Part shown: piece after piece, positions 1-64,000 of the stretch
Position numbering within the stretch: position 1 is the stretch's first letter
Layout of the letters: each line of letters begins with the position of its first letter
Assembly: GCA_028713655.1 (NCBI GenBank)
Contig: JAQTNW010000002.1
Coordinates: 14,627-78,626, forward strand
Direction of reading: 5' to 3'
Source of the DNA: Candidatus Methylacidiphilales bacterium
Lineage (GTDB): Bacteria; Verrucomicrobiota; Verrucomicrobiia; Methylacidiphilales; JAAUTS01
Length of the DNA: 64,000 bases
The notes under the pieces: generated by a model
The model's database searches: none
Seen by the model: the letters and a program-made list of their open reading frames with translations, nothing else
Told to the model about the DNA's origin: nothing
Program-made: the position numbers and the translations under genes

Positions 1-314
1 CTTACAGGGCTTGGGGTTTTTGCATTCTTCGTATTCCTGGGGCGATGCCCCAGGCTGGTATAAATCCCGCGCTTTCAGCGCTCCACGAGTCCAGCAAACA
101 TCCGCGGTTAATAAATCCTTTGCGTGCGCAAAATCCTAGTTCCCCCCTTATCAGACGGATGCACTTTGTTTAACCCTCGCGTCTCGCGTCTTTTGCCCCC
201 TTGCTCGCGACGCATGTCGGAGTTTGCGGCTTGGCGTTAAATTCTCTTACTATCCAAGTCGGGAGTGACAGTTCCGGGATGTCTGATACAATTCTCCACT
301 CAGTCATGTCAGTA
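1..314. repeat. Direct repeat copy 1 (about 0.31 kb, promoter-bearing)
   Basis: This stretch is almost the same as 1549-1866, differing by a 5-base indel near 136 and a few substitutions. Both copies contain the same small hairpin (TGGGGC-GAT-GCCCCA), the same promoter-like hexamers, and end about 9 bases inside a reading frame at ATGTCAG. The repeat may begin before the window, because base 1 is already inside it. It also carries the decayed GCGTCTTGGCG-type text seen in other gaps. Confidence 0.93.
265..292 (+). promoter_or_regulatory. Putative sigma70-type promoter of the 306-1502 gene
   Basis: GTGACA at 265-270 and TACAAT at 287-292 are separated by 16 bases and are perfectly conserved in the second repeat copy. 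The -10 box ends only 13 bases before the ATG at 306, so any transcript from it would be leaderless or nearly so. Inferred from sequence only. Confidence 0.45.
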
Positions 315-1502
315 ACTTTCAAAATCGTCGTGCTGACCTATGCCGCTATTTGCCTCGGTTTTTCGGCAATCGGACGCGCAGCAGACACGGAAAAGACGGC
401 AACGCTTGCCGAGGTGCATACCTGGGGTGACTTGCTGGCACAGAAGCCGGTCACGTTGCAAATAAAAGCATCTCCAGCGGAAAAACAAGATGCGACGTCC
501 GTTGAGAAAAAGCCCCTCAGCTTCCGCCTCGGAATTGATCGGACCCACGCAAAACTCTACGGGGCCGTCGTGCTTTACTGCCTTGCACAGGGCGACATCG
601 GACAAATGGATGGCAAACTACCAGATAGAAATCCATCTATTGGGCCATTCCGGATCGATATTCAAAGACCAGTCAAATATGCAGAACTTGCAATGGGGAT
701 TCAGCATTTAAAACTTGTTACAACCTATTTCAATGCACTTTTCATACAGACCGTTCCACTAAACCAAACGGGTTCCTACACCATCACTTTCAAACAGTTG
801 ATCAACGGCGAAAAGGCTTGTGACATCGCCATGGTGAATGTGGCTGTTTCTTCGGAATCGGAAACGCTCTGGTCACCTTGGGTAGAGCCGGAGAGCAATA
901 CTGCGAAAAATGCGGAACCAGCCAATGGGCGCGACTATTGCATGATGGATGTTGCCAATCCTTCGAGTGGGATTGCATTGCCGAAATCGGAGGGCTCCGA
1001 ACCAATATTTCTCAACAACATTCCCAATGCCAAATCCCCTCTTCCGGAATTTATTCCTTCCAAGCCGTATGAGGGCATTCAACTGTCCCTGAAAGGCAAT
1101 GAACTCATCGTGAAGCTCGACGAGAAGGAAGGCCTTACAGATTGTTTTCCCGATGAATATTTCCTCACACGCTGGTGGATCAACGGAAAACCTTTCATAC
1201 CCAAACTGGAGATTCCTACGAATGCCATCAAGCTTCGCGCCTGGTGCGGCCATGTATCCCCCGTAAAAGAAATGCATTTCAGAATGGAATTTCATCCGGA
1301 AGTTCTTGGCGTGAAAAAAGGAGACAGAGTCGGCATGCAGCTTCTCTATTGTCCTCGCGGCTGGGAATATGTCGGGCCTGTGCAAATGGACCAAGCACTG
1401 AAGGCACAAACAGAAGACGAGTATCCCAAACCCATCTCCCGCCTGTCGAACCGCATCGACTTTATCTATTCCGGCGATCCCAAGTCGATTGCGCAGCCTT
1501 AA
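306..1502 (+). CDS. Secreted protein of unknown function
   Basis: I do not recognise this 398-residue protein. The frame is open from 201, but I start at the ATG at 306 because it gives a clean signal peptide (short start, hydrophobic residues about 7-20, AxA-type end near residue 26) and because the upstream duplication ends exactly here. The mature part is a soluble, beta-rich-looking chain with scattered cysteines (for example in DYCMMD, TDCFPD, AWCGH and YCPRG), which suggests an exported disulphide-bonded protein. It has no clear repeats or membrane anchor. It lies between two copies of the same promoter region, so it looks like an inserted or duplicated cassette in front of the DUF1638 gene. 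Its base composition is lower in GC than the following genes. Confidence 0.7.
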   Translation: MSVTFKIVVLTYAAICLGFSAIGRAADTEKTATLAEVHTWGDLLAQKPVTLQIKASPAEKQDATSVEKKPLSFRLGIDRTHAKLYGAVVLYCLAQGDIGQMDGKLPDRNPSIGPFRIDIQRPVKYAELAMGIQHLKLVTTYFNALFIQTVPLNQTGSYTITFKQLINGEKACDIAMVNVAVSSESETLWSPWVEPESNTAKNAEPANGRDYCMMDVANPSSGIALPKSEGSEPIFLNNIPNAKSPLPEFIPSKPYEGIQLSLKGNELIVKLDEKEGLTDCFPDEYFLTRWWINGKPFIPKLEIPTNAIKLRAWCGHVSPVKEMHFRMEFHPEVLGVKKGDRVGMQLLYCPRGWEYVGPVQMDQALKAQTEDEYPKPISRLSNRIDFIYSGDPKSIAQP

Positions 1503-1548
1503 CCCGGCGTGTCTCGCGTGCTTTTGAATAGCCACGTGTTAGTGCGCC

Positions 1549-1866
1549 CTTACAGGGCTTGGGGTTTTTGCATTCTTCGTATTCCTGGGGCGATGCCCCA
1601 GGCTGGTATAAATCCCGCGCTTTCAGCGCTCCACGAGTCCAGCAAACATCCGCGGTTAATAAATCCTTTGCGTGCTTTGTGCGAAATCCTAGTTCCCCCC
1701 TTATCAGACGGATGCACTTTGTTTAACCCTCGCGTCTCGCGTCTTTTGCCCCCTTGCTCGCGACGTATGTCGGAGTTTGCGTCTTGGCGTTAAATTCTCT
1801 TACGCATCCAAGTCGGGAGTGACAGTTCCGGGATGTCTGATACAATTCTCCCTCATAATGTCAGCA
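1549..1866. repeat. Direct repeat copy 2 (about 0.32 kb, promoter-bearing)
   Basis: Second copy of the 1-314 repeat. It fills nearly the whole gap between the secreted-protein gene and the DUF1638 gene and ends a few codons inside the latter. Between the first gene and this copy (1503-1548) there is only short unmatched sequence. Confidence 0.93.
1819..1846 (+). promoter_or_regulatory. Putative sigma70-type promoter of the DUF1638-RACo-AraC operon
   Basis: GTGACA (1819-1824) and TACAAT (1841-1846), 16-base spacer, identical to the copy at 265-292. It lies 11 bases before the ATG at 1858, again implying a nearly leaderless message; no Shine-Dalgarno sequence is seen between it and the start. 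Confidence 0.45.
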
Positions 1867-2607
1867 ACCCCCAGAATAGCCCTGCTTGCCTGCGCGGTGT
1901 TCGAACGCGAAATCGAACTGCATGCCGCAGGCGCATCCCACATCGCCGAGACACGTTTTTTCGAGGTCGGCTTGCACGACCGACCGGACAAACTCCGCGA
2001 AGCCTTGCAGGCCGCGCTGGATGAACTTGACGCCCGGAATGACATCGACGCCGTCGTGCTCGCCTACGGTCTTTGCGGCTGCGGCACGGCGGGCTTGCAA
2101 CCGCACCGTCACAAATTCGTGATTCCGCGCGCCCACGATTGCATCACGGTTTTCATGGGCAGCAAGGAACGCTACGCCGGGCAACAAAAGAGTTGTCCGA
2201 CTTGTTATTATTACACGCCCGGCTGGAACCGCGAGCGGCGCGTGCCCGGCCCCGACCGGCTCGAATCGCTCCGGACCGAGCTTTCCAAGCAGTTCGACGA
2301 GGACAACGTGGATTTCCTGCTCGAGTCCGAGCGCGAGCAATGGGCCCTGCATGACACGGCATTCTATCTCGACCTCGGCACCGATGACGCGGAGACCGAG
2401 GCGGAATACGCCCGCCGCTGCGCGGACTCGCTCGGCTGGAAATTTGAGCGCATGCGCGGCGATCCGGCGTTGCTGCGTGATTTGCTCTGGGGCAACTGGG
2501 ATTCCGAACGGTTTCAAATCATCGAACCGGGCTCGCGGCTTGCGAACTCCACCGACGCGAATGTCATGCGCGCCGAACCTGCTGACAAAAAAACAGACGC
2601 TCCATGA
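1858..2607 (+). CDS. DUF1638 domain protein, corrinoid methyl-transfer associated
   Basis: The 249-residue protein has the features of DUF1638: an opening IALLACAVFEREIE, a glycine/cysteine turn (LAYGLCGCGTAGL), the PRAHDCITVFMGSKERY block and a KSCPTCYYYTPGW segment. The function of the family is not established; from memory, members often sit beside corrinoid methyltransferase genes, as here. The cysteines could bind a metal or cluster. The start at 1858 is preferred over the longer frame from 1777 because it begins at the family's usual N-terminus and at the repeat boundary. Its stop overlaps the start of the RACo-like gene (ATGA), so the two are translationally coupled. Confidence 0.85.
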   Translation: MSATPRIALLACAVFEREIELHAAGASHIAETRFFEVGLHDRPDKLREALQAALDELDARNDIDAVVLAYGLCGCGTAGLQPHRHKFVIPRAHDCITVFMGSKERYAGQQKSCPTCYYYTPGWNRERRVPGPDRLESLRTELSKQFDEDNVDFLLESEREQWALHDTAFYLDLGTDDAETEAEYARRCADSLGWKFERMRGDPALLRDLLWGNWDSERFQIIEPGSRLANSTDANVMRAEPADKKTDAP

Positions 2608-4262
2608 GCAGCGGAACGCCGGTCATTATTGAATCCGAAGACGGAGCATCGCACGAGTTTGCCGTGTCCCCGCAGGCGGGCGGGCGTTCACTCGCGGATC
2701 TGCTGGCGGAACACGGCTTTCCATTGAACACCCGCTGCGGCCAGCGCGGGTTGTGCCGCGGCTGCGAAGTGCAGTTGCGCGAGGGAAAAGTGTCCATCGG
2801 CCAGGACGCGGCTTCCGCTCCCGCAACCATTCAAACATGCAAGGCGCGGATCACAGAGCGCGTCGTGATCCGGATACCGGCGCGTTCGAGGATCGAACAC
2901 CGGCCGCAGGTGATCGACACTTTCCGCATTGATGTCCCCTGCGCGCACCAGCCCTTGTTTGAGCCTGTCGCAGGCAAACGGGACACGGCCTTCGCCGTCG
3001 ATGTTGGAACGACAACCGTCGCCGTGCTGCTTGTGGATCTTGCAACGGGCGAGGTGCTCTCGCGGGCCGGCGGATTCAACGAGCAAATCCGCTTCGGCGA
3101 CAATGTCCTGACACGGATCGATGCCGCGCGTTCCCGGGACGCACTAACAGCCATGCAATCCGCCGTCGTCACCGGTACAATAGTTCCGCTCTTATTGCGG
3201 GCGTGCGAACGCGCCGGGCGCACACCCTCGCGGCTGGCTGGCGGGACCATCGCGGGCAATACGACCATGCTGCATCTTCTTATTGGCGAAGATCCCTCAT
3301 CGCTTGGAGTTGCGCCCTTCGTGCCTCGCTTTATCGAAGGCAAACGCCTGACAGCTTCCGGCATCGGCCTGGCCGCGGGCAAAAACGGGGACGCGCTTGC
3401 ACCGGACACACCGGTGCAGCTTTTGCCCGGAATCGCCGCCTACATTGGCGCGGACATCACCGCGGGCGTGTATGCAACCGGAATGATTTTTGACGAATTG
3501 CCGAGCCTGCTGGTCGATATCGGCACCAACGGCGAAATTGTGCTTCAAAGCAGCGGACGCCTAACGGCCTGCGCTACGGCCGCGGGACCCGCTTTTGAAG
3601 GCTCCGGGCTCCGCTGCGGGACCCGGGCGCGCGAGGGCGCCATCAGCGGAATCGACCTTGCTCTGAACCCATTCCGTGTCGATGCGGTAACGATTGGAAA
3701 TATTCCGCTTGCGCGCGCAGCCGGCATCTGCGGGTCGGCGTATATTGATTTTCTCTCTGTTGGGCGGCGCAGCGGACTGCTTCTTGAATCGGGGCGCTTC
3801 GATCCGGAAGTCTGGCAATGCATTCCCACCAGCCACCGGGTTGAGGCGGACGGCGAGCGCGCATTAAAAATCGCAGGGGCGAATGGCATAGGCGAACCGG
3901 TCATAAGCGAGGTGGACATCGCCGTGCTGTTGCAGGCGAAGGCTGCAATCGGAGCGGGCATCGAGACCCTGCTCAAGACGGCGCGAATCGAAGCCGGTGA
4001 TATTTCACGGGTCTATCTGGCCGGGGGGTTTGGGATGCATTTGAACGTTGGCCACGCCATCGCGGCGGGACTGCTGCCCGGTTTCCGGGAAGAACAGGTA
4101 CGCGTCGTGGGAAACACAGCGCTGGCCGGCGCATTGCTTGCGTTGCTGGACCGCACGACGCTCGACGAGATGGAAGCGTTGCGCGCGCAGGTGGATGTGT
4201 TGGAATTAAACCTTCAGGAAGGTTTCGAAGACCGCTTCGTCGATCACCTGATGCTTCCATGA
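2604..4262 (+). CDS. RACo-type reductive activator of corrinoid proteins
   Basis: This 552-residue protein has an N-terminal plant-type [2Fe-2S] ferredoxin domain with cysteines at 45, 51, 54 and 79 (C-X5-C-X2-C-Xn-C). A large ASKHA/DUF4445 domain follows, with nucleotide-binding loops such as DVGTTTVAV and LLVDIGTNGEIVL and a C-terminal LAGGFGMHLN motif. RACo-like proteins use ATP to drive electron transfer that returns inactive cob(II)alamin to cob(I)alamin on a corrinoid protein. Likely clients are the MtaC-type protein at 12832 and any corrinoid partners of the UroD homologues. The first residues overlap the DUF1638 stop and its own stop overlaps the next gene (ATGA), so this is a tight operon. 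The cytoplasmic location is inferred from the lack of a signal peptide. Confidence 0.9.
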   Translation: MSSGTPVIIESEDGASHEFAVSPQAGGRSLADLLAEHGFPLNTRCGQRGLCRGCEVQLREGKVSIGQDAASAPATIQTCKARITERVVIRIPARSRIEHRPQVIDTFRIDVPCAHQPLFEPVAGKRDTAFAVDVGTTTVAVLLVDLATGEVLSRAGGFNEQIRFGDNVLTRIDAARSRDALTAMQSAVVTGTIVPLLLRACERAGRTPSRLAGGTIAGNTTMLHLLIGEDPSSLGVAPFVPRFIEGKRLTASGIGLAAGKNGDALAPDTPVQLLPGIAAYIGADITAGVYATGMIFDELPSLLVDIGTNGEIVLQSSGRLTACATAAGPAFEGSGLRCGTRAREGAISGIDLALNPFRVDAVTIGNIPLARAAGICGSAYIDFLSVGRRSGLLLESGRFDPEVWQCIPTSHRVEADGERALKIAGANGIGEPVISEVDIAVLLQAKAAIGAGIETLLKTARIEAGDISRVYLAGGFGMHLNVGHAIAAGLLPGFREEQVRVVGNTALAGALLALLDRTTLDEMEALRAQVDVLELNLQEGFEDRFVDHLMLP

Positions 4263-4993
4263 ACGATTTTCCCGCAGTTCCGTTGCTCGAACACCGGCCT
4301 TATGACCGGATTCGGGAATTTTACCTGTATCAGGAACCTGCACTGCTGGCGGCGATTCAGCGCGGCGACCGCGGGGAAGCCATACGCATCATCAACCATA
4401 TCCTGGTCCACATCTACAGTGCGGGCCAGGAACGAAACGACCTTCTCAAAGGATTGCTGCTGGAACTTGTCGTAATGATGTCGCGAGCGGCTGTCGAGGC
4501 TGGCGCGACCCAGGCCGACGTTCTCGGAATGAATTATCATTGCATCACCGAGCTTGCGGGGATTGACGACGACGAACAGCTTGCAAAATGGCTGCGGGCA
4601 ACACTTGAGCGGCTGTTCGCCGCCATGGAGCGGCAGGAAGACTTCACGCCGCCGCTGCTGATCACAAAAGCCCTCAATTACATCCGCGAGAACCTGCACC
4701 GCGATGTCACCCGCGATGAAACCGCGCGGTTCGCCGGGATTTCGCCCAGTCATTTCTCGCGCCTGCTGCGCGAGCGCTCAGGCCGTTCTTTCACCGATCT
4801 GCTGCGGCAATGCCGCGTCGATCTGGCGTCCGAACTTCTCCAGACGAGCGACCAATCACTCGCCGAGATTGCCGGCGCCTGCGGCTTTTGCGATCAAAGC
4901 TATTTCACGCATGTTTTCCAGCAGGCAAAGAAGATGACGCCCAAACAATTTCGCGCCGCGAATCAGGCGGGCGGGAACAAGACGGCGGATTAA
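4259..4993 (+). CDS. AraC-family transcriptional regulator
   Basis: This is a 244-residue regulator. The first two thirds are helical, possibly a PocR-like sensor-associated helical region, with no cupin motif. The C-terminal 100 residues hold the two helix-turn-helix units of AraC proteins (DETARFAGISPSHFSRLLRE, then SLAEIAGACGFCDQSYFTHV and a closing MTPKQFR). Its start overlaps the RACo stop by four bases (ATGA), so it is co-expressed with the activator and probably controls the neighbouring methyl-transfer genes. The ligand is unknown. Confidence 0.88.
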   Translation: MNDFPAVPLLEHRPYDRIREFYLYQEPALLAAIQRGDRGEAIRIINHILVHIYSAGQERNDLLKGLLLELVVMMSRAAVEAGATQADVLGMNYHCITELAGIDDDEQLAKWLRATLERLFAAMERQEDFTPPLLITKALNYIRENLHRDVTRDETARFAGISPSHFSRLLRERSGRSFTDLLRQCRVDLASELLQTSDQSLAEIAGACGFCDQSYFTHVFQQAKKMTPKQFRAANQAGGNKTAD

Positions 4994-5002
4994 GCGCATT
5001 TC

Positions 5003-5030
5003 ACCGCCAAGAACGCCAAGGGTTGGCGGT
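5003..5030. repeat. Hairpin between convergent genes, in CGCCAAG-type repeat text
   Basis: ACCGCCAA (5003-5010) pairs perfectly with TTGGCGGT (5023-5030) over a 12-base loop. It lies in the 93-base gap between the AraC gene and the convergent UroD gene, and may act as a weak bidirectional terminator. It is also one of many copies of a degenerate intergenic repeat family in this window. Confidence 0.5.
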
Positions 5031-5086
5031 AAAGAATCAAAGAACACAAAAGGATAATTCCTTGGCGATCTTGGTGTTCGATAATC

Positions 5087-6277
5087 TCAACCGGCCAACA
5101 CTCCAAACTCACGGCCCGCGTGATACATCGCCTCGGTGTTTTCCAGCGGAGTGCCGGGCGGAAGATTGTTGCCTTCCCGCAGCACGAATTGCCCTCCCTC
5201 GAGTATGCCGGATTGCAGAATGCGACGGACTTCCTCACGGACTTCAGGGGGCTTGGCCCGCATCAGGAATTCCACATGCGGCCCGCCCTGGATGCGGACA
5301 TTCGGCCCCAACTCGCGGCGAAGCGTTCCGAAATCAACCGGGAACCCGGTGTCAAAACCCTGGACATTCAGTTCATCCCGCAGCGTGCGAAAATGGCGGG
5401 TTGCATCTCCGCAGAGATGCATGCCGCGAGGCTTGGCTGTCGCAAGCGCATCGAAATACCTCCGATGATGGGGCAGAATATGTTCGCGATACATCGGGGT
5501 TGAGATCAACGCAATGCTATCGTCGTTAAGGCCGCAATTGTCATAGGGAATCGGCAGGCCTCCGAGCTTGCGCCAGGCCGTGATGCGCCGGATGATCGCC
5601 TCGGTGATAAAGTCCAGAAGCTTGCACAATCGGTCCGGATCATCCGCCATGGTTTCACAAACAAAGCCGGCTCCGAACAAGTTGCAGGCGCCCGTCATTG
5701 GCCCGTCCGTGCCGAGAAATGGAACTCCTATCTCAATCGGCCGGTCGAGAAATGTTTCCTTTTTTGCCCGCGCCTTGAAATGCTCCCAATATTCCAGCCC
5801 GCGCGCCATCAATCCGCCAAATGGGTCCGGGATTCCTTTTTCCATGATCCGCTCCGGTGCGTCGACAAAATCCGGCAGGGTGTCCGGGACCTGGTCTGGA
5901 AAGTAATGAACTTTGCATCCAAGCCAACCTGACTCGTAGTAGTTCTGAAAATCGGGGCCAAGGGTCCATTTTTCAGGCAGCCCCAGTTCGAAATCCTGAA
6001 GCAGGTTGAAGCGTATCCAGCGCTGGAATCGGAGCTGCGCGTCGAACATTGTGTCCGGATCTTCCGAATACTGCTGGAAATCCAAGCGGCTGGGATTGGC
6101 GGCCTGGGTAAACATGCAATAGCGCGTGTTCGTGCCGAGAATAATCGGGATGCGATGCGGCGGGCGCCGGGAATCGAGCGCGGCCCAGATTTTCCGGACT
6201 TCCTCATTGTGCCGTTTGAAATCAAAACCGGCAAGGCGGTCGGGTGTTGTATCAGGCGCGAGTTGGGTGGCGCTCAT
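5087..6277 (-). CDS. UroD-family (MtaA-like) methyltransferase, paralogue 1
   Basis: The 396-residue protein has a uroporphyrinogen-decarboxylase-like TIM barrel. The motif MHLCGDATRHF near residue 290 matches the H-X-C part of the zinc site used by MtaA/MtbA-type methyl-corrinoid methyltransferases. A late GGPHVEFL segment follows. It is not a haem-pathway HemE: the arginine-rich N-terminal substrate signature is absent and the locus is about corrinoid methyl transfer. The likely role is methyl transfer between a corrinoid protein and a methyl donor or thiol acceptor; the substrate cannot be assigned. It begins 9 bases after the desaturase stop on the same strand, so the two are probably one transcript. 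Confidence 0.82.
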   Translation of the reverse strand: MSATQLAPDTTPDRLAGFDFKRHNEEVRKIWAALDSRRPPHRIPIILGTNTRYCMFTQAANPSRLDFQQYSEDPDTMFDAQLRFQRWIRFNLLQDFELGLPEKWTLGPDFQNYYESGWLGCKVHYFPDQVPDTLPDFVDAPERIMEKGIPDPFGGLMARGLEYWEHFKARAKKETFLDRPIEIGVPFLGTDGPMTGACNLFGAGFVCETMADDPDRLCKLLDFITEAIIRRITAWRKLGGLPIPYDNCGLNDDSIALISTPMYREHILPHHRRYFDALATAKPRGMHLCGDATRHFRTLRDELNVQGFDTGFPVDFGTLRRELGPNVRIQGGPHVEFLMRAKPPEVREEVRRILQSGILEGGQFVLREGNNLPPGTPLENTEAMYHAGREFGVLAG

Positions 6278-6286
6278 ATATATCGC

Positions 6287-7306
6287 TCAAGAATTCGGCA
6301 GGGGCGCCGCATATTGATAGGCAGGATCTTCATCCTGCCGTTTTTGGATTTCAATGATTTCCTTCCATGTGGCGATCAAGCCATGGGGACAGGGCGGGAG
6401 GTCGTGCTTGATCAGCTCATGCAGTTTTCCAAGCCTGTAACAGGGCACAGCGGCATACATGTGATGCTCGGTATGATAGTTCATGTGCCAGTAGAGAAAC
6501 TGCACAACCGGATTCAGGGTAAATGTTCGACAGCAAAGCCGGAAGTCCGGCACGTTGTCCTGGAGCCCGATGTGCTGGGTGTTGTTGCAGAGCCAAAACA
6601 GCCAACCACCATAACATGGCGCAAGTGTCACCAGCACGGGCAATAACCAGAGTTTGAAGTAGATCGAGATGCCAAGAATCAGCCCGTGCCCCACGAGCAG
6701 CGTGCGCGCCCAACAGATCGGACGGCGCCTATCGAGGTTTGATTCCGGGAACAGCGCCAGTTCCCATTCGCCCTGGAACTGTCCGCGCGCAATGCGGAAG
6801 GATCCCTTCAAGTTGTTCCAGGCTGCCATCGGATTCACAAATCCTTCTTTCAGAAAATTTTTGACCAGGGCCCGCATGGGCAGAACAACTTCAAGATCAT
6901 CGGGGGGATGCAGCGTGTAACGATGATGGCGCGCATGGCTAACCTGGAACATTTCAAAATTGATCCAGCCCGGGAACGCCAGAATGTGGACGAAGAACCC
7001 GTTCAGCCATTTGGTTTTGAAAACCGTGCCGTGGCCCAGTTCATGAACGCCATTGATCAGAAAAGCGCAACCCATACCATGCAGAAACATCAGCAGCACC
7101 GTTGCTGGCAAAGGCCAGTGGAACGAGGAATAAAAGGCCGCGGTTCCAGTCAGTGCGATGGTGCCGAGGTACGACAGCGTCTGGAGCAGTCCCAGGAAGT
7201 CGCTCCGTTCATGAAGGCCCTTGAGAAACTTCGGATCGACAGGGCTTCTGTACCAGGCGACGACGCACGGTGCTTCCTTTTTCGACATTGTTATTGCGTA
7301 GCTCAT
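6287..7306 (-). CDS. Membrane fatty-acid desaturase
   Basis: This di-iron membrane desaturase shows the three histidine clusters of the family: HELGH after the first membrane pair, HARHH about 40 residues later, and HTEHH followed by MYAAVPC near the C-terminus. An additional NTQH site precedes the last. Two hydrophobic hairpins flank the clusters. The frame is open to 7399, but the start is placed at 7306 (339 residues; 7288 is also possible) because the extra upstream residues look non-coding and would run into the divergent promoter region. The enzyme would insert a double bond into a lipid using O2. That is odd beside oxygen-sensitive corrinoid enzymes, and it is followed at once by a UroD-family gene. 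The exact lipid substrate is unknown. Confidence 0.85.
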   Translation of the reverse strand: MSYAITMSKKEAPCVVAWYRSPVDPKFLKGLHERSDFLGLLQTLSYLGTIALTGTAAFYSSFHWPLPATVLLMFLHGMGCAFLINGVHELGHGTVFKTKWLNGFFVHILAFPGWINFEMFQVSHARHHRYTLHPPDDLEVVLPMRALVKNFLKEGFVNPMAAWNNLKGSFRIARGQFQGEWELALFPESNLDRRRPICWARTLLVGHGLILGISIYFKLWLLPVLVTLAPCYGGWLFWLCNNTQHIGLQDNVPDFRLCCRTFTLNPVVQFLYWHMNYHTEHHMYAAVPCYRLGKLHELIKHDLPPCPHGLIATWKEIIEIQKRQDEDPAYQYAAPLPNS

Positions 7307-7365
7307 ACAACAAGCATAACCACTCTTGCCGAATCGGGCTTTCAAGTTAATATCGCAGTACGCGA

Positions 7366-8298
7366 TTGAACATTCGAAACGCCATTCTGCAGCAAACATC
7401 CGAGCGGGTGATGCTTGACCTGCGCCATCTCGGCATCCCAGAGGTGCCGATGATTGGCCGCTACCGGTATTCCCGCGCTCACACAGGATTGGAGCAGCAT
7501 GCGCACACCGGGGCGGTGGAAATCTGTTATCTCGCCAAGGGGACGCAACTCTACCGCGTGGGTCGGCGCGACTACGTGCTTCGGGGCGGCGATGTCTTTG
7601 TAACCTTTCCGGATGAACAGCACAGTACCGGTGAAGCGCCCGAGGAAAAGGGGTCGTTGTACTGGCTGCATCTTATTCTGCCGAGGCGCCCGTCACGCTT
7701 TCTGAATTGCGCTCCGGCTGATGCGCGGGTATTGGTTGGGCAGCTACTGGCGATCCGGCACCGCCATTTCAAAGGCGCTCCCATTCTCCAAACGCTGCTG
7801 GATGAAATCATTCTCGTCGGCTCTGCCAAACGCAATCCGCTCGGCAGAATAGCCATTTCAACCAAACTGGCCGCGTACCTTTTGAAAGTCATTGAATGTT
7901 CCCGGCGCCATCCCAAGCCTGCGCTTTCTCCGGCGACCCATCAGTTGCTCCGCATGATTGAGACGCAGATTGAAGGGCCGCTGGCCATCCGGGATCTGGC
8001 CGCGCGCATGGGGTTGTCGGTTTCGCGTTTCAAAACGCGTTTCAAACAGGAGATCGGAATTCCGCCCGCCGAGTACGTCCAGCGCTGCAAGATCGTCGCC
8101 GCAAAAATATTGCTGTCCAACCGAAAACTTACGATCACGGACATCGCCTTTCGCCTGAATTTTTCCTCATCCCAATATTTCGCAACCGTTTTCAAGCGAT
8201 ACACCGGCCAATCGCCGCGTACGTGCAGGCGGCAGGTTGTACCCTCTGGCAACACTCATACCACCTTCCGCGAAACACAGAGGACCTTCAGCGCATAG
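7366..8298 (+). CDS. AraC-family regulator with cupin-type sensor domain
   Basis: The 310-residue protein has an N-terminal cupin-like fold (motifs HAHTGAVEICYLAKG and GDVFVTFPDEQHS) for ligand sensing. A C-terminal AraC pair of helix-turn-helix motifs follows (LAARMGLSVSRFKTRF; TDIAFRLNFSSSQYFATVF). The start is a TTG at 7366; an ATG at 7411 is the alternative. It diverges from the desaturase-UroD pair, so it probably regulates them. Its 3' end overlaps the remnant of an ABC ATPase gene on the other strand by 43 bases, so the last residues may be junction-derived. Confidence 0.85.
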   Translation: MNIRNAILQQTSERVMLDLRHLGIPEVPMIGRYRYSRAHTGLEQHAHTGAVEICYLAKGTQLYRVGRRDYVLRGGDVFVTFPDEQHSTGEAPEEKGSLYWLHLILPRRPSRFLNCAPADARVLVGQLLAIRHRHFKGAPILQTLLDEIILVGSAKRNPLGRIAISTKLAAYLLKVIECSRRHPKPALSPATHQLLRMIETQIEGPLAIRDLAARMGLSVSRFKTRFKQEIGIPPAEYVQRCKIVAAKILLSNRKLTITDIAFRLNFSSSQYFATVFKRYTGQSPRTCRRQVVPSGNTHTTFRETQRTFSA

Positions 8299-8485
8299 CG
8301 ATGGTTGCTAAAACTCAGGCGCATTTTTGAACCGAAGGCGGCGCTTAGATGGCGAGCGGTGAGCACTTTCTCTTTTTCGCCCGCAGTGAGGACACGGCCC
8401 TCTTTCAAAATCAACACATGCGTGAAAACAGGCATGATTTCCTCAACGTGATGCGAAGGTTGGAGATGTCGAGGATCGGCTTCAT
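8256..8485 (-). pseudogene. ABC-transporter ATPase remnant: N- and C-terminal ends joined by an internal deletion
   Basis: Reading the minus strand from the ATG at 8485 gives MKPILDISNLRIT, which resembles an ABC ATPase beginning, and then goes out of sense. In a second frame, from about 8468 to the TGA at 8256, it reads HHVEEIMPVFTHVLILKEGR and on through VLTAGE and LSAAFGSKMRL. That is the end of a ModF/YlmA-like ABC ATPase just after its switch histidine. Walker A, signature and Walker B are missing. The two parts meet at CGCATCAC, which both frames can use, so a deletion between short homologies is likely. The gene is dead. Confidence 0.72.
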
Positions 8486-8595
8486 GGGAAATGGAATGAG
8501 GATGGCAAAAGGATATCGAAAAGTGTGAAATATCCAGATTAATCCGCGGGCTAATTTTGAATTTTTATGCCAGATTTAGCATCACTGCATATTCC

Positions 8596-9148
8596 ATGGC
8601 CTGTCGAATTCACGAAAATATTGTGGAAGGCGAAATTGACAACCGCGTGCGCGGACGTGTTGTTGGGCGCATCCGGCTTGCCGGGCGCGAGGAGCCGCTC
8701 ATGCTTGACTTGTCCGGCAACTGCCTGCGCGACCTTGCGGGATGCCTTATCCAGTTCAAAAATCCGGCCGCAATCCGGCAACATAATCGCTCTGAACACA
8801 CGGCAAAGCGGACGCGTCGGCGACATGACCGCTTCGCGCAAGGTGCGCGTCCTCGACGTACCACCTGCAGAGGCGCTGTGTTTGGCAAAGTCAGGCAAAC
8901 CGGTGCCGGAACACATGGGCAACTGCCTGTATCTTGAATGGTTTAGTGATACCAACGGCCGGGTCGTCATCGAAAGCACCGATTACAAGCTTACCGTTTC
9001 CGCGCAGGAATGGACGCTTTCAACGGATGAGGAAAAAGAGCAAGCCGGAGCGAACCATGAAGCGATTCGCGACTGGTTTGATCAATTGGAAAAAGCATTC
9101 TCCGAGGAATCCAATCCAGAAGAAGACAAGCCGCCTGACTACTGTTGA
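8596..9148 (+). pseudogene. Conserved hypothetical protein, frameshifted
   Basis: The frame starting MACRIHENIVEGEIDNRVRG (8596) runs in sense through GREEPLMLDLSGN to QFKNPAA and then loses sense. From about 8790 a second frame continues through VGDMTASRKVRV, HMGNCLYLEWFSD and TNGRVVIES to the stop at 9148. The two halves together match, from memory, a single conserved protein of about 190 residues found in Verrucomicrobia and of unknown function. One shift in the 8770-8800 segment joins them. It could be a real mutation or a sequencing or assembly error. The second half has an acidic, charged C-terminus. Confidence 0.75.
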
Positions 9149-9162
9149 TTTGATCCGGATCA

Positions 9163-9416
9163 GCCCGGATGTTTCACACGCTTCTGCCCCCCCTGCAAAG
9201 TGTCTTGCTCCAAAGTGTGGCTGAAGCCGAGGGTGCGTTACATCCGAGTTACAAGCAAAACCGCCTAAATTGGCATTTTTTGATTTTTTGAATTGGAACC
9301 ATCTTATTTCGAGGCGGTTTTGCAAGAGCCTGCATATCTCCAGCGTGTGTCTTCCCGCTGTTGCCTAAGAGTGCTAAAAGGCTGATTATTAAAATGGGTA
9401 TGAAATATGCAGGCTA
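9163..9416. repeat. Triple-hairpin intergenic element, copy A
   Basis: Three inverted repeats lie in a row: CGGATG (9167-9171 region) with CATCCG (9241-9246); GCAAAACCGCCT (9255-9266) with AGGCGGTTTTGC (9312-9323); and AGCCTGCATAT (9327-9337) with ATATGCAGGCT (9405-9415). The same order and spacing occur at 40419-40677. The last arm supplies the TAG stop codon of the UroD gene at 9414. It may be a MITE-like or REP-like mobile element; no transposase is seen. Confidence 0.8.
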
Positions 9417-10424
9417 GCGCGCCAGAAACGGAATCGGCTCGCAAAGCGCGCGCAGATTTTCCTCCGGTGTGCCCGGTGGGATTTCGCAGCCGGCGTTGAC
9501 CATGCAGGGATTGCCGACCTGCGCGTAAATTTCCAGGGACTTTCGGCGAATGTCTTCAGGCGTCCCGCGCAGAACGGCATTGACCGGATCGAGGTTGCCG
9601 GCGAGGACCTTGCCCGGTCCGAGCGCTTCGCGCGCGTGGCGCATATCGACCATCCAGTCAATATCCACAATGTTCACTTCGAGCTGTTTGATGAACGGCA
9701 GCAGATGCGTGATGTTGCCGCAAATGTGCAGCCGCACGCAGGCGCCCATCGCGCGAATCGCGCTCACAAGCCGCTGCTCGCGGGGCCAGACCAGTTCGTG
9801 GTATAAATCCACCGACATCTGGCTGCAAATGGCATCACCGATCCCGATGGTGTCGGCGCCGCTCTCAATCTGGATGCGGGCAAAATCAATTGCCACCTCC
9901 ACGCAGAGGTCCATCAACTCGCCGCTCAACTCCGGTTCTTCGATCAGGTCGCATAGAAAATTTTCCATTCCGCGCAGATCACCGGCCTCGGCGGCCGGAC
10001 CTTCGACCCAGCCCATGATGGAATATTGACCGCCGACGCGCCGTTTGTATTCACGTACCGCGTCGATCCGGTCGCGCATGCGGGACGCGGTGAGCGGATC
10101 CGGTTTCTTGATGGAAGCCGGGTCGAGCGCTTCATCAAACGGCGGTCGTACGCAATGTGGCACACCGTTTTTTTCATAGATGATTTCCGCACCGAAGCCC
10201 TGCGTCTCGCGATACGGATCGGACATGGTGTTCATCTGGTCGATGCCGAACGCCTCCGCGCAACGAATGTTTGCTTCCACGAGTACGCGGTAATCCGACG
10301 CGAACGCCGCGTAATTCGAGCCGATATAGTCCGCTGCAAAGGCCATCAAGATTGGCAATCGCGGGACAATATCCACGTCGTGGTTTTCGATCATGCCTGT
10401 GTAACGCTCAAAAGGAGTCATCAT
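9414..10424 (-). CDS. UroD-family (MtaA-like) methyltransferase, paralogue 2
   Basis: The 336-residue protein is a UroD-type TIM barrel. Motif RLHICGNITHLL gives the H-X-C zinc-site pattern, and a conserved C-terminal NAGCEIPPGTPEENL supplies a further cysteine in the place expected for the third zinc ligand of MtaA-type enzymes. GNLDPV precedes it. It is therefore likely to be a zinc-dependent methyl-corrinoid methyltransferase and not a decarboxylase. It lies 11 bases downstream of the homocysteine methyltransferase gene on the same strand. This suggests that the two form a methyl relay ending in methionine, though the substrate is an inference. Confidence 0.87.
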   Translation of the reverse strand: MMTPFERYTGMIENHDVDIVPRLPILMAFAADYIGSNYAAFASDYRVLVEANIRCAEAFGIDQMNTMSDPYRETQGFGAEIIYEKNGVPHCVRPPFDEALDPASIKKPDPLTASRMRDRIDAVREYKRRVGGQYSIMGWVEGPAAEAGDLRGMENFLCDLIEEPELSGELMDLCVEVAIDFARIQIESGADTIGIGDAICSQMSVDLYHELVWPREQRLVSAIRAMGACVRLHICGNITHLLPFIKQLEVNIVDIDWMVDMRHAREALGPGKVLAGNLDPVNAVLRGTPEDIRRKSLEIYAQVGNPCMVNAGCEIPPGTPEENLRALCEPIPFLAR

Positions 10425-10435
10425 AAGTTATGGAG

Positions 10436-11332
10436 TCAGATTCTTGTTTTGATTGCAGCGCTGATGGCTGCAAGATGTTCGGGCGTGGTACCGCAACAGC
10501 CGCCGACTATCCGGACACCGGCGCCGAGCAGTTGCAATGCGGTTCTGGCCATTTGATCCGGCGTGGCGTCATAGACGGTGCGCCCGTCTTCCGTGCGAGG
10601 GGAACCTGCATTCGGCTGGATGATCACATGCGCGCCACCCGCAGCGCTAACGATTTGTTTTGCGAGCTCGACGTAGTCGTCAAGTCCCAGCGATGTTCCG
10701 CAGTTTGCGCCGACAATCTGCGCTCCAGCCCCGGTCGCGAGGCGGATGGCATCCCCAACACTGGTCCCCATCATCGTACGAAATTCGCAGGGCGCGGTTT
10801 TTTGAAAAGCATAGGTCACAACCACCGGAACATCCGGGTTGCAGGATTTTGCGGCTTCAACGCCAACGACCGCCTCTGCGGGATCGCTCATGGTTTCGAC
10901 GAGGACCGCATCCGCGCCACCCGCGAGCAGCGCTTCAATTTGCGCGTGGAAAATGTCCCGGAGTTCATCCGCTGTCGTATCCCCCGCCGGTTCGAGAAAA
11001 TCGCCAAAGGGTCCGACGTCGCCAAGGACCCAGCCGCTTTCGCCGGCTGCCGCTCGGGCAACCTGTGCGGCGGCGCGGTTGAGTTCCGCCACGCGGCCGG
11101 CCAGGCCGTGCCGTTCCAGTGCAAACGCCGAGCCACCGAAGGAATTCGTTGTAATCAAGTCGCACCCGGCGTGCCGATAGGCGTCATGGACCGCCTGGAT
11201 ATCGTCCGAGCGATCCACATTCCACAACATGCCGCATTCGCCGCTTGTTAGCCCGCGGGCGAGGAGTTGGGTTCCCATTGCGCCGTCGCAACAAAGGGGG
11301 CGAATCGCCAATGAGCTCAAGAGACTTGCCAT
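10436..11332 (-). CDS. Homocysteine S-methyltransferase family protein
   Basis: This is a pfam02574-type TIM barrel of about 298 residues. It opens with CDGAMGTQLLARG and has the zinc-binding cysteines of the family in GANCGTS and GGCCGTTPEH. It resembles the N-terminal homocysteine half of cobalamin-dependent methionine synthase or a BHMT-like enzyme, but has no cobalamin domain of its own. It would need a corrinoid partner such as the MtaC-type protein or a methyl donor delivered by the UroD homologue next to it. I prefer the ATG at 11332, which has an AGG-type ribosome site; an ATG at 11362 would add ten residues. The likely product is methionine. Confidence 0.87.
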   Translation of the reverse strand: MASLLSSLAIRPLCCDGAMGTQLLARGLTSGECGMLWNVDRSDDIQAVHDAYRHAGCDLITTNSFGGSAFALERHGLAGRVAELNRAAAQVARAAAGESGWVLGDVGPFGDFLEPAGDTTADELRDIFHAQIEALLAGGADAVLVETMSDPAEAVVGVEAAKSCNPDVPVVVTYAFQKTAPCEFRTMMGTSVGDAIRLATGAGAQIVGANCGTSLGLDDYVELAKQIVSAAGGAHVIIQPNAGSPRTEDGRTVYDATPDQMARTALQLLGAGVRIVGGCCGTTPEHLAAISAAIKTRI

Positions 11333-11447
11333 TCGACCTGGCGCCATGTTGGACGGGATCATTGACTTGGCAGCCAGGCCATGTGTGTGTGGCGGATGAA
11401 AAAGCGAATGCCGGGCGGGGTCATGAGATCAGAGCATATATTGTTCT

Positions 11448-12605
11448 TCATCTGATATTATTCAATGTTTTCTTGGGCGGATGTTTTAATATCACGTTCA
11501 TCTGCTGTGCATCCTGGGTATAGTTGTCATAAGGGAATACGCTTTTCGGATCGTTCATCCAGATGCCTGCGGCGAAATAGGTGGCGTCCATGCCGGCCGC
11601 ATCCAGTTCCTGATAAACACTGTCAAGCAACGTCTGCCACCTGGGATCAAGATCCGGCTTCCTGCACTGCTTGTTGCCGGGCACCGAGAATTCGCCGAGG
11701 TAACCCCGCACCCCGTTGCGCCTGCACCAGTCCACAAACGGCTTCAAGCGCCGACGGCCGATATCGGCCATATCAGGGTTTTTGGCCAGTTCTTCTGCAT
11801 AAGTCAGTGGATAAGTCCCGCTGTTGCCGCTGTCGAAGTATTGGTGGGCCGAGTACAGGATTTTATCCGCCGGGTCCTTGATCCAGGGGGTTTTCGCCTG
11901 GTCAGCTTCCCAATAGAGGGCACTGGAGTAATTCGAGCCGCGTCCACCCTCGATGACGATCAGGGTATTGTCGCCATTGCCGCGGATTGCATCGACGACC
12001 TGTTGTTGAACGATATTGAAATCAACCCCGCCCATGCTGTGCGGCTCGTTCATCAGGTCATAGGCATAGATGGCTGGGTTGTTATTGAACTCGTTTGACA
12101 GCTTCACCCATACGTCAGCAAAGTTGGACGTTGTCACCCAGACTTTTCCATTCGCATCCGGCGAATCAATGATGTGGGTATTCCCTCCGTAGCGGCCGTA
12201 GTTGTGGAGATCGAGAACCACTTTTAGCCCGTACTTTCCGGCCCATGTGATGTTCTCTTTGAGTTGCCTCAGGTATTCTGGCGCCAGAGGACCGCCAAGT
12301 GTGGGCTGCAGGCGCTCCCAAAGCATCGGCAGCCGGACCAGATCGAAACCCTTCCGCTCGAAATAGCGAAAAATGTCCTCGTTATTATGGGTATAGGTAA
12401 AATTCAACTTGTCCGGGTGTCCGAGCGGATACTCCAAGCCCTCGATTTGGAGCCCTCGATGATAGCCTTGGTCAGCCGCACTGGCAAAAGCCGGGCAGAT
12501 CAGTGTCAATGCAAGAATAGTTGGGCATTGCAGGAGTGAATGGGCAATTTTCCGTTTGAAGCTTGAAGGCACGAGGATCTTCTTTTTATTTTGTTTTGGG
12601 AACAA
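11448..12605 (-). CDS. Secreted GH5-family glycoside hydrolase (cellulase-like)
   Basis: The 385-residue protein has a basic N-terminus and a hydrophobic stretch ending in AFASAAD, so it is exported. The TIM-barrel domain has the GH5 hallmarks: RLPMLWERLQP, the acid/base glutamate in YDLMNEPHS, the SAHQYFD strand and the nucleophile glutamate in YLGEFSVPG. Endo-beta-glucanase is the likely activity, but GH5 also covers mannanases and others, so the substrate stays open. No carbohydrate-binding module is present. It sits alone between methyl-transfer genes and faces away from mtaC. It may supply sugars to the same niche, such as plant polymer breakdown that also releases methanol. Confidence 0.87.
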   Translation of the reverse strand: MFPKQNKKKILVPSSFKRKIAHSLLQCPTILALTLICPAFASAADQGYHRGLQIEGLEYPLGHPDKLNFTYTHNNEDIFRYFERKGFDLVRLPMLWERLQPTLGGPLAPEYLRQLKENITWAGKYGLKVVLDLHNYGRYGGNTHIIDSPDANGKVWVTTSNFADVWVKLSNEFNNNPAIYAYDLMNEPHSMGGVDFNIVQQQVVDAIRGNGDNTLIVIEGGRGSNYSSALYWEADQAKTPWIKDPADKILYSAHQYFDSGNSGTYPLTYAEELAKNPDMADIGRRRLKPFVDWCRRNGVRGYLGEFSVPGNKQCRKPDLDPRWQTLLDSVYQELDAAGMDATYFAAGIWMNDPKSVFPYDNYTQDAQQMNVILKHPPKKTLNNIR

Positions 12606-12831
12606 GGAGGGATTTTGTCAACAACCGACAATGAAGAACAATTTGCGCCCAGTCAGTGAGGTTCCACATTGGAATCCACGTACAGAATTCCGATCTTCGG
12701 CAAGATACAACTAAAACTCTCTGATCTCACGGTCGGGGTATGTTTTAAACGCTGCTAAAGAGCACCAGATCACCAAAGATACGTTCCAGATCACAAGAAT
12801 CACCGCGTCGGCCGTGTTACTCTATCAACAC

Positions 12832-13467
12832 ATGAACGAGCCACATCCTCTCACGCAAGCGGTGATCAATGGACGCCGCAAGGAAATCCCCGAACTGGTC
12901 AAACAGTGCCTGGACGCCGGCGAAAACGCCAAGTCCATCGTCGAGAACCGCCTGGTACCCGGCATGGCGATCGTTGGCGAACGATTCAAGAAAAACGAAA
13001 TTTTTGTGCCTGAGATGCTCGTCGCCGCCCGCGCAATGAAGGAAGCCTTGAAAATTCTCGAGCCACAACTGGTGGCCGCAGGCGTGAAACCGGAATACAC
13101 CGCCATCATCGGGACCGTCGAGGGCGACCTTCACGACATCGGCAAGAACCTCGTCGCCATGATGTGGAAAGGCGCCAACATGGAAGTGGTGGATCTTGGC
13201 GTGAACGTAACCGCTGCGAAATTCGTCGAGGCTGTCGCGCAACACAAGCCGAATCTGATCGGGCTATCCGCGCTGCTGACGACAACCATGCCGGCGATGC
13301 GCAGCACGGTGAAGGCAATCCGCGACGCAGGCTCCCAGGTAAAGATCGTCATCGGTGGCGCCCCTATCACGGAGGAATTCGCCAAGGAGATCGGCGCCGA
13401 CGGATATTCCCGGGACGCCGGTTCGGCGGTGGACGCGGCCATGGCGCTGTTGCACGGGAAGGCCTGA
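12832..13467 (+). CDS. mtaC: Corrinoid protein of MtaC type
   Basis: The 211-residue protein has the two-part structure of methyltransferase corrinoid subunits: an N-terminal four-helix cap (residues 1-85) and a Rossmann-like B12 domain. The cobalt-ligand motif is DLHDIG, with the ligand histidine at residue 101. The usual later motifs follow: LIGLSALLTTTMPAM and VIGGAPITEEFAKEIGADGY. It carries the methyl group from MtaB to the second methyltransferase. The start is the ATG at 12832, because the frame from 12814 is only an upstream GTG. It heads an operon with the 98-residue ORF, mtaB and a UroD gene. Confidence 0.92.
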   Translation: MNEPHPLTQAVINGRRKEIPELVKQCLDAGENAKSIVENRLVPGMAIVGERFKKNEIFVPEMLVAARAMKEALKILEPQLVAAGVKPEYTAIIGTVEGDLHDIGKNLVAMMWKGANMEVVDLGVNVTAAKFVEAVAQHKPNLIGLSALLTTTMPAMRSTVKAIRDAGSQVKIVIGGAPITEEFAKEIGADGYSRDAGSAVDAAMALLHGKA

Positions 13468-13491
13468 TCTTCCGCCAACAACCCAACGTCC

Positions 13492-13788
13492 ATGACACTC
13501 GCCTCCCAGGCCATCGTCAATCCGTCCGCAGCCGCGCTGCCTCCACGGTTTTTTCTGGATCTTGCTGCCCGCGGCGTTCGAATGCCGATTGGCACCGAAC
13601 TCGTGCTCAGCGAGAAACCCGACCCGGATGCCATCAAGCAAGTCAGCGAACTGGGCCGGGAAATCGCAACCCGGATGCGCGCAACACGCCATCCCTTCAT
13701 TCTTGGAAGCGAATGCGATGTGTTAAGCGTTCCCGGTTCGGAACAAACCATCCGCGCCAAAGTCGCAGCCTTCCTGCAGGACGCTTAG
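13492..13788 (+). CDS. 98-residue UroD-like miniprotein or deletion remnant
   Basis: Residues about 22-45 (RGVRMPIGTELVLSEKP and on) look like the N-terminal segment of a UroD-family protein. Residues about 67-95 (HPFILGSECDVLSVPG, then EQTIRAKVAAFL) look like its extreme C-terminus, including a cysteine in the usual third zinc-ligand position. The whole central barrel, with the H-X-C motif, is absent. The gene sits neatly between mtaC and mtaB with short gaps and no stop. It may therefore be a retained small subunit or simply the in-frame product of an internal deletion. Domain identity is from memory, without alignment. Confidence 0.6.
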   Translation: MTLASQAIVNPSAAALPPRFFLDLAARGVRMPIGTELVLSEKPDPDAIKQVSELGREIATRMRATRHPFILGSECDVLSVPGSEQTIRAKVAAFLQDA

Positions 13789-13811
13789 ACCGCAGCCATG
13801 ACAATCTTACC

Positions 13812-15191
13812 ATGAAATACAACTCCCTGGCCATCAGCGATCCGGCCGAACTGATATTCGGCATCGCACCACATCCACTCACCACCCGCAGCGGAATGAA
13901 AATCGGCGGCGGTACGGTTTATCCGGAACTCAATTTCACACTTCCGCCGATGACCATCGACGCGGCCAACATGCCGGATGTGCGCCGCAACTACGAGCAG
14001 ATCATCGAAGGCGCACTCACCCGCGCCGCGGAACTGAATGCTCCCGGCGTTGTGATCGAGTTCGAAACATTGCCGCCGATGACCGAACATCCGGAGTGGG
14101 GCCTGGAAATTGCGAACATCCTGCTCGATGGAATGGAGAAGGAAAAAAGCCGCAGCGGTCTGAAGAGCGTCCTGCGCATGACCCCAAACGACAACCGCGA
14201 GTTCGAACGCCCGCCGCTCATGCGCCGCGGACGGTATTGGGAGGCAATGCTCCAACTTTTCGAGGGTTCCGCGGCTGCCGGCGCTGAGTTGCTGAGCATT
14301 GAATCTGTCGGCGGCAAGGAATTGCACGACGAGGCGCTGGTCAATGGCGATCTCGCAGCGAGCATCTTTTCACTCTGCATACTCGGCGCGCGCGACATGC
14401 GGTTCCTGTGGACACATCTCGAGACCATCGCGAAAAAACACGGCGTTCACTGCGCGGGTGATACGGCCTGCGGATTCGGCAACACCGCAATGGTTCTGGC
14501 CGAGCAAAAAATGATCCCGCGCGTGTTCGCCGCCGTGGTGCGCGCGGTGACCGCCGTCCGTTCCCTCGTGGCCTATGAATGCGGCGCCGTCGGGCCCGGC
14601 AAGGACTGTGGTTACGAAAATCCGATCTTGAAGGCAATCACCGGGTTCCCCATGGCGATGGAGGGCAAGACTTCCGCCTGTGCGCATCTGAGCCCGATGG
14701 GCAATCTCGCCGCCGCCACATGCGACACCTGGTCGAATGAATCCGTCCAGAATATCAAGCTGCTCGGAGGCATGGCCCCGACCTGTTACATGGAGCAGCT
14801 CATCTACGATTGCCGCTTGATGAACGGCGCCCGATCCGATGGCACAAAATCCGCGCGCCTGCTGCAACGCTGGCTGGTCGAGTCCGATGTGGCCACCGAT
14901 CCCCAGGCGTTCATCATTTCTCCGGAATCAGCCGTTGAACTGGCGCGCGCCATCGTCGGGTCCGACACGCATTATCACGCCGGTATCGCCGTTGCCCGCA
15001 AAGCCGTTTCTCTTTTGCAAAATGCGCACAGCGCGGGACGGCTGCATATCGCCGCCAACGAGGCGGGCTGGTTTGACACCCTGAACGACACGCTGGACGA
15101 TTTGCCCGAAAGCGAGGATGAGTTTATCTCCCAACAACTGGCATTGGCCGATCCCAAAAAATTCATCCCTGCGGAATACGGACTGTCCTGA
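13812..15191 (+). CDS. mtaB: Methanol:corrinoid methyltransferase MtaB
   Basis: The 459-residue protein matches MtaB in length and key motifs. The zinc ligands of the Methanosarcina barkeri enzyme (Glu164, Cys220, Cys269) correspond here to Glu164 in [10 protein letters not shown], Cys220 in [12 protein letters not shown] and Cys266 in [10 protein letters not shown]. The N-terminus [12 protein letters not shown] is also typical. MtaB cleaves the C-O bond of methanol and methylates the cob(I)alamin of its MtaC partner, which is encoded 344 bases upstream. The start is the ATG at 13812; the frame is open far upstream but only as a shadow of mtaC. It implies growth on or scavenging of methanol, probably under anoxic conditions. 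Confidence 0.94.
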
Positions 15192-15202
15192 TTTCAAACT
15201 CC

Positions 15203-16231
15203 ATGAGCACTCAGCCAACCAAACGCGAAGTCATCAAAATGGTGCTGAAAGGCGCCCGTCCCCCCTACGTACCGTGGTCGTTCAAATTTACCCAGGAGGC
15301 CGCCGAACGGCTGGAGAAGCACTATGGCACGCATGACCTTGAAACTGCCGTGGAAAACCACATTGCCCGCCTCGGCAGCGATATCGGTTTTTTTAAAAAT
15401 ATCGGCGGTGACCTATGGCGCGATGTTTTCGGCGTGGTCTGGGACCGCAGCGTGGACAAAGACATCGGTATTGTGAAGGAGTATCCCCTGCAGGAAGCGG
15501 CTCTGAAGGGTTATACGTTCCCCAATCCGCTTGACCGCCGCTTCTTCGAGGACATTCCGTCGAAGCTGAAGCAATACCACGATCGCTTCCGCGTCTTTGA
15601 ACTTGGCTTTTCGCTTTATGAACGCGCCTGGACCCTGCGCGGCATGGAAAACCTGCTCATGGATTTTTATGACAACCCGGAGTTTGTACACGAGCTTTTC
15701 AATGCCATTGCCGATTACAATATAGCCCAGGTGCGCGAGGCATTGAAATACGACATCGACGCCGTGTATTTCGGCGACGATTGGGGCCAGCAACAGGGTT
15801 TGCAAATGGGCCACGATCTCTGGCAAAAATTCATCCTGCCCGCGCTCAAGCGGATGTATGGCGAGGTCCGATCGGCGGGCAAATTTGTCATGATCCACTC
15901 CTGCGGGGATGTGGACGAGTTGTTCGACGAATTGATCGGAATCGGACTCAACAGCTTCAACCCGTTCCAACCCGAGGTCATGGATGTCGCCGCTCTGTTG
16001 AAGCGTTATCACGGGCGGCTCGCGTTCCACGGCGGTCTTTCCACGCAAAAGACACTCCCCTACGGGACCGTGGAGGATGTCCGCCGCGAATCCCAGTGGC
16101 TGCTGGGCCTGGGCCGCGATGGCGGCTATATCTTTTCACCTGCTCACTCCGTCGAAGGCGACGTATCGCTTGAAAACATGCTCGCGTTCATCGATGAAGC
16201 GCGCCGCCAACCCGAATATCATTCCAAATAA
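15203..16231 (+). CDS. UroD-family (MtaA-like) methyltransferase, paralogue 3
   Basis: The 342-residue UroD-type protein begins 11 bases after mtaB, so it is the natural candidate for the second methyltransferase of the methanol system, the role MtaA plays in methanogens. Its zinc-type motif is [14 protein letters not shown], with H-X-C; unlike paralogue 2 there is no clear conserved cysteine near the C-terminus, where [10 protein letters not shown] stands instead. Acceptors in bacteria are usually tetrahydrofolate or a thiol; coenzyme M would be unexpected. A function as a methyl donor-specific enzyme is also possible. Confidence 0.83.
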
Positions 16232-16269
16232 CCAACCCAAACAATCAAACCATCAAACAAAATACCATT

Positions 16270-16869
16270 ATGATCCCTGCATTCATCCTGTTCGTCTTCG
16301 CTGTTATTTACCGTGTCGTCCTCGGTTTTATGGGAGGCGGCGATTCCTGGCTTCCAAACTTCGCGCCCGTTGCCGCCATCGCGCTTTGCGCGCCATGCCT
16401 TTTCCCGCGCCGCGCCGCCCTGGTCCTGCCGCTGGCCATTCTCCTGGCTTCGGATGTTGTCTTAAACTGGCACCTCAGCGCCGCCTTGATTACTGGCGAA
16501 ATGTTTGCGCGCTACATCGCGCTGTTGGCGATCGCCATGGTCGGCCTGCATCTCAGCACAAACCCTCGTATCGGCCGTTTCGTGTTCGCAAGTGCAGCCG
16601 GCTCCACGGGCTTTTACCTGATCACGAATACCGCCTCCTGGTTTGCCGCGCCCGAATATGCAAAGACCCTCGGCGGCTGGGTCCAGGCCCTCACCATCGG
16701 GGTGCCCGGCTATCTCCCGACCTGGATGTTCTTCCGGAACACACTGGTGAGCGACATGGTGTTTACGCTGCTCTTCGTGGGTTGCTTTGCCTTGGACCGG
16801 CATCTTTCGGCCAAAAAGGCGGGTCTTGCGCAAGACCCATCAACAGCAGCCGGAAATGGTTTGAATTGA
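16270..16869 (+). CDS. DUF6580-family integral membrane protein
   Basis: The 199-residue protein has five or six hydrophobic segments, a PNFAPVAAIALCA motif soon after the first helix, and a late pair of helices. This layout matches the DUF6580 family as I recall it. Function is not established; the fold resembles small-molecule transport components of the ECF type. It lies 38 bases after the mtaB-UroD operon on the same strand and could be a permease or substrate-specific component co-expressed with it. The C-terminal tail is short and soluble. Confidence 0.72.
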   Translation: MIPAFILFVFAVIYRVVLGFMGGGDSWLPNFAPVAAIALCAPCLFPRRAALVLPLAILLASDVVLNWHLSAALITGEMFARYIALLAIAMVGLHLSTNPRIGRFVFASAAGSTGFYLITNTASWFAAPEYAKTLGGWVQALTIGVPGYLPTWMFFRNTLVSDMVFTLLFVGCFALDRHLSAKKAGLAQDPSTAAGNGLN

Positions 16870-17110
16870 ACCACGAAAACGGATTTGCCGCGCGAACTCC
16901 GACGCATATCGCGAGTTCGCGTTCTTCCTGTAAACGTGTTAAAGCCTCCCGTTTTCCATCTGCGGGTATCTGTGTAATCTGCGGTTAAAACATGTTCTTT
17001 TTTGCGTCTTGGCGCCTTTTGCCCTCCGCGTTAAATCTTGCTTGCTCCCTGCGACTGAGTGATGAGTAAATAGAACTCGCAGAATGATCCGCGCACGGTA
17101 GTTTCGCCCT
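16870..17110. repeat. Gene-free stretch with degraded CGTCTTGGCG-type repeat text
   Basis: No gene is seen. The segment contains pieces such as TTCTTCCTGTAAAC and TTTTTTGCGTCTTGGCGCC, which recur with variations in other gaps of this window (near 200, 5000, 29060, 32410, 49400 and 50340). They look like decayed copies of one dispersed intergenic family. Confidence 0.6.
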
Positions 17111-18478
17111 ATGAGCCGGGCGTGGCGTGTAATTCTGATCTTGGGCGGGCTGATGCTTCTTAGCTTGTTTGCGGCTGCTGCAGTTCTCTACTGGCAGGCG
17201 GCCCAATACCTGCGGAGCGAATCCTTCCTGAAGCTGGTTTCGCAGGCGACTGCGAATGCCCTCCAGGTCCGCGGCGAATTTTCACCGATCCAATGGACCG
17301 GCACATCGGCCTACGCGGACAGTTTCACCGCCAAGGGCCTGCCCGGCGGCGCCATCAAATCCCTCAAAGCCTATCAAATTCGTACGGAACTGGATTGGTT
17401 CGACCTGATATTCGGCAAATGGCATCTGACCACGATTGAAATTCGCTCGGCAGAGTTGCAACTTCAGGATTCTCCCGCGTCCACAAACCCGGCCGCGCCC
17501 GCCGCCGCCACCACAGAGCCCGGCTTGGAAGGCGCGGCCTCCCTCTCATCCGCAGGTTCGAGGAAACCTGTTTTGATCGACAAGATCCTCATTCAAAATG
17601 CCCGCGTTCTCTGGCCGATTGCCCCCGCTCCGGGGTCCGGATTGATCTCCGACACCAGGATAACCCTGACATCCGAAGGCAAATCCTGGCTGGTCACGCT
17701 TGCGGGGGGCAAAGTTCAGCAGGCCGGTTTTCCGGAATTTACCCTGCGTGAAGGCAGCCTGCGCTGCCATCAGGATATTATTTACATTCTCAATACCGTC
17801 CTGCTGCACCCCGATCACGGCCAGATTGCAATCACCGGGGAGGCCCGCCTGCAACCCACCCGTCAGTTGCAACTCGATTTTGATGTCCAAAAAATCCCGG
17901 TCACCTCCCTGCTTTCGGGAGACTGGCGCGCCCGGCTCACAGGCGATCTGAGCGGGACCATCCACCTTCGCGATCCCGACGGGACTACTCCCGCCAGCCG
18001 CCTCTACGGAAGCATCCAACTGGAAGACGGACGGTTGGAAGCATTGCCCGCTTTGGACCAATTGGCCGAGGTCACAGGAACGCGGGATTTTAAAAGCCTG
18101 CGACTGCATACAGCCCGTACCGACTTCGAAAAGAGCGGAGCCAACCTGAGTTTTTCAGGGATCAAGATTGAATCGGAATCGCTCCTTCGTCTGGAAGGCC
18201 GACTTGACATCACAGGCGGCACACTCAACGGCCTGCTGGACGCCGGCACGGTCCCCTCCGCCCTGCAATTGTTGCCGGGCGCCGCCGATAAAGTCTTCAC
18301 GCGCAAGGCCGACGGCTATATATGGGCGGTTCCGGCAGTGGCCATTACCGGGACGCAGGACCAGCCGGTGGAGGATTTATCACCGCGCATCAAACAGGCC
18401 GCCATCGAAAAAATCACCGAAAAGGCCGGCGACGTGATCAACAGCGCCCTCGACTGGCTCAAGCCCTACATCAAATAG
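17111..18478 (+). CDS. AsmA-like membrane-anchored protein
   Basis: This 455-residue protein has one N-terminal transmembrane segment (about residues 7-28). A long beta-rich periplasmic part follows, with patterns typical of AsmA/TamB-like proteins: YQIRTELDWFDLIFGKWHLTTIEI, RLYGSIQLEDGRLEALP and a closing gly-rich-to-helix tail. A proline/alanine/threonine linker lies near residue 120-145. AsmA-like proteins are thought to aid lipid transport between the envelope membranes, but the role of this one is not known. It is a single gene with no clear operon partners. Confidence 0.7.
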   Translation: MSRAWRVILILGGLMLLSLFAAAAVLYWQAAQYLRSESFLKLVSQATANALQVRGEFSPIQWTGTSAYADSFTAKGLPGGAIKSLKAYQIRTELDWFDLIFGKWHLTTIEIRSAELQLQDSPASTNPAAPAAATTEPGLEGAASLSSAGSRKPVLIDKILIQNARVLWPIAPAPGSGLISDTRITLTSEGKSWLVTLAGGKVQQAGFPEFTLREGSLRCHQDIIYILNTVLLHPDHGQIAITGEARLQPTRQLQLDFDVQKIPVTSLLSGDWRARLTGDLSGTIHLRDPDGTTPASRLYGSIQLEDGRLEALPALDQLAEVTGTRDFKSLRLHTARTDFEKSGANLSFSGIKIESESLLRLEGRLDITGGTLNGLLDAGTVPSALQLLPGAADKVFTRKADGYIWAVPAVAITGTQDQPVEDLSPRIKQAAIEKITEKAGDVINSALDWLKPYIK

Positions 18479-18629
18479 CAGCCTGCTCAAGATTCATCGG
18501 AGTTTACTCGCAATGACTATCGGAGTTGAGTCAATTCACGCTGGAAATCCATGTAAATTATAATTTATATGATAAAACACATTCAATTTTTTTTATTCAA
18601 ATCCAGCCTCATTCCAGGTCCGTTTCAGC

Positions 18630-19418
18630 TTACATCAATCCTGCGGAAGCAGCCTGTTTTCTCAATACGCTGAAAGAATTTCCAACTTCAGCGGCCATCT
18701 CTTTCCAGCCCCCGGCTTCGATGGAAATCGGGCCGCTGTAACCAACGTCGCGCAGCGCGCGAAAAAAGTCGGAGAAATCGTCGCCAGCGGTTCCCGGCGG
18801 TGTGCGTTCTGCTCGTTCGGCCACATGCACATGATGCAGCAATTCTCCAAATTTTATGATTTCGCCAGGCCCCTCTCCCTCATGCAACATGTGAAAAATA
18901 TCAGCCAGCAACCGGACATTTGAATGATCAACACGGCGCACGATTTCCGCGCCTTCAGCCAGAGTGTTGATGAAATTGCATTCGCCGGAATTCAAGGGTT
19001 CGATGACAACCGTAACGCCGTGACGTTGCGCCAAGGGTGCGAGGACTTTTCCAAATGCGATCAATTGTTCAATGGCATGCTCCTTGGGAAAACCATCCTG
19101 CAGTTGCCGGGCGCCGCCGCTGCCAAACACAATCGTATGGATGCCCGCCTTTTCCGCGCGGACGAACGCCACTGCGGCGTAGTTTGCAAGGCGAGCTTCA
19201 TCAACCCGCGGGCCGGTACATTTAAGGCCGGCCGGCAGGAAACAATTTGCCGCACGAACCGGAAACGGCCCGCTTTTCGCGAGATCCAGGTTCGCCTGGA
19301 ATTCGGCTTCGCTTTTTTCCGGGACGAGGAAACTCTGCACATTTTCTTCGACAAAATTGAAGACGCCCGCAGGAAGGGATTGGACTGCGCTGAGGGAGGT
19401 ACAAAGACCGAAGAGCAT
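18630..19418 (-). CDS. TIM-barrel sugar isomerase/epimerase, AP-endonuclease-2 family (A)
   Basis: The 262-residue protein has the xylose-isomerase-like barrel. Conserved metal-ligand positions are visible: Glu in VVIEPLNSGE, Asp in RLLADIFHML, His in HHVHVAERAERTPPG, and Glu in ISIEAGG. Members isomerise or epimerise free sugars or keto-sugars. It is the last gene of a four-gene minus-strand operon with two Gfo/Idh/MocA dehydrogenases and a second isomerase, 18 bases after its neighbour. The pairing suggests oxidation to a keto-sugar and then rearrangement. The substrate is not identified. Confidence 0.82.
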   Translation of the reverse strand: MLFGLCTSLSAVQSLPAGVFNFVEENVQSFLVPEKSEAEFQANLDLAKSGPFPVRAANCFLPAGLKCTGPRVDEARLANYAAVAFVRAEKAGIHTIVFGSGGARQLQDGFPKEHAIEQLIAFGKVLAPLAQRHGVTVVIEPLNSGECNFINTLAEGAEIVRRVDHSNVRLLADIFHMLHEGEGPGEIIKFGELLHHVHVAERAERTPPGTAGDDFSDFFRALRDVGYSGPISIEAGGWKEMAAEVGNSFSVLRKQAASAGLM

Positions 19419-19436
19419 AAAATATGCAGTTAAAGC

Positions 19437-20531
19437 TTACTCCAGCTTTTGAGCAGCGGCCTGTGCCAGCAGACAAAGTTCCGCGGCTTTGAAGGCGTGC
19501 TCCTGCGTCATTGCAGTTTCCGTTCGATTAAGGCTGTCCAGGATCAGCCGGCCAAAAAATGGAAAGCCTGTCTTTCCGCTGACATTCATGAATTTTTCGC
19601 CTTCATCATTGACCAGAATGAGGTTGTCGCCCTGGCAGGGCTCGCGGCCCACATCGATGTATTTGCGAAGTTCGATAAAACCTTTCGTGCCAAGGATGAT
19701 CGTGCGGCCATCACCCCAGGTGCGCAATCCATCGGGAGTGAACCAATCCACACGGAAATAATTCGACGCTCCATTGTCAGCCACAAGGGAGGCTTCGCCG
19801 AAATCCTCCAGCTCCGGATGCTCGGGGTTGTTGAAATTGGCGACGGCGGCGTTGCTCACCCGGGCGTCTTTCGCTCCGGAGTAATATAGAAATTGCTCGA
19901 TCTGATGGCTGCCGATGTCGCAAAGGATGCCTCCATATTTGACTTTCTCAAAAAACCACGCGGGACGGCTGGCAGCGCTCAGACGGTGCGGGCCAAGGCC
20001 CAACACCTGAATCACGCGTCCGATGGCACCGCCCTCTATGAGTTCTCCTGCCGCAATCGCGCATTCGACATGCAGACGTTCGCTATAATAGACCATGTAT
20101 TTGCGGCTTGTCTTTTGTACCACTGCCCTCGCTTGAGCCAATTGCTCAAGCGTGGTGAAAGGACTTTTGTCAGTGAAGTAATCCTTGCCCGCTTCCATCA
20201 CGCGGCAGCCAAGCGGCCCGCGATCACAAGGCACGGCGGCGGCGGCGACCATGTGTACCTGCGGATCATCCAGGATTTCGTCAAGACTCCGCGCAACCCT
20301 GGCCTGGGGATGGCTCTTTCTGAGGGCCTCAACCTTATTCGCGTCCGGATCGTAAATCCATTTAAGTACAGCCCCGGCTTCGGTCAGGGCGTTGCACTGG
20401 CCGTGAATATGCCCATGATCGAGATGGGCCGCGGCCAGGATAAATTCGCCGGGCTTGACCACCGGAGCGGGTTTGCCCTGTGGCGCATAATTCATTCCGT
20501 CGGCTTTGTTCATAGAGGATTGTACCATCAA
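19437..20531 (-). CDS. Gfo/Idh/MocA-family oxidoreductase (A)
   Basis: The 364-residue NAD(P)-dependent oxidoreductase has a Rossmann N-terminus (AAAHLDHGHIHGQ, then DPDANKVEAL), the DYFTDKSPFTT loop in place of the usual EKP motif, and a C-terminal alpha/beta substrate domain (GGILCDIGSHQIEQFLYY). It lacks the classic GxGxxG start, since the first loop reads LDHGHIHG, so nucleotide preference is uncertain. The genes run isomerase B, this dehydrogenase, isomerase A with almost no gaps. Function: oxidation or reduction of a sugar or cyclitol; substrate unknown. Confidence 0.85.
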   Translation of the reverse strand: MMVQSSMNKADGMNYAPQGKPAPVVKPGEFILAAAHLDHGHIHGQCNALTEAGAVLKWIYDPDANKVEALRKSHPQARVARSLDEILDDPQVHMVAAAAVPCDRGPLGCRVMEAGKDYFTDKSPFTTLEQLAQARAVVQKTSRKYMVYYSERLHVECAIAAGELIEGGAIGRVIQVLGLGPHRLSAASRPAWFFEKVKYGGILCDIGSHQIEQFLYYSGAKDARVSNAAVANFNNPEHPELEDFGEASLVADNGASNYFRVDWFTPDGLRTWGDGRTIILGTKGFIELRKYIDVGREPCQGDNLILVNDEGEKFMNVSGKTGFPFFGRLILDSLNRTETAMTQEHAFKAAELCLLAQAAAQKLE

Positions 20532-21314
20532 TCACCCCGCAAAGAAATTCGAGGACAAATAGTCGAAGCTCATTTTGATTGAGTCGAAAGGATCTCCGGG
20601 GCAGGTGTCTTGCTCAACGATATAGTATTCACACCCTGATGCCTCGGCAGCGGAAAGAATTCGATTCCAATTGAGCGTCCCCGAGCCGATTTCGGCATAG
20701 AATGGTTTGTCTTCAATGTTGTATCCGTAATCCTTGAGATGCAGCAGTGGCAACCGTCCCTTGAGTTTTTGGCACCATTCCACCGGATCGCCGCCGCCAT
20801 ATTGCACCCAGTAGGTATCAATTTCCGCGAGTACATTTTTCGGGTTCGTGCGGCTGTAGATGGCATCCAGCGCGATTTGGCCGTTGGGAAGTTTTACAAA
20901 TTCAATGGCGTGATTGTGATAGGCGAGAACCTGTCCTGCGGCGCGCAATTTGGCTCCGGCGGCATCGAGCTCGCGAACCAACAAATCGACGTCCTCCTGC
21001 CTGTTGCATTTTACTCCGGCGGGATAGGGGTAGGCGGTATATTTGACGCCGAGTTTTTGCAGGCGCGCGATCACTTTCTCCGGCTCCTTGCGGATGATAT
21101 CCGCAGGTTCATGAGTGGCGCAACAAACAAGGCCCTCTCCGTTGAGAATCCGGACGACTTCCTCCTCGGGTATGGATCCGGCGCCGCTGAGCTGGATCGT
21201 TTTGTAGCCGATGGCGCGAACTTTTTTGCAGGTGACTGCAAAATCGGCTGCCGTCGCGCAAAAATTGCGCAAGGTATAAAATTGAAGGGCGAGCTGGGAT
21301 GGTTTCAGGCGCAT
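20532..21314 (-). CDS. TIM-barrel sugar isomerase/epimerase, AP-endonuclease-2 family (B)
   Basis: The 260-residue protein begins with the family phrase LALQFYTLRNF, used in many secondary sugar isomerases. Metal ligands can be placed at VLAYHNHAIEF, LAEIDTYWVQ, LHLKDYG and YYIVEQD. It is only 20-25 percent like its operon paralogue by eye, so the two probably act on different intermediates. The stop abuts the start of the Gfo/Idh gene A (no gap). It is likely cytoplasmic. Confidence 0.85.
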   Translation of the reverse strand: MRLKPSQLALQFYTLRNFCATAADFAVTCKKVRAIGYKTIQLSGAGSIPEEEVVRILNGEGLVCCATHEPADIIRKEPEKVIARLQKLGVKYTAYPYPAGVKCNRQEDVDLLVRELDAAGAKLRAAGQVLAYHNHAIEFVKLPNGQIALDAIYSRTNPKNVLAEIDTYWVQYGGGDPVEWCQKLKGRLPLLHLKDYGYNIEDKPFYAEIGSGTLNWNRILSAAEASGCEYYIVEQDTCPGDPFDSIKMSFDYLSSNFFAG

Positions 21315-21339
21315 TTTGGATGGCAGGCTAGGGATTTAT

Positions 21340-22512
21340 CTAGGGGTTAAGGTAAGGTCTGTTGCCGAAGGATTTGCCAATGTCAACGGCGTGCGCGTTC
21401 CTGGGCTCCTTCTTTTTGATTTTCGAATTCGCGATCATTCCCTTAAGCCATTTTTCATAAACGGCGGATTTCATGGGAAGTTCAATGGTTTTGGCGCGCG
21501 CGGACGAAAGCAGCATGGCGTTGGCCAGTTCGACGGAATGAATGCCTTCGGCTGCCGGAGCGATCAGCCGTCCCTTGTCGAGAATGGCGGCGGCAAAATT
21601 GTTGATGATTTCCACATGCTGCCCGCCATGGCTCTTGCAGGGAATGAGCACATCCCAGGTTTCCGGCACGCTCCAGAACTCCTTGGTGGTCCGGCTGAAT
21701 TCGCCCATGGGCGTTTCATTTCGCAAAAAGCGGAGTTGGTCGTTTTCATAGACGATCCGGCCGTTTTCGCCGACGACTTCCAGGCGGTTTGTGCCGGGTG
21801 CCTCACCGGTGGAGGCGATCCAGACACCGGTCATTCCGTCGGCATATTCGAGGTAGGCGGTCACATCATCCTCGACCTCGATTTTGTGATAGCGCCCGTA
21901 GGTGCAAAAGGCGCGGATGCGTTTCGGCATTCCGAACATCCACTGCCAGAGGTCCAGGTTGTGCGGGCATTGGTTCAAAAGCGTGCCGCCGCCTTCTCCG
22001 CCCCAGGTGGCGCGCCAGCCGCCGGAGTCATAATAGGCGTGCGAGCGGAACCAGTTGGTGATGGTCCATTGTACACGCCGGAGCTTGCCTAGCTCACCAC
22101 TGCGGATAAGATTCCGCAACTTGATGTAATACGGATCGGTGCGCTGGTTGAACATGGCCGCAAAAACCTGCTTTTTATTCGTGTGGGCCTTGATGAGGCG
22201 CTCGCAATCGGCCTTGTGGACGGAAATCGGTTTTTCAACGAGCACATGCAGGCCCGCCTTGAGCGCGGCAATGCCGAGGGTGGTATGGGAATAATGGGGC
22301 GTGGCGATGAGCACGGCGTCGCACTTGCCGGACTGGATGAGGTCCATGCCGTCCCGGAAAAAATCCACCTGTGGGAATTTTTTCTGATGCTCGGGTTTGA
22401 GATCCGCGACGGCGGCGAGCTCGCAGCGGGGTGATTGGTTTTGGAGGATGGAATGGGAATGGGTGGTTCCCATGTTGCCGAGGCCGATGATGCCCAAACG
22501 CAATTTTTTCAT
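21340..22512 (-). CDS. Gfo/Idh/MocA-family oxidoreductase (B)
   Basis: The 390-residue protein has the canonical start LGIIGLGNMGTTHSHS (nucleotide-binding GxGxxG), the VEKPISVHK catalytic loop with its lysine, and a substrate domain beginning GGWRATWGGEGGGTL. It heads the four-gene minus-strand operon and diverges from the LacI regulator with 61 bases between. Its relative in the same operon lacks some of these motifs, so this is probably the main dehydrogenase. Substrate remains unassigned; uronic acid or cyclitol derivatives fit the neighbourhood. Confidence 0.88.
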   Translation of the reverse strand: MKKLRLGIIGLGNMGTTHSHSILQNQSPRCELAAVADLKPEHQKKFPQVDFFRDGMDLIQSGKCDAVLIATPHYSHTTLGIAALKAGLHVLVEKPISVHKADCERLIKAHTNKKQVFAAMFNQRTDPYYIKLRNLIRSGELGKLRRVQWTITNWFRSHAYYDSGGWRATWGGEGGGTLLNQCPHNLDLWQWMFGMPKRIRAFCTYGRYHKIEVEDDVTAYLEYADGMTGVWIASTGEAPGTNRLEVVGENGRIVYENDQLRFLRNETPMGEFSRTTKEFWSVPETWDVLIPCKSHGGQHVEIINNFAAAILDKGRLIAPAAEGIHSVELANAMLLSSARAKTIELPMKSAVYEKWLKGMIANSKIKKKEPRNAHAVDIGKSFGNRPYLNP

Positions 22513-22573
22513 AGGGTGTGATGGTTATCCTGCTTGACCCCACACGTGTAAGGTCTTAGCGTCACCCTGTCAA
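22513..22573. promoter_or_regulatory. Shared divergent promoter region with candidate LacI operator
   Basis: The 61-base gap holds a perfect 8-base palindrome ACACGTGT at 22542-22549, and a loose outer dyad AGGGTG / CACCCT. LacI proteins bind such dyads, and the lacI-type gene starts 24 bases downstream. It also contains CCTGCTTGACCCCA (22529-22542), a 14-base phrase repeated at 40590-40603. Confidence 0.45.
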
Positions 22574-23623
22574 ATGAAATCTTCCATCCAGTCCACCGCC
22601 GGCCTCGCCCAGGAACTCGGCCTCTCCCGGTGGTCCGTCTCCCGCGCCCTCAATTTCCAGCCCGGCCTCAACAAATCCACCGCGGATAAAATCCGCGAAA
22701 CCGCCCGCCGGCACGGCTTCACCCCAAGCCTGCTCGGACGCGGCCTGCGCTCCGGTAAAACCGACCTCATCGGAGTTTGCGCCCCCAACCTTGTGGATTA
22801 TTTCCTGACCGACAAAATTTCACGCCTCCGCGAGGCCATGTCGAAACGCGGGCTCCGCTGTGTCATGCAAATCATCAGCACCCTTCCCGCTGAGGAAAAT
22901 GCGGCCTTGGTGCATTTTGCGGCCATGCGCTGTGCCGGAGTGGTGTCCCTGGCATCGAGCCTTCGCCTCGATGATGCCGGCATTCAGAGTCTGCATTCGG
23001 CCGGCATTCCGCTGGTACGGCTCGATCCACTGTTGGATGAATTCCACGGGGAAATAATGACCGACCGCGCTTTTGCCATGCGCCAGGCCGTCGAACATCT
23101 CCATTGCTTGGGCCATCGCAGACTGGCTGTGATGGGGATTAATCCGAACCACGCCTACGGCAGGCAAAGAATCCGGGGACTGCAGCAAGGCTGCCGGAAA
23201 CAGGGCTTGGATTTCAACCGGGATGTCATTTTGTTGAACCGGGACGATTCCGGCGCAACTCCGGACTTTGAACTCGGCGCAATCCTCTCCCATGATTATA
23301 TTTCACTCGGCAAAAAACGCCCCGCCGCGATTCTTGCCCTGAACGACCGGGTTGCGCTCGGCGCGATGCATCAACTGCAAAAGCAGGGAATCCGTGTGCC
23401 GCGGGATGTCTCAATCCTCGGATATGACAACGCCGATTTTTGCCCGCATGTCACACCCTCGCTTACCTCATTGGATTTACAGGCGCCGGTCCTGATCGAT
23501 AACGCCGTGAAAATGCTTTTGCCGCCAAGTTCAAACAAAACCCGCACCGAAAGCGCAGGGGTCCGCATCAAGCCCCGGTTGATCATCCGGGAATCAACGG
23601 GACCCGCGCCACGAAACAGGTAA
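22574..23623 (+). CDS. LacI-family transcriptional regulator
   Basis: The 349-residue protein has an N-terminal helix-turn-helix and hinge (GLAQELGLSRWSVSRALN; KIRETARRHGFTPS) followed by a periplasmic-binding-protein-like effector domain with LIGVCAPNLVDYF, RLAVMGINP and VSILGYDNADF. It heads the uxaC operon with 24 bases to the next gene and diverges from the Gfo/Idh operon, so it probably represses both and responds to a uronic acid intermediate. The last helix is short of the usual C-terminal text. Confidence 0.9.
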   Translation: MKSSIQSTAGLAQELGLSRWSVSRALNFQPGLNKSTADKIRETARRHGFTPSLLGRGLRSGKTDLIGVCAPNLVDYFLTDKISRLREAMSKRGLRCVMQIISTLPAEENAALVHFAAMRCAGVVSLASSLRLDDAGIQSLHSAGIPLVRLDPLLDEFHGEIMTDRAFAMRQAVEHLHCLGHRRLAVMGINPNHAYGRQRIRGLQQGCRKQGLDFNRDVILLNRDDSGATPDFELGAILSHDYISLGKKRPAAILALNDRVALGAMHQLQKQGIRVPRDVSILGYDNADFCPHVTPSLTSLDLQAPVLIDNAVKMLLPPSSNKTRTESAGVRIKPRLIIRESTGPAPRNR

Positions 23624-23647
23624 TTCAATCCAGATGCCTCCAAATCC

Positions 23648-25051
23648 ATGACTAACACCTTGATTCACCCGGATTTTCTTCTCGAAAATAAAACAGCCCG
23701 CCGACTTTATCACGAAGTCGCCGCGGAACTGCCCATCATCGACTACCACTGCCATTTGCCTCCGGCAGACATCGCCGCCGACCGGCGTTTCGCGAATCTT
23801 TATGACATCTGGCTGGAGGGCGACCACTACAAATGGCGGGCACTGCGGAGCAACGGAATCGCGGAGAATTTGATCACCGGCAACGCTGCGCCAAAGGAAA
23901 AATTTATGGCCTGGGCGCGGACACTTCCCATGCTTTGGCGTAATCCGCTCCATCATTGGACCCAGCTTGAACTCGCCCGTTACTTTGATATTTATGAGCC
24001 CTTGGATGAAACAACGGCCGGCTCCATCTGGGAACGCGCCAATGCGCGCCTTGCCGAACCGGATTTTACCGTGCGCGGAATTTTGAAAAAAATGCGCGTC
24101 AACGTTGTCTGCACCACCGATGACCCGACCGACTCCCTGGAGCATCATCAGGCTGCGAATGCCTCCGGATTGCCGGTCAAAATCCTGCCGACCTTCCGGC
24201 CTGATCGAGCCATGGCTATTCAGGATACAAAGACATGGAATGAATGGGTGGACGCACTCGCTGCAAGGAGCGGAGTGAGCATACGGGATTTTGGCGATTT
24301 TCTGGCAGCCTTGCGCGCGCGCCATGATTTTTTTCACAAAATCGGAGGACGGCTATCCGACCATGGGTTCAGTTGCTGCCCGAGTGCGGCGGCCACCAAT
24401 GCGGAACTGCAATCCATTTTCGCAAAAGCCCGGCAGGACGGCACCGTAACGGATCATGAAGCGGAACAATTTGCCACCCGAATCCTGCTCGATGTCGCTC
24501 GCTGGAACCATGAGAAAGGCTGGATCCTCCAGCTTCACCTGGGTCCGATGCGCAACAATAACACCCGGAAAATGCGCCAGCTTGGCAGGGACTCCGGCTT
24601 TGATTCCATCGGCGACTGGCCGCAGGCGGAAAAACTCAGCCGCTTGCTCGATGCTCTGGATGCCACAGATCAACTGCCCCGGACCATCCTCTACAATAAC
24701 AATCCGGCGGATAATTATGTTTTTGCGTCGCTGATTGGCAATTTCCAGGACGGATCCATCCCCGGCAAAGTCCAATTTGGCGCAGCCTGGTGGTTCCTGG
24801 ACCAAAAGGAAGGCATGGAATGGCAGCTCAATGCGCTTTCCAATCTCGGTTTGCTCCGGCATTTTGTCGGGATGATCACCGATTCCCGGTCCTTCCTCTC
24901 CTACACGCGCCACGAATATTTCCGGCGCATCCTGTGCAATCTTCTGGGGCGCGACGTGGAAGCGGGCCTGGTCCCCAATGATAAAAAGCGGCTTTCGGAA
25001 TACGTAACAGCAATTTGTTATGAAAATGCGCGCGCGTACTTTAAATTTTAA
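23648..25051 (+). CDS. uxaC: Glucuronate isomerase (uronate isomerase)
   Basis: The 467-residue protein is close to the usual length (about 470) of UxaC. Diagnostic parts include the metal motif IDYHCHLPP near residue 30, the NVVCTTDDPTDSLEHH loop, and the C-terminal GMITDSRSFLSYTRHEYFRR. It converts D-glucuronate to D-fructuronate and often D-galacturonate to tagaturonate. It is the first enzyme gene of an operon with an SDR, a LarA homologue and gluconokinase. The absence of a mannonate dehydratase gene in the operon is notable. Confidence 0.95.
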   Translation: MTNTLIHPDFLLENKTARRLYHEVAAELPIIDYHCHLPPADIAADRRFANLYDIWLEGDHYKWRALRSNGIAENLITGNAAPKEKFMAWARTLPMLWRNPLHHWTQLELARYFDIYEPLDETTAGSIWERANARLAEPDFTVRGILKKMRVNVVCTTDDPTDSLEHHQAANASGLPVKILPTFRPDRAMAIQDTKTWNEWVDALAARSGVSIRDFGDFLAALRARHDFFHKIGGRLSDHGFSCCPSAAATNAELQSIFAKARQDGTVTDHEAEQFATRILLDVARWNHEKGWILQLHLGPMRNNNTRKMRQLGRDSGFDSIGDWPQAEKLSRLLDALDATDQLPRTILYNNNPADNYVFASLIGNFQDGSIPGKVQFGAAWWFLDQKEGMEWQLNALSNLGLLRHFVGMITDSRSFLSYTRHEYFRRILCNLLGRDVEAGLVPNDKKRLSEYVTAICYENARAYFKF

Positions 25052-25086
25052 CCCGGCAATGATCCACCCCAAACAAGGCAACTTCT

Positions 25087-25896
25087 ATGAATCCACTCTT
25101 TACCCTCGAAAATGAAGCCGCCGTCGTGATCGGCGGCACGGGCGTGCTCGGCGCCACCATCGCACTGGCATTGTCGGAAGCGGGCGCGCGCGTCGCTGTG
25201 TGCGGACGTTCCGAAGAACGAGGTGCGGTCTGCGTCGAAGCCATCAAAAAGGCGGGTGGCAAGGCGGTCTTTGTCAAAGCGGATGCCCTGTCCAGGGAAA
25301 GCCTGGCGCTGGCTCATCGTGAAATTGAAACCCGTCTGGGCCGCCCAAGCATTCTCGTCAATGCGGCAGGTGGCAACGATCCCAAAGCGACGGTATCTGC
25401 GGATCATCCCTTTGACACAATCAACCTTCCCGACTGGCAGGCCTGTTTTGATGTCAATCTCGTCGGCGGCGCGCTGCTCCCCTGCCAGGAATTCGGCGCC
25501 GCAATGGCCTCACGCGGCAAAGGCAGCATCATCAACATCGCCAGCGTCTCCGCGCATTTGCCGCTCTCGCGGGTGGTGGCCTACTCCGCGGCCAAGGCGG
25601 CGGTGCTGAACCTCACGCAATTCCTCGCGCGCGAATGGGCGCCGCACGGCGTGCGCGTCAATTCGATCACTCCTGGATTTTTCCCGGCCGAACAAAACCG
25701 GCGTCTGCTTTTCAACGAAGACGGCACGCCGACCCCGCGCTCCAGGTCCATCCTCGGCCATACTCCGATGGCGCGATTCGGCGAACCGCGTGAACTCACC
25801 GGCGCCGCCATTTTTCTCGCATCACAAAAAGCCAGCAGCTTTGTCACCGGTTCGGATATCCGTGTGGACGGAGGCTTTTTATGCCAGACAATCTAA
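25087..25896 (+). CDS. SDR oxidoreductase, probable fructuronate reductase (mannonate-forming)
   Basis: The 269-residue short-chain dehydrogenase has the cofactor motif GGTGVLG near residue 17, NAAGG, catalytic Ser in NIASVSAHLPLS, and the Tyr-X3-Lys pair in VAYSAAKAAVLN. An SDR of this sort next to uxaC commonly does the job of UxuB, reducing D-fructuronate to D-mannonate. Position between uxaC and the LarA homologue supports that role here. It is not a member of the long-chain mannitol dehydrogenase family that UxuB of E. coli belongs to. The next gene starts 16 bases inside its end. Confidence 0.85.
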   Translation: MNPLFTLENEAAVVIGGTGVLGATIALALSEAGARVAVCGRSEERGAVCVEAIKKAGGKAVFVKADALSRESLALAHREIETRLGRPSILVNAAGGNDPKATVSADHPFDTINLPDWQACFDVNLVGGALLPCQEFGAAMASRGKGSIINIASVSAHLPLSRVVAYSAAKAAVLNLTQFLAREWAPHGVRVNSITPGFFPAEQNRRLLFNEDGTPTPRSRSILGHTPMARFGEPRELTGAAIFLASQKASSFVTGSDIRVDGGFLCQTI

Positions 25897-27179
25897 AACC
25901 AGTCGCTGGAGCAAGAACAGCAAAGGGCGCTGCGCTGGCTGACAAGGAAGTCCGTGAAATTATCGGCCGTGCGCTTGATCCGGCTGCCTATCAGGGCAAG
26001 CGCATCCTGCTGATTGTTCCCGACGGCACCCGCACCGCGCCGGTCGGGTTGTTGTTTCGGGAAATTTTTGAGAGGCTCTCAACCGTTGCGGCCAAAATCG
26101 ACGTCATGATCGCCCTCGGCACGCATCCGCCGATGAGCGATGAGGCGATTCGCGCCCGCATGGAAATCAGCCTTGAGGAACGCCGTTCCAAATATGCTCG
26201 GGTCGAGTTCATCAATCACGCATGGAATTCACCCTCCGCGCTCCACCGGCTGGGGGTCATTCCCGCGAAGGAAATCAGCGATTTGTCAGGCGGGCTCTTC
26301 GCCATGGACGTGCCGGTCGAGATCAACCGGCGGATTTTCGATTACGATCAATTGATCATCGCAGGGCCGGTTTTCCCTCATGAGGTCGTCGGCTGCTCGG
26401 GCGGCAACAAATACCTCTTCCCCGGCATCGCCGGACCCGAAATTCTCAATTTTTTTCACTGGCTCGGCGCGGTGATCACCAATCCGATGATTATCGGGAA
26501 CAAATGGACGCCCGTCCGCAAGGTGGTGGATCGCGCAGCCGCCATGGTGCCGGTGGACAGGTTTTGCTTTTGCATGGTCGTGGACCAGGCGGGGCTGGCC
26601 GGCCTTTATGCCGGAACACCCGAAGCCGCGTGGGACGCGGCCAGCGATCTTTCCCGCGAATTGCACATCGTTTACAAGGAACACCCGTTCCACACCGTCC
26701 TGTCCTGCGCCCCGAAGATGTATGACGAGCTCTGGACCGGCGGGAAATGCATGTACAAACTCGAACCCGTGGTCGCCGACGGGGGCGAGCTGATCATCTA
26801 CGCCCCGCACATCACGGAAGTTTCGGAAGTGCACGGCGCCCTTATCCGGGAAATCGGCTACCATTGCCGCGATTACTTTGTGAAGCAATGGGACTGTTTC
26901 AAAAATTATCCCTGGGGCACTCTGGCCCATTCCACGCATGTCCATGGGATCGGCACGTACAAGGACGGCATTGAAACCCCGCGCATCCGGGTCACGCTGG
27001 CCACCGGCATCCCGGAAGCGGTCTGCCGCAAGATCAACCTCGGCTGGCGCGATCCGGCTTCGATCGACGTGGAAAGTTTTGCCAACCGCGAGGACGAAGG
27101 CGTCCTGCTTGTCCGAAAAGCAGGGGAAATGCTTTATCATCTGGACAACCCGCCGGGCTGGGCCGGGGGAAAAGCATGA
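25881..27179 (+). CDS. LarA-superfamily nickel-pincer hydroxyacid epimerase (probable gluconate/mannonate 2-epimerase)
   Basis: The 432-residue protein keeps all residues used by lactate racemase LarA for nickel-pincer nucleotide and catalysis. These are Asp48 and Arg51 in PDGTR (LarA Asp72/Arg75), His82 in GTHPPM (His108), His167 in PHEVVG (His174), Lys177 in GGNKYLF (Lys184) and His193 in FFHWLG (His200), with LarA spacing of 10 and 16 exactly kept between the last three. The LarA family includes a D-gluconate 2-epimerase that interconverts gluconate and mannonate. Sandwiched between a fructuronate reductase-like SDR and gluconokinase, that activity fits best. The cofactor-making LarB, LarC and LarE are not in this window. 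Confidence 0.85.
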   Translation: MPDNLKPVAGARTAKGAALADKEVREIIGRALDPAAYQGKRILLIVPDGTRTAPVGLLFREIFERLSTVAAKIDVMIALGTHPPMSDEAIRARMEISLEERRSKYARVEFINHAWNSPSALHRLGVIPAKEISDLSGGLFAMDVPVEINRRIFDYDQLIIAGPVFPHEVVGCSGGNKYLFPGIAGPEILNFFHWLGAVITNPMIIGNKWTPVRKVVDRAAAMVPVDRFCFCMVVDQAGLAGLYAGTPEAAWDAASDLSRELHIVYKEHPFHTVLSCAPKMYDELWTGGKCMYKLEPVVADGGELIIYAPHITEVSEVHGALIREIGYHCRDYFVKQWDCFKNYPWGTLAHSTHVHGIGTYKDGIETPRIRVTLATGIPEAVCRKINLGWRDPASIDVESFANREDEGVLLVRKAGEMLYHLDNPPGWAGGKA

Positions 27180-27676
27180 GCCTTTTCGTGGTCATGGGTG
27201 TCTCGGGCTGCGGCAAGAGCAGCGTTGCGGATCTGCTGGCGAAAAAAACCGGCGGCCAATTTCTCGATGCCGACAGTTTCCATCCCGCTGCTAACAAGTC
27301 AAAAATGGCCGCGGGCATTCCTCTCACCGACGAGGATCGTTGGGATTGGCTGGACACCTTGAATCATGAATTGAAACGGCAGGCCGCATCGTCGGCGCGT
27401 CCTGTTTTTCTGGCTTGTTCCGCGCTACGCCAGGCTTACCGCGACCGCCTGGCCGACGGGTTGGATCACTTGCGTTTTATTTACCTGAAAGGCTCGAAGG
27501 AATGCATTCGCGCCCGTTTGGAAACCCGGCAGAATCACTACATGCCGCCCACGCTGCTGGAAAGCCAGTTCGCAACCCTTGAGGAACCTGAAGATGCGAT
27601 TCTTGTGGATATCGAGCGGCCGCTGGCTGAAATCATCGGCAATATTTTGCCACAACTTTCCCGGTCCAAACCTTGA
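27176..27676 (+). CDS. gntK: Gluconokinase
   Basis: The 166-residue kinase has a P-loop GVSGCGKS at residues 8-15, the GQFLDADSFHPAANKSKM substrate strand, a DEDRWDWLDTL block and ARLETRQNHYMPPTLLESQ. All are hallmarks of GntK-type gluconokinase. It phosphorylates D-gluconate to 6-phosphogluconate with ATP. The start overlaps the LarA homologue stop by four bases (ATGA). As the last gene it closes the proposed glucuronate-to-6-phosphogluconate route. Confidence 0.92.
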   Translation: MSLFVVMGVSGCGKSSVADLLAKKTGGQFLDADSFHPAANKSKMAAGIPLTDEDRWDWLDTLNHELKRQAASSARPVFLACSALRQAYRDRLADGLDHLRFIYLKGSKECIRARLETRQNHYMPPTLLESQFATLEEPEDAILVDIERPLAEIIGNILPQLSRSKP

Positions 27677-27695
27677 AACCCTTGCGGTATGCCCG

Positions 27696-28208
27696 CTATT
27701 TGGGAGCGTCAGGCTTGTAGGTGGTTTCCTTGTAATTGCGCCAGGCTGATTCGACACTCTTGAACAGGGACAACACCTGCTCCTCGCTGATAAGCCGGTA
27801 TTCCACGGTCTTGGCATGGGTCGTTGTCGGGTAGTTCTTGATCACCGTGGTTTGCAGGTTTCCCTGTCCAGTTTTGTCCATCAGGTCTGAAAAGTGTTGC
27901 TGGATATCCCCCTTGATCGACTCTCCGATGCCGCCAGGGGCGTGTACATCCACGGGCGCCAGATAATAAAAGCGGGCCGTCGTATTGCCCGTGGTATCGA
28001 CGGTCAGTTCCTTGACGCGGATTGTCCCATCCACCAGATACTCATGTGTGCTGACGGATGTGATGGAATCCAAGGCAACCACATAACTGCCTCCCGGCAG
28101 ATCGACTCTCCAAAAGGGCTTTGCCTGGGCTGCGGACAGGCACACACAAAAAAGCAGGACCGGAATGGCGATGAAGAGGATGCGTTTCACGAGGGTGAGC
28201 CTAGACAT
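27696..28208 (-). CDS. Secreted hypothetical protein
   Basis: The 170-residue protein begins with MSRLTLVKR and a hydrophobic signal sequence ending near AAQAK. The mature portion has a beta-strand-rich start (FWRVDLPGGSYVVALDSI, a phrase seen in small periplasmic proteins) and a helical C-terminus ending KETTYKPDAPK. I place the start at 28208, not at 28247, because the added residues do not fit a signal peptide. Function unknown. It is transcribed toward gntK and ends 19 bases from it. Confidence 0.7.
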   Translation of the reverse strand: MSRLTLVKRILFIAIPVLLFCVCLSAAQAKPFWRVDLPGGSYVVALDSITSVSTHEYLVDGTIRVKELTVDTTGNTTARFYYLAPVDVHAPGGIGESIKGDIQQHFSDLMDKTGQGNLQTTVIKNYPTTTHAKTVEYRLISEEQVLSLFKSVESAWRNYKETTYKPDAPK

Positions 28209-28283
28209 TTTATCCGGCGTATTCGAGCCCTTTATTTTGCATCTCATGTGGCTTGGGCGAGAGGTGGTCGGCCCTGTACGACC

Positions 28284-28514
28284 TCATTGTTTGAATAGAC
28301 TCTTCACGGAATAGAAAATAAAATAGGCCAATCCAAAAATCGCTGTAAATGCTGTGGCCCAGAACCCAAAGGGGCCTGGGGAGTAAATACCGCTCGCAAT
28401 CCAGGAAACATCCTGATGCGATCTATGCGCGAGGAAGCAATCGATTAAATAAAATATTCCGCTCGCCAGAAAGACACACGCACCGACGATAGCCTTGTCT
28501 CGGTTGGTCTTCAT
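28284..28514 (-). CDS. Small membrane protein of unknown function
   Basis: About 76 residues with two hydrophobic segments (AIVGACVFLASGIFYLIDCF and a second near the C-terminus). The start at 28514 avoids an unlikely leader. It ends with SVKSLFKQ, a basic tail. It lies 72 bases after the VapD-like gene in the same direction. There is no domain I recognise. Confidence 0.5.
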   Translation of the reverse strand: MKTNRDKAIVGACVFLASGIFYLIDCFLAHRSHQDVSWIASGIYSPGPFGFWATAFTAIFGLAYFIFYSVKSLFKQ

Positions 28515-28586
28515 ATTTCTGACGAACGGTATATTAGGCTGAAACGTCTTTGTAAGATAACCACCCCACGACGTGAGGGGCAAAGA

Positions 28587-28880
28587 TTATTTGTCCATCT
28601 GGATGGCGGGCATGAGGTCGTTATTTTCCTCGATCCGCATCATGCGAATGTCCCGGACAGAGGCGGCAAACCAGGGCAAGGTTTTTGATAATTCATTGAT
28701 GGCGACGACGCAGGTGACGGCATTGACGACTTCCGGCTTGCCAAAATAGACGCTGCCCTGCTGCCAATCAAATCCCCTGGCATGGAGGATTTTTTTAATC
28801 TCCCCGTAGGCATTGTTATAGGGATCGCCATAGGTTTGCTTGAGAATTTCAATATCGAGGTCAAAAGCAACTGCGTACAT
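28587..28880 (-). CDS. vapD: VapD-like endoribonuclease
   Basis: The 97-residue protein opens MYAVAFDLDIEILKQTYG, the VapD signature, and continues with the FDWQQGSVYFG strand of this ferredoxin-like, Cas2-related fold. The conserved Asp in AFDLD is present. VapD proteins are small RNases and often act as toxins. The upstream in-frame extension to 28976 is ignored because VapD always starts at this methionine. No antitoxin-like partner such as VapX is evident next to it. Confidence 0.85.
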   Translation of the reverse strand: MYAVAFDLDIEILKQTYGDPYNNAYGEIKKILHARGFDWQQGSVYFGKPEVVNAVTCVVAINELSKTLPWFAASVRDIRMMRIEENNDLMPAIQMDK

Positions 28881-29137
28881 ACGTTGTTTTCCAGGAGGCG
28901 GAAGTGACGACTGGTCTTCCGACAACGGGACATGGAGTCCTTTTTTAGGAAGGATGGGTGTCGGGTTCACGCTCAATCACTAGCAAAACACACCGCTAAA
29001 AGCAATGGAATTATATTCCCATGCCGGGAGGCGCAACCTGTTTTCAATGTTCAACTTTGTGATCTTCGCGACCTTCCTGTAAAAAGTGTTGTGCTTTTCT
29101 TTGTGCCTTTGCGGACCGCGTGGTCGCGGGCTTTGCG
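28881..29137. other. Gene-free stretch, degraded repeat text
   Basis: No supported gene. The part around 29055-29135 contains TTCTTTGTGCCTTTGCGGA and CTTCCTGTAAAAAG, part of the dispersed intergenic repeat family. An unannotated in-frame lead to the vapD gene is present but is not needed. Confidence 0.55.
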
Positions 29138-30454
29138 TTAAGTGTTGCTTTCTCGGCACAAAAACTTTCGCAGAATGTTACAATCCTCCAGACAACCGGC
29201 CTTCAATTGCCGCAGCCGCGGTTGGTACACGATCCAGAACCCGCCCGCCAGCCAGGCCAGCAACAGAGGCGCCGTGGGGGCAACTTTCCAGCCTTCGAAG
29301 TTGATCGAAAACAGCGTGATCCCCCAGAAAAACAAAAGCAGCAGATTGCGACGAAGCTTCAGTCCGGAATCCGAACTGGCCATGACCGCAATCCACCAGC
29401 CGGCGCCCAGCAAAAGATCGTAATACATCACATAGGGCGAAATCAGCAAAACCAGGCTGATGGCAAACAGCAGCGCATGTTGGGAGCCGACAGCGCGCAA
29501 CGGCCGCGACCAGCGCACAAGCAAAGCGGATGCGGCGAACAGCAGCATGGAAAAAACGGAAAAGGCAGCTTCGGCCAATCCCCGCGCCGTGGGCGAGGAA
29601 TCGTGAAGGCTCAAAAGAAAATAACGCAGGCTCTGGTTCAGATTGAAGATTTGGTTCTGGCCGCCGCAGAGCAGATTTTTCATGACACCCAGCCAGGCCA
29701 GATGGGAATCGATCCCGCAGGTCCAGAGGCCGAGCAGGAGAAATCCCAGCGACCCGAGGCAGAGGCCCGAAAAATAGCGCCAATGCCCGGCAAGCAACAT
29801 GAAGACACCCGGAGCCAGAAGGAATTGCGGTTTGTAAAAAAGACAGGCGGCGAGCAAGCCGGCGAGAAAGGGGCGGTTCCGGCAGAGCAGGAGCGCAGCC
29901 CCGGCGTAGATAAAAAAAGAAAGGGCGGCGTTTTGTCCGACAATCAAGCCATAAAAAAACACCGGCAGGCCCGCCATGAAAAGCAAGCCCGGCCTTCCCG
30001 CGAGAGAGGGGAAGCATTTCAAAATGAAATAGGCCCCTGCCAGGTAAAGGCCGACAGAAGCTGCCAGCCACAGGGCTGCAAATGTTTTATAAGGCAGTGT
30101 CACGAGCGACGAAACCATGAGAGCGTGCAGGGGCGGATATAAATAGTTGAACCCGCTGGTCTTCCCGAAATTGGGGCCTCCAAAAAGTTCACCCATGCGG
30201 TCGCCAAGTTTGCTGTCCCGGTAGAGATCCTGCATCCGGCCTTCGGCCACCATTTTTCCAGCGGCGTAGTGCTGCGTCAAATCGCTGCTGAGGATGCGCC
30301 CGTTCGTGGCATTAAATCCACTGGCGCCAAACCAAAAGGCGATCAGCCCGGCGCTGAAGATGCAGATGGAGGCGAGGCTCAGGACCTTCAGAAGCAGGAG
30401 TCCGGGGTCCGAAAAGGGACTTTTTGAAAGCGGTGTTGAATCCGAGGAAGGCAT
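29138..30454 (-). CDS. DUF2029/GT87-like multi-pass glycosyltransferase
   Basis: The roughly 438-residue integral membrane protein has about 10-12 transmembrane segments. The large first loop reads SSDLTQHYAAGKMVAEGRM with an acidic residue pair, then FNYLYPPLHALM, a signature of the DUF2029 (GT87) mannosyltransferase-like family. Such GT-C enzymes use polyprenyl-phosphate sugars as donors. The start is at 30454, following a weak leader in the longer frame. It opens the glycosylation-like cluster and is divergent to the 186-residue protein. Substrate unknown. Confidence 0.75.
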   Translation of the reverse strand: MPSSDSTPLSKSPFSDPGLLLLKVLSLASICIFSAGLIAFWFGASGFNATNGRILSSDLTQHYAAGKMVAEGRMQDLYRDSKLGDRMGELFGGPNFGKTSGFNYLYPPLHALMVSSLVTLPYKTFAALWLAASVGLYLAGAYFILKCFPSLAGRPGLLFMAGLPVFFYGLIVGQNAALSFFIYAGAALLLCRNRPFLAGLLAACLFYKPQFLLAPGVFMLLAGHWRYFSGLCLGSLGFLLLGLWTCGIDSHLAWLGVMKNLLCGGQNQIFNLNQSLRYFLLSLHDSSPTARGLAEAAFSVFSMLLFAASALLVRWSRPLRAVGSQHALLFAISLVLLISPYVMYYDLLLGAGWWIAVMASSDSGLKLRRNLLLLFFWGITLFSINFEGWKVAPTAPLLLAWLAGGFWIVYQPRLRQLKAGCLEDCNILRKFLCRESNT

Positions 30455-30509
30455 GGCGTGATAAAAAATATTTTGTGAACCTGTCGGGCTGTGCTTATGA
30501 TCTCCATTT

Positions 30510-31070
30510 ATGAGTGGAATTGCCAGTCCGGAATGGAACATCAAAACACGGTCCTCAGTCTGCCAAATCAGCGGCCGCGCCTTCCAGGAGGATGAACCTT
30601 TTTATACATTGCTGATCGACACACCCGAGGGCCTGTTGCGGACCGACATGTGCCAGGAAGCATGGGAGAGCCGCCAGCCTGCGCCGGAGATGGTTTCGAA
30701 TTGGAAATCGATCTTCAAGCCCGACCCGCCGGTATCGCCGGATGCCGTGCGCAAGGAGGATGCGGAGTCCGAATTGCGGCGACTCCTGGAAAACCTCACG
30801 CCGGAAAACCACAAGACCTGTTATCTCCTGGCCCTGCTGCTGGAGCGGAAGCGCATTTTGAAGTCGCGCGAAAAAATCATGCGGAACGGGCAAAAGCTTG
30901 TGGTGTACGAGCATGCGGTGACGCAGGAAACGCTGCTGGTGCCGGAGATTGAGTTCAAGCTTACGGAAATGGACGGGCTGATCGCGGAAATCAGCAGTGG
31001 ACACGGGATGGTGTTCCGGGTGAACAATCCGGTGGAGCCAATTCCCGAGGAAGCGACCGCCCAGACGTAA
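30510..31070 (+). CDS. Conserved hypothetical protein (186 residues)
   Basis: The protein begins with WNIKTRSSVCQISGRAF, then EPFYTLLID, and has a conserved WKSIFKPDPP phrase. A C-terminal half with many charged residues (KSREKIMRNGQKLVVYEH) follows. I recall this pattern from Verrucomicrobia proteins of about 180 residues without an assigned role. Cysteines near the start and in MCQEAW suggest a metal or zinc site. No signal peptide or membrane segment. It starts 55 bases from the divergent GT87-like gene. Confidence 0.65.
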   Translation: MSGIASPEWNIKTRSSVCQISGRAFQEDEPFYTLLIDTPEGLLRTDMCQEAWESRQPAPEMVSNWKSIFKPDPPVSPDAVRKEDAESELRRLLENLTPENHKTCYLLALLLERKRILKSREKIMRNGQKLVVYEHAVTQETLLVPEIEFKLTEMDGLIAEISSGHGMVFRVNNPVEPIPEEATAQT

Positions 31071-31511
31071 GCAGTTTTTGACCTTTTACCGCTGAGAACG
31101 CGAAGTGTTTAACACCAAGACGTCCGCCAGAGGACGGATTCGCCCCGTGTGCGAACAAGAGATGCAAAAATGAGGTGAAAGCTTAAAACCTGTCTTAAAC
31201 CATCCCCCTGACAAGGGGGAAGAAAAGGGGTTTTATTTTGCCCGCGAAACACGCGAAAATCACAAAAGGAAGCCAAAATCCATTTCTCTCACAAAGCCGC
31301 GGAGGGCACGAAGGGAAACGGATGGAAATGAAGAATTCAGGATGTGGAATTCAAACTTCTGGATTTGATCTTGTTTCGGAAGTGCAAGCGCACAAACTGC
31401 CTTGATGCAGCGCCAACGGCAGGTTGTTCACAATTGGGTTGCCTTTGCAAGAGTTCTACAACACGTTGCAATTGCCGCGCGCGGTTGAACAATACTGTGA
31501 GGTCAAAAAAT
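31071..31511. other. Gene-free stretch with repeat fragments
   Basis: No supported gene. It has dispersed-repeat text around 31090-31130 and 31230-31310, a short CCCCCT/AGGGGG dyad near 31205-31222 and a low-complexity stretch. The AT-rich open frame from 31344 is non-conserved before the methionine at 31512. Confidence 0.5.
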
Positions 31512-32009
31512 ATGCCGCTATATAACATCGCAGCCCTCGTAATCCGGTTCTTTACACTGTCCTGGCTAATTACCGGATTATGCACTATGATTCCCCAGAT
31601 GGTGTCTATTCCCTATGACTTTTCGTTGGGCACAGCATGCTGTCTTTCTACGCCAGTATTTTTATTTGCTCTGGCTTTTGTGTTTTGGCGTTTTGCCCCT
31701 TCTATATCGCGCCTTATGATTCGAGGTATCGAAACTGACATTACGTTTACAACCCTCACAAGAGCGGATTTATATTGCTTTGCCTTTGTTTTGGTTGGCC
31801 TTTGGTATTTTTTATCCAGCATTCCCAACGCCCTTAACTGGATACACTATTTACTGAAGATTGCTGCAGAGGGTCAAAAAAATGAGACTTTAGGGAGTTC
31901 TGATATTTACGCGCTGTCTCAAGCCATGATTTCTATGGTCTTTGGTGTTGCATGTATTGTAGCCGCCCCCCGTTGGGCGAAACTTTTATTAAGAAATGAA
32001 AAGAACTAA
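31512..32009 (+). CDS. AT-rich four-pass membrane protein, unknown
   Basis: A 165-residue hydrophobic protein with four predicted membrane spans (about residues 8-30, 45-65, 85-105 and 140-155). The start is the ATG at 31512; the longer frame from 31344 has cysteine-rich text that looks like non-coding DNA. Base composition is far more AT-rich than the neighbours, as in the next small gene, which points to acquisition. No family is recognised. Confidence 0.55.
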   Translation: MPLYNIAALVIRFFTLSWLITGLCTMIPQMVSIPYDFSLGTACCLSTPVFLFALAFVFWRFAPSISRLMIRGIETDITFTTLTRADLYCFAFVLVGLWYFLSSIPNALNWIHYLLKIAAEGQKNETLGSSDIYALSQAMISMVFGVACIVAAPRWAKLLLRNEKN

Positions 32010-32083
32010 CCAGACTGCGGAGAGCGTCGCCCGCCGAAGCTAGCGAAAGTTGGCCATTACGAACGCGACGGAATAAAAACATT

Positions 32084-32326
32084 ATGATCAAACTCTTTAT
32101 ATCGTTAGCAACTCGTTATGCGCGTTTCTCGCTTCGCAATTCATCAGGTCCCCGAGTATCGGCATTTGTCTGTGCCGCATTACTCTTTGCCGGTTCACGT
32201 CACATATGGATTTACTTTGTTAAATCAGAAGGTGATTCCAATTTATGGTTTGGAGCACTGATGATTGTTGTTGCCTTATTTAATTTTCAAAACCTGGGAT
32301 TTAAACAACTGTTTGATGAGAAATAA
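32084..32326 (+). CDS. Small AT-rich membrane protein, unknown
   Basis: An 80-residue protein with a hydrophobic middle (VSAFVCAALLFAGSRHIWIY) and a second short hydrophobic stretch (ALMIVVALFNF). It is AT-rich, like the gene before it, and is followed at 32360 by a strong hairpin. No function can be given. Confidence 0.5.
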   Translation: MIKLFISLATRYARFSLRNSSGPRVSAFVCAALLFAGSRHIWIYFVKSEGDSNLWFGALMIVVALFNFQNLGFKQLFDEK

Positions 32327-32359
32327 AAATATCGAGCCAGGCCGCCGAATCCTTCACAC

Positions 32360-32388
32360 ACCGGCACTTTACGGCTTGTGCCGGTTTT
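32360..32388 (+). terminator. Rho-independent-like hairpin
   Basis: ACCGGCAC (32360-32367) pairs perfectly with GTGCCGGT (32378-32385) over a ten-base loop, and is followed by TTTAA. It lies 33 bases after the small AT-rich gene. Confidence 0.6.
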
Positions 32389-32580
32389 AAGTTCCTAAGT
32401 TTTACCTTCCTCTGCGCTGGTTCTAGCCTTTTGCGTCTTTTGCGCATTTTCGCGGCCAAAGCCAGTTTCTGGTTTTCCTCCGCGGCTTTGTGCGAGATTC
32501 TGTGTTAGCTTTCAAGAGTTTGAGATGGAGTAAGAGTAGGATTAAGAGTAAGATTTCCATCCGCGTTTGAGAACGGTTTT

Positions 32581-34254
32581 TTAGGGAATCTCCGACAGGC
32601 GCCAGGCCTGGTCCTGCCAGGTGATCCGGTAGTTGCGGCCACCGGCTTTTCGTACAAGTACGCTGGTGTTGCCCGGTTTATCGAAGGACAGGAAAATCAA
32701 TTGCTCGCGATGTTGTAGGCCGGACAACTGCTCTTCGTAAAAACCCATGTAAAACGGCTGCGGCCCAAACCGATTGGAGGCGTTGGCGCGGGTGAGCGAA
32801 TACCCGATGGCGCAGGGCACACGGAACAGGGAGCCATAGTTGCAGGAACCCAGCAGTATCGAGGCTTCGTCGTCGCGCGGGTTTCTGAACGGCAGCACCG
32901 CCGCAAAGTATTCGCCGGGAGCCTGCAACTGCCGGGCCAATTGCCAGAAGGATTCCGCTTTGCCTGACAAATAAAAATTGCGGTCGGCATTCAGAGGCTG
33001 GATGGTCGGCGCCGGGGAGGAAAACAGGGTGCCGCAAAACACAATCATCCCGATACCGAAATATAAAACGGCTTTTTTCCAGAAAATGCGCATCCCGTAG
33101 ATGGACATCCAAAGGTGCAGGCCGAACAACAGCAAAAAGCCTTCCTTGAAAGGCCAGCGCAGGGAACGGAATACGGGCAGGCTGGAAAAAAGGTGCTGCA
33201 CCGGCGCCGGGCGGACAAGAAGAACGAAGGCAAAGGCGATAAACAACGCCAGGCAGATTGTTTTGCCCGTCCAGGAGGCAGGCCGGCACAACAGGAGGCA
33301 AAAGGCGGCGGGACAGAATAACAAGCCGCAAGCATCCGCTTGTGGACCACCGACGGCAAGAGGCGCGCCGTCCAGGGCGCTAAGGCCGCCAAGAAACCAG
33401 GAAAGCGGGACGTGCCAGAACGGGATTTTTCCCTCCTGCAGCATCGAGGCTGACAACCCGTCGGCACGCGTGGCATGGGCAAACCCTGACAAGAATGGCA
33501 GGACAAAGGGCAGCAGAATGATGAATGCCAGGGCAAGTGAGCCAAAACAGCGCGCAGCCGGGACGATGTCCCGTTCCGCAACCGAAAGGCCCAAAGCCAG
33601 CAGCAACACTGCGAAGTTTTCAAACAGGAACGGCCCGGGATGCCCTCCCATGCAGGCATGAAGTTCCGCAAGGACGAAAACAGCAATCCCGATTTTGGTG
33701 TCGCGGCAAAGCAAGCCATAGAGCAACCACGGCAGGGCTGAGGTATTTGCCAGATAGAGCACCCAGGAAGAGCCGATCAGCAATTGGTACACGCCATAAG
33801 TCCAACTCAGGCTCAGGAGAGCCGACCAGCAGGGTGAAACCGCGCCCACCCACCGCTTCTGGGCTTCCAGGGCGCAGAAATAAAATCCCAGCGACTGAAC
33901 GATCAACAGAAAAGAACCCCAGAGTTCCACAATCCAGCGTTCAAGGCCCGCGGAAGCCAGAAGCGAAATCAACAGCAAAACGGGGTGCCAACAATTGATG
34001 AAGCTGGGGTCGCGCAGCAGGCAATAGCCCCCGCCAAAGATATAGTCATTGTAGAAAGGATTTTGAAAATGCGCGAGGCGGCGTCCGATTTCGGCCATGA
34101 CCGGCTGGAAATAGCACAGGTTGTCGTTCGTCAAAAAAAAGAACGGGCGCCACAACTGGAGCAGGAGCAGGACAAGCAGATTGGCTGCCAGCAGGCAGTG
34201 CGCGGGACGGGGGATGCCGCCCCATTTTGCAAAACCGGTTTGAGTGGAAGTCAT
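32581..34254 (-). CDS. Large multi-pass membrane protein (GT-C-like)
   Basis: The roughly 557-residue protein has about 12 membrane segments and no signal peptide. Its first large loop reads FLTNDNLCYFQPVMAEIGRR with acidic residues after the first span, as in GT-C-type glycosyltransferases such as YfhO/PMT-like proteins. The C-terminal 150 residues are soluble and presumably external. The start is placed at 34254 (MTSTQTGF), 105 bases from the divergent GT2 gene. I do not recognise an exact family. Confidence 0.6.
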   Translation of the reverse strand: MTSTQTGFAKWGGIPRPAHCLLAANLLVLLLLQLWRPFFFLTNDNLCYFQPVMAEIGRRLAHFQNPFYNDYIFGGGYCLLRDPSFINCWHPVLLLISLLASAGLERWIVELWGSFLLIVQSLGFYFCALEAQKRWVGAVSPCWSALLSLSWTYGVYQLLIGSSWVLYLANTSALPWLLYGLLCRDTKIGIAVFVLAELHACMGGHPGPFLFENFAVLLLALGLSVAERDIVPAARCFGSLALAFIILLPFVLPFLSGFAHATRADGLSASMLQEGKIPFWHVPLSWFLGGLSALDGAPLAVGGPQADACGLLFCPAAFCLLLCRPASWTGKTICLALFIAFAFVLLVRPAPVQHLFSSLPVFRSLRWPFKEGFLLLFGLHLWMSIYGMRIFWKKAVLYFGIGMIVFCGTLFSSPAPTIQPLNADRNFYLSGKAESFWQLARQLQAPGEYFAAVLPFRNPRDDEASILLGSCNYGSLFRVPCAIGYSLTRANASNRFGPQPFYMGFYEEQLSGLQHREQLIFLSFDKPGNTSVLVRKAGGRNYRITWQDQAWRLSEIP

Positions 34255-34273
34255 GGTTGAATTTTCATGGCAT

Positions 34274-34292
34274 GTGTGAGATAAGCAGGCTA
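34274..34292 (+). repeat. 19-base motif shared with the triple-hairpin element
   Basis: GTGTGAGATAAGCAGGCTA here is identical to 40658-40676, the last arm of the second triple-hairpin element, and the preceding 13 bases are also similar. It may be a trapped right end of the element or a shared binding site. It lies in the divergent promoter gap. Confidence 0.6.
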
Positions 34293-34358
34293 AGCTGAGA
34301 TTCACATACACGAGCCCAAAAGTCAAAGGCTGGTTGACATTCAGATCGCTAACGCTAA

Positions 34359-35126
34359 ATGGCACATAAAATGAATGAGGATGCCCGCCCGCCCGATTTT
34401 TTCCTGGTTATACCCAGCTACAATGAAAGCGGCCGGTTGCCCGCTTATTTAAGCTCCCTGCTCGAGAACCTGTCCGCCCTGCCCTTCAGCACGGTTGTGC
34501 GGGTGGTCGATGACGGCTCCGACACCGGCGATTTGGAAAGCTTGAAAAAAATGCAGCGTTTCCCACAGACAACCGGAAATTGCAAATGCCCGGCCATCCT
34601 TGAGCTTCCGAAAAACCTCGGGAAGGGAAATGCCATCCTGGAAGGCTGGCAAAGCTCCGGTGGCGCAGCCTGGGTGGCTTTTGTGGATGCCGACGGCTCG
34701 ATACCACCCGAGGAAGTCTGCCGCCTGTTTCAATTGGCGCGGCAAAACCCGGGTTTCTCCCTTTTTGCTTCGCGGGTTAAAATGCTGGGCCGGAAGGTTG
34801 AAAGAAAATTCTCCCGGCACCTGCTGGGCCGTTTTTTTGCCGCAATGGTCGGCTGCTCGATTTGCCCCGATATCTACGATTCCCAATGCGGTTTTAAAAT
34901 TATCCCGAGGGAACATTACAATCGGATTTCCACGCTGTTGACGGAACGGAAATTTGCCTTCGACCTGGATTTGCTGATGGCGCTCCTGTCGAACCAACTG
35001 CCTGTCATAGAGGTTCCCATCGACTGGCTGGAACGGAAAGGCAGCAAAGTCAAAGTGCTGCGTGACTCGCTCGCGCTGGCGGCCAGCGTCCTGCGTCTCA
35101 AACGCAAATATCAACCATGGACCTGA
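34359..35126 (+). CDS. Family 2 glycosyltransferase, polyprenyl-phosphate sugar synthase-like
   Basis: The 255-residue protein has the GT2 pattern: VIPSYNESGRLPAYL, VDDGSDTGD, LPKNLGKGNAILEG, and the Asp-X-Asp in FVDADGSIPP. It has no membrane span. It resembles dolichol/undecaprenyl-phosphate mannose or glucose synthases (DPM1-like). It would make lipid-phosphate sugar for the GT-C proteins around it. The start is the ATG at 34359, with 34371 also possible. The stop lies 10 bases inside the methyltransferase gene. Confidence 0.85.
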   Translation: MAHKMNEDARPPDFFLVIPSYNESGRLPAYLSSLLENLSALPFSTVVRVVDDGSDTGDLESLKKMQRFPQTTGNCKCPAILELPKNLGKGNAILEGWQSSGGAAWVAFVDADGSIPPEEVCRLFQLARQNPGFSLFASRVKMLGRKVERKFSRHLLGRFFAAMVGCSICPDIYDSQCGFKIIPREHYNRISTLLTERKFAFDLDLLMALLSNQLPVIEVPIDWLERKGSKVKVLRDSLALAASVLRLKRKYQPWT

Positions 35127-35839
35127 TCGAATCGCAACAGCTTGGCCCCGAGCAGGCCTGCTCCCACTGGTATTACCGGAGCAAGTTTAAATTGCTTGAA
35201 AAAAGCCTGGCATCCGTTTTGCGGAATCATCCGTCGCCGAAGCTGGCCGATTTTGGGTGCGGGGACGGGATTTTTTTGAAACTCATTGAGCGTTCCGGAT
35301 TGATGAGCGCGGAGCAGATGACGGGCATTGACTCCGGCTATGCCCGGGCGCAGCAAAGCGGCGAAATCCGGATGCTGCCTGAATTTCCGCCTGGTGGAAA
35401 ATTTGACGTCATTCTGATGATGGACGTGCTTGAGCATGTCGAGGATGAGCAGGCTGTATTGGCGGAAGTGCTCAAGCATCTGAACAGCGGCGGCACACTT
35501 TTTATCACCGTACCCGCATTGCCGATCCTCTGGTCGCGCCATGACGAAATCCTTCTGCATTACCGGCGCTACACGCTCAGCAGCCTCAAGAGTCTGTTGT
35601 CTGCTTTTCAGGAGCTGAAAATTTTCAGGCTGCATTATTATTACGGATTGCTGCTTCCCGTGGCGGCGCCGCTGCGCTTTTTCAAACGGCATTCCACGGA
35701 AACGCAGACGGACCTTCAACCTGCGCCCGCATTGCTCAACCTTTTGTTGGTAGCGCTTTTCGAGTTGGAATTGCATGTGGCGCGTTGGAATCGCCTGGCC
35801 GGACTTTCGGCCGTGGCGGTTTGCCGGTTGGAAAAATAG
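35117..35839 (+). CDS. Class I SAM-dependent methyltransferase
   Basis: The 240-residue protein has the AdoMet motifs LADFGCGDG (motif I), DVILMMDVLEHVEDE (motif post-II) and GGTLFITVPA. It overlaps the GT2 gene by 10 bases, so the two are co-translated. Its target may be a glycan or lipid-linked sugar, from context, but the sequence does not prove it. C-terminal helices are amphipathic. Confidence 0.85.
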   Translation: MDLIESQQLGPEQACSHWYYRSKFKLLEKSLASVLRNHPSPKLADFGCGDGIFLKLIERSGLMSAEQMTGIDSGYARAQQSGEIRMLPEFPPGGKFDVILMMDVLEHVEDEQAVLAEVLKHLNSGGTLFITVPALPILWSRHDEILLHYRRYTLSSLKSLLSAFQELKIFRLHYYYGLLLPVAAPLRFFKRHSTETQTDLQPAPALLNLLLVALFELELHVARWNRLAGLSAVAVCRLEK

Positions 35840-36035
35840 CAATTCAACCGCAAAGAGGCATTCACCGCAAGTCGCCGAGAGCGCAGAAAAACACATTTCT
35901 ATCAGCAGATTAGGCATATCTTGGGAAGCCTTCAGCACTCGGCGAGGCGGGTGGCACACCCCCCGAAGCGGTCGCCGCAGCGACCATTCTGCCCCTCTTG
36001 ATGGAGGGGATTTGGATCGCTTAGCAAAGCATACC

Positions 36036-37943
36036 TCAACGCGCGGCAGGCAGGTTGACCCGGTAAAGGCGGTAGCCTGAGGCAAGGTGAGGCGGGAGCG
36101 GCACGGGAATGAGCCAGTCCGGACATTGCCCGTTCAACAACTGGCTGTAGAAAACCGTTTGATTCCCGGGTTTGGAATACACCATGGGTTCGCCCGAGTG
36201 CGGAGCGAGCAGCAACAGGGTGATATGTTTCGAGGCAAGGAGTTGCCGGGTTGTATCCGCATTTGAGGCCGTCATGGCATGGTAGGCAAACAGAATGCCA
36301 TCTTCATTCCGGTGGTTGGGCGTGGCGACAACCTCATAGGGAGTACGATAAATGATCTCGGTTCCAAAATCCTGGAACGCCAGGATGCGCTGTTTCGGAG
36401 GCAATCCGCTTTCCCGGTTGAGCCAATCACACAAGGTGTGGATCGATTCAACTTTCCCGGGGGACGAGGCGTTGGTTGCGGCGGGTGCTGTCTTTTCAGC
36501 CAATGCCAGCTTCAAGCCGAACCCGAGGAACAGGTTGGCGGTAAAAAAGGCCCCCATCATTGAAACTCTCAAGATGGAAAGCCTGACGCCCTGGTATCGC
36601 TCGGAAACCCATTCGAGGCAAGACCCTGTCAATTGCACAAAAAGAGGCAGCGCAACGGCCTCGGCGTACAAGACCCATCTGTATTGATAGAGCGCCAGTC
36701 CGCAAAAGACGAGCGTGGCAAGCAACAGATACAGGTCTTCCGTTTTGAATGCCGCGCCGCGCACAAAAAGACGCCAGACGGCCCAGGGTATGGCGAAGAG
36801 GCATGGAAACAGCCAAAGGATGACGGCCCCAGGGAAATCGTGCCAGGAGGAAAAAAGAGGGCGCTGTTCCTGGACCAGGTTCGCCCAGATTTTCATGGCT
36901 TCGGGGCTGACATTGGCCAGCGGCCCCAGAAGGAAGCGCGGGTTGGCCAGTTCGGCTGCGACGGCGGCAACGCCTGCTCCCGCAAGCCCGGCAACAATGC
37001 AAGCTGTTAGGGACTGCGGACACCGGCCTTTGCTATTCATAAAAGCCAGTACAGCCCAGAATGCGGCGACAACCGAAAAAACAAGCAAATGCACCAGCGA
37101 CATCCTGTCCAATTCCCCGGCATTCCATTCATCAGGCCGGGTTTGAATGGAATAGAGCAGGGTGCTGCAGGCCAGGAGGCTGGTACTAAAGAAAAGATTT
37201 TTGTGCAGGGCGAGTTTTTCCCCCCGGAGCCAGAGCATGCCGAGTACCAGGAAGTTAATGGCTGTGATGACAAGTGTTTCGATGCTGATGGAAAGCGAAA
37301 CGGCCTGCACAAGCCCGGCGACCCAGGCGGCTTTGGGTGAAAAGGGCAGGCACAAACAGCGAAGCATGCAGCCCATGTTCAGGGCCAGCAGGAAGAACAG
37401 CAGGGCATGGTGGTCGGGGCGCCCCGCTGCGCAGTAAAGAAGTATGCCCGGTTGTGTGGCTAGCAGAGGGCAGAGCATTCCCAGCCAGCCTGGCTTAACG
37501 ACAGGTCGGCAGGCCCAGACGATGGCCAGGAGGCCCAGAACATAAAACAGCGGGCTGATCAGGATACCCGACCAGAGCAAGGCGGTTTTGAAATCCGTGA
37601 AGCAGCTTCCGGCCCCGGCGCAGAGCAGCAGGATCAAATCCAACAGGCGGCTCCATTGTGACGTTTCCGATTTGTCAGGGTTGCTGCGCGGAACGGTCGT
37701 GTCATACCAGTTGCCGGTATCGCGCAGGTGTTGGACGCGCATGAGGCGCGTGTAACCGTCCGCGTCGAGGAAATCACCAGGCTTGGCAAATATTCCAGCC
37801 TGATAAATGAACATCTGCATGAGAAACAGGCAGAGTCCGAAGCCAAGAACAGTTGTTAGCCGGATGCTTTTTATGGTTTTTTTACCCGGAAGAGATGATA
37901 GTCGGCCTGCAGGCCGGGCGGCAAAGGTATTTCCGAAAGCCAA
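36036..37943 (-). CDS. STT3-like GT-C membrane protein, tandem copy 1
   Basis: The 635-residue protein (start TTG at 37943, uncertain) has about 12 spans. An external first loop reads FLDADGYTRLMRVQHL with a DXD-type pair, then WYDTTVPRSNP. A GRPDHHALL block and a soluble C-terminal part (about 150 residues) follow. Layout matches STT3/GT66-like GT-C proteins. It is a paralogue of the next gene, which has the same DPDGYMRLLRVEHL and GRPDHHSLL blocks. A real start between 37943 and the first span cannot be found, since ATG is absent there; coupling to the upstream gene, which it overlaps by 73 bases, may set it. Confidence 0.75.
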   Translation of the reverse strand: MAFGNTFAARPAGRLSSLPGKKTIKSIRLTTVLGFGLCLFLMQMFIYQAGIFAKPGDFLDADGYTRLMRVQHLRDTGNWYDTTVPRSNPDKSETSQWSRLLDLILLLCAGAGSCFTDFKTALLWSGILISPLFYVLGLLAIVWACRPVVKPGWLGMLCPLLATQPGILLYCAAGRPDHHALLFFLLALNMGCMLRCLCLPFSPKAAWVAGLVQAVSLSISIETLVITAINFLVLGMLWLRGEKLALHKNLFFSTSLLACSTLLYSIQTRPDEWNAGELDRMSLVHLLVFSVVAAFWAVLAFMNSKGRCPQSLTACIVAGLAGAGVAAVAAELANPRFLLGPLANVSPEAMKIWANLVQEQRPLFSSWHDFPGAVILWLFPCLFAIPWAVWRLFVRGAAFKTEDLYLLLATLVFCGLALYQYRWVLYAEAVALPLFVQLTGSCLEWVSERYQGVRLSILRVSMMGAFFTANLFLGFGLKLALAEKTAPAATNASSPGKVESIHTLCDWLNRESGLPPKQRILAFQDFGTEIIYRTPYEVVATPNHRNEDGILFAYHAMTASNADTTRQLLASKHITLLLLAPHSGEPMVYSKPGNQTVFYSQLLNGQCPDWLIPVPLPPHLASGYRLYRVNLPAAR

Positions 37944-39700
37944 ACCGGGATTTTTTTATCCAGCAATTGGCGGTAGAACGAATTTTTGTTCCCGCTTTGA
38001 TCGTAGAACCCGGCCTCGGCAGGGCTCCCGTCGATCAGTACAAGCGTGACTCCCCGTTTGTCCAAATCGAACCTTGCCTCGTCGGGATCGCTGCGATTCA
38101 TCAGGTCATAGGTAAACAGCACGCCGTCCGCATTGCGGTGGTAAGGCGAACCCACCACTTCGATCCCCGTGCGGTAGAGGATCTCCGGGCCGTAATCGAG
38201 GTGGGTCAGGATGCGCTGGTGTGGCTCCCGCGACAGGGGCTGGCTTTTGAGCCAGCCTGCCAACTGCATCAGTGACCCGGCTTTTGCAGCTATGGCGGTC
38301 GGCTGATCCGGAGCATGCGCTGTACCCGACGGCCGGTTGAAAAGCAGGACAAACGGCAGATAAGCGGCGGCGAAAAACATGACAAGAAGGGTTCTCGCGG
38401 GAGAAAACCACTTGGGGTTGATGCGGGGTTCCAGCCAATCCAGCACCCGGGAAAGCAATTCCGTAAGTGGAAAAATCAGCATCAGCTCCGCGTAGGTCGC
38501 CCAGCGGATTTGGGCCAAAGTCAGGACGACAAAGAGGGCAATCCCGAACGCAAAATAAACGCCGACGCAAAGTTGCGCGGAATCCCTGATGCGGTTCTTG
38601 AAATCAAAGAACAGGAACGGCGCAACGAGAAAAATCGGCCCCAGCCACGTCAAGGTCTGGGGCAGCAGCGCTGAAGCGGAAGCGGCCAGGGGCGCCACTT
38701 CCCTGACATTTTTCAACCATAATTGCGCCAGTCGGGGATCAACGTTTGCATATGGCCCATGGAAAAAACGGGGCGAGAGAATATAAATGACAACGAGGCA
38801 AACAACCGCCCCGGCGGCGCCTGCCAACAGGCGTTGCGGCCACGATGCGATCACGCGCGGATTTTTTTCAAGGCGGGCCATCACAAACCAGAACAGGGTT
38901 TGGGCTGAAAACATTGCCAGATTCAACCCGCAGAGGCGGTCATACACGTCAAGGCGCAGGAGATGATCCGGCGTTTCAACCAGGAGCGCAACACACACAC
39001 CACAGGTTAGGGCAAAGGACACGAGGAGATTTTGCCGGGCCGCATCCGGCCGCCGCGCCACCCATGCGAGCCCAAGCGCCAACTGCGCCAGCAGGCATAC
39101 GGTCAAAGCTTCAACGCTGATCCATAGCATGAACGCCTGCATCAGGCCGGCGCAGATGAGAAGACGGTTGGAAGGGGGCCGTGTGAGAATGCGCAACATT
39201 TGGCCGGTGATGATGATAAAGCAAAACATCAGCAGACTGTGATGATCCGGCCTTCCGGCTTCATAGTAGTCGATGAGTGCGGGCTGGCAGAGAAAGAACA
39301 AACTCAAATGCATTCTGGATGCGGGTTTGAACAAAACGGCGCCGGCCCACGCCAAAGCCAGCACACTGAACGTTTGAACAACCGGACTGAACCAGACACC
39401 CCACCAGAACAGGGCGTTTTTCAGGCCGAGGAAGGGCCACAGAGGCAATGCTCCCAGAATCAACAGCACATCCAGAGGCCGGCTCCACTGCGAGCTTTCC
39501 CCGTGTGGCGCGTTGCTCTCGGGAACGGTTTGATCAAACCAATGCCCGCTGGAAAGCAAATGCTCAACGCGAAGGAGGCGCATGTAACCGTCGGGGTCCG
39601 CGAGTTCGCCATACGGTACCTGCGCGGAAATGCGATACAGCAGGGCCTGGATGACCAAAAAAAACAATGCGAGCGCGAGATGCGGGTAGTAGCGGCTCAC
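37871..39700 (-). CDS. STT3-like GT-C membrane protein, tandem copy 2
   Basis: The 609-residue protein is a full paralogue of its downstream neighbour: DPDGYMRLLRVEHL, GHWFDQTVPESNAPHG, SSQWSRPLDVLL, GRPDHHSLL, then a C-terminal soluble region with LDYGPEILYRTGIEVVG. In the STT3 family the first-loop acidic pair binds the metal and lipid-linked sugar. This suggests an oligosaccharyl- or glycosyltransferase acting in the envelope. The tandem pair diverged strongly, so they may use different acceptors. It is encoded directly upstream of the lipoprotein's convergent partner. Confidence 0.78.
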   Translation of the reverse strand: MSRYYPHLALALFFLVIQALLYRISAQVPYGELADPDGYMRLLRVEHLLSSGHWFDQTVPESNAPHGESSQWSRPLDVLLILGALPLWPFLGLKNALFWWGVWFSPVVQTFSVLALAWAGAVLFKPASRMHLSLFFLCQPALIDYYEAGRPDHHSLLMFCFIIITGQMLRILTRPPSNRLLICAGLMQAFMLWISVEALTVCLLAQLALGLAWVARRPDAARQNLLVSFALTCGVCVALLVETPDHLLRLDVYDRLCGLNLAMFSAQTLFWFVMARLEKNPRVIASWPQRLLAGAAGAVVCLVVIYILSPRFFHGPYANVDPRLAQLWLKNVREVAPLAASASALLPQTLTWLGPIFLVAPFLFFDFKNRIRDSAQLCVGVYFAFGIALFVVLTLAQIRWATYAELMLIFPLTELLSRVLDWLEPRINPKWFSPARTLLVMFFAAAYLPFVLLFNRPSGTAHAPDQPTAIAAKAGSLMQLAGWLKSQPLSREPHQRILTHLDYGPEILYRTGIEVVGSPYHRNADGVLFTYDLMNRSDPDEARFDLDKRGVTLVLIDGSPAEAGFYDQSGNKNSFYRQLLDKKIPVWLSEIPLPPGLQADYHLFRVKKP

Positions 39701-39721
39701 GCTGGATGGCCTGATGAAGGT

Positions 39722-40372
39722 TTAACGCTGCGGCGCCTTTGTGGGCGCGGCAGACGCCGGAGCTGCGATCCAGCCTTGTTTCACGAAATAACTCTTCAAA
39801 AAGTCCGTCACCAGGCGGGCAATCCGCGCTGCGTCCTTGTCGAGGGCGGCATTTGGATTTTCTGCTTCCAACTTGAAAGCATACGGCTGGCCCGACGTGT
39901 CAAAAATCATCAGGCGCTCGGGATTTGTTTTATTATTAAGGGCCGCAAACTCCACATAAGCCTCGGAAGTGTGCTGTCCCGGGCCGTTTCCAAGTGAAAG
40001 GCTCAGGGCCTGGTTGGTTTCGTCCACTTTAAAGAGCCGTCCATCAATCAGCCAGAAATTGCCGGTTGGCAGCGGCAGATCCTTGCCATAGGGATAGGCG
40101 GGGAGAACTTCCCGGTTCAGCAATTCCACCAGCCGCCGGGTCACTGCGGTGCGGAGTTGTTCGCGAAACTGCACCAATTGGCCGCGTTTGCCTTCCATTT
40201 TGACCGTGGAGAGGTCCATATGAAAATCATAAACATAAATGGCGTCGGGACGGATGTTTGCGGCGGCAACCGTGGGCGGCGGCGGCTGGGGTTTGTTCCC
40301 CACACCGGTGGAGGCACAGCCGGCCAAAACCACAAGAACGCCGGCCCAAAGAACGGGAATGGGAAAACGCAT
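39722..40372 (-). CDS. Lipoprotein of unknown function
   Basis: The 216-residue protein has a lipobox LAGC near residue 19 after a hydrophobic signal (VLWAGVLVVLAGC), then a proline-rich stretch (PQPPPPTVA). The remainder has IRPDAIYVYDFHMDLSTVKM, a phrase found in DUF4410-like lipoproteins. It ends 21 bases upstream of the STT3-like pair in the same direction, so it may be in their operon. It is likely anchored in the inner or outer membrane. Confidence 0.75.
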   Translation of the reverse strand: MRFPIPVLWAGVLVVLAGCASTGVGNKPQPPPPTVAAANIRPDAIYVYDFHMDLSTVKMEGKRGQLVQFREQLRTAVTRRLVELLNREVLPAYPYGKDLPLPTGNFWLIDGRLFKVDETNQALSLSLGNGPGQHTSEAYVEFAALNNKTNPERLMIFDTSGQPYAFKLEAENPNAALDKDAARIARLVTDFLKSYFVKQGWIAAPASAAPTKAPQR

Positions 40373-40418
40373 AGTGGGGAAGTTTATGGATTCCTGTCCT
40401 GCGAGTAAAGAGTGATTC

Positions 40419-40677
40419 TAACCCGGATGTCTTTCGCACGCACCTACTTCTGAAAAGCCTGCAGTGCGTATAGGCGAAAGAGCGGCCAGAAATATGGGGT
40501 GCATCACCATCCGGGTTAAAAACAAAACCGCCTGAATGAGAATTTTTTTGAAAATAGAAGGGCCTTATTTTGAGGCGGTTTTGGAGTAGCCTGCTTGACC
40601 CCAAGCACATTCTCTTCTGCCTGCATAACAGCGCCAAGGGGAGATTTTCCATGACGGGTGTGAGATAAGCAGGCTAC
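40419..40677. repeat. Triple-hairpin intergenic element, copy B
   Basis: Three inverted repeats: TAACCCGGATG (40419-40429) with CATCCGGGTTA (40508-40518); CAAAACCGCCT (40523-40533) with AGGCGGTTTTG (40573-40583); GTAGCCTGCTT (40586-40596) with AAGCAGGCTAC (40667-40677). All are perfect. Same order as copy A at 9163-9416. It fills most of the 378-base gap in front of the hybrid kinase gene; nothing else is seen in that gap. Confidence 0.85.
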
Positions 40678-40750
40678 CGGCACGCCGTATGCTGCTCGAC
40701 ATAGGCATAAATAAGAGCAGATTTTCAGAGATCAAGGCAGGCGGTCGAAT

Positions 40751-42388
40751 ATGAATCGGGACGTCATGATAACAGCCATGCGGGAGGTGCTGCAATCCAT
40801 CCAGGCCAGGAAATCCCTGGCGGATGTGCTGCAGGAAATTCTCAAGTGGGCCTGCCAGCTCACCAACAGCATCCATGGCTCATTTGTCACCGTGGACCAT
40901 GAACGCGGCGTACTATTGATCACCAGCACACATGGGCCGGACTGGACCCCCGAGAAGAAAAGCCACACCATGAAAATCGGCGAGGGAATCACCGGCCTTG
41001 TCGCGGCGACAGGCAAACCTTATCTTTGCTCCGACACCACGCTCGATCCTCTTTACGTAAGCCTGTTTGATTTTGTCGAAAGCGAGCTGGCGGTGCCCGT
41101 CATCGCCCAGAACAAGGTCTGGGGCATCATCAATTTCGACGGGCGAAAAAAACACGAGTTCAACGAAACCACGGTTTCGGACATGGAATTATTCGCCCAA
41201 CTGACTGCTGCCGCTATTGATATTCATCTGAGCTGGAGCCGGGAACAGCGCCTCCAACAGGAGCTGATGCAGGCGGAAAAATTGTCCTCGTTCAGCAAAA
41301 TGCTTTCCGGGTTTGCGCATGAGATCAATAATCCGCTTGCCGCCATTCTGGGTGGCGCTTCTGTCCTGGCCTATGACAGCCCTGATTCCGGGCAGCGGCA
41401 GGAACTGGAGGCCATTGCCGCCGAAGCGCAGCGGGCCGCGACGCTGGTAAAAAATCTCCTGGCCTTTTCCCGGCGGCAAACCGCCAAAAAGGAGGTCCGG
41501 GACATCAATGTGCTGGTGCAGGACGCATGCGCTCTCGCCTGGCATCAACTCAAACAAAAGGGCATCAGCCTGGTTGTGTCGCTGTCTGAAAAGCCGCCCC
41601 ATGCGGAAGTCCAGCCGCTGCAAATCCAGCAGGTGCTCTTGAACCTTTTCAGCAATGCGGAAAGCGCCATCGCGGAAGAAGGCCGTCCCGACGGCGAGAT
41701 CCGGGTGGCAGTCAGCGAAGAAAATGGAGAGGTGTTGATTGAGGTGGCGGACAACGGCGTTGGCATGGAATCCGAAACAAGACGTTCGATCTACGACCCG
41801 TTTTTCACCACCCGCGATGTCGGCAAAGGCGCCGGACTTGGCCTGTCGATTGCGCACGACATCCTGAGCTTCCATGGAGGCAGCATCACCTGCAAAAGCG
41901 GATTGCATGCGGGATCGATATTTTACATCCGACTGCCCGCGAGCCGGATGCAACCGGAAGCGGCTTCTGTGATCCCACCCCCGGCGACCTCGAAAAAAAG
42001 CAAAATACAGCGTCCGGCCATAACCATGCGGGTTCTGGTTGTGGACGATGAAGACCAGATTCGGACCGCTCTGGAACGCTTTCTAAGTTCCAAAGGATTT
42101 CACGTCGAGACAGCCGTCGATGGAATGGCGGCTCATTCCCTGGCCCATGAGCAGGATTTTGACGTGGTGTTAAGCGACATCCGGATGCCGCGAATGGATG
42201 GATTTGAGTTGTATCGGGCGTTGAACGAGATCAACGAGTTGTACGGCAGGCGCTTTGTTTTTATGACGGGGAACCTTATTACGTCAGAGACCCATGAATT
42301 TATCCAAAACACCAAGTGTCCGTGCATTGAGAAACCGTTTCAATTCGATGTGATTTTCAAAACCCTTTTGGAACAGTCGTGCGTGTGA
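40751..42388 (+). CDS. GAF-domain hybrid histidine kinase with receiver
   Basis: The 545-residue protein has a GAF sensor domain (about 1-160; ITGLVAATGKPYLCSD), a HisKA/HATPase module, and a receiver. His190 in FAHEINNPL is the phosphorylation site. N-box NLFSNAESAI, DNGVGM and GKGAGLGLSIAHD form the ATP site. The receiver begins MRVLVVDDEDQIR and Asp476 in LSDIRMP is the acceptor. No membrane span, so it is a cytoplasmic sensor. No output regulator lies beside it. Confidence 0.9.
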   Translation: MNRDVMITAMREVLQSIQARKSLADVLQEILKWACQLTNSIHGSFVTVDHERGVLLITSTHGPDWTPEKKSHTMKIGEGITGLVAATGKPYLCSDTTLDPLYVSLFDFVESELAVPVIAQNKVWGIINFDGRKKHEFNETTVSDMELFAQLTAAAIDIHLSWSREQRLQQELMQAEKLSSFSKMLSGFAHEINNPLAAILGGASVLAYDSPDSGQRQELEAIAAEAQRAATLVKNLLAFSRRQTAKKEVRDINVLVQDACALAWHQLKQKGISLVVSLSEKPPHAEVQPLQIQQVLLNLFSNAESAIAEEGRPDGEIRVAVSEENGEVLIEVADNGVGMESETRRSIYDPFFTTRDVGKGAGLGLSIAHDILSFHGGSITCKSGLHAGSIFYIRLPASRMQPEAASVIPPPATSKKSKIQRPAITMRVLVVDDEDQIRTALERFLSSKGFHVETAVDGMAAHSLAHEQDFDVVLSDIRMPRMDGFELYRALNEINELYGRRFVFMTGNLITSETHEFIQNTKCPCIEKPFQFDVIFKTLLEQSCV

Positions 42389-42441
42389 AGAGATCGCAAT
42401 GACAGTTGCATTGCCGCGCGGCTTGGCATAAAAATGGCCGC

Positions 42442-42861
42442 ATGATTCAAACCGCCGACCCTGAAGCCGCCATCCAGGAAAAGACAAAGGAACTTTGCGC
42501 GCTTATCCTCGCGTTGCCCCATTTTCACGGCTTGACGCAGGATGTGAAAGCTTTCCTGGATGACGAAAAATCGCAGGAACAATACCGCGCTGTCAGCCTG
42601 CGCGGGCGCGAGCTTCACGAGAAGCAAAAGGCCGGGGGCAAGGTGGCTGAAACAGAAGTCGGCGAATTTGAAAAGATGCGTTTTTCCCTCATGGAAAACC
42701 CCGTGGCCCGGAATTTTATTGAAGCCCAAGGTGAAATGAACCGGATTCAGGATTCCATCAACCGGTATCTGAGCAAATGCTTCGAACTGGGGCGGGTGCC
42801 CGAGGCGTCGGATTTTGAGAGCGAGGGTGATTGTTGCGGCGGCGGGTGCGATTGCAAGTGA
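42442..42861 (+). CDS. YlbF-family protein with cysteine-rich C-terminus
   Basis: The 139-residue protein is helical, with the YlbF/YmcA (DUF964) core: FLDDEKSQEQYRAV, EKMRFSLMENPVARNFIEAQ and the closing IQDSINRYLSK. Members act in RNA-processing complexes (Y-complex) in Gram-positives, but the role elsewhere is not known. The tail GDCCGGGCDCK holds four cysteines in eleven residues, a metal- or iron-sulphur-binding possibility. The Y-complex of Bacillus does bind Fe-S clusters. Start 42442 is preferred over 42406. Confidence 0.8.
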   Translation: MIQTADPEAAIQEKTKELCALILALPHFHGLTQDVKAFLDDEKSQEQYRAVSLRGRELHEKQKAGGKVAETEVGEFEKMRFSLMENPVARNFIEAQGEMNRIQDSINRYLSKCFELGRVPEASDFESEGDCCGGGCDCK

Positions 42862-42978
42862 GCGCAGGGTTGGCAATTGTGACGGATGTGTAAAATTTCA
42901 CGGGTAAGGCAGCCCATGGCCAATTTTAGTCGGGACAAGGCGGGCTCGAAAGGGCTTTAATTTTGCCGGAGTTCCACC

Positions 42979-43149
42979 ATGACAAAACACAAGCTCGATC
43001 CGTTTTTGGTTGAAAAAGAAAAGAACAAGCTTCTTAAAATCATGATCCTGCTGGCCAAGGTTTATAAGAAGGGCGCCAAGAACAAGGAACAAAAGCGGGC
43101 TTGCAGCCAGGTTGCCGATGACCTCAAGGCCCTCCGCAAGAAATCCTGA
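42979..43149 (+). CDS. Small basic protein (56 residues)
   Basis: A 56-residue frame begins with MTKHKLDPFLVEKEKNKLLK and ends in LRKKS, rich in lysine (about a quarter). A GGAG-like ribosome site lies about 8 bases before the ATG. It is helical with a heptad-like pattern and no domain I recognise. It converges on aroD with one base between stops. Probably a real small gene. Confidence 0.6.
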   Translation: MTKHKLDPFLVEKEKNKLLKIMILLAKVYKKGAKNKEQKRACSQVADDLKALRKKS

Positions 43150-43150
43150 A

Positions 43151-43843
43151 CTAGAATTCCAATTTCGCCGTGATGTCCTTCAAGGGCGGTTGGTTTTTGG
43201 CGGCGGGCGTGTCCAGATAACCATAGACCAGCTTGGAACCCAGCAGCGGCAGAACCTGCCGCGAGAGCGGCGCCATGGGTCCCATCGCCATTACCGCCAG
43301 ACGCAGCTTTGGGAAATCCAACAAAAGTCGGACAAGCACGCCCAAATCCTTCGGGGTGCGGGTCAGGGCGGATATTTTATACGCATTCACACGGTGGCGC
43401 CGGAATATATCAAGCCAGCGCAGGGCCTTGCCGTAGGTGAGTTTTCTTTGAACCGAATGGGCGGACAAGATAATGCCCTTGCTCCGGTCGCGCGCCAGCC
43501 TCAACACAGGTTGCAACAGCTTCAGATTTTGCAGTTCGAGATCCACCGCATCGACATACGGGATGAGTTTTTCAAAGAGCAGGATGCGTTCGGTGGATTT
43601 CCAGGAATGGCTGCCGCCTTCCCGCCGGGTCCGAAGCGTCAGCAGGATGGGATTTTGCCTTTTTCTCAAATAGCCGATGATTTCGTCCGGATCAGCGCCG
43701 TTGCTGTGGAACGTGTCATAGCGCAATTCCACCAAATCGGTTTGGGGCTGGGGTCTGACAATGAGAGGAAGCCCGGCAGGTGTCGAAATGCAACCCACCG
43801 CCAGCACGGGTTTTTTCCAGTTAATACGGCGCAGCGACGGCAT
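43151..43843 (-). CDS. aroD: Type I 3-dehydroquinate dehydratase
   Basis: The 230-residue protein has the type I dehydroquinase motifs: VELRYD, LTLRTRREGG, the base His in LSAHSVQRK, the Schiff-base lysine in NAYKISAL, and MAMGPMAPLSRQ near the end. It makes 3-dehydroshikimate in the shikimate pathway. It is a stand-alone aro gene in this window. The length (230) is typical. Confidence 0.92.
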   Translation of the reverse strand: MPSLRRINWKKPVLAVGCISTPAGLPLIVRPQPQTDLVELRYDTFHSNGADPDEIIGYLRKRQNPILLTLRTRREGGSHSWKSTERILLFEKLIPYVDAVDLELQNLKLLQPVLRLARDRSKGIILSAHSVQRKLTYGKALRWLDIFRRHRVNAYKISALTRTPKDLGVLVRLLLDFPKLRLAVMAMGPMAPLSRQVLPLLGSKLVYGYLDTPAAKNQPPLKDITAKLEF

Positions 43844-43891
43844 GTACTATCATAATAAAGAGAATGCGATTCCGCAAGTCCACCGGTAACT

Positions 43892-44749
43892 TCAATGAAT
43901 CGATACGCTTCTTTTCCGCGACCGGTAGGCGCCGGGCGACATCCCGATATGGCGTTTAAAGGCCACGGAAAATGCAAAAGCGTCGTTGTAACCGGATTCC
44001 AGGGAAATGGTCCGGATCTTTGCGTTTGTTGACGCCAATGCGGACGCGGCATGCTGCATCCGGAGAAACGCGAGCTGTTTCATCGGACTGCGCCCCGTGG
44101 ATTGCTTGCTGAGCACGCGCAACAATTCAATGCTTATGCCTCCTTCGCGGGCGAGTTCCTCCAGCGCCCAACTGCGCGCAAGATCCGACTCCACGAAAGC
44201 CCAGAGTTTCCACAAACGATCTTCCATGTGCAGATTTCGCGCGATGCGCAACGAATGTTCATGGATGAGTTCAACGTAGAGTTTTTGGATGGGGGCCGCC
44301 GCAAGCCGGATGGTTTCGCGGTGGAGGCCGCGGATCGCCTCCTCCAGCGGCTCCCCGACCGCACGCACGAGCATGGGTTTGGCGGATGAAATCATGGGCG
44401 CCTGCTCTTTCGGTTGGTTATAGCAAACCCAACAGATCCGCCAAAGGGCGCGGCCCGCGGCCTCGTACCCGTGCAGGACATGGGGAGGCATCAGATAAGC
44501 CATGCCACCAGAGAAATTTTTATATTTGCCATCAATGCAAGCCTTGCCCCGCCCTTTGACGGACACCATCAGGACGCTCATGTCCGGATTGGGCCGCACG
44601 AACCGGAATCCACTCAGGGCCTCGCTGATCCCAACGCTGCTGATGCCGTGAATCCGCAACAGCGGGCAGGCGCGCGAATCCACAATCCATTCGCGGGTGT
44701 GTTTTCCGATGGATTCGATTTCACCGGGTTCTTTCACGAAACGCGCCAT
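43892..44749 (-). CDS. AraC-family transcriptional regulator
   Basis: The 285-residue protein (start at 44749; the longer frame from 44794 adds 15 residues) has a cupin-like N-terminus (VLMVSVKGRGKACIDG; GGMAYLMPPHVLHG) and a C-terminal pair of helix-turn-helix motifs (LAREGGISIELLRVLSKQ; ISLESGYNDAFAFSVAFKRH). It is divergent from the PhyH-UroD pair, so it is probably their regulator. Confidence 0.88.
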   Translation of the reverse strand: MARFVKEPGEIESIGKHTREWIVDSRACPLLRIHGISSVGISEALSGFRFVRPNPDMSVLMVSVKGRGKACIDGKYKNFSGGMAYLMPPHVLHGYEAAGRALWRICWVCYNQPKEQAPMISSAKPMLVRAVGEPLEEAIRGLHRETIRLAAAPIQKLYVELIHEHSLRIARNLHMEDRLWKLWAFVESDLARSWALEELAREGGISIELLRVLSKQSTGRSPMKQLAFLRMQHAASALASTNAKIRTISLESGYNDAFAFSVAFKRHIGMSPGAYRSRKRSVSIH

Positions 44750-44923
44750 ATCGGTAGCATGAAGGAGCAACCTCCAAGAATCAACCTCCCGCATGCGCAG
44801 GGGATGCTTCCACCCGTGATTTCCCGGGGTAGCGCCTGTGTATTTTCCTGGATTGGGATTTCACAAATGTTTTATGGGATTACCCCCATGTTTCCCCTGC
44901 CGGGTTTTGCTTAAATTGACGGA

Positions 44924-45787
44924 ATGCCGACCACAAAACCTGCCGCCCAGAAAATCTCCGCTACCGCCAATCTCCCGGATCTTTCCGGCGAATACCCGCT
45001 TGCGCCGGAGCAAATCAAACACTTCCGCTCCGAAGGATTTGTCATCCTACGCGGCGTCCTCACACCCGAAGAGGTCGAGGCTTACCGGGCGGAAATCAAA
45101 CGGGCGACCTTTGAGTTGAACAAGGAAAAGCGGAAACTTGAGGAGCGTGACGCCTACGGCAAGGCATTTCTCCAAACATTGAATCTCCGGCTCCACAGCG
45201 AGGGGGTCAGAAAACTTGTCACAAGCCGTCGGCTCGGCAAAATTGCCGCAGATCTGATGGGTGTGGACGGTGTTCGTGTTTATCATGAACAGTCGCTGTT
45301 CAAGGAACCGGGTAAAGGAACCAATCCCACCCCTTGGCATCAGGACCAATACTACTGGCCGCTTGAAGAGTTGACGACGCTAGGCTTTTGGATGGCCTTG
45401 GTTGACGTTGAGCAGGGCATGGGAGGGATGAAGTGGGCTGCGGGGACCCACAAGCTTGGATTCCTGGGCCAGCACGCCATTTCCGACGAATCCCAGAAAT
45501 ATTATGAGGCCTATATCCAGGAGCATCACATTCGGGTCACGGAAGGCGTCCCGATGAAGCAGGGGGATGTTTCCTTCCATTACGGCTGGACGCTTCATGC
45601 CGCAGGCCCAAACTGTTCGAACAAACTGCGCGAAGCCATGATTGGCACCTATTTCGCCGACGGCATGCGGGTCATGAAACCAAGCAATGCTTCCCAGGAA
45701 GGGGACCGGGTGAAATTCCTCGGTGGAAAACAGCCCGGTGAACTCGCCGACAGCCCGCTCAATACTCTTGTTTACAAAAAATGCTAA
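44924..45787 (+). CDS. Phytanoyl-CoA dioxygenase family protein (PhyH)
   Basis: The 287-residue protein has the iron site His-X-Asp in WHQDQYYWP and the distal His in YGWTLHAAGPNCS, with arginine in LREAMIGTYF as the 2-oxoglutarate ligand. It is an Fe(II)/2OG oxygenase, of a type often acting on small organic substrates. It lies before a UroD homologue in the same direction. The pairing of O2-using PhyH with an anaerobic-type UroD protein is notable, as with the desaturase at 6.3 kb. Confidence 0.87.
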   Translation: MPTTKPAAQKISATANLPDLSGEYPLAPEQIKHFRSEGFVILRGVLTPEEVEAYRAEIKRATFELNKEKRKLEERDAYGKAFLQTLNLRLHSEGVRKLVTSRRLGKIAADLMGVDGVRVYHEQSLFKEPGKGTNPTPWHQDQYYWPLEELTTLGFWMALVDVEQGMGGMKWAAGTHKLGFLGQHAISDESQKYYEAYIQEHHIRVTEGVPMKQGDVSFHYGWTLHAAGPNCSNKLREAMIGTYFADGMRVMKPSNASQEGDRVKFLGGKQPGELADSPLNTLVYKKC

Positions 45788-45862
45788 AGCTCCAGTCGGC
45801 GTCTGTTGAGCGTAGCGTGTACGATCAAAATCAAGGCCAGCCGCCTGGTGGGAAAACAGATC

Positions 45863-46996
45863 ATGTATTACAAGACCGATTGGGCTGATGCGAAAAAGCG
45901 TCTTGAGGCTTTCTGGTTCGGCGAATTGACAGACCGCTGTTGCGCCGTTATCCTGGCACCGCGCAAAACCTCGAAGTTGCCAAAGTTCCCCCATTTGACG
46001 AACGGCCCGTGGCTGGGTGGCCTTGAAAAATTCAAGGAGGACGACATCGAAGCCATCCGCAGGTGGTGGTGCGATCCGGAGCAAAACTATCAACGCGCCA
46101 TCACTTGGATGGAAAACACCTATTTTGGCGGCGAGGCAGCCCCCGGCACCTACATCAACTGGGGCGCGTCGGCCGGCTGCGCATTTTGGGGCAGCCCGCC
46201 GGTGTTCAGCAAGACGAGTGTCTGGTATCACAAGGTGATTGAAGATTGGGAGACATGGAAATGGCATTTCGACCCGGCCACCAATCCCTCGCACCAAAAC
46301 ATTCTTGAGATCCAGCGTTGTTTCGCGGAGCGCTGCGGAGGGCGTTACTTTGTCGGGATGCCGGAGATCGGCAACGCCGCCGACAATCTTTCCCTGATGC
46401 GCGGCATGGACGACCTTTGCATGGATTTGCTGGGCGATCCCGATGAAGTCAAAAATGCCGTGGACGTCATGAGTGATGCCTGGGTGGCGCTGCACGAGGA
46501 ACTCCACGCCATAAGCGCTCCCTTGAACGAAAACGGAGCCGTGCTGCCGTGGTTGAATCTATGGGCTCCGGGACGCCACGACCAGATCGCCAACGATTTT
46601 TCGACCACAATTTCGAGCCCCATGTTCCGGGAATTCTTTTTCCCTGAACTTCGCAAAATGGGCGGCTGGCTGGATTACACCACGTTTCATTTGGACGGTC
46701 CGCGCTGCATTCACAACCATGTGGATGCGCTGCTGGAATTGGAGGAAATCGATTGCATCCAGTTCACTCCGGGCGTGGGCAGCCCGCCCGCCACAACCCC
46801 GGAATACATCCCGATTTTCCAGAAAATCCAACGCGCCGGAAAGCGGCTTTACCTGCTCGCCGAGCCGGCTGAAATCGAGTTCCTGCTGTCGCAACTGTCC
46901 GCGCGCGGGCTGTTGCTCAACACTTGGGCGGATTCCGAGGACGCGGCAAACGATCTGCTCGGAAAAATGGCGAAGTGGTCCCGGGTGCGTGACTGA
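45863..46996 (+). CDS. UroD-like protein, paralogue 4
   Basis: The 377-residue protein begins MYYKTDWADAKKRLEAFW. It has a UroD/MtaA-like barrel with FHLDGPRCIHNHVDALL in the usual H-X-C site region, where the motif is changed to Leu/Asp/Gly, so the zinc site may be missing or shifted. GVGSPPATTPEY follows. It belongs to a divergent UroD-like group, often found with sugar or sugar-acid regulons in these bacteria. Function is unassigned. Start at 45863 is better than 45806 because the leader lacks conserved text. Confidence 0.72.
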   Translation: MYYKTDWADAKKRLEAFWFGELTDRCCAVILAPRKTSKLPKFPHLTNGPWLGGLEKFKEDDIEAIRRWWCDPEQNYQRAITWMENTYFGGEAAPGTYINWGASAGCAFWGSPPVFSKTSVWYHKVIEDWETWKWHFDPATNPSHQNILEIQRCFAERCGGRYFVGMPEIGNAADNLSLMRGMDDLCMDLLGDPDEVKNAVDVMSDAWVALHEELHAISAPLNENGAVLPWLNLWAPGRHDQIANDFSTTISSPMFREFFFPELRKMGGWLDYTTFHLDGPRCIHNHVDALLELEEIDCIQFTPGVGSPPATTPEYIPIFQKIQRAGKRLYLLAEPAEIEFLLSQLSARGLLLNTWADSEDAANDLLGKMAKWSRVRD

Positions 46997-47118
46997 AAAC
47001 TATGGCGTGATACCCTACCTCGCATTTATCCGCGGACGTACGCCCGCGGCCTTCTGCAGAGGCGGGTGAAAATTGTAATTTGTGAATCTCCGATTCTCCC
47101 TCTACCTTCCCATCAGGC

Positions 47119-47700
47119 ATGCAGCACCTGAACGATGTAGAACTCATGGCCGAAATCGGCGGCGAAAATGAGGCGGCTTTTGCCGAGTTGCTGCGCCGGC
47201 ATCAGAACCTTGTGTATGGCACTGTTTATAAATTGCTCGGACAGAATGCCTCCGACGCCGAGGACGTGGCCCAGCAGGTTTTTATCAAGGTTTACCGCGC
47301 GGCGCCCCGCTATCGCCCGGAAGCCAAATTCACCACATGGCTGCTGACCATTTGCCGAAACTGCGCCTTCACCCACATCAAACGCAACAAACGGCACCTG
47401 GCCCAGCCGCTGGTCTATCAGGACGAGGATGGCGAACGGGAAACCCTGTTGCCGGACCCGGCTGCCATTTCCCCGGACGACACTCTTTTGCACCGTGAAA
47501 TGCAAAGCGCCATCGAAAACGCGGTGGCAAACCTGCCTCAAAGCCAGCGGGAAGCCCTGGTTTTGCGCCAATATCACCAGCTCGATTACGCGGAAATCGC
47601 CCGCGTGATGAAGATTTCGATCCCTTCGGTCAAATCCCTGCTGTTTCGAGCACGCGAAATGCTGCGTTTGGAATTGAGAAAATATATGGGAACAAGCTGA
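47119..47700 (+). CDS. ECF-type RNA polymerase sigma factor
   Basis: The 193-residue sigma70-family factor has region 2 (FAELLRRHQNLVYGTVYKLL; DAEDVAQQVFIKVYRA; FTTWLLTICRNCAFTHIKR) and region 4 (LPQSQREALVLRQYHQLDYA, then EIARVMKISIPSVKSLLFRA). It is like RpoE/SigW type. The next two genes, with the same direction and 40 and 13 bases apart, encode a possible membrane anti-sigma and an exported protein. That is the usual stress-module layout. Confidence 0.9.
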   Translation: MQHLNDVELMAEIGGENEAAFAELLRRHQNLVYGTVYKLLGQNASDAEDVAQQVFIKVYRAAPRYRPEAKFTTWLLTICRNCAFTHIKRNKRHLAQPLVYQDEDGERETLLPDPAAISPDDTLLHREMQSAIENAVANLPQSQREALVLRQYHQLDYAEIARVMKISIPSVKSLLFRAREMLRLELRKYMGTS

Positions 47701-47740
47701 TTTTCAGAGCAACTCCACACCCAAAACAGGGTTAAATATC

Positions 47741-48100
47741 ATGAAAACAATGAAACAGGAACCGTCAGACCCTCTTGACCGGCTGTTGGCTGAGGCGCCC
47801 ATGCCAAAGGCCCCGGCCTGGTTTGAGGCCAAAACACTCGCCCGGCTGCGCCGGGAAGAGCAAAACCGCGCGCAATGGCCCGGTTTTGTGGCTGTCTTCC
47901 TGACGGCCCGAGGCAGATTCTTCGCAGCCTGCGCCGTGGGTTGCACGGCCCTGCTGATTCTTGGAATCACCCTTGCGTGGCAGGGCGGCTCAAAGCCCGT
48001 TAGCGCCGGCACTGTGGCTGACAATAATATGTTTGATGCGTTTGCCGCATTCAAATCCGTGGCCACCGAGGAAGATGCTTGGAACTCCGAGGGGTTTTAA
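47741..48100 (+). CDS. Possible membrane anti-sigma factor
   Basis: The 119-residue protein has a short cytoplasmic N-terminus (MPKAPAWFEAKTLARLRREE), one membrane span (FFAACAVGCTALLILGITLA) and a short external tail. Its place right after the ECF sigma factor suggests that the first part binds it. No zinc anti-sigma HXXXCXXC motif is seen. Inferred role only. Confidence 0.6.
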   Translation: MKTMKQEPSDPLDRLLAEAPMPKAPAWFEAKTLARLRREEQNRAQWPGFVAVFLTARGRFFAACAVGCTALLILGITLAWQGGSKPVSAGTVADNNMFDAFAAFKSVATEEDAWNSEGF

Positions 48101-48113
48101 GCACACTATCGTC

Positions 48114-48653
48114 ATGAAGAGGCTGCTTTTGTTTCCCGTCTTGCTTGTGACCCTCCTGGCCTGCGGTGGGACGGGCAACGCGCAAGTCCCCCCCCAGGAA
48201 CCCCCGCCTTCAAATAATTCCGGGCCCGGCCCCGACGCGGGACATCACGGGCCTTTTGGGAAAAATGAAAAAGGCCCGCGCCCGCCCTTCCCCCATCCCT
48301 TTCTGGTCGCCGGAGATCCGCGATTCCAAAAAATGCTCATCATCGCACTGGTGCCACCCGACCAAGTCGATAAAAAACTTGCGGAATGGCCCGATTACAA
48401 AAATCTCGACGCGGAAAAAAAGGCGCAGATGGCGCAGAAAATGGGGGAGTTCCGGGAACGGATCCATCACACCGCGCTTGAGGAAGCCGAAAAACTGGGG
48501 TTGCAGCTTCCTGACAACAAGAAGGAAGCTTTTGTGCAGGCCTACTGGAACAAACGAATCGTGGCCGAGTCGGCGCTTCGCAAGGAAGCGGAGGAAAAAG
48601 ACAAAGCCTCCATGCAAAGGATCCGCGACGAATTGAAAAAAGAGTTTCAGTGA
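48114..48653 (+). CDS. Exported helical protein, sigma-operon partner
   Basis: The 179-residue protein begins MKRLLLFPVLLVTLLACGG, a signal with a lipobox-like LLACG, then a proline/glycine-rich linker (PPQEPPPSNNSGPGPDAGHHG). A helical part follows, resembling the CpxP/Spy-like or DUF3106-type exported sensors, with EKKAQMAQKMGEFRERIHH. It ends with EELKK-like charged text. The location after the sigma and anti-sigma pair suggests a periplasmic sensing component. The start is the ATG at 48114. Confidence 0.7.
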   Translation: MKRLLLFPVLLVTLLACGGTGNAQVPPQEPPPSNNSGPGPDAGHHGPFGKNEKGPRPPFPHPFLVAGDPRFQKMLIIALVPPDQVDKKLAEWPDYKNLDAEKKAQMAQKMGEFRERIHHTALEEAEKLGLQLPDNKKEAFVQAYWNKRIVAESALRKEAEEKDKASMQRIRDELKKEFQ

Positions 48654-48705
48654 AGCTCCCCAACCCTTTGATCTCAAAGGCAGATTAAGTTAGTGCCGTT
48701 GGCGC

Positions 48706-49008
48706 CTAACCTCTTTTGCGCGCTCTCTTGCTCGCCTTTTGTTCCTCAGGGCTGATCCTGAGAAGATTCACTACAACATAGCGGGCTTTGAGCAGGAGGA
48801 ACAGCCCCAACACAAGATACAGAAGTCCATAGGGCGTCATCGTGGCCAGCACATCCCCGACCAAATGGCGAGAGACCTGACTCGGCTCTTCAAGCGCCAT
48901 GGCGCGGAATATGCCGGAAATGCCGGAGACAACACCCACGATCCCGGAAAGGATGTTCGACAGGCCGAGAAGTTTTACGAGAACGGTTGCCAACGTGTAT
49001 GGTTTCAT
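48706..49008 (-). CDS. Small membrane protein, unknown
   Basis: About 100 residues with two hydrophobic segments (LGLSNILSGIVGVVSGISGIF and YGLLYLVLGLFLLLKARYVV) and a basic tail KASKRARKRG. No family is recognised. It is convergent with the exported protein of the sigma operon. Confidence 0.55.
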   Translation of the reverse strand: MKPYTLATVLVKLLGLSNILSGIVGVVSGISGIFRAMALEEPSQVSRHLVGDVLATMTPYGLLYLVLGLFLLLKARYVVVNLLRISPEEQKASKRARKRG

Positions 49009-49022
49009 ATTGTTTTTGTACG

Positions 49023-49280
49023 TCAAACAATGATTTGCCCATCGATGATGTCACCGTAATTGCGAATGTTTAAGTCACTGATCTTTCTCTTCTCGATTAG
49101 TGAGGTCATGTTTTTTGCCGAACAGTATTGTTTAACGACGTGTTGTATAACTTCCTGCAAAGGCAACTCGATTGTGAACAACCTGCCCTTAGCGCTGCAT
49201 GAAAACAGTTTGCCCGCTCGCATCATCGAAACAAGAGCAAATTCGGTGAGAACACCCTCCGAAGCGAATGATAAAAACAT
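49023..49280 (-). CDS. Uncertain small ORF
   Basis: An 85-residue frame beginning MFLSFASEGVL and ending DIIDGQIIV. It has no recognised motif, is more AT-rich than the neighbours and touches the start region of the next minus-strand gene. It could be a real short gene or a chance frame. Reported at low confidence. Confidence 0.3.
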   Translation of the reverse strand: MFLSFASEGVLTEFALVSMMRAGKLFSCSAKGRLFTIELPLQEVIQHVVKQYCSAKNMTSLIEKRKISDLNIRNYGDIIDGQIIV

Positions 49281-49499
49281 CCGCTGCGCAAGATGCGCAG
49301 CGGTGCGGGCAGGATGCCCGCGCTCCCGTTAAATGCCAAAGCATGATCCGCGCCTTCAGCGCTCGGGTTTTACTTCTGGATCCTGACTTCTGAATTCAAA
49401 ATTCATCATTTCCTCCCCGCCCTCCGCGATCTTCCTGTAAAAATGCTTTTTTCGCAGAAGCTTGCAGCTTCCAACAGAACAAGGCATAAGGGGTGCGTG

Positions 49500-50270
49500 T
49501 TGAACGACGAACCCAAGCCCTTTTTCGAGCATCTGGAGGATTTTCGAACCATGCTGCTGCGCTGCATCACCGTGCTGCTTGTCACGACCGGTTTATCGCT
49601 GCTTTTCGTCCGTCAAATCCTGGAATTTCTCCAGCATCCCCTGGTCATCGCCGCCGCCAAGCAGGGCGGCGACATCAAGCAATTCCTGTTCGCCTTCGGC
49701 GTGATGGACTCGCTTTCCATCATCCTGAAAACAGCCCTCATGTCGGGACTGATCTTGGCGCTGCCGTTTTTATTTTATTTCATCGGGCTGTTCATCCTGC
49801 CGGCCCTCAACTTGAAGGAACGCCGCCTGCTGCTTCCGGCGTTTGCAGCCGGAGGAATCCTTTTCCTTTCCGGGACCGCCTTTTGTTACTTCCTCATCCT
49901 CCCCCAGGCCCTCACCTACATGATCAACCTCGGCAACTGGATCAATGTCCGTTCCAATTGGCCGCTGGATCAATACCTCAGCTTTGTCATGCAATTTCTG
50001 GCCTGTGTCGGACTGTCGTTTGAGTTGCCGCTGGTCATCATCATCCTGGCCAAGCTAAACATCGTCAACAAACCGCTCCTGTGCCGCTACCGCAAGCATG
50101 CATTTGTCCTCTTCCTGATCTTCGCCATGGTGATCACGCCGTCGCCCGACCCCTTCAGCATGCTGGCCCTGGCGGGGCCGATGTATGTCCTGTACGAAAT
50201 CAGCATCTTTTTCACCGGGTGGATCGACCGCGACCGTCAGCGGCGCCAGGAAGAGGAATCCCTGAGTTAA
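49500..50270 (+). CDS. tatC: Sec-independent protein translocase TatC
   Basis: The 256-residue protein has six membrane spans and the TatC motifs KPFFEHLEDFRTMLLRC, ILALPFLFYFIGLFILPAL, LSFVMQFLACVGLSFELP and AMVITPSPDPFSMLALA. It is the twin-arginine receptor for folded proteins. I place the start at the TTG at 49500, where an AGGGG site is 6 bases upstream; GTG at 49497 is equally close. No tatA or tatB is present beside it. Confidence 0.93.
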   Translation: MNDEPKPFFEHLEDFRTMLLRCITVLLVTTGLSLLFVRQILEFLQHPLVIAAAKQGGDIKQFLFAFGVMDSLSIILKTALMSGLILALPFLFYFIGLFILPALNLKERRLLLPAFAAGGILFLSGTAFCYFLILPQALTYMINLGNWINVRSNWPLDQYLSFVMQFLACVGLSFELPLVIIILAKLNIVNKPLLCRYRKHAFVLFLIFAMVITPSPDPFSMLALAGPMYVLYEISIFFTGWIDRDRQRRQEEESLS

Positions 50271-50279
50271 AAAATGAAT

Positions 50280-50301
50280 GGGACGGCACAGCGGCCGTCC
50301 C
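50280..50301 (+). terminator. Hairpin after tatC
   Basis: GGGACGGC (50280-50287) pairs with GCCGTCCC (50294-50301), loop ACAGCG. No T-run follows, so it is only a candidate terminator. It begins 10 bases after the tatC stop. Confidence 0.4.
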
Positions 50302-50383
50302 TCCAGTTCCAGCGTAACCATCAATGCTCAGTAGCTAAAATTTTGCGTCTTGGCGTCTTTGCGTGAGAAATGTTAGTGATCCA

Positions 50384-51580
50384 TCAGGAATCCCACTCAA
50401 CGAACTCAACCACGGTCCCGGTTTGCAGCGTCCAGATGTTCTGATACTCCGGATGAGGCGTGATTTTTTCGGGATTGAGCACAATGCCCTCGGCCACGAC
50501 CCGGCCATTTTGAATTTCAAACGGCAAAAGCTCCCCGTTGATGCGGATACGGTACCGTGTTGGGTCCAAATAATTGATATACTTCTTCACCTTCCCCTTG
50601 CGGATGCCGCCAAGCAGCCCCAGCAGGATAAAGAACAGCGGGGTTGCCAAAACCATGAAGGCCAGGCCATAGATCCAGATATCCTGCCACGGCAACGCCC
50701 GGTGCAGGGGCCGACTCAACGACTCGTTGATGGAGGCCACCTGCGGCAATTGATTCAGCCTGTAACACAAATAGGGCGCCAGACGGGACAGAAACGGTAC
50801 CGGCAACAGGTTGAAGGCAAAGGCCGCTGCGCCGATCTGCGGGCGTTGAATGTAAAGATAGAAGGTCCCCAGAATCCAAAAGACCCTGACAATAAGCCAG
50901 GTGGCTTCCATGTCCCCGCCAAAGGCCGAAACCAGCGCGCTGCCCCGTGGGCTGGGGCTGTCTTCCTCTTCCCGCTGTTGCACGATTTCCCGTTCGGGCG
51001 GAAGTGGCGGGAGCTTGTCCCCGGACAGTGCGGCACCGCGGCTCTCGCGGGTGACAACCGTGCGCACTTCCTCCTTCTGGGTGGTTGAACGGGTTGTGCC
51101 TGACGACATTGCGTTCTTATTGCAAACGGTGACGCTCACCGTTGCGACGTGCCAGTCCTCATCCTTGATGTCGGCGCCCAAGGCCCTGCAAATGGACCGG
51201 TACAGGCCCATGGAATTCCGCATGGTGACAAGCGGGTTGACCAGGCGCAACGAGGGCACCTCAGTTTCGGTCGCTTCCACGGATGATTTTCGGATGGTCT
51301 CAACACGTTCCATCACATCAGAGCCCTGGTTGGATCCAATATTGGAAACAACGCTCCCGGCAGCAGTCGCCGCCGGACTTGGATTTGTTTTTTCGGCCGC
51401 AACTTGAGGTTGATCCACCCATTCCTCCATCGGAGGCACCCAGATCATGTATTGCGAAAAATTGATGAAAATCAGGGCAATGAGCAGTTTCGGGCTTCGC
51501 TCCAAGACCGTAAAAGTAAATATGCAAATTAAAACCAGATCAAACAGAAGGTTTGCTTCCATGTATGATCCGATTTTCAT
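50384..51580 (-). CDS. Membrane protein of unknown function
   Basis: The 398-residue protein has hydrophobic segments near the N-terminus (LLFDLVLICIFTFTVLERSP; LLIALIFINFSQYMIW). A long polar linker (residues about 60-220) rich in Ser, Thr and Glu follows, and then two membrane segments near 290-330. The C-terminal 60 residues look like a small beta domain. I do not recognise it. It is convergent with tatC and ends just 113 bases from it. Confidence 0.55.
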   Translation of the reverse strand: MKIGSYMEANLLFDLVLICIFTFTVLERSPKLLIALIFINFSQYMIWVPPMEEWVDQPQVAAEKTNPSPAATAAGSVVSNIGSNQGSDVMERVETIRKSSVEATETEVPSLRLVNPLVTMRNSMGLYRSICRALGADIKDEDWHVATVSVTVCNKNAMSSGTTRSTTQKEEVRTVVTRESRGAALSGDKLPPLPPEREIVQQREEEDSPSPRGSALVSAFGGDMEATWLIVRVFWILGTFYLYIQRPQIGAAAFAFNLLPVPFLSRLAPYLCYRLNQLPQVASINESLSRPLHRALPWQDIWIYGLAFMVLATPLFFILLGLLGGIRKGKVKKYINYLDPTRYRIRINGELLPFEIQNGRVVAEGIVLNPEKITPHPEYQNIWTLQTGTVVEFVEWDS

Positions 51581-51841
51581 CCGTTTGGGCCCTGCAATCC
51601 TGTTCCCTAAAATCGTTTAGATAACTGGCTTTATAATGCAGAAAAAAGGGCGCGCGACCACTCCCATTTTGAGGCTTACACCTATTAATTCATCCGGCAT
51701 TAATGACGCTTTGTCTGTTGCCTGGATGCCACGTCGCCCGGCGTTGCCGCGCTCCTAGCAGTGACGCGCGCATTGCTTGATTTCTTCCTTTCATACCCGT
51801 GGTTGCCATTAGCCATCAAAACCCCTAGGATAAATTTTCTC

Positions 51842-53200
51842 ATGCCCTCGTTTTACATCAAAACCTATGGCTGCCAGATGAATGAGCGGGACTCCGAACA
51901 GGTGGCCCGCCAGCTTCGCGAGCGCGGCTATGCCAAGGCAGCCAGCGAGGGTGAGGCCGATGTGATCCTGCTCAACACCTGTTCCGTGCGCGATATGGCG
52001 GAACAAAAGGCCCTCGATAAAATGAAAAACCTGCAGGGCTGCAAAAAACGCAAACCTTCCCTGGTGCTCGGCTTTATGGGTTGCATGGCCCAAAGCCGGG
52101 GGCAGGAACTGGCAGGGATGCTGCCCGGGCTGGACTTGGTGGTCGGCACGCAAAAATACCATAAAGTGGCCGATTATGTGGAGCAATTGCTCTCCCGCAG
52201 AAATCCCGACATGGACAACCTGCGCCAGGCAATTGTCGATACCGCGGAGGAACCCGGATCGCAAAACACCGTGCGAGACCACGAGTTGCGACAGCGTCAG
52301 GTTACGGCTTTTGTTTCCATCATGCAGGGCTGCGACATGCACTGCTCCTTCTGCATCGTGCCTGACACGCGCGGAGGCGAACGCAGCCGGCCCATCCCGG
52401 ATATAGTCGCCGAAGTCCGGGAACTGGTGTCGAACGGCATCAAGGAAGTAACCCTGCTCGGACAGATTGTGAACCACTATGGCCGGCATGAGTTTCCGGC
52501 TGACGCGCCGGGCAGGAGCCCCTTTGTGCAACTGCTTTATGCGCTGGAGGAAATCGACGGCTTGGAACGCGTCCGCTTTACCTCGCCGCATCCCATCGGT
52601 TTCAAGGCAGACCTGGTCCGGGCGCTCGGAGAACTGGAAAAGCTCTGCGAGCATGTCCACCTGCCCGTCCAATCCGGCAGCAACCGGATCCTGAAAGCCA
52701 TGCGCCGCGCCTATACAGCAGAACGCTATCTCCAACTTGTGAATGAAATCCGGGCCGTCTGCCCTGAAATGGCCCTGACCACGGACATCATTGTCGGATT
52801 TCCGGGGGAGACCGAGGAGGATTATCTCGAGACCCGCAAACTGGTGGAAACGGTGCAGTTCGACAACGCCTTCATCTTCCGTTATTCCGAGCGGCGCAAC
52901 ACTCCGGCGGCCTTACTGCCGGGACAGGTGCCCGAGGAAATCCGCGAGACCAGAAATCAAGACCTGCTGGGGGTGCTGGATACCATCGCTGCGCGCAAAG
53001 CCCCGTCAATCCTGGGGCAAACGGTGGAAATCCTGGTTGAAGGTCCGAGTAAAAATAATGCGGCCCGCCTCTTCGGCCGCACCCGCGGCAACAAGATTGT
53101 GATTTTTGAGGGCGACGAGCGCCATCGCGGCCAGCTCCTGCCGGTGAAGATCATCGACTCGACCGGATTTACATTTTACGGCGACCCGGTGATCTACTAG
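51842..53200 (+). CDS. miaB: tRNA-2-methylthio-N6-dimethylallyladenosine synthase
   Basis: The 452-residue radical-SAM methylthiotransferase has the N-terminal UPF0004 domain (YIKTYGCQMNERDSE; LNTCSVRDMAE; FMGCMAQ), the radical-SAM CX3CX2C motif CDMHCSFC, LGQIVNHYG, LPVQSGSNRILKAMRR, GFPGETEEDYLET and a TRAM end. It modifies A37 of tRNAs that read UNN codons. The start is the ATG at 51842 (the frame is open from 51761). The last codon TAG lies in the foldback element described at 53197. Confidence 0.94.
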   Translation: MPSFYIKTYGCQMNERDSEQVARQLRERGYAKAASEGEADVILLNTCSVRDMAEQKALDKMKNLQGCKKRKPSLVLGFMGCMAQSRGQELAGMLPGLDLVVGTQKYHKVADYVEQLLSRRNPDMDNLRQAIVDTAEEPGSQNTVRDHELRQRQVTAFVSIMQGCDMHCSFCIVPDTRGGERSRPIPDIVAEVRELVSNGIKEVTLLGQIVNHYGRHEFPADAPGRSPFVQLLYALEEIDGLERVRFTSPHPIGFKADLVRALGELEKLCEHVHLPVQSGSNRILKAMRRAYTAERYLQLVNEIRAVCPEMALTTDIIVGFPGETEEDYLETRKLVETVQFDNAFIFRYSERRNTPAALLPGQVPEEIRETRNQDLLGVLDTIAARKAPSILGQTVEILVEGPSKNNAARLFGRTRGNKIVIFEGDERHRGQLLPVKIIDSTGFTFYGDPVIY

Positions 53201-53362
53201 TGGTCTGTTTTCCGCGCAACCCTCCGGGCCGCTGTTCTTTGCACCGCTGGCTGTGTTGCTCGCTTGTCCCGTATCGTCCAGATAGGGGCCTGCGCTCGCG
53301 TCTTGCCAGCAGCGCAAATCCCAAGCGGCCAACCCGTCATTTCACGGAAAACAGGCCACTAG
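53197..53362. mobile_element. 166-base foldback (MITE-like) element with CTAG ends
   Basis: The arms CTAGTGGTCTGTTTTCCG (53197-53214) and CGGAAAACAGGCCACTAG (53345-53362) are inverted repeats with one mismatch. Further pairings inside (GGCCGCT with AGCGGCC; CGCTGGC with GCCAGC) make most of it a long imperfect hairpin. The left CTAG gives the TAG stop of miaB and the right CTAG gives the TAG of the hybrid kinase gene. A stretch of about 40 bases near 57912-57951 is a partial copy. Confidence 0.8.
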
Positions 53363-55002
53363 GCCTTCCGCCACTGCCGGAGGGCGGGCAGCATATTGAC
53401 CCTCGACGTGATTTTTCTCAAAAATCTGCGCGGGCTCAATCTCAGAATGTTGATCAGGCTTTTTGAGTCGAACGGTTTTTGCAAAAGATACAGCGGAATG
53501 CCGTCGAACTCCTTGAGAAATTCGGAAAAGTGCTCGGGAGGAAACCCGCTCATGAGCACAATTTTCAGGAACGGCTGCTTGGAATTTTCGCGCATGATCT
53601 CATACGCCTTTCGCACAAAAGCCAGTCCATCCATGCTCGGCATGGTGTAATCGACCATGATGATTCCCGGCAATTCCCCCTGCTTTAAAAGCTCCAGGAC
53701 GGCTTCCGGATTATAGAAGGATTTGGATTCGTAGCTGTTAAGCTTCATGAGGGATTCGATTGAAGACATGACATTTTCATCATCTTCAATGATATAGGTC
53801 AGGCGGGGCACATTTCCAACCGCCGGCAGCGGAATGCCGTCGGATTTTTCCGGCTGGATCAGGTCCATTTCATGCTCCGATTCAGGCTGATAGAGCGGCC
53901 AGGTAAATGTAAATTCCGTTCCGATATTTTTTTGCGACTTTATCTCCACGCGTCCGCCGTGTTGTTTCATGATGCCCTGCACCATGGGCAGGCCGAGGCC
54001 CGTGCCGGCACCGACGTCCTTTGTGGTAAAAAACGGCTCGAAAATACGCGGCATATCCCTCGGATCAATTCCCGCTCCTTCGTCCATTACCGCCACCGTC
54101 ACGGTAGTGCCATGCACAGCGGAAAAGACCCGGATTTTCCCGCCGTTCGGCATCGCATCGCGCGAATTGTTCAGGACATTGAGAAAGCAGTGGCTCAGGG
54201 CGGAATAACAGCCATTGATCAACAACCTGCGTTCCTGCCGGGCCTCTTTGGGGCGTTCCAGCAATTCGTCCAATTCAACGACGTAACGGGAGCCATATGA
54301 GCGGCGGGCAAGCGCGACCACATCCTGCACAAGGTCGATCAAATCGATGACCTCCATGACGAGGCTTTGCTTGCGCGCATATCCCAGCAGGCTGCGTGTC
54401 AGCGAGGCCCCGTTCGCGCAGGCTTTCATGATCCGTTCCATGGCATCGGTCAATTCCCCGTCCTTTTTCCGGGTCATGAGAAAAAATTCGGCATGGCCCT
54501 GGATCGCCATGATCAAATTATTGAAGTCGTGAGCCACCCCGCTGGCCAGCGCGCCTATGCTCTCCAGCTTGCGCGCGTTCATCACCTCTTCCTGAAGCCC
54601 GAGCCAGGGTGAGACATCGCTGAAGGACAGAAAGAACCAGTAATACCACTCGTTTTGTTCCTGGTGCCTGTGAATCTGCACCTTCACGGCCAGGGAACTG
54701 TTCTCCGGCTGCCCTGTTTCAAAGATGGGCAGCGCGATGTTTTCGTCCCGGGAGAGCCCCTCGAAGGCCTGCGTCAGGTAAATGACAAGATTGTTAGGCA
54801 ACTCCTCCCAGCGGACCGGCGCGTCGCCCAGGTTCGTTCTCGGGATGCCCAGGAGGTGCTGCGCCTGGTTGTTCGCCGACACCAGCAAATACTGCGCGTC
54901 CGACCCGACCCGGAACAAAATTTCCGCGGGCCCGCTGGCCTTTTCGCTAAAATCAGGCAGCAGGCGGCTTTCGAGATCCAAAATGGCGGGTGGAACCTTC
55001 AC
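53359..55002 (-). CDS. PAS-type hybrid histidine kinase with receiver
   Basis: The 547-residue protein has an N-terminal PAS-like sensor (about 25-135; LFRVGSDAQYLLVSANNQAQ). A HisKA/HATPase part has His158 in GVAHDFNNL, LNVLNNSRDAM, MDEGAGID and GTGLGLPMVQG. The C-terminal receiver holds the acceptor Asp in MVDYTMPSMDG. It has no membrane span. It is convergent with miaB across the foldback element. It resembles the 40.7-kb kinase, and both lack neighbouring regulators. Confidence 0.9.
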   Translation of the reverse strand: MKVPPAILDLESRLLPDFSEKASGPAEILFRVGSDAQYLLVSANNQAQHLLGIPRTNLGDAPVRWEELPNNLVIYLTQAFEGLSRDENIALPIFETGQPENSSLAVKVQIHRHQEQNEWYYWFFLSFSDVSPWLGLQEEVMNARKLESIGALASGVAHDFNNLIMAIQGHAEFFLMTRKKDGELTDAMERIMKACANGASLTRSLLGYARKQSLVMEVIDLIDLVQDVVALARRSYGSRYVVELDELLERPKEARQERRLLINGCYSALSHCFLNVLNNSRDAMPNGGKIRVFSAVHGTTVTVAVMDEGAGIDPRDMPRIFEPFFTTKDVGAGTGLGLPMVQGIMKQHGGRVEIKSQKNIGTEFTFTWPLYQPESEHEMDLIQPEKSDGIPLPAVGNVPRLTYIIEDDENVMSSIESLMKLNSYESKSFYNPEAVLELLKQGELPGIIMVDYTMPSMDGLAFVRKAYEIMRENSKQPFLKIVLMSGFPPEHFSEFLKEFDGIPLYLLQKPFDSKSLINILRLSPRRFLRKITSRVNMLPALRQWRKA

Positions 55003-55078
55003 ATGTGATATACAGCCAATTCCAAGTGATGTCTTAAACTCAACCCTCTTATTTTGGAATGTAAAGTTTCAATAATTG

Positions 55079-56161
55079 CTATTGTGCCGCTTGTTCGCTT
55101 CTTTCACATACCGCCAGGCATTCAAAATGCGCCGTCTGCGGGAAAAGATCCACCGGTTGAAATTGCAGCGGGTTCCATTGCGGGGCGATTTCCTTCAAAT
55201 CCCGGGCCAGCGTCGAGGGATTACAGGAAAGATAAACCAGCTTCCGGGCCGGCAACCCGGCCAGCAGCTTCCGCATCCCCGGGCTGAGGCCTTCCCGCGG
55301 CGGGTCCACCACAATTTCCGCGTCTTTGAGTTCGGGCAAATGCAGGAACTCCGGCAACACTTCCTCGCATTCCGCCTCGCGCACTTCCACATTCTGCGCC
55401 GCAATTCCGCGGGCTTCCTGCGCCAGTTTTGCGTCCGATTCCACCAGAATCACCCGCTCCGCTTTTTTGGAAATGCCCGGCGTAAAAAAGCCCGCCCCGC
55501 CATAACACTCAATCACCAGCGGCGCGCCTGCCGTGATTTGCAAGGCCACAAGTTCGCGCAGGGGATCGAGCAGGAACCGGTTCGTTTGATAAAAACCTTC
55601 CCGGGGGATTTCATCCTCGCGGAGGGAATAATGCTCCCGTCGGCCCGGATGCGAGCGCAGGTATCTGAGCTTGCGGTTCACCTCGACCGAGGCAATCACG
55701 CATTCCTCGACTTCCACCAAACTGCGCCCATCGCAACCGCGAAATCCAACCCGTTCGTCCTCCTGATGGACGCTGATGCGGTTCCGGTATCCATAGGGCT
55801 GGGGCGATTTTAAAAAATGCAGGATATTCGGATTTTGGATCCCGCCAATCCGGCCCAGCACATCACGCAACTGCTTTTCTTTTATTGCCAGTTGGGTTTC
55901 ATAATCCAGGTGCTGGTACTGGCAGCCGCCGCAAACCCGGTAATAGCGGCACTTCGGTTCGCAGCGTCCGGCCCCGCTCCGGATCAATTCCGCGATCTCT
56001 CCGTGCGCATAGTCCTTTTTTACGCGGGTGATTCGGACCTTCAACTGCTCTTGCGGCGCCGCATAGGGTATGAAAATCACACGGCCCTCGTGACGCGCCA
56101 CCCCGTCGCCGCCAAAGGCAATATCATGAATCTCAACTTCGACGATGTCGCCCGGTTTCAT
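55079..56161 (-). CDS. RlmD/TrmA-family 23S rRNA or tRNA 5-methyluridine methyltransferase
   Basis: The 360-residue protein has an N-terminal TRAM domain (MKPGDIVEVEIHDIAFGG). A CX5CX2C cluster CRYYRVCGGC matches the iron-sulphur site of RlmD-type enzymes. AdoMet motifs ECYGGAGFF and VVDPPREGLSPG follow, with catalytic Cys in YLSCNPSTLARDL. Which RNA it methylates cannot be told from sequence. The start at 56161 removes a leader with no conserved text. The Fe-S-bearing type is common in these bacteria. Confidence 0.88.
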   Translation of the reverse strand: MKPGDIVEVEIHDIAFGGDGVARHEGRVIFIPYAAPQEQLKVRITRVKKDYAHGEIAELIRSGAGRCEPKCRYYRVCGGCQYQHLDYETQLAIKEKQLRDVLGRIGGIQNPNILHFLKSPQPYGYRNRISVHQEDERVGFRGCDGRSLVEVEECVIASVEVNRKLRYLRSHPGRREHYSLREDEIPREGFYQTNRFLLDPLRELVALQITAGAPLVIECYGGAGFFTPGISKKAERVILVESDAKLAQEARGIAAQNVEVREAECEEVLPEFLHLPELKDAEIVVDPPREGLSPGMRKLLAGLPARKLVYLSCNPSTLARDLKEIAPQWNPLQFQPVDLFPQTAHFECLAVCERSEQAAQ

Positions 56162-56184
56162 ATTTGGTGGTTGTCGATGGAAAT

Positions 56185-56214
56185 GAAAAAACCCGCCCCT
56201 TGCGGAAGCGGGTT
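56185..56214 (-). terminator. Rho-independent terminator of the TIGR04073-type gene
   Basis: On the minus strand AACCCGC pairs with GCGGGTT, followed by a run of T (the + strand shows GAAAAAACCCGC). The stem-loop sits just below the 56236-56604 gene and just upstream of the methyltransferase gene start. Confidence 0.8.
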
Positions 56215-56235
56215 GTTCCAAAAAATAATGCCGAC

Positions 56236-56604
56236 TCAATACCAATTGTTATACAGGTCCGCCGGAGGATAGGGCTGCACCTGGCCGGAATCGTACGCCG
56301 GGCTTTTTAAGGAATCATCGATTACCATGGCAAAGGGAAAGGTGGCAACTTCAGCTATTCCCACCATCACATCCATGATCATGCGTGTGGTGCCCTGAAC
56401 AAAACCTTTTGTGGTGCCAACCGTGGGCCCATCGGACATGGTCAGACCATAAGGGGAATCAAAAAGTTCAGCGGGCGCCAATATGATATTGGCCAGGCCT
56501 TCGCCCAATTGATCATACACATTGCGCTTCTTCGGCATGCTCAGATCGGCAGAGGCCATGGAAACAAACGCCAATAACAGGACGGCAGTCATCAATTGCT
56601 TCAT
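56236..56604 (-). CDS. Exosortase-system-associated protein, TIGR04073-like
   Basis: The 122-residue protein has a signal peptide (LMTAVLLLAFVSMASAD) and the phrase QLGEGLANIILAPAELFDSP, a pattern from the TIGR04073 family. GLTMSDGPTVGTTKGFVQGTTR and VGIAEVATFPFAMV follow. The family is known from genomes with exosortase/PEP-CTERM systems, mostly Verrucomicrobia. No exosortase or PEP-CTERM protein is in this window, so the role is open. Confidence 0.75.
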   Translation of the reverse strand: MKQLMTAVLLLAFVSMASADLSMPKKRNVYDQLGEGLANIILAPAELFDSPYGLTMSDGPTVGTTKGFVQGTTRMIMDVMVGIAEVATFPFAMVIDDSLKSPAYDSGQVQPYPPADLYNNWY

Positions 56605-56662
56605 GGGTGAATTTTTACGCGTTTCACGTTAATAATGCAAGCCCAGAAGTACGCCCCGGCCT

Positions 56663-57985
56663 TTAACGCCCGGGAGGATCGTTCTCGAGGCTTTTCCGGT
56701 AATAATCGATCACTGCGTTTGCCACAATCTCGGCATATTCCCGGAAGACGCTCCGATACTTTTTGCCGCCGATATCGCGCTCTCCTTCGTAGTCTCCCGC
56801 AATAATCCGCGGGTATGCGTCCCGGTCGTTCATATAGGGGCCCTCGACAAAGACCACCGGCCCCGGGAACAAGCGGTTGGCCAGCAAATTTCGCGACCAG
56901 ACATAGGGACTGGTTCCGGCGCGCGAGGCGCCTTCGGGGGAATTTTCGTAATTTTCCGGGGCGTAATTCCACACCTGGGTCACCCGGTCCGCAATGGAAT
57001 CCGCCACCCGCTGCTCAACCCCGCTGGTTCTCTCCAATAATTTGTTAAACAGGACAAACTTCATGTCGTCAAACTCAAGCTCGGACGGCAGATAGGAGCC
57101 ATGCACAAAAATCACAATCTTATTCACCCGCATAAGCCGGGGCCGCCTCCCCCATGCGGCGGCATTGTAATGGATGCACAGGGTCAGATCCGGCTTCAAC
57201 TCGCTCACGGTTGTTGCGCGGGCGCGGATCTCCGCCACGCGGTAAAACAAAAGTTCCGAATACCACTTGGCGAGTTTAATCAGGCCGGCGGGGCCGAGAC
57301 GCTGGGCCTTTTTCGCATCGCGGAGCCACATCATTTGGACTCCCTCGGCCTGCAAATTTTCAGGGCGCAGCGGGGTTGCGGGTATTCCCAATTGCCGCGT
57401 CCAAACCACCTCGGCGCCCGCTTCCTTGAGCAAAGGCTCCATCAATTGGCATGTCGTATAATTCAATTCCCCTTCTTCGACCACCGGCCCCTGGCCGATC
57501 CGGAATTTCCGCTCCTCAATGTCCGACCAATCGCCGCCAATATGGCCGGGGTCGAGGCAAATACGCAGCCCCTGCAAGGGCTTTTCCGGGGTGGCTCCGG
57601 CCAACTTCCGGATCAACAGCGGCTTTTCCGGCGGGGGCCAGGGTTGTTTTTCCCGATCTGAGTCGGCCAGATGGAGTTCCCAAAGCTGGTTTTGCTTTTC
57701 CTTGTCGGAGTAAACCCGGACGGCCCCGTCATCCAGCGCCAGATATTGATAGATCGATCCGTCCGGAGAATACAAACGGAGCCGCGACTCAAGCTCGGCG
57801 CGGGTAATCGTGTTTTGATACCGGTCGAGGAGCCGCCAGTCCGGCTCGGTCGCCAGCATGGTGAGCTTGGCCCATACCGAAGCGCAGCACAAAAGCCAGA
57901 TGAACGCTGTCAGCGTCGCAAATCCCGGGCGGCCAACCCGCCATTTCAGAGCGCATGGGTCGCCAGTCCCGTGTCTATTTCCCAA
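56663..57985 (-). CDS. N-acetylmuramoyl-L-alanine amidase-like cell-wall hydrolase
   Basis: The 440-residue protein has an Amidase_3-type zinc domain. Zinc-site residues are visible in LDPGHIGGDWSD, EGELNYTTCQLM, LCIHYNAAAWG and a late FVEGPYMND. It cleaves the peptide stem from peptidoglycan. A hydrophobic stretch near residue 22-38 may be a signal peptide; the first 20 residues look derived from a foldback element. It overlaps the previous gene (57975-58562) by 11 bases. The N-terminal part before the zinc domain contains a possible small linker domain. Confidence 0.82.
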   Translation of the reverse strand: MGNRHGTGDPCALKWRVGRPGFATLTAFIWLLCCASVWAKLTMLATEPDWRLLDRYQNTITRAELESRLRLYSPDGSIYQYLALDDGAVRVYSDKEKQNQLWELHLADSDREKQPWPPPEKPLLIRKLAGATPEKPLQGLRICLDPGHIGGDWSDIEERKFRIGQGPVVEEGELNYTTCQLMEPLLKEAGAEVVWTRQLGIPATPLRPENLQAEGVQMMWLRDAKKAQRLGPAGLIKLAKWYSELLFYRVAEIRARATTVSELKPDLTLCIHYNAAAWGRRPRLMRVNKIVIFVHGSYLPSELEFDDMKFVLFNKLLERTSGVEQRVADSIADRVTQVWNYAPENYENSPEGASRAGTSPYVWSRNLLANRLFPGPVVFVEGPYMNDRDAYPRIIAGDYEGERDIGGKKYRSVFREYAEIVANAVIDYYRKSLENDPPGR

Positions 57986-58562
57986 CTGCTTTTAAATCCA
58001 GCTTGAGTTGCATGACCTGCCCCGTCTGGGCGGAAACCCTGGCATAACCGAATTCCACTTCCTTGTCCCCTTTCGCATTTGGGCCAAAGAGATGGGCAAT
58101 CCAAACTGCGGGCGATAACGGCCCGCTATCATCCTTCTTCAGCCAAAGGTTTACGCTGGAAATTTTCACGTCCTTGAGCGCCGAGCTGTTTTTCAAAATG
58201 GACAACAAATCCCGGGAATCGATTTTCAGTTTTGACTGGTCGATGATCTCCTCCTGTTTGTAGGCAAAAACGCGGAATTGATCCATCTGGGTGTAGCCAT
58301 CGCGGATGCTGGTAATTGCATTGCCCGAAACCGTCACCATGCTCCCATCCTGGGCCGCATAGGGATCATAAAACAAAATCTGCCATTCCATCGGGAGGAC
58401 GCCGACGGTCCCCGCTTTCCCGTAAATCTGCAACAGGCTTTTGCGGGCGGTATCATTCACCTGCTTCTTTGCCAAGTCCCGCGCCTCAAAGGCAGTGAGC
58501 GCAAAAGACTGAACTCCCAAGAGAAGCGCCAGAAAAACGGAACACAGAGCGGTTTTAATCAT
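57975..58562 (-). CDS. Secreted hypothetical protein
   Basis: The 195-residue protein begins with a signal peptide (MIKTALCSVFLALLLGVQSF) and has a PepSY-like alternating strand pattern (AQDGSMVTVSGNAITSIRDG) and a C-terminal AQTGQVMQLKL. It is coupled to the amidase by an 11-base overlap and may be a partner in cell-wall work. I do not recognise a family. Confidence 0.62.
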   Translation of the reverse strand: MIKTALCSVFLALLLGVQSFALTAFEARDLAKKQVNDTARKSLLQIYGKAGTVGVLPMEWQILFYDPYAAQDGSMVTVSGNAITSIRDGYTQMDQFRVFAYKQEEIIDQSKLKIDSRDLLSILKNSSALKDVKISSVNLWLKKDDSGPLSPAVWIAHLFGPNAKGDKEVEFGYARVSAQTGQVMQLKLDLKAVGK

Positions 58563-58917
58563 GATTGTCCTCTAGCAAAGCCGCGCCCCGCCTGCAACAG
58601 GCATTTAACCCGAATCGTTCTGCCCCTTCGGAACTATTCGCATCGGGCGGTTGCCGGGGCAGGCAAAGTCGGGGTTAGACCCCGCCCGGCCGTTCCGGCA
58701 ACTGTTCAAGTTCAAACCAAAAAGCACCGTCGGATTCAGCTTCAGAACGCACTTGGGTGTGCTGTGAGCGAACAACCTCACCGATGCCCTTCATCCGACG
58801 GGCGGCCGCCCGTCGGATTCAGCTTCAGAGCGCACCAGTGCGCCCTGCAATCAAAAGATTACCACAAATGCCAACATACAAGGAGCGGCCTGAGTTCAGT
58901 ATATGTTAGGGAACCCC
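58563..58917. repeat. Gene-free stretch with a 26-base palindrome and direct repeats
   Basis: A perfect 26-base palindrome occupies 58793-58818 (ATCCGACGGGC-GGCC-GCCCGTCGGAT). The segment CCGTCGGATTCAGCTTCAGA occurs at 58728-58747 and again at 58810-58829, so the second copy overlaps the palindrome's right arm. No gene is seen in the 355 bases. Confidence 0.8.
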
Positions 58918-59490
58918 CTATTTCTTTTCAGCCAGGACGAGGTTGTAGTTCTTGATGAAATAGGCCACGCCGGAAAAAATCGTGATGGCGAGCGTGAGAT
59001 ACAGCATCGGCTTCAGCAGGCAATCCTGCAGCTTGTGGACCAGGTCCGGATACCAGTTCATTTGCTGAAAACTCAACAAGGCCAGCCCGATCAAAACCGT
59101 CACGATCTGCGAGATGGTCTTGTGCTTGCCGATGCGCTCCGCCGCCAGAATGACGCCCTTGGCTGCCGCGAGCGTTCTCAGACCGGTGATCAAAAATTCC
59201 CGCGCGATGATGAAAACCACAATCCAGGCGGGCGCCATTTGATGGTCCACGAGGCCGATGTAGGCGGCGCTGATCAGGACTTTGTCCGCCAAGGGATCCA
59301 GCAGTTTGCCCAATTCCGTGATGAGATGATAGCGGCGGGCCAGGTAGCCATCCAGCCAATCGGTCAAACTGGCCGCAGCAAAAACGAAAAACGCGGCAAA
59401 CCCGGACCAACGGGCGTCGATTTCCATTGTCAGGGCAAAAACAAGGCAAAGGAAAAGTCTGCCGACGGTCAGTTTGTTTGGGAGATTCAC
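58918..59490 (-). CDS. pgsA: CDP-diacylglycerol-glycerol-3-phosphate 3-phosphatidyltransferase
   Basis: The 190-residue membrane protein has the CDP-alcohol phosphotransferase signature spread over DWLDGYLARRYHLITELGKL then LDPLADK (D-X2-DG-X2-AR-X8-G-X3-D-X3-D). It makes phosphatidylglycerophosphate. It closes the ftsK-rodZ-pgsA operon, 45 bases after the RodZ gene. Confidence 0.92.
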   Translation of the reverse strand: MNLPNKLTVGRLFLCLVFALTMEIDARWSGFAAFFVFAAASLTDWLDGYLARRYHLITELGKLLDPLADKVLISAAYIGLVDHQMAPAWIVVFIIAREFLITGLRTLAAAKGVILAAERIGKHKTISQIVTVLIGLALLSFQQMNWYPDLVHKLQDCLLKPMLYLTLAITIFSGVAYFIKNYNLVLAEKK

Positions 59491-59535
59491 GGCGTTAAAT
59501 GGGGCATTCGGTTCGTCAGCAATCGCAAGGGGGTA

Positions 59536-60453
59536 TCATTGCGACGGAACGCGTACGCGTTGAAGACCGGGCTGGTCGTATTTCCCGTAATTCTGGCCGT
59601 TGTAGATAATGTTCACAACCGCGGCCTCGCGCATGTTGATCACGAACGCATCGGCAGTCCACGGGGTTTGGTCCGGCTTGGGCATGATATCCCCAGCCGG
59701 GAGAATGTCTTCAAAAAGGGTTTCTTCCTTGCCTGCCCGAATTGCGGTCACACGCACCCAGCGCGCTTCCTCCCTGGCATCGGCATCCGCCTGCAACTCG
59801 AGCCTGTTCGGATAAACCACAGGCTTGGGAACGGGAGGTTTGTCCGCCACGGGCGCGGGCGGAGTTACAGGCTCGGCTTTGGCGGGTTCGGCGGGGTTGG
59901 GAGCAACTGTCTCCGCGCGTGGAGTGATCGGTTCGGCTTTAACTGCCGGAAGCGCCTTTTTCTGGTCTTCCTTGGCCGTGGCGGCGGGCGCCTCGACTTC
60001 GTGGACTTGCTGCTTCTTTTCGTGTGTCAGGAGAGGGCTGCTGATGTACTGTCTGTAGGCCCATGTGCCACCGAAGCCCAGGGCTACCAACAAAACAAGC
60101 ACAATCACGACCAGGCCAATTCCCTGCGGCGTGGCCACGGGCTGGGAGGAACGCTTGGGTATGGCTTCCAAGTCCTCCGGCTGAAGCTCGAGCATATCCA
60201 GCGATTCGCGCGCCACGCGGTTGAACTGCTTCAGCATGCCCCAACCGTCCAGTCCCAGTTCGCGCGCATACAGGCGGATAAAGCCGCGCGCATAGGCAAC
60301 GCTCGGCAGGCGGTCAAATTCGTCCGACTCCATGAGTACCAAGGAGTCTTTCTTCAGCTTGGTCCGTTTGGCTGCTTCCTCAAGAGTCCAACCTTTTGCC
60401 TGCCGTCCGGCGGCCAGTTGTTGCCCTATTGTTTTTTCGTTTAAGGTCTTCAT
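59536..60453 (-). CDS. RodZ-like helix-turn-helix membrane protein
   Basis: The 305-residue protein has an N-terminal Xre-type helix-turn-helix (IGQQLAAGRQAKGWTLEEAA; RLPSVAYARGFIRLYARELG), a membrane span at about 115-135 (GIGLVVIVLVLLVALGFGG), a Pro/Ala/Lys-rich linker, and a C-terminal DUF4115-like domain. RodZ links MreB to the cell-wall machinery. The start is at 60453; a 60474 start would overlap ftsK by 8 bases. The second-gene position is typical. Confidence 0.85.
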   Translation of the reverse strand: MKTLNEKTIGQQLAAGRQAKGWTLEEAAKRTKLKKDSLVLMESDEFDRLPSVAYARGFIRLYARELGLDGWGMLKQFNRVARESLDMLELQPEDLEAIPKRSSQPVATPQGIGLVVIVLVLLVALGFGGTWAYRQYISSPLLTHEKKQQVHEVEAPAATAKEDQKKALPAVKAEPITPRAETVAPNPAEPAKAEPVTPPAPVADKPPVPKPVVYPNRLELQADADAREEARWVRVTAIRAGKEETLFEDILPAGDIMPKPDQTPWTADAFVINMREAAVVNIIYNGQNYGKYDQPGLQRVRVPSQ

Positions 60454-60466
60454 ACGTGCGTACGTC

Positions 60467-62896
60467 TCATTCAAGCAAACTCTCGATATCGGTTTGGTCC
60501 AAGTCCATCAAAACCTCCCGATCTTTAGCCCCGTCCTTGGGGCCGACAATCCCTTTTTGCTCCATCCAATCCGTCACCCAGGAGGCCCGTGAATATCCAA
60601 TGCGCAAGCGGCGTTGCAAGAGCGAAGTTGAAGCCCGTTTTTCCTGCCGGACCACTTCCAAGCATTTAAGAATCAATTCCTTGTCCTCGTCCGAGACCTC
60701 TTCCTCCTCGGCCCCCGTCCGTTTCAGCTTGGCATGGATCTCATTTTCATAGGCCGGACGGCATTGTTTGCTGATAAAATTCACGACCCGCGTCACTTCT
60801 TCCTCCGAAACATAAGCTCCCTGCGCGCGCACCAGCTTGGCCGAACCGGGCGGCAGATAGAGCAAATCCCCCTTGCCCAGGAGGTTCTCCGCGCCGTTCT
60901 CGTCCAAGATGACGCGGGAATCCAGTGCGCTTGGAACCTGGAACGCAATGCGGCAGGGGACGTTGGTTTTGATCACGCCGGTGATGACCTGGGCGCGAGG
61001 GGTCTGGGTGGCGATGATCAAATGAATGCCGGCAGCACGGGCCTTGGCCGAAAGTCGCGCAATCGCCAATTCGACATCCGCGGGCGAGGTCTGCATCAAA
61101 TCGGCCAACTCATCAATTATCACCACGATATAGGGCAGACGGTCGGGCAGGGGCTCCTCCTCCGAGGGGTCGATGCTCAACAAATCCGGCGCTTCGGGGC
61201 CGCTTTCGCCGGATTCCAGTTCCTTGTCCAAATCGAGTTTTTCCTTTTGCCGTTTGTCGTGCGCCTGTTGGTTGTAGGCGGCGATGTTGCGCACGCCGGT
61301 CCGCGCCATGATGCGGTAGCGTTTTTCCATTTCATTGATCACCCAGCGCAGGGCCACCAGGACCTTCTTGGGGTCCGTCACCACCGGCACCACGAGATGC
61401 GGCAATTGGTTGTACACCTGCAATTCAACCACCTTCGGATCAACCAGGATGATCCGAAGATCGTCCGGGCTGAACCGGTACAGCAGGCTGAGCAAAATAC
61501 AATTGATGCAGACTGACTTGCCAGACCCGGTCGTGCCCGCGATCAAAAGGTGCGGCATGTCGGCCAGGTCCGCCATCAGAACCGATCCGTACACGTCCTT
61601 GCCCAGGGCAATCGGAAGCCTGGCGCGCAAATTGCGCCATTGGCCGGACTCCAGCAGGTCGCGCAGGACAATCATCACCTTCTGCCGGTTGGGAACCTCG
61701 ATGCCCACGGTGTCCTTGCCGGGGATGGGCGCGAGAATGTTCACGCGCTCCGCCTTCAACGCGCGCGCCAGGTTTTTTTCGAGGCTGGAAATGCGTTCGA
61801 CCCGCACGCCGGCCGCAGGATAAACCTCGTAACGGGTGATGGTGGCCCCCTTGGTGATGTCGCCCGGAGTGACGTCGATCTCGAATTGCTTCAACGTGTC
61901 CACCAGCAACTGGCTGTTGTGCTCCATTTCCTCCTTGCCGCCGGCCACGACCTCGGTGGTGTTGGCCAGAAGCAAGTCCACACCGGGGAGCTGGTAGTTT
62001 TCATAGCTCTCAGTTGGAGCTATTTCAAGGGGCTCGCTGCTCTTGGGTTTGGCTTGCGGGTGCGGCGGCGCGGGCTTCTTTTCCGGCGCGGCCGCGGGCT
62101 CATGCTCCTCCACGGCGGGCTTGACTGTGGCATCAAAGATCTTGGGCGCAGGCCTCGACGCCGGGCCGGCTTCCCTCATGGATTTGGGCTCCTTTTCCAC
62201 CATTCCCTTTTTCGCGAGTTCCTTTTCCAGTTGCCGGGCCGCGCGCTGGATTTTCTTTTGCTCGATCTCAAGCCGCTCGATCGGGTCGGCCGCTTCGAGT
62301 TTGGCCTGTTGCCGCGCTTCCCACCAAACCCGGACCCATCCGGCCAGCCGCTGGGCTATCTCGACGGGACGCACTTCAAACAGCAGGATAAAGCTCACGA
62401 GATAGGTGATGCCCATGGCAATCCCCGATCCGACCGGCCCCATCGCGGCGGCAAAAACGAGGTCGTTGAAAAAATGCCCCATGTAGCCGCCCGCATAGGC
62501 CATGCGCCCGAAGTCGGCCAGCGGTCCGAGCAGGGGTTGCCCCAATTGCAGAAGGGCGCAGCCGCTGAGCAGCAACAGCAAAAACCACAGGGCTTTCCAG
62601 GGATAATCCACCCGCGCGCTGAACAGCATGCCGATTCCCCCCAGCACCATGACCAGCGGGATGAGGAAGGAGCCCAGTCCGAAGGCCCACGCCAAAGTCC
62701 CGGCCACATAAGCCCCCGCCACACCGATGAAATTCACAGGCGGATCGTTGGGCGGCTTGCAAAAAAGCTCCAGGTCGTTCTTGTCGAACGAAATCAGGGC
62801 CAGAAGAATCAACAAGCCCAGTCCGATGAGGACGATGGCGATGATCTCCTGGAGCAGCTTTGCTTCCTTGTTATTTTCCTGTTTGGAGGGCGGCAT
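60467..62896 (-). CDS. ftsK: FtsK/SpoIIIE DNA translocase
   Basis: The 809-residue protein has about four or five membrane spans in the first 200 residues, a polar linker, an FtsK-alpha part, the RecA-like motor with Walker A GTTGSGKSV and Walker B VVIIDELADL, and a C-terminal winged-helix gamma domain (ASTSLLQRRLRIGYSRA). It moves chromosomal DNA through the division septum. The start is the ATG at 62896, not 62911, since it lies after a leader. It is upstream of rodZ and pgsA. Confidence 0.95.
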   Translation of the reverse strand: MPPSKQENNKEAKLLQEIIAIVLIGLGLLILLALISFDKNDLELFCKPPNDPPVNFIGVAGAYVAGTLAWAFGLGSFLIPLVMVLGGIGMLFSARVDYPWKALWFLLLLLSGCALLQLGQPLLGPLADFGRMAYAGGYMGHFFNDLVFAAAMGPVGSGIAMGITYLVSFILLFEVRPVEIAQRLAGWVRVWWEARQQAKLEAADPIERLEIEQKKIQRAARQLEKELAKKGMVEKEPKSMREAGPASRPAPKIFDATVKPAVEEHEPAAAPEKKPAPPHPQAKPKSSEPLEIAPTESYENYQLPGVDLLLANTTEVVAGGKEEMEHNSQLLVDTLKQFEIDVTPGDITKGATITRYEVYPAAGVRVERISSLEKNLARALKAERVNILAPIPGKDTVGIEVPNRQKVMIVLRDLLESGQWRNLRARLPIALGKDVYGSVLMADLADMPHLLIAGTTGSGKSVCINCILLSLLYRFSPDDLRIILVDPKVVELQVYNQLPHLVVPVVTDPKKVLVALRWVINEMEKRYRIMARTGVRNIAAYNQQAHDKRQKEKLDLDKELESGESGPEAPDLLSIDPSEEEPLPDRLPYIVVIIDELADLMQTSPADVELAIARLSAKARAAGIHLIIATQTPRAQVITGVIKTNVPCRIAFQVPSALDSRVILDENGAENLLGKGDLLYLPPGSAKLVRAQGAYVSEEEVTRVVNFISKQCRPAYENEIHAKLKRTGAEEEEVSDEDKELILKCLEVVRQEKRASTSLLQRRLRIGYSRASWVTDWMEQKGIVGPKDGAKDREVLMDLDQTDIESLLE

Positions 62897-62997
62897 GGAT
62901 AAGGAAACCATACTGGCAGATTCCGCATGGAACCCGCAACAAAATCTACGGGCGGAAATTTCATGGGCATCCGCCGTTTTCCGGCTAAAGGGTTGGG

Positions 62998-64000
62998 ATG
63001 GCGCACTCGAAGATTTTATCCCAAAATTTTTACGGGCAACTGCCTTTCCTGCCGGATTTCAACGCCGTGGCTGATGAGGCCAATTTTCATTCCTTGCCGG
63101 ACGACTGGGTTTTGCTGGCCACGGATATCATGGATTCGACGGGGCACATCGCGGCCGGTGAATACAAAAACATCAATCTGATCGGGACCTCCTGCATTAC
63201 CGCGGTCCTGAATGCGTTGGGCCGCGCGGATGTGCCCTTTTTCTTCGGCGGAGACGGCGCGCAAATCGCCTGCCCGGCGGCGGAGTCGGAGCGGTGCCTT
63301 CAAGTTTTACGTGGTGTGGCCCGGCGGGCGGGCGAAGCCTTTAATTTCCGGCTGCGGGTGGCCGGGTTTTCCGCGGGGTCCCTGAGGGCGGAGGGTTATG
63401 ATTTGAAGGTGGCGCGGCTCAGATTAGCTCCTGAACTAAGTCAGGCCCTGTTTTCCGGGAACGGTTTGCCGGAAGTGGACCGCCGGCTGAAACAGCAGGA
63501 TGCGGCAGGCGCAAAGGATGAGCCGGTTGCCGAACCCGACCTGGCCGGCCTGGAATGCCGCTGGAAACAAATCCCGAGCACGAAGGGGGAAATCATCAGT
63601 TTGCTCGTGCAGGTTTTGCCCGGGGCTTCCGACCCGGGAATTGTTTATCGCAGTGTGCTGGACCGGATTGCCGAAATCCTGGGCCGCAAGGAGGAACGGC
63701 ACCCTCTGCGCCAGGAAGTGATGGAATTGGATTGCAGCGCGGAGGGGCAGCGGGCGGAACGCGCCCTTACGGGTTCTGGACAACCGGCTTTAATACGAGC
63801 CTCACTTAAAATTTTGAGCCGGCTTGCGATGCGGATGGGCAATTGGGTCCTGCACCATCGCGTACGGATGCCGGGTGTGGACTGGGGCGGGTATTTTGAC
63901 GAGGTTGTACAATTCAGCGATTCCGAAAAATTCAACGGCATGCTTTCGATGGTGGCCGCCTGTTCCAGGCCGAACCGGGAAATTCTGGAAAATTACCTGG
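62998..64000 (+). CDS. DUF3095 domain protein (partial, cut by window end)
   Basis: A frame from the ATG at 62998 stays open to the window end (334 residues seen). The opening reads FYGQLPFLPDFNAVADEANF and WVLLATDIMDSTGHIAAGEY, then FFFGGDGAQIACP, which match the DUF3095 family, related to class III adenylate cyclase folds. The catalytic-type Asp in TDIMDS and GGDGA are kept. The full family length is about 390 residues, so roughly 50 residues are missing. It diverges from ftsK. Confidence 0.82.
   Translation, partial: MAHSKILSQNFYGQLPFLPDFNAVADEANFHSLPDDWVLLATDIMDSTGHIAAGEYKNINLIGTSCITAVLNALGRADVPFFFGGDGAQIACPAAESERCLQVLRGVARRAGEAFNFRLRVAGFSAGSLRAEGYDLKVARLRLAPELSQALFSGNGLPEVDRRLKQQDAAGAKDEPVAEPDLAGLECRWKQIPSTKGEIISLLVQVLPGASDPGIVYRSVLDRIAEILGRKEERHPLRQEVMELDCSAEGQRAERALTGSGQPALIRASLKILSRLAMRMGNWVLHHRVRMPGVDWGGYFDEVVQFSDSEKFNGMLSMVAACSRPNREILENYL

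Follow-up and report, generated by a model that had tools for sequence, protein, structure and literature searches.

The stretch of DNA analysed here, 64,000 nucleotides from a Candidatus Methylacidiphilales bacterium and referred to below as the window, carries three inverted repeats in the same order at two places (positions 9163-9416 and 40419-40677), which raises the question of whether such a unit is a mobile element or an RNA held in shape by base pairing. The initial annotation had described both copies and had considered a REP- or MITE-like family as well as a three-stem RNA, naming the absence of further copies and of base-pair covariation as what would speak against it; further copies and covariation were both found. 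The unit is a new, hairpin-ended MITE with a three-hairpin plan, probably driven by IS1380. The literature searched, largely from outside the subscription journals, contained no earlier description of an IS1380 MITE. The parts of the two copies and their neighbours are as follows (window positions, with strand where one applies).

9160-9163: left target duplication of copy 1, TCAG, a decayed YTAR, assigned from the sequence and the family-wide YTAR flanks
9164-9413, plus strand: body of copy 1, a three-hairpin MITE of 250 bp
9164-9173, plus strand: outer arm of hairpin A of copy 1, equal to the left terminal repeat, CCCGGATGTT
9241-9248, plus strand: inner arm of hairpin A of copy 1, CATCCGAG (family consensus CATCCGGG), followed by TTAC at 9249-9252
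9256-9322, plus strand: central hairpin M of copy 1, from folding, with arms CAAAACCGCCT (9256-9266) and AGGCGGTTTTG (9312-9322)
9329-9337, plus strand: inner arm of hairpin B of copy 1, CCTGCATAT
9405-9413, plus strand: outer arm of hairpin B of copy 1, equal to the right terminal repeat, ATATGCAGG
9414-9417: right target duplication of copy 1, CTAG, in which the URO-D gene on the minus strand has its TAG stop
9414-10424, minus strand: full-length gene for URO-D (PF01208), whose 3' end lies within the CTAG duplication of copy 1
34259-34293, plus strand: probable decayed right end of a further copy, upstream of a minus-strand gene, weak by profile
40418-40421: left target duplication of copy 2, CTAA
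40422-40673, plus strand: body of copy 2, 252 bp, older and diverged
40508-40515, plus strand: inner arm of hairpin A of copy 2, CATCCGGG
40523-40583, plus strand: central hairpin M of copy 2, with arms at 40523-40533 and 40573-40583
40590-40596, plus strand: inner arm of hairpin B of copy 2, CCTGCTT, with its partner AAGCAGG at 40667-40673
40674-40677: right target duplication of copy 2, CTAC, decayed from CTAA

Copy 2 is located between two divergent genes, a DUF4410-like gene (39722-40372, minus strand) and a histidine kinase/response regulator gene (40751-42388, plus strand), and its hairpin B differs from that of copy 1 by a compensatory A-T to T-A change. A partial copy had been suspected at 34274-34292, and this appears plausible: 34 nt there are 85% identical to the end of copy 2, and the site matches the terminal repeat with one mismatch and adjoins a YTAR, although the family profile alone gives E = 0.64, which is not significant. 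Conversely, the text thought to be shared at 22529-22542 yielded no family-profile match up to E = 10 and is not supported. A lone terminal-repeat-like match (TTAATCTGGATATTTCA, one mismatch) at 8526-8542, ~620 bp to the left of copy 1, is a possible remnant of another MITE.

In the 3.29 Mb genome from which the window derives (90 contigs), a DNA search with copy 1 as query returned at least 50 matching pieces (best other E = 2.5e-64), a lower bound because 40 of the 118 first-look candidates were scored. The terminal pattern YTARCCYGSATRTTTCA was matched 138 times at up to one mismatch, compared with no match for the reversed-pattern control. Among the loci read, 42 copies possess both ends, 31 of them long (~257 bp, with three hairpins) and 11 short, alongside one-ended fragments (19 left-end and 21 right-end) and two internal fragments. 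Both element ends carry the terminal inverted repeat CCYGSATRTTTCA, flanked by 4-bp target duplications of the form YTAR. Given its multiple dispersed copies, terminal inverted repeats and target duplications, the element is a MITE; at ~250 bp, it is too short for a transposase gene and contains none.

The outer repeats are CCCGGATGTTTCAC on the left (A) and CCTGCATATTTCAY on the right (B), and the first 8-10 bases of each recur in inverted orientation ~65-80 bases inward; it is these inverted inner copies of the terminal repeats that give rise to hairpins A and B. Hairpin M sits between them (CAAAACCGCCT..AGGCGGTTTTG, also written as AAAACCGCC..GGCGGTTTT), with an A+T-rich loop of 39-47 bases. 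RNAalifold, applied to the 31 full-length copies, independently recovered the same three stems, in agreement with the order of inverted repeats noted originally in the two window copies. The short form lacks M and has a fixed junction, TTAC-ATAG. It does not represent a single lineage, as a tree of A+B sequences mixes short with long copies and one particular A+B sequence is found in a form with M as well as in a form lacking it; exchange between copies would be our guess as to the origin of this intermixing.

Independent mobility of the parts was considered and rejected. As regards A and B as separate ~90-bp transposons, exact duplications were absent from solo A and present in one solo B, and since solo ends mostly lack exact duplications, an origin of the element by fusion of A and B would be a guess. 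As regards M, the hairpin was found in 32 places, which lie within element copies where checked. Individual copies have been remodelled: in one (L017, G000:C9:50998-51328), GGTGCAGGAACTGG in hairpin A has undergone tandem expansion, yielding a minisatellite inside the MITE, and in another (L096:2407-2584) a reversed B is joined straight to A, both being old.

The target duplications are clearest in young copies. Exact duplications were observed in 25 of the 35 copies with YTAR on both sides, where 10.2 would be expected for independent ends, and in 20 of 23 young copies. Neighbouring copies have one YTAR in common, as expected when one copy inserts into the target duplication of another. In old copies alone, exact duplications (5/19) are no commoner than chance, while TA itself is mostly intact, and a 2-bp TA duplication therefore fits these copies equally well. 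This would allow for a reading in which only TA is duplicated in old copies, the adjoining R and Y being part of the element and co-evolving with the inner arm. Such a reading appears unlikely to us, as it is at odds with the four exact bases in those 20 young copies, in 11 of 11 related elements examined in another family of the class (G454 and G469, described below) and in the intact IS1380 elements examined, and with an AGAG-to-CTAG swap in three of the same G454/G469 copies that resembles a templated multi-base change.

The ends of the element lead to a likely mobiliser. An intact IS1380-family insertion sequence from a same-class genome (L168:555-2132; 1,578 bp including duplications, with CTAG on both sides) encodes a 453-aa protein with a PF13701 transposase domain (E = 1.8e-167). 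Its left and right repeats, CCCGGATATTTCAC and CCCGCATATTTCAT, each match 13 of 14 bases of the A and B ends of the MITE, respectively, and because each matches its own end, the left/right difference (GGAT/GCAT) is common to both elements. Inner arms are absent from this insertion sequence, and the two are alike in their ends only, with unrelated subterminal DNA, so the MITE did not arise from it by simple deletion. Intact 1.7-kb IS1380 elements with YTAR duplications and related repeats were identified in same-order genomes, where they sometimes directly adjoin ~186-bp MITEs. At L118, L119 and L126 (G032, G041), IS1380 copies abut MITEs or their relics with one common YTAR, indicative of insertion into each other's target duplication. 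The MITE's own genome contains one truncated IS1380 relic (C46:23552-23989), with CTAACCCGGAAAACTCAC upstream and remnants of A and M after it. No intact IS1380 was found in this assembly, where one may be missing because of its division into 90 contigs, and no insertion sequence with exactly the repeats of this MITE was found in any genome examined, the nearest differing by one base per end. A search for an autonomous insertion sequence beside single terminal repeats in same-order genomes, by eye at 16 places, gave no transposase among the open frames. On this comparison of ends and duplications, the IS1380 family is the likely mobiliser, and its transposase would move the MITE in trans.

It is thus very probable that the MITE is cut and pasted in trans by an IS1380 transposase with duplication of YTAR, that its arms are homogenised after insertion and that insertions at stop codons are tolerated. 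In the proposed sequence of events, an IS1380-family DDE transposase, a relative of piggyBac, would recognise the terminal repeats CCCGGATGTTTCAC and CCTGCATATTTCAY and insert the MITE at YTAR, whereby those four bases are predicted to be duplicated. Hairpin ends A and B may fold from the terminal repeats and their inverted inner copies, and after insertion template-switch copying would keep the hairpin arms alike and run on into the flanking target base. An insertion into the YTAR of a stop codon would restore the stop and could be retained as harmless.

The covariation between arms would be a record of such copying. In the three stems, 97.6% of arm cells are paired, compared with 24-43% when the structure is slid by one to three columns, which bears out the description of conserved arms with diverged loops. 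Double-sided changes affect 8 pairs and 30 cells, against 3.2 and 8.9 in shuffles and 1-2 pairs in slid structures. The two most-changed pairs consist of an inner arm base and the target base adjoining the element. At the A end, the outer/inner combinations are A:T 33, G:C 13, G:T 8 and A:C 0 (p = 1.8e-7), and at the B end the inner/outer combinations are G:C 34, A:T 14, A:C 3 and G:T 2 (p = 3e-8), p-values which are optimistic because the copies have common ancestry. The outer partner in these pairs is host DNA, namely the target duplication, and since the copied tract thus includes host-derived bases, the change in the arms must post-date insertion. In young copies, the association between outer and inner bases is all but absent at A (14/21, p = 0.38) and weak at B (p = 0.009), whereas in old copies, including fragments, the two bases match in 32 of 33 and 29 of 31 cases. 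Where the left and right duplications are unequal, the inner arm matches the one adjoining the element 15 times and the far one once (p = 0.0005). Furthermore, in 3 of the 11 G454/G469 copies the inner flank is CTAG instead of AGAG, in agreement with the outer CTAG; the one from G469 additionally has a perfectly matching inner arm.

Homogenisation of the DNA arms after insertion probably explains this covariation better than selection on an RNA. Template switching is known to homogenise the arms of inverted repeats across several adjacent bases (PMC8604942), and selection on RNA need not be invoked because template switching between arms accounts for the covariation. The MITE resembles such template-switch, or quasipalindrome, cases in that the arms grow alike and several adjacent bases change together (PMC8604942, PMC7202029), and differs from them in that the copied tract takes in the host-derived target duplication.

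Two other explanations of the arms have to be weighed against template-switch homogenisation. A three-stem structured RNA, or a terminator RNA, kept by selection for base pairing would account for three conserved stems with compensatory changes, for the better folding of M than of shuffled sequences (z = -3.0, with A and B weakly better) and for the recurrence of the same plan with different loops in another family of the class. Its most variable pairs, however, include the target duplication, which is not borne by the element, and pairing is weak at young A ends (14/21) and nearly complete in old copies, even in those with one end, so that the three-stem RNA of the initial annotation is upheld as regards covarying stems and not as regards what the covariation reflects. 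Moreover, no Rfam match reached the gathering score, no promoter-like site or intrinsic terminator was called at M (in a scan for which the M loop is too long), copies were found in every gene orientation, and transposition already accounts for copy number and ends. We therefore regard the RNA as very unlikely. Marginally less probable still is a guiding role of the inner arm, in which its base would pair with the target so that only complementary YTAR sites are used. At the A end, an inner C is never found with an outer A (0/13), and an inner T is found with both A and G, as wobble would permit; yet three near-identical young copies (L005, L006 and L011) occupy CTAG, TTAG and TTAA, the association is absent at young A ends (p = 0.38), the intact insertion sequence uses YTAR without inner arms, and guiding would not produce the agreement with the element-adjoining base seen where duplications differ. 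Under the homogenisation favoured here, the MITE represents a natural example of paired arms that covary without the need for an RNA, and because the outer partner is host DNA gained at insertion, a search for RNAs among repeats can be misled if it relies on covariation alone.

The REP-like alternative of the initial annotation, in which a REP/BIME-type palindrome family is moved by a RAYT tyrosine transposase, is hardly credible. The genome does contain four Y1_Tnp (RAYT-like) genes, and GTAG lies beside the palindrome in some inner arms. REPs are palindromes of 20-40 bp tagged with GTAG or CGTC (PMC3733652), and although they share with the MITE their nature as dispersed intergenic palindromes, the latter is about ten times longer, with other termini and another transposase class; its length, asymmetric terminal repeats, 4-bp YTAR duplications and matching IS1380 do not fit a RAYT-driven family. 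The MITE-like half of that proposal is confirmed by the many genomic copies, the terminal inverted repeats, the 4-bp duplications and the insertion sequence with matching ends. Elsewhere in the window, two direct repeats of ~300 bp (1-297 and 1549-1851; 97-100% identical, 1.55 kb apart) carry REP-like palindromes, CCTGGGGCGATGCCCCAGG and GCGCTTTCAGCGC.

As regards known systems, IS1380 elements (PF13701, relatives of the piggyBac superfamily) share with the MITE their terminal repeats, left/right asymmetry and 4-bp YTAR duplication; the MITE differs in having no transposase gene, no common internal DNA, and inverted inner copies of its ends plus a central hairpin. The target of piggyBac is TTAA and, rarely, TTAG or CTAA (PMC10813416). 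Chunjie, a MITE of Geobacter uraniireducens, measures 178-235 bp and is present in 38 full and 57 partial copies (PMC10969869). Bacterial MITEs of this type resemble ours in their size and copy number, in having terminal repeats and duplications, in lying between genes and in the many partial copies, while in ours each end forms its own hairpin, a third hairpin lies between them and the duplications often fall at stop codons.

Among 388 phylum genomes, the A-end pattern was restricted to the MITE's own, and a broader end pattern was present in 41 of 286 class genomes. Two genomes from one other family of the class, G454 and G469, contain ~231-bp elements built on the same three-hairpin plan with unrelated loops, in the order B-type hairpin, central GGAAAACCGCGC..GCGCGGTTTTCC stem and A-type hairpin; G469 harbours at least 40 good copies, and exact YTAR duplications were present in 11 of the 11 G454/G469 copies examined. 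Other hairpin-ended versions were encountered in G463, G455 and G540, pointing to a class-wide set of hairpin-ended mini-transposons tied to IS1380. Another genome of the class (G561, ~1.6 Mb) bears an extreme load, with 300 exact matches to the terminal pattern, which, where read, are ~185-189-bp palindromic MITEs. A GTDB-wide scan with CCCGGATGTTTCANNCGCTTC returned five loci, chance-like except for one terminal-repeat-like end.

The AAAACCGC core common to these families could reflect descent or convergence on a terminator-like stem. M resembles a two-way terminator stem, and from its sequence our guess would be that it may act as a terminator; as an ordinary short-loop terminator of its own genome it was rejected, with two such stems in that genome. 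Because the stems (the AAAACCGC..GCGGTTTT core and the hairpin ends) are alike in at least two families whose loops are unrelated, selection on the three-hairpin plan itself may be proposed, in which the transposase or host acts on folded single-stranded ends, the core is a two-way terminator insulator and the duplications restore stops. If so, the core would insulate neighbouring genes while the duplications give them back their stop codons; we hold this to be improbable, somewhat more so than a TA-only duplication.

Read on either strand, YTAR gives TAA or TAG, and a neighbouring gene ends in the duplication at 15 of the 42 two-ended copies. With gene calls that are approximate, from a simple codon-usage script, the background share of stops among usable YTAR sites (at a stop or intergenic) was 16/107 in the window (p = 0.007) and 37/395 over all loci (p = 1.7e-5). 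None of the 42 copies lies inside a gene, compared with 40% of YTAR sites. Ten genes that end at an element, among them those for RNase III, an aminotransferase, a pterin-binding enzyme, QPRTase and a potassium transporter, encode Pfam domains that are complete right through to the gene end. The same holds for the URO-D gene at 9414-10424; as originally remarked, its TAG stop derives from the element site, with the correction that it is contributed by the CTAG target duplication and not by the arm proper. Since YTAR reads as a stop on both strands and the stop is regenerated, insertions at stop codons would be harmless and kept, and we read the excess as harmless insertions that survived; the transposase may also favour gene ends. 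A target that is a stop codon on both strands thus lets a transposon settle at gene ends with the protein undamaged. The URO-D gene itself lies close to DUF1638 and RACo-like genes (1777-4262 and 9414-10424), an arrangement comparable to corrinoid-dependent methyltransferase clusters.

Follow-up and report, generated by a model that had tools for sequence, protein, structure and literature searches.

To our knowledge, bacterial STT3-type oligosaccharyltransferases are known mainly as the PglB of a few lineages. One phylogeny, in the excerpts of the published account used here, placed the STT3 homologues of bacteria inside euryarchaeal AglB (PMC4973528). For the AglB of the archaeon Archaeoglobus fulgidus, the sections of the source drawn on here name as metal ligands Asp47 together with Asp161 and His163 of an Asp-His-His motif, have Glu360 of the TIXE motif take part via waters, and build the Ser/Thr pocket from the WWDYG and DK/MI motifs (PMC8342417). 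Three-component GtrA/GtrB/GT-C systems, in which GT-C enzymes are established, have polysaccharides as acceptors in the portion of the account that we used (PMC11127046). Among Tad pili, glycosylation has been described for the Flp1 pilin of Aggregatibacter actinomycetemcomitans (PMC6182317, in part), and RcpC has been implicated (PMC12307814, in part); the cited accounts, in the parts used here, name no transferase. In the literature covered, which was mostly open-access and did not include preprints, we found nothing that links an STT3-type enzyme to Tad pili, and some further Tad-pilus papers checked for glycosylation held nothing on pilin glycosylation.

The locus described here lies in a window, meaning the whole stretch of 64,000 nucleotides that was analysed, on contig C2 of a probably verrucomicrobial genome of 3.29 Mb in 90 contigs (completeness 95.45). 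Its core is a tandem pair of STT3-like genes, STT3b and STT3a (Table 1), members of an unnamed family, widespread in bacteria, whose genes show linkage to Tad (Flp, type IVc) pilus loci in several phyla.

Table 1. Features of the locus at 29138-40372, in window coordinates.
Feature	Coordinates	Strand	Remarks
GT87 protein	29138..30544	-	PF09594 E 2.8e-19
GT-C-like protein	32581..34254	-	no Pfam family; family of its own
GT2	34359..35126	+	PF00535 E 1.3e-16; polyprenyl-phosphate sugar synthase kind
Class I SAM methyltransferase (MT)	35117..35839	+	PF13489 E 3.6e-17
STT3a	36036..37943	-	up to 635 aa; start uncertain; 36% identical to STT3b
STT3b	37871..39700	-	609 aa; AglB-like fold; no Pfam family
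Lipoprotein gene	39722..40372	-	lipobox LAGC in sequence; heads STT3b-STT3a run

A preliminary description had read these 11 kb as one glycosylation cluster ending in a lipoprotein gene. Every gene that it named is present as an open frame at the position in Table 1, and its GT87, GT2 and methyltransferase identities agree with the Pfam matches given there. The idea of one cluster did not hold, as the genes run GT87(-), ORF186(+), a 1.5 kb stretch, GT-C(-), GT2(+), MT(+), STT3a(-), STT3b(-) and lipoprotein(-), and this alternation of strands rules out a single transcript over 11 kb. GT2 and MT, which overlap by 10 bases, form a separate plus-strand pair, and the lipoprotein gene is in fact the first gene of a minus-strand run, with a gap of 21 bases before STT3b. 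If STT3a starts at TTG 37943, its sole usual start codon before 37820, its frame shares 73 bases with that of STT3b. The GT-C gene diverges from GT2, with the GT87 gene 2 kb further on; its long frame (start 34365) runs into the GT2 start, and ATG 34254 is the likelier start. Promoter-like sites between 29000 and 41000 are near chance (8 vs 5.8 expected), and terminator-like sites number 31 vs 19.9. The Pfam scan gave no match of meaningful score for the GT-C protein, STT3a or STT3b, and for the lipoprotein a DUF4410 match (E 3.1e-5) below that family's cut-off, while the only ORF scanned in the 1.5 kb stretch (31344-32009) belongs to no recognised family.

The tandem pair is very probably of the STT3 type, and here the preliminary description was borne out by both the family profile and the fold. 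Searched against the PDB, the family profile matched only archaeal STT3 C-terminal domains at E<0.01 (E 0.0012 and 0.0081), and at E<=0.01 the archaeal model archaeo_STT3 (TIGR04154) is matched by 49/65 family members and Pfam STT3 (PF02516) by 6/65. STT3a itself reaches 17.7 bits against TIGR04154 (E 9e-4), with the curated cut-off, 450 bits, far above, and PF02516 (cut-off 24.5 bits) has no match in the window genome at E<=0.001. PDB searches with the single sequences of STT3b and of a relative (L026) gave no matches, and a narrower profile (A8) recovered the same archaeal domain at E 0.11 only, followed by chance-like Rab matches. The link to STT3 thus rests on the wider profile, the TIGR04154 matches and the fold.

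STT3b has the STT3/AglB fold along its whole length. Structural modelling, a check proposed in the preliminary description, gave a confident AlphaFold2 model (pLDDT 93.0, pTM 0.93, from a 65-sequence alignment) in which a GT-C membrane fold is joined by an STT3-like globular domain at the C terminus. Foldseek placed yeast Stt3 at the top (E 8.5e-14), followed by AglB and the human enzyme STT3 (E 2.1e-13 each), with PglB at 7.8e-8, and VIA-align gave Z scores of 27.2 for AglB, 27.1 for yeast Stt3, 26.8 for human STT3A, 23.6 for the C-mannosyltransferase DPY19, 21.9 for PglB, 19.1 for Pmt1-Pmt2 and 16.6 for ArnT. The matches to AglB (A. fulgidus, 3waj and 7e9s) and yeast Stt3 span the entire model. 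PglB (Campylobacter lari, 5ogl and 6gxc) has the same overall fold but is more distant from STT3b than AglB and Stt3 are, and the second motif of the family is D-H-H, with no WW. DPY19 (7zli), for which we found no sequence match to the pair, resembles STT3b in fold, though less than AglB and Stt3 do; it uses a lipid-phosphate monosaccharide, a donor that would suit the adjacent GT2. The C-terminal domain of STT3b is short, as in the short AglBs (3vgp, 3vu0), and its size is near that of those proteins, given as 591 and 593 residues in the part of the source used (PMC3703281).

The preliminary description had held that a lack of catalytic acid residues would count against it, and in the tandem pair these residues are conserved. 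The invariant or nearly invariant columns of the family are D37 (64/64), D152 (64/64), H153 (63/64), H154 (63/65), E334 (63/65), R399 (65/65) and G504 (65/65), and STT3a shows the same motifs as STT3b in the alignment. The first Asp, the Asp-His-His second motif and a TIXE-type Glu are thereby common to AglB and the family, a pairing of residues by motif and order and not by residue-level superposition. The two diverge at the acceptor motif: AglB has WWDYG, whereas at that position STT3b reads THLDYG and STT3a AFQDFG, the Trp-Trp being lost. Across the 65 sequences, position 502 is D in 45 and N in 16, position 503 is F in 36 and Y in 19, and position 504 is G in all 65, and the family profile aligns x-x-D-F-G on the archaeal W-W-D-Y-G. 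With the AglB-type metal residues kept and the WW gone, the family seems, as far as can be read from motifs, to have a full metal site but an altered acceptor pocket. On account of the missing WWDYG and the curated cut-offs not reached, we rejected the pair as a canonical GT66 oligosaccharyltransferase and take it as a variant that would work like one; its family is set apart from AglB also by being bacterial and by its linkage to Tad loci. The ordinary sequon was considered as a mark of Flp pilins near the family and is unsupported, as only 9/36 Flp-like pilins near family genes carry N-X-S/T. Such a scarcity fits a changed pocket, but it also tells against the pilin reading set out below, as N-X-S/T gives no pointer to the acceptor.

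Close relatives of the pair are rare around the window, and more distant ones are spread over several phyla. STT3-like matches occur in 9/60 genomes around the window, its own included, with G000 and G003 alone giving close full-length matches, and the same-order genome G039 a cut one on a contig of 6356 bases. In a sample of the phylum, 3/387 genomes hold the close family at E<=1e-10, again counting the window's own, and the other two matches cover only the N-terminal 200-230 positions. A scan of the genome contig database with STT3b as a single protein recovered no relative, and a six-row alignment offered no usable conserved stretch for searching; a four-row alignment drew 62 named loci, to which tblastn added two on plasmids of Sphingomonas and Novosphingobium. 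By record title these loci fall in Nitrospirota, Pseudomonadota, Bacillota, Planctomycetota, Gemmatimonadota, Chloroflexota and Verrucomicrobiota, although many are metagenome-assembled, some on short contigs, and single taxon assignments may be wrong. Carriers include Pelagibius marinus and Sneathiella species. In a tree of 65 sequences, the verrucomicrobial members group together as a clade (100/97) within a supported set of 11 (100/98), which also takes in Tad-linked sequences from a deltaproteobacterium, a Phycisphaerales bacterium and Bacillota. The sister of STT3a is the gene at locus L035 (100/96), so a recent duplication giving rise to STT3a and STT3b was rejected.

The linkage to Tad pili is seen directly in gene neighbourhoods. 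Clear Tad genes lie within 10 kb at 24/64 related loci, a count that leaves out eight loci with a prepilin peptidase only (L050, L060, L062, L064, L065, L066, L069, L078); counting that enzyme, 32/64 loci have at least one pilus gene. The clustered neighbours are a CpaC-type secretin, RcpC/CpaB, a CpaE-like protein, T2SSF, TadE and prepilin peptidase, and Flp-like pilin genes lie 0.5-7 kb from the STT3-like gene at 21/64 loci. An AglJ-like GT2 is present at 31/64 (a representative matches TIGR04182 at E 5.2e-55, below the curated cut-off). At L033 and L075, PAP2, STT3-like, GT2, prepilin peptidase and secretin genes, then T2SSF genes, follow one another on one strand in what looks like a single operon. 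At the 40/64 remaining loci, the available sequence, often a short contig, shows no clear Tad gene.

Whole genomes and a control family point the same way. In the 49 genomes obtained from 50 of the 62 loci, rcpC (PF16976) is found in 43 and has no match in 6, compared with 17/60 genomes around the window and 1/14 named controls. On the same contig and within 13 kb of rcpC lie 22/61 STT3-like genes of the 49 genomes vs 1/66 genes of PMT_2 (PF13231, E<=1e-10), another GT-C family, in the same genomes (Fisher's p 1.6e-7, with kinship ignored). The single rcpC-near PMT_2 gene adjoins an STT3-like gene, in G439. The loci are not independent, since Tad-labelled members cluster in the tree, the label needing 12 changes vs 20.2 when shuffled, but the label is also spread over the tree, with at least nine changes on well supported branches.

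What might such an enzyme do? By analogy with AglJ-AglB and with GT2 enzymes of the dolichol-phosphate mannose synthase type, a GT2, here perhaps the one in Table 1, would charge polyprenyl phosphate with a sugar at the inner membrane face, a flippase would turn the lipid-linked sugar to the outer face, and the STT3-like enzyme would then move the sugar to an extracytoplasmic protein whose acceptor site is recognised otherwise than as N-X-S/T. Among possible acceptors, the Flp pilin or TadE-type pseudopilins would be the likeliest, and the presence of two STT3 copies may reflect two acceptors or two donors. Window genes are candidates for the first and last of these steps (GT2 and the STT3-like pair), with none for the flippase or the acceptor. 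That the acceptor of the pair is a protein we consider probable, and if one acceptor has to be named, Tad subunits are the best choice, with a chance that approaches but does not exceed one half.

We hold as an even call, then, that the family is of STT3 type with a changed acceptor pocket and acts on an extracytoplasmic protein, most likely Tad-pilus subunits, the pair in the window doing so in trans. The stronger version, in which a dedicated STT3-type family with a sequon-independent pocket glycosylates Tad (Flp) subunits in several phyla and the tandem pair again acts in trans, is put forward more tentatively. If true, these readings would provide a named candidate enzyme for the glycosylation of Flp-type pilins, as well as a second widespread bacterial STT3-type family with a new acceptor chemistry. 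A. actinomycetemcomitans Flp1 would be the nearest precedent on the acceptor side, as a glycosylated Tad pilin, and the named carrier strains, Pelagibius marinus and Sneathiella species, make Tad glycosylation testable.

Action in trans is called for because the window genome has its Tad genes elsewhere. Neither the tandem pair nor its homologue in G003 is beside Tad genes; the genome's rcpC and TadE matches lie on contigs C4 and C46, and the Tad locus at about C4:33936-45511 holds RcpC and three TadE matches, its remaining Tad genes being assigned from order and size only. No Flp pilin in this locus was recognised by pattern. The same separation lends itself to a second explanation, that the pair glycosylates secreted or outer-membrane proteins in general and, in this lineage, has no particular connection to Tad, as might also be suggested by the lipoprotein gene that opens the run and by the PD40 and OmpA-family genes that follow the homologue at L035. 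We find this somewhat unlikely, as rcpC is present in 3/3 same-order genomes with a close homologue (p 0.02 vs 17/60) and the nearest larger clade has Tad-linked members.

In a third explanation, the pair would supply the GT-C enzyme of a three-component system transferring single sugars from polyprenyl phosphate onto a surface polysaccharide or lipid, the nearness to Tad genes reflecting shared adhesion islands. Such systems also combine a GT2 with a GT-C enzyme, a GT2 lies near the pair, and GtrA genes occur at six related loci (L020, L021, L026, L030, L073, L074), with none among ten window proteins scanned. However, the GT-C enzyme here is of the STT3 kind, with a C-terminal oligosaccharyltransferase domain and a fold nearest to protein-modifying enzymes (Z of 24-27 for oligosaccharyltransferases and 23.6 for DPY19, vs 16.6 for ArnT), and the linkage to Tad is far above that of the control GT-C family. 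We therefore regard the third explanation as unlikely.

That the whole 11 kb forms one new pathway including GT87, GT-C, GT2 and MT is very improbable: six transferase-type genes do lie together, yet their strands alternate, and within the flanks examined the relatives' GT2 (with MT beside it only in L110 and L111) lies apart from GT-C, as do both from STT3-like genes. The protein-glycosylation route of the preliminary description thus stays plausible for the tandem pair, given its STT3/AglB fold and catalytic residues, but not for the 11 kb as a whole. For the GT-C and GT87 genes, the tie to the other genes of the locus is weak. The GT-C protein, modelled at pLDDT 76.9, gave weak matches only (best Foldseek E 4.7e-3, a yeast oligosaccharyltransferase subunit); flanks of roughly 1.5 kb around its relatives contained no other cluster genes.

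Donor-sugar supply is a possible role for the GT2, whose PDB matches are dolichol-phosphate mannose synthase and its relatives (E 2.1e-7). A GT2 specific to the pair was rejected, with matches at E<=1e-15 in 15/60 genomes, its own included, 12 of which have no close STT3-like gene; GT2 together with MT is also present in G010 and G042, two genomes in which the search recovered no close STT3-like pair. MT homologues, for their part, are present at six STT3-like loci (L027, L057, L059, L061, L070, L078), and MT is 32-33% identical to methyltransferases at the two plasmid loci with STT3-like genes, so that MT may modify the donor or the glycan. The STT3-like gene on the Sphingomonas plasmid is annotated as an AcrB/AcrD/AcrF family protein.

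Outside the window, the neighbourhood of a PRK07208-type FAD enzyme gene, with or without GtrA, is a second recurring context of STT3-like genes. The enzyme is encoded close to the STT3-like gene in loci L021, L026, L030, L073, L074, L077 and L083, and is accompanied by GtrA in L026, L030, L073 and L074. In the Nitrospirota loci L027, L029, L046 and L070, a DUF362 protein gene flanks the STT3-like gene on its other side. In the closest relative, L035, the genes that come after the STT3-like gene (11818-13557) encode TolB- and Pal-like proteins of the PD40-repeat and OmpA-family kinds.

Neighbouring twosomes of STT3-like genes, as in the window, also occur in other phyla (L036, L039, L053, L057, L067 and L080), and one of the two copies in L057 is split into two frames. 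A full-length homologue, at L020:7905-9674 (NZ_CP155751.1), is annotated as an AcrB/AcrD/AcrF family protein, a label that looks like a misannotation.

The window's own genome encodes a third STT3-like protein, which belongs to a family (A9) common to genomes G002-G005 and others. Profile comparison finds it homologous to the pair (E 5.6e-37), and it carries PWWLSP at the position of the sequon-reading WWDYG motif. A gene for a trypsin-PDZ (DegP-like) protease comes after it.

Among the other genes of the window, the large GT-C-like protein (32581-34254) gave no match in a Pfam scan of the window member, and its family is present in 13 of 60 genomes, its own included. The row of genes that includes glucuronate isomerase looks like a set for hexuronate or gluconate use.

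Further genes of the window and its genome
Feature	Position	Remark
Third STT3-like gene	L003:547-2178 and L092:7686-9317	Contig C18 of the window's genome; more distant from the pair
Glucuronate isomerase (UxaC), short-chain dehydrogenase, Lar_N-domain protein, small kinase	window 23648-27676	In a row
GAF-histidine kinase-receiver protein gene	window 40751-42388	Divergent from the lipoprotein gene heading the STT3b-STT3a run
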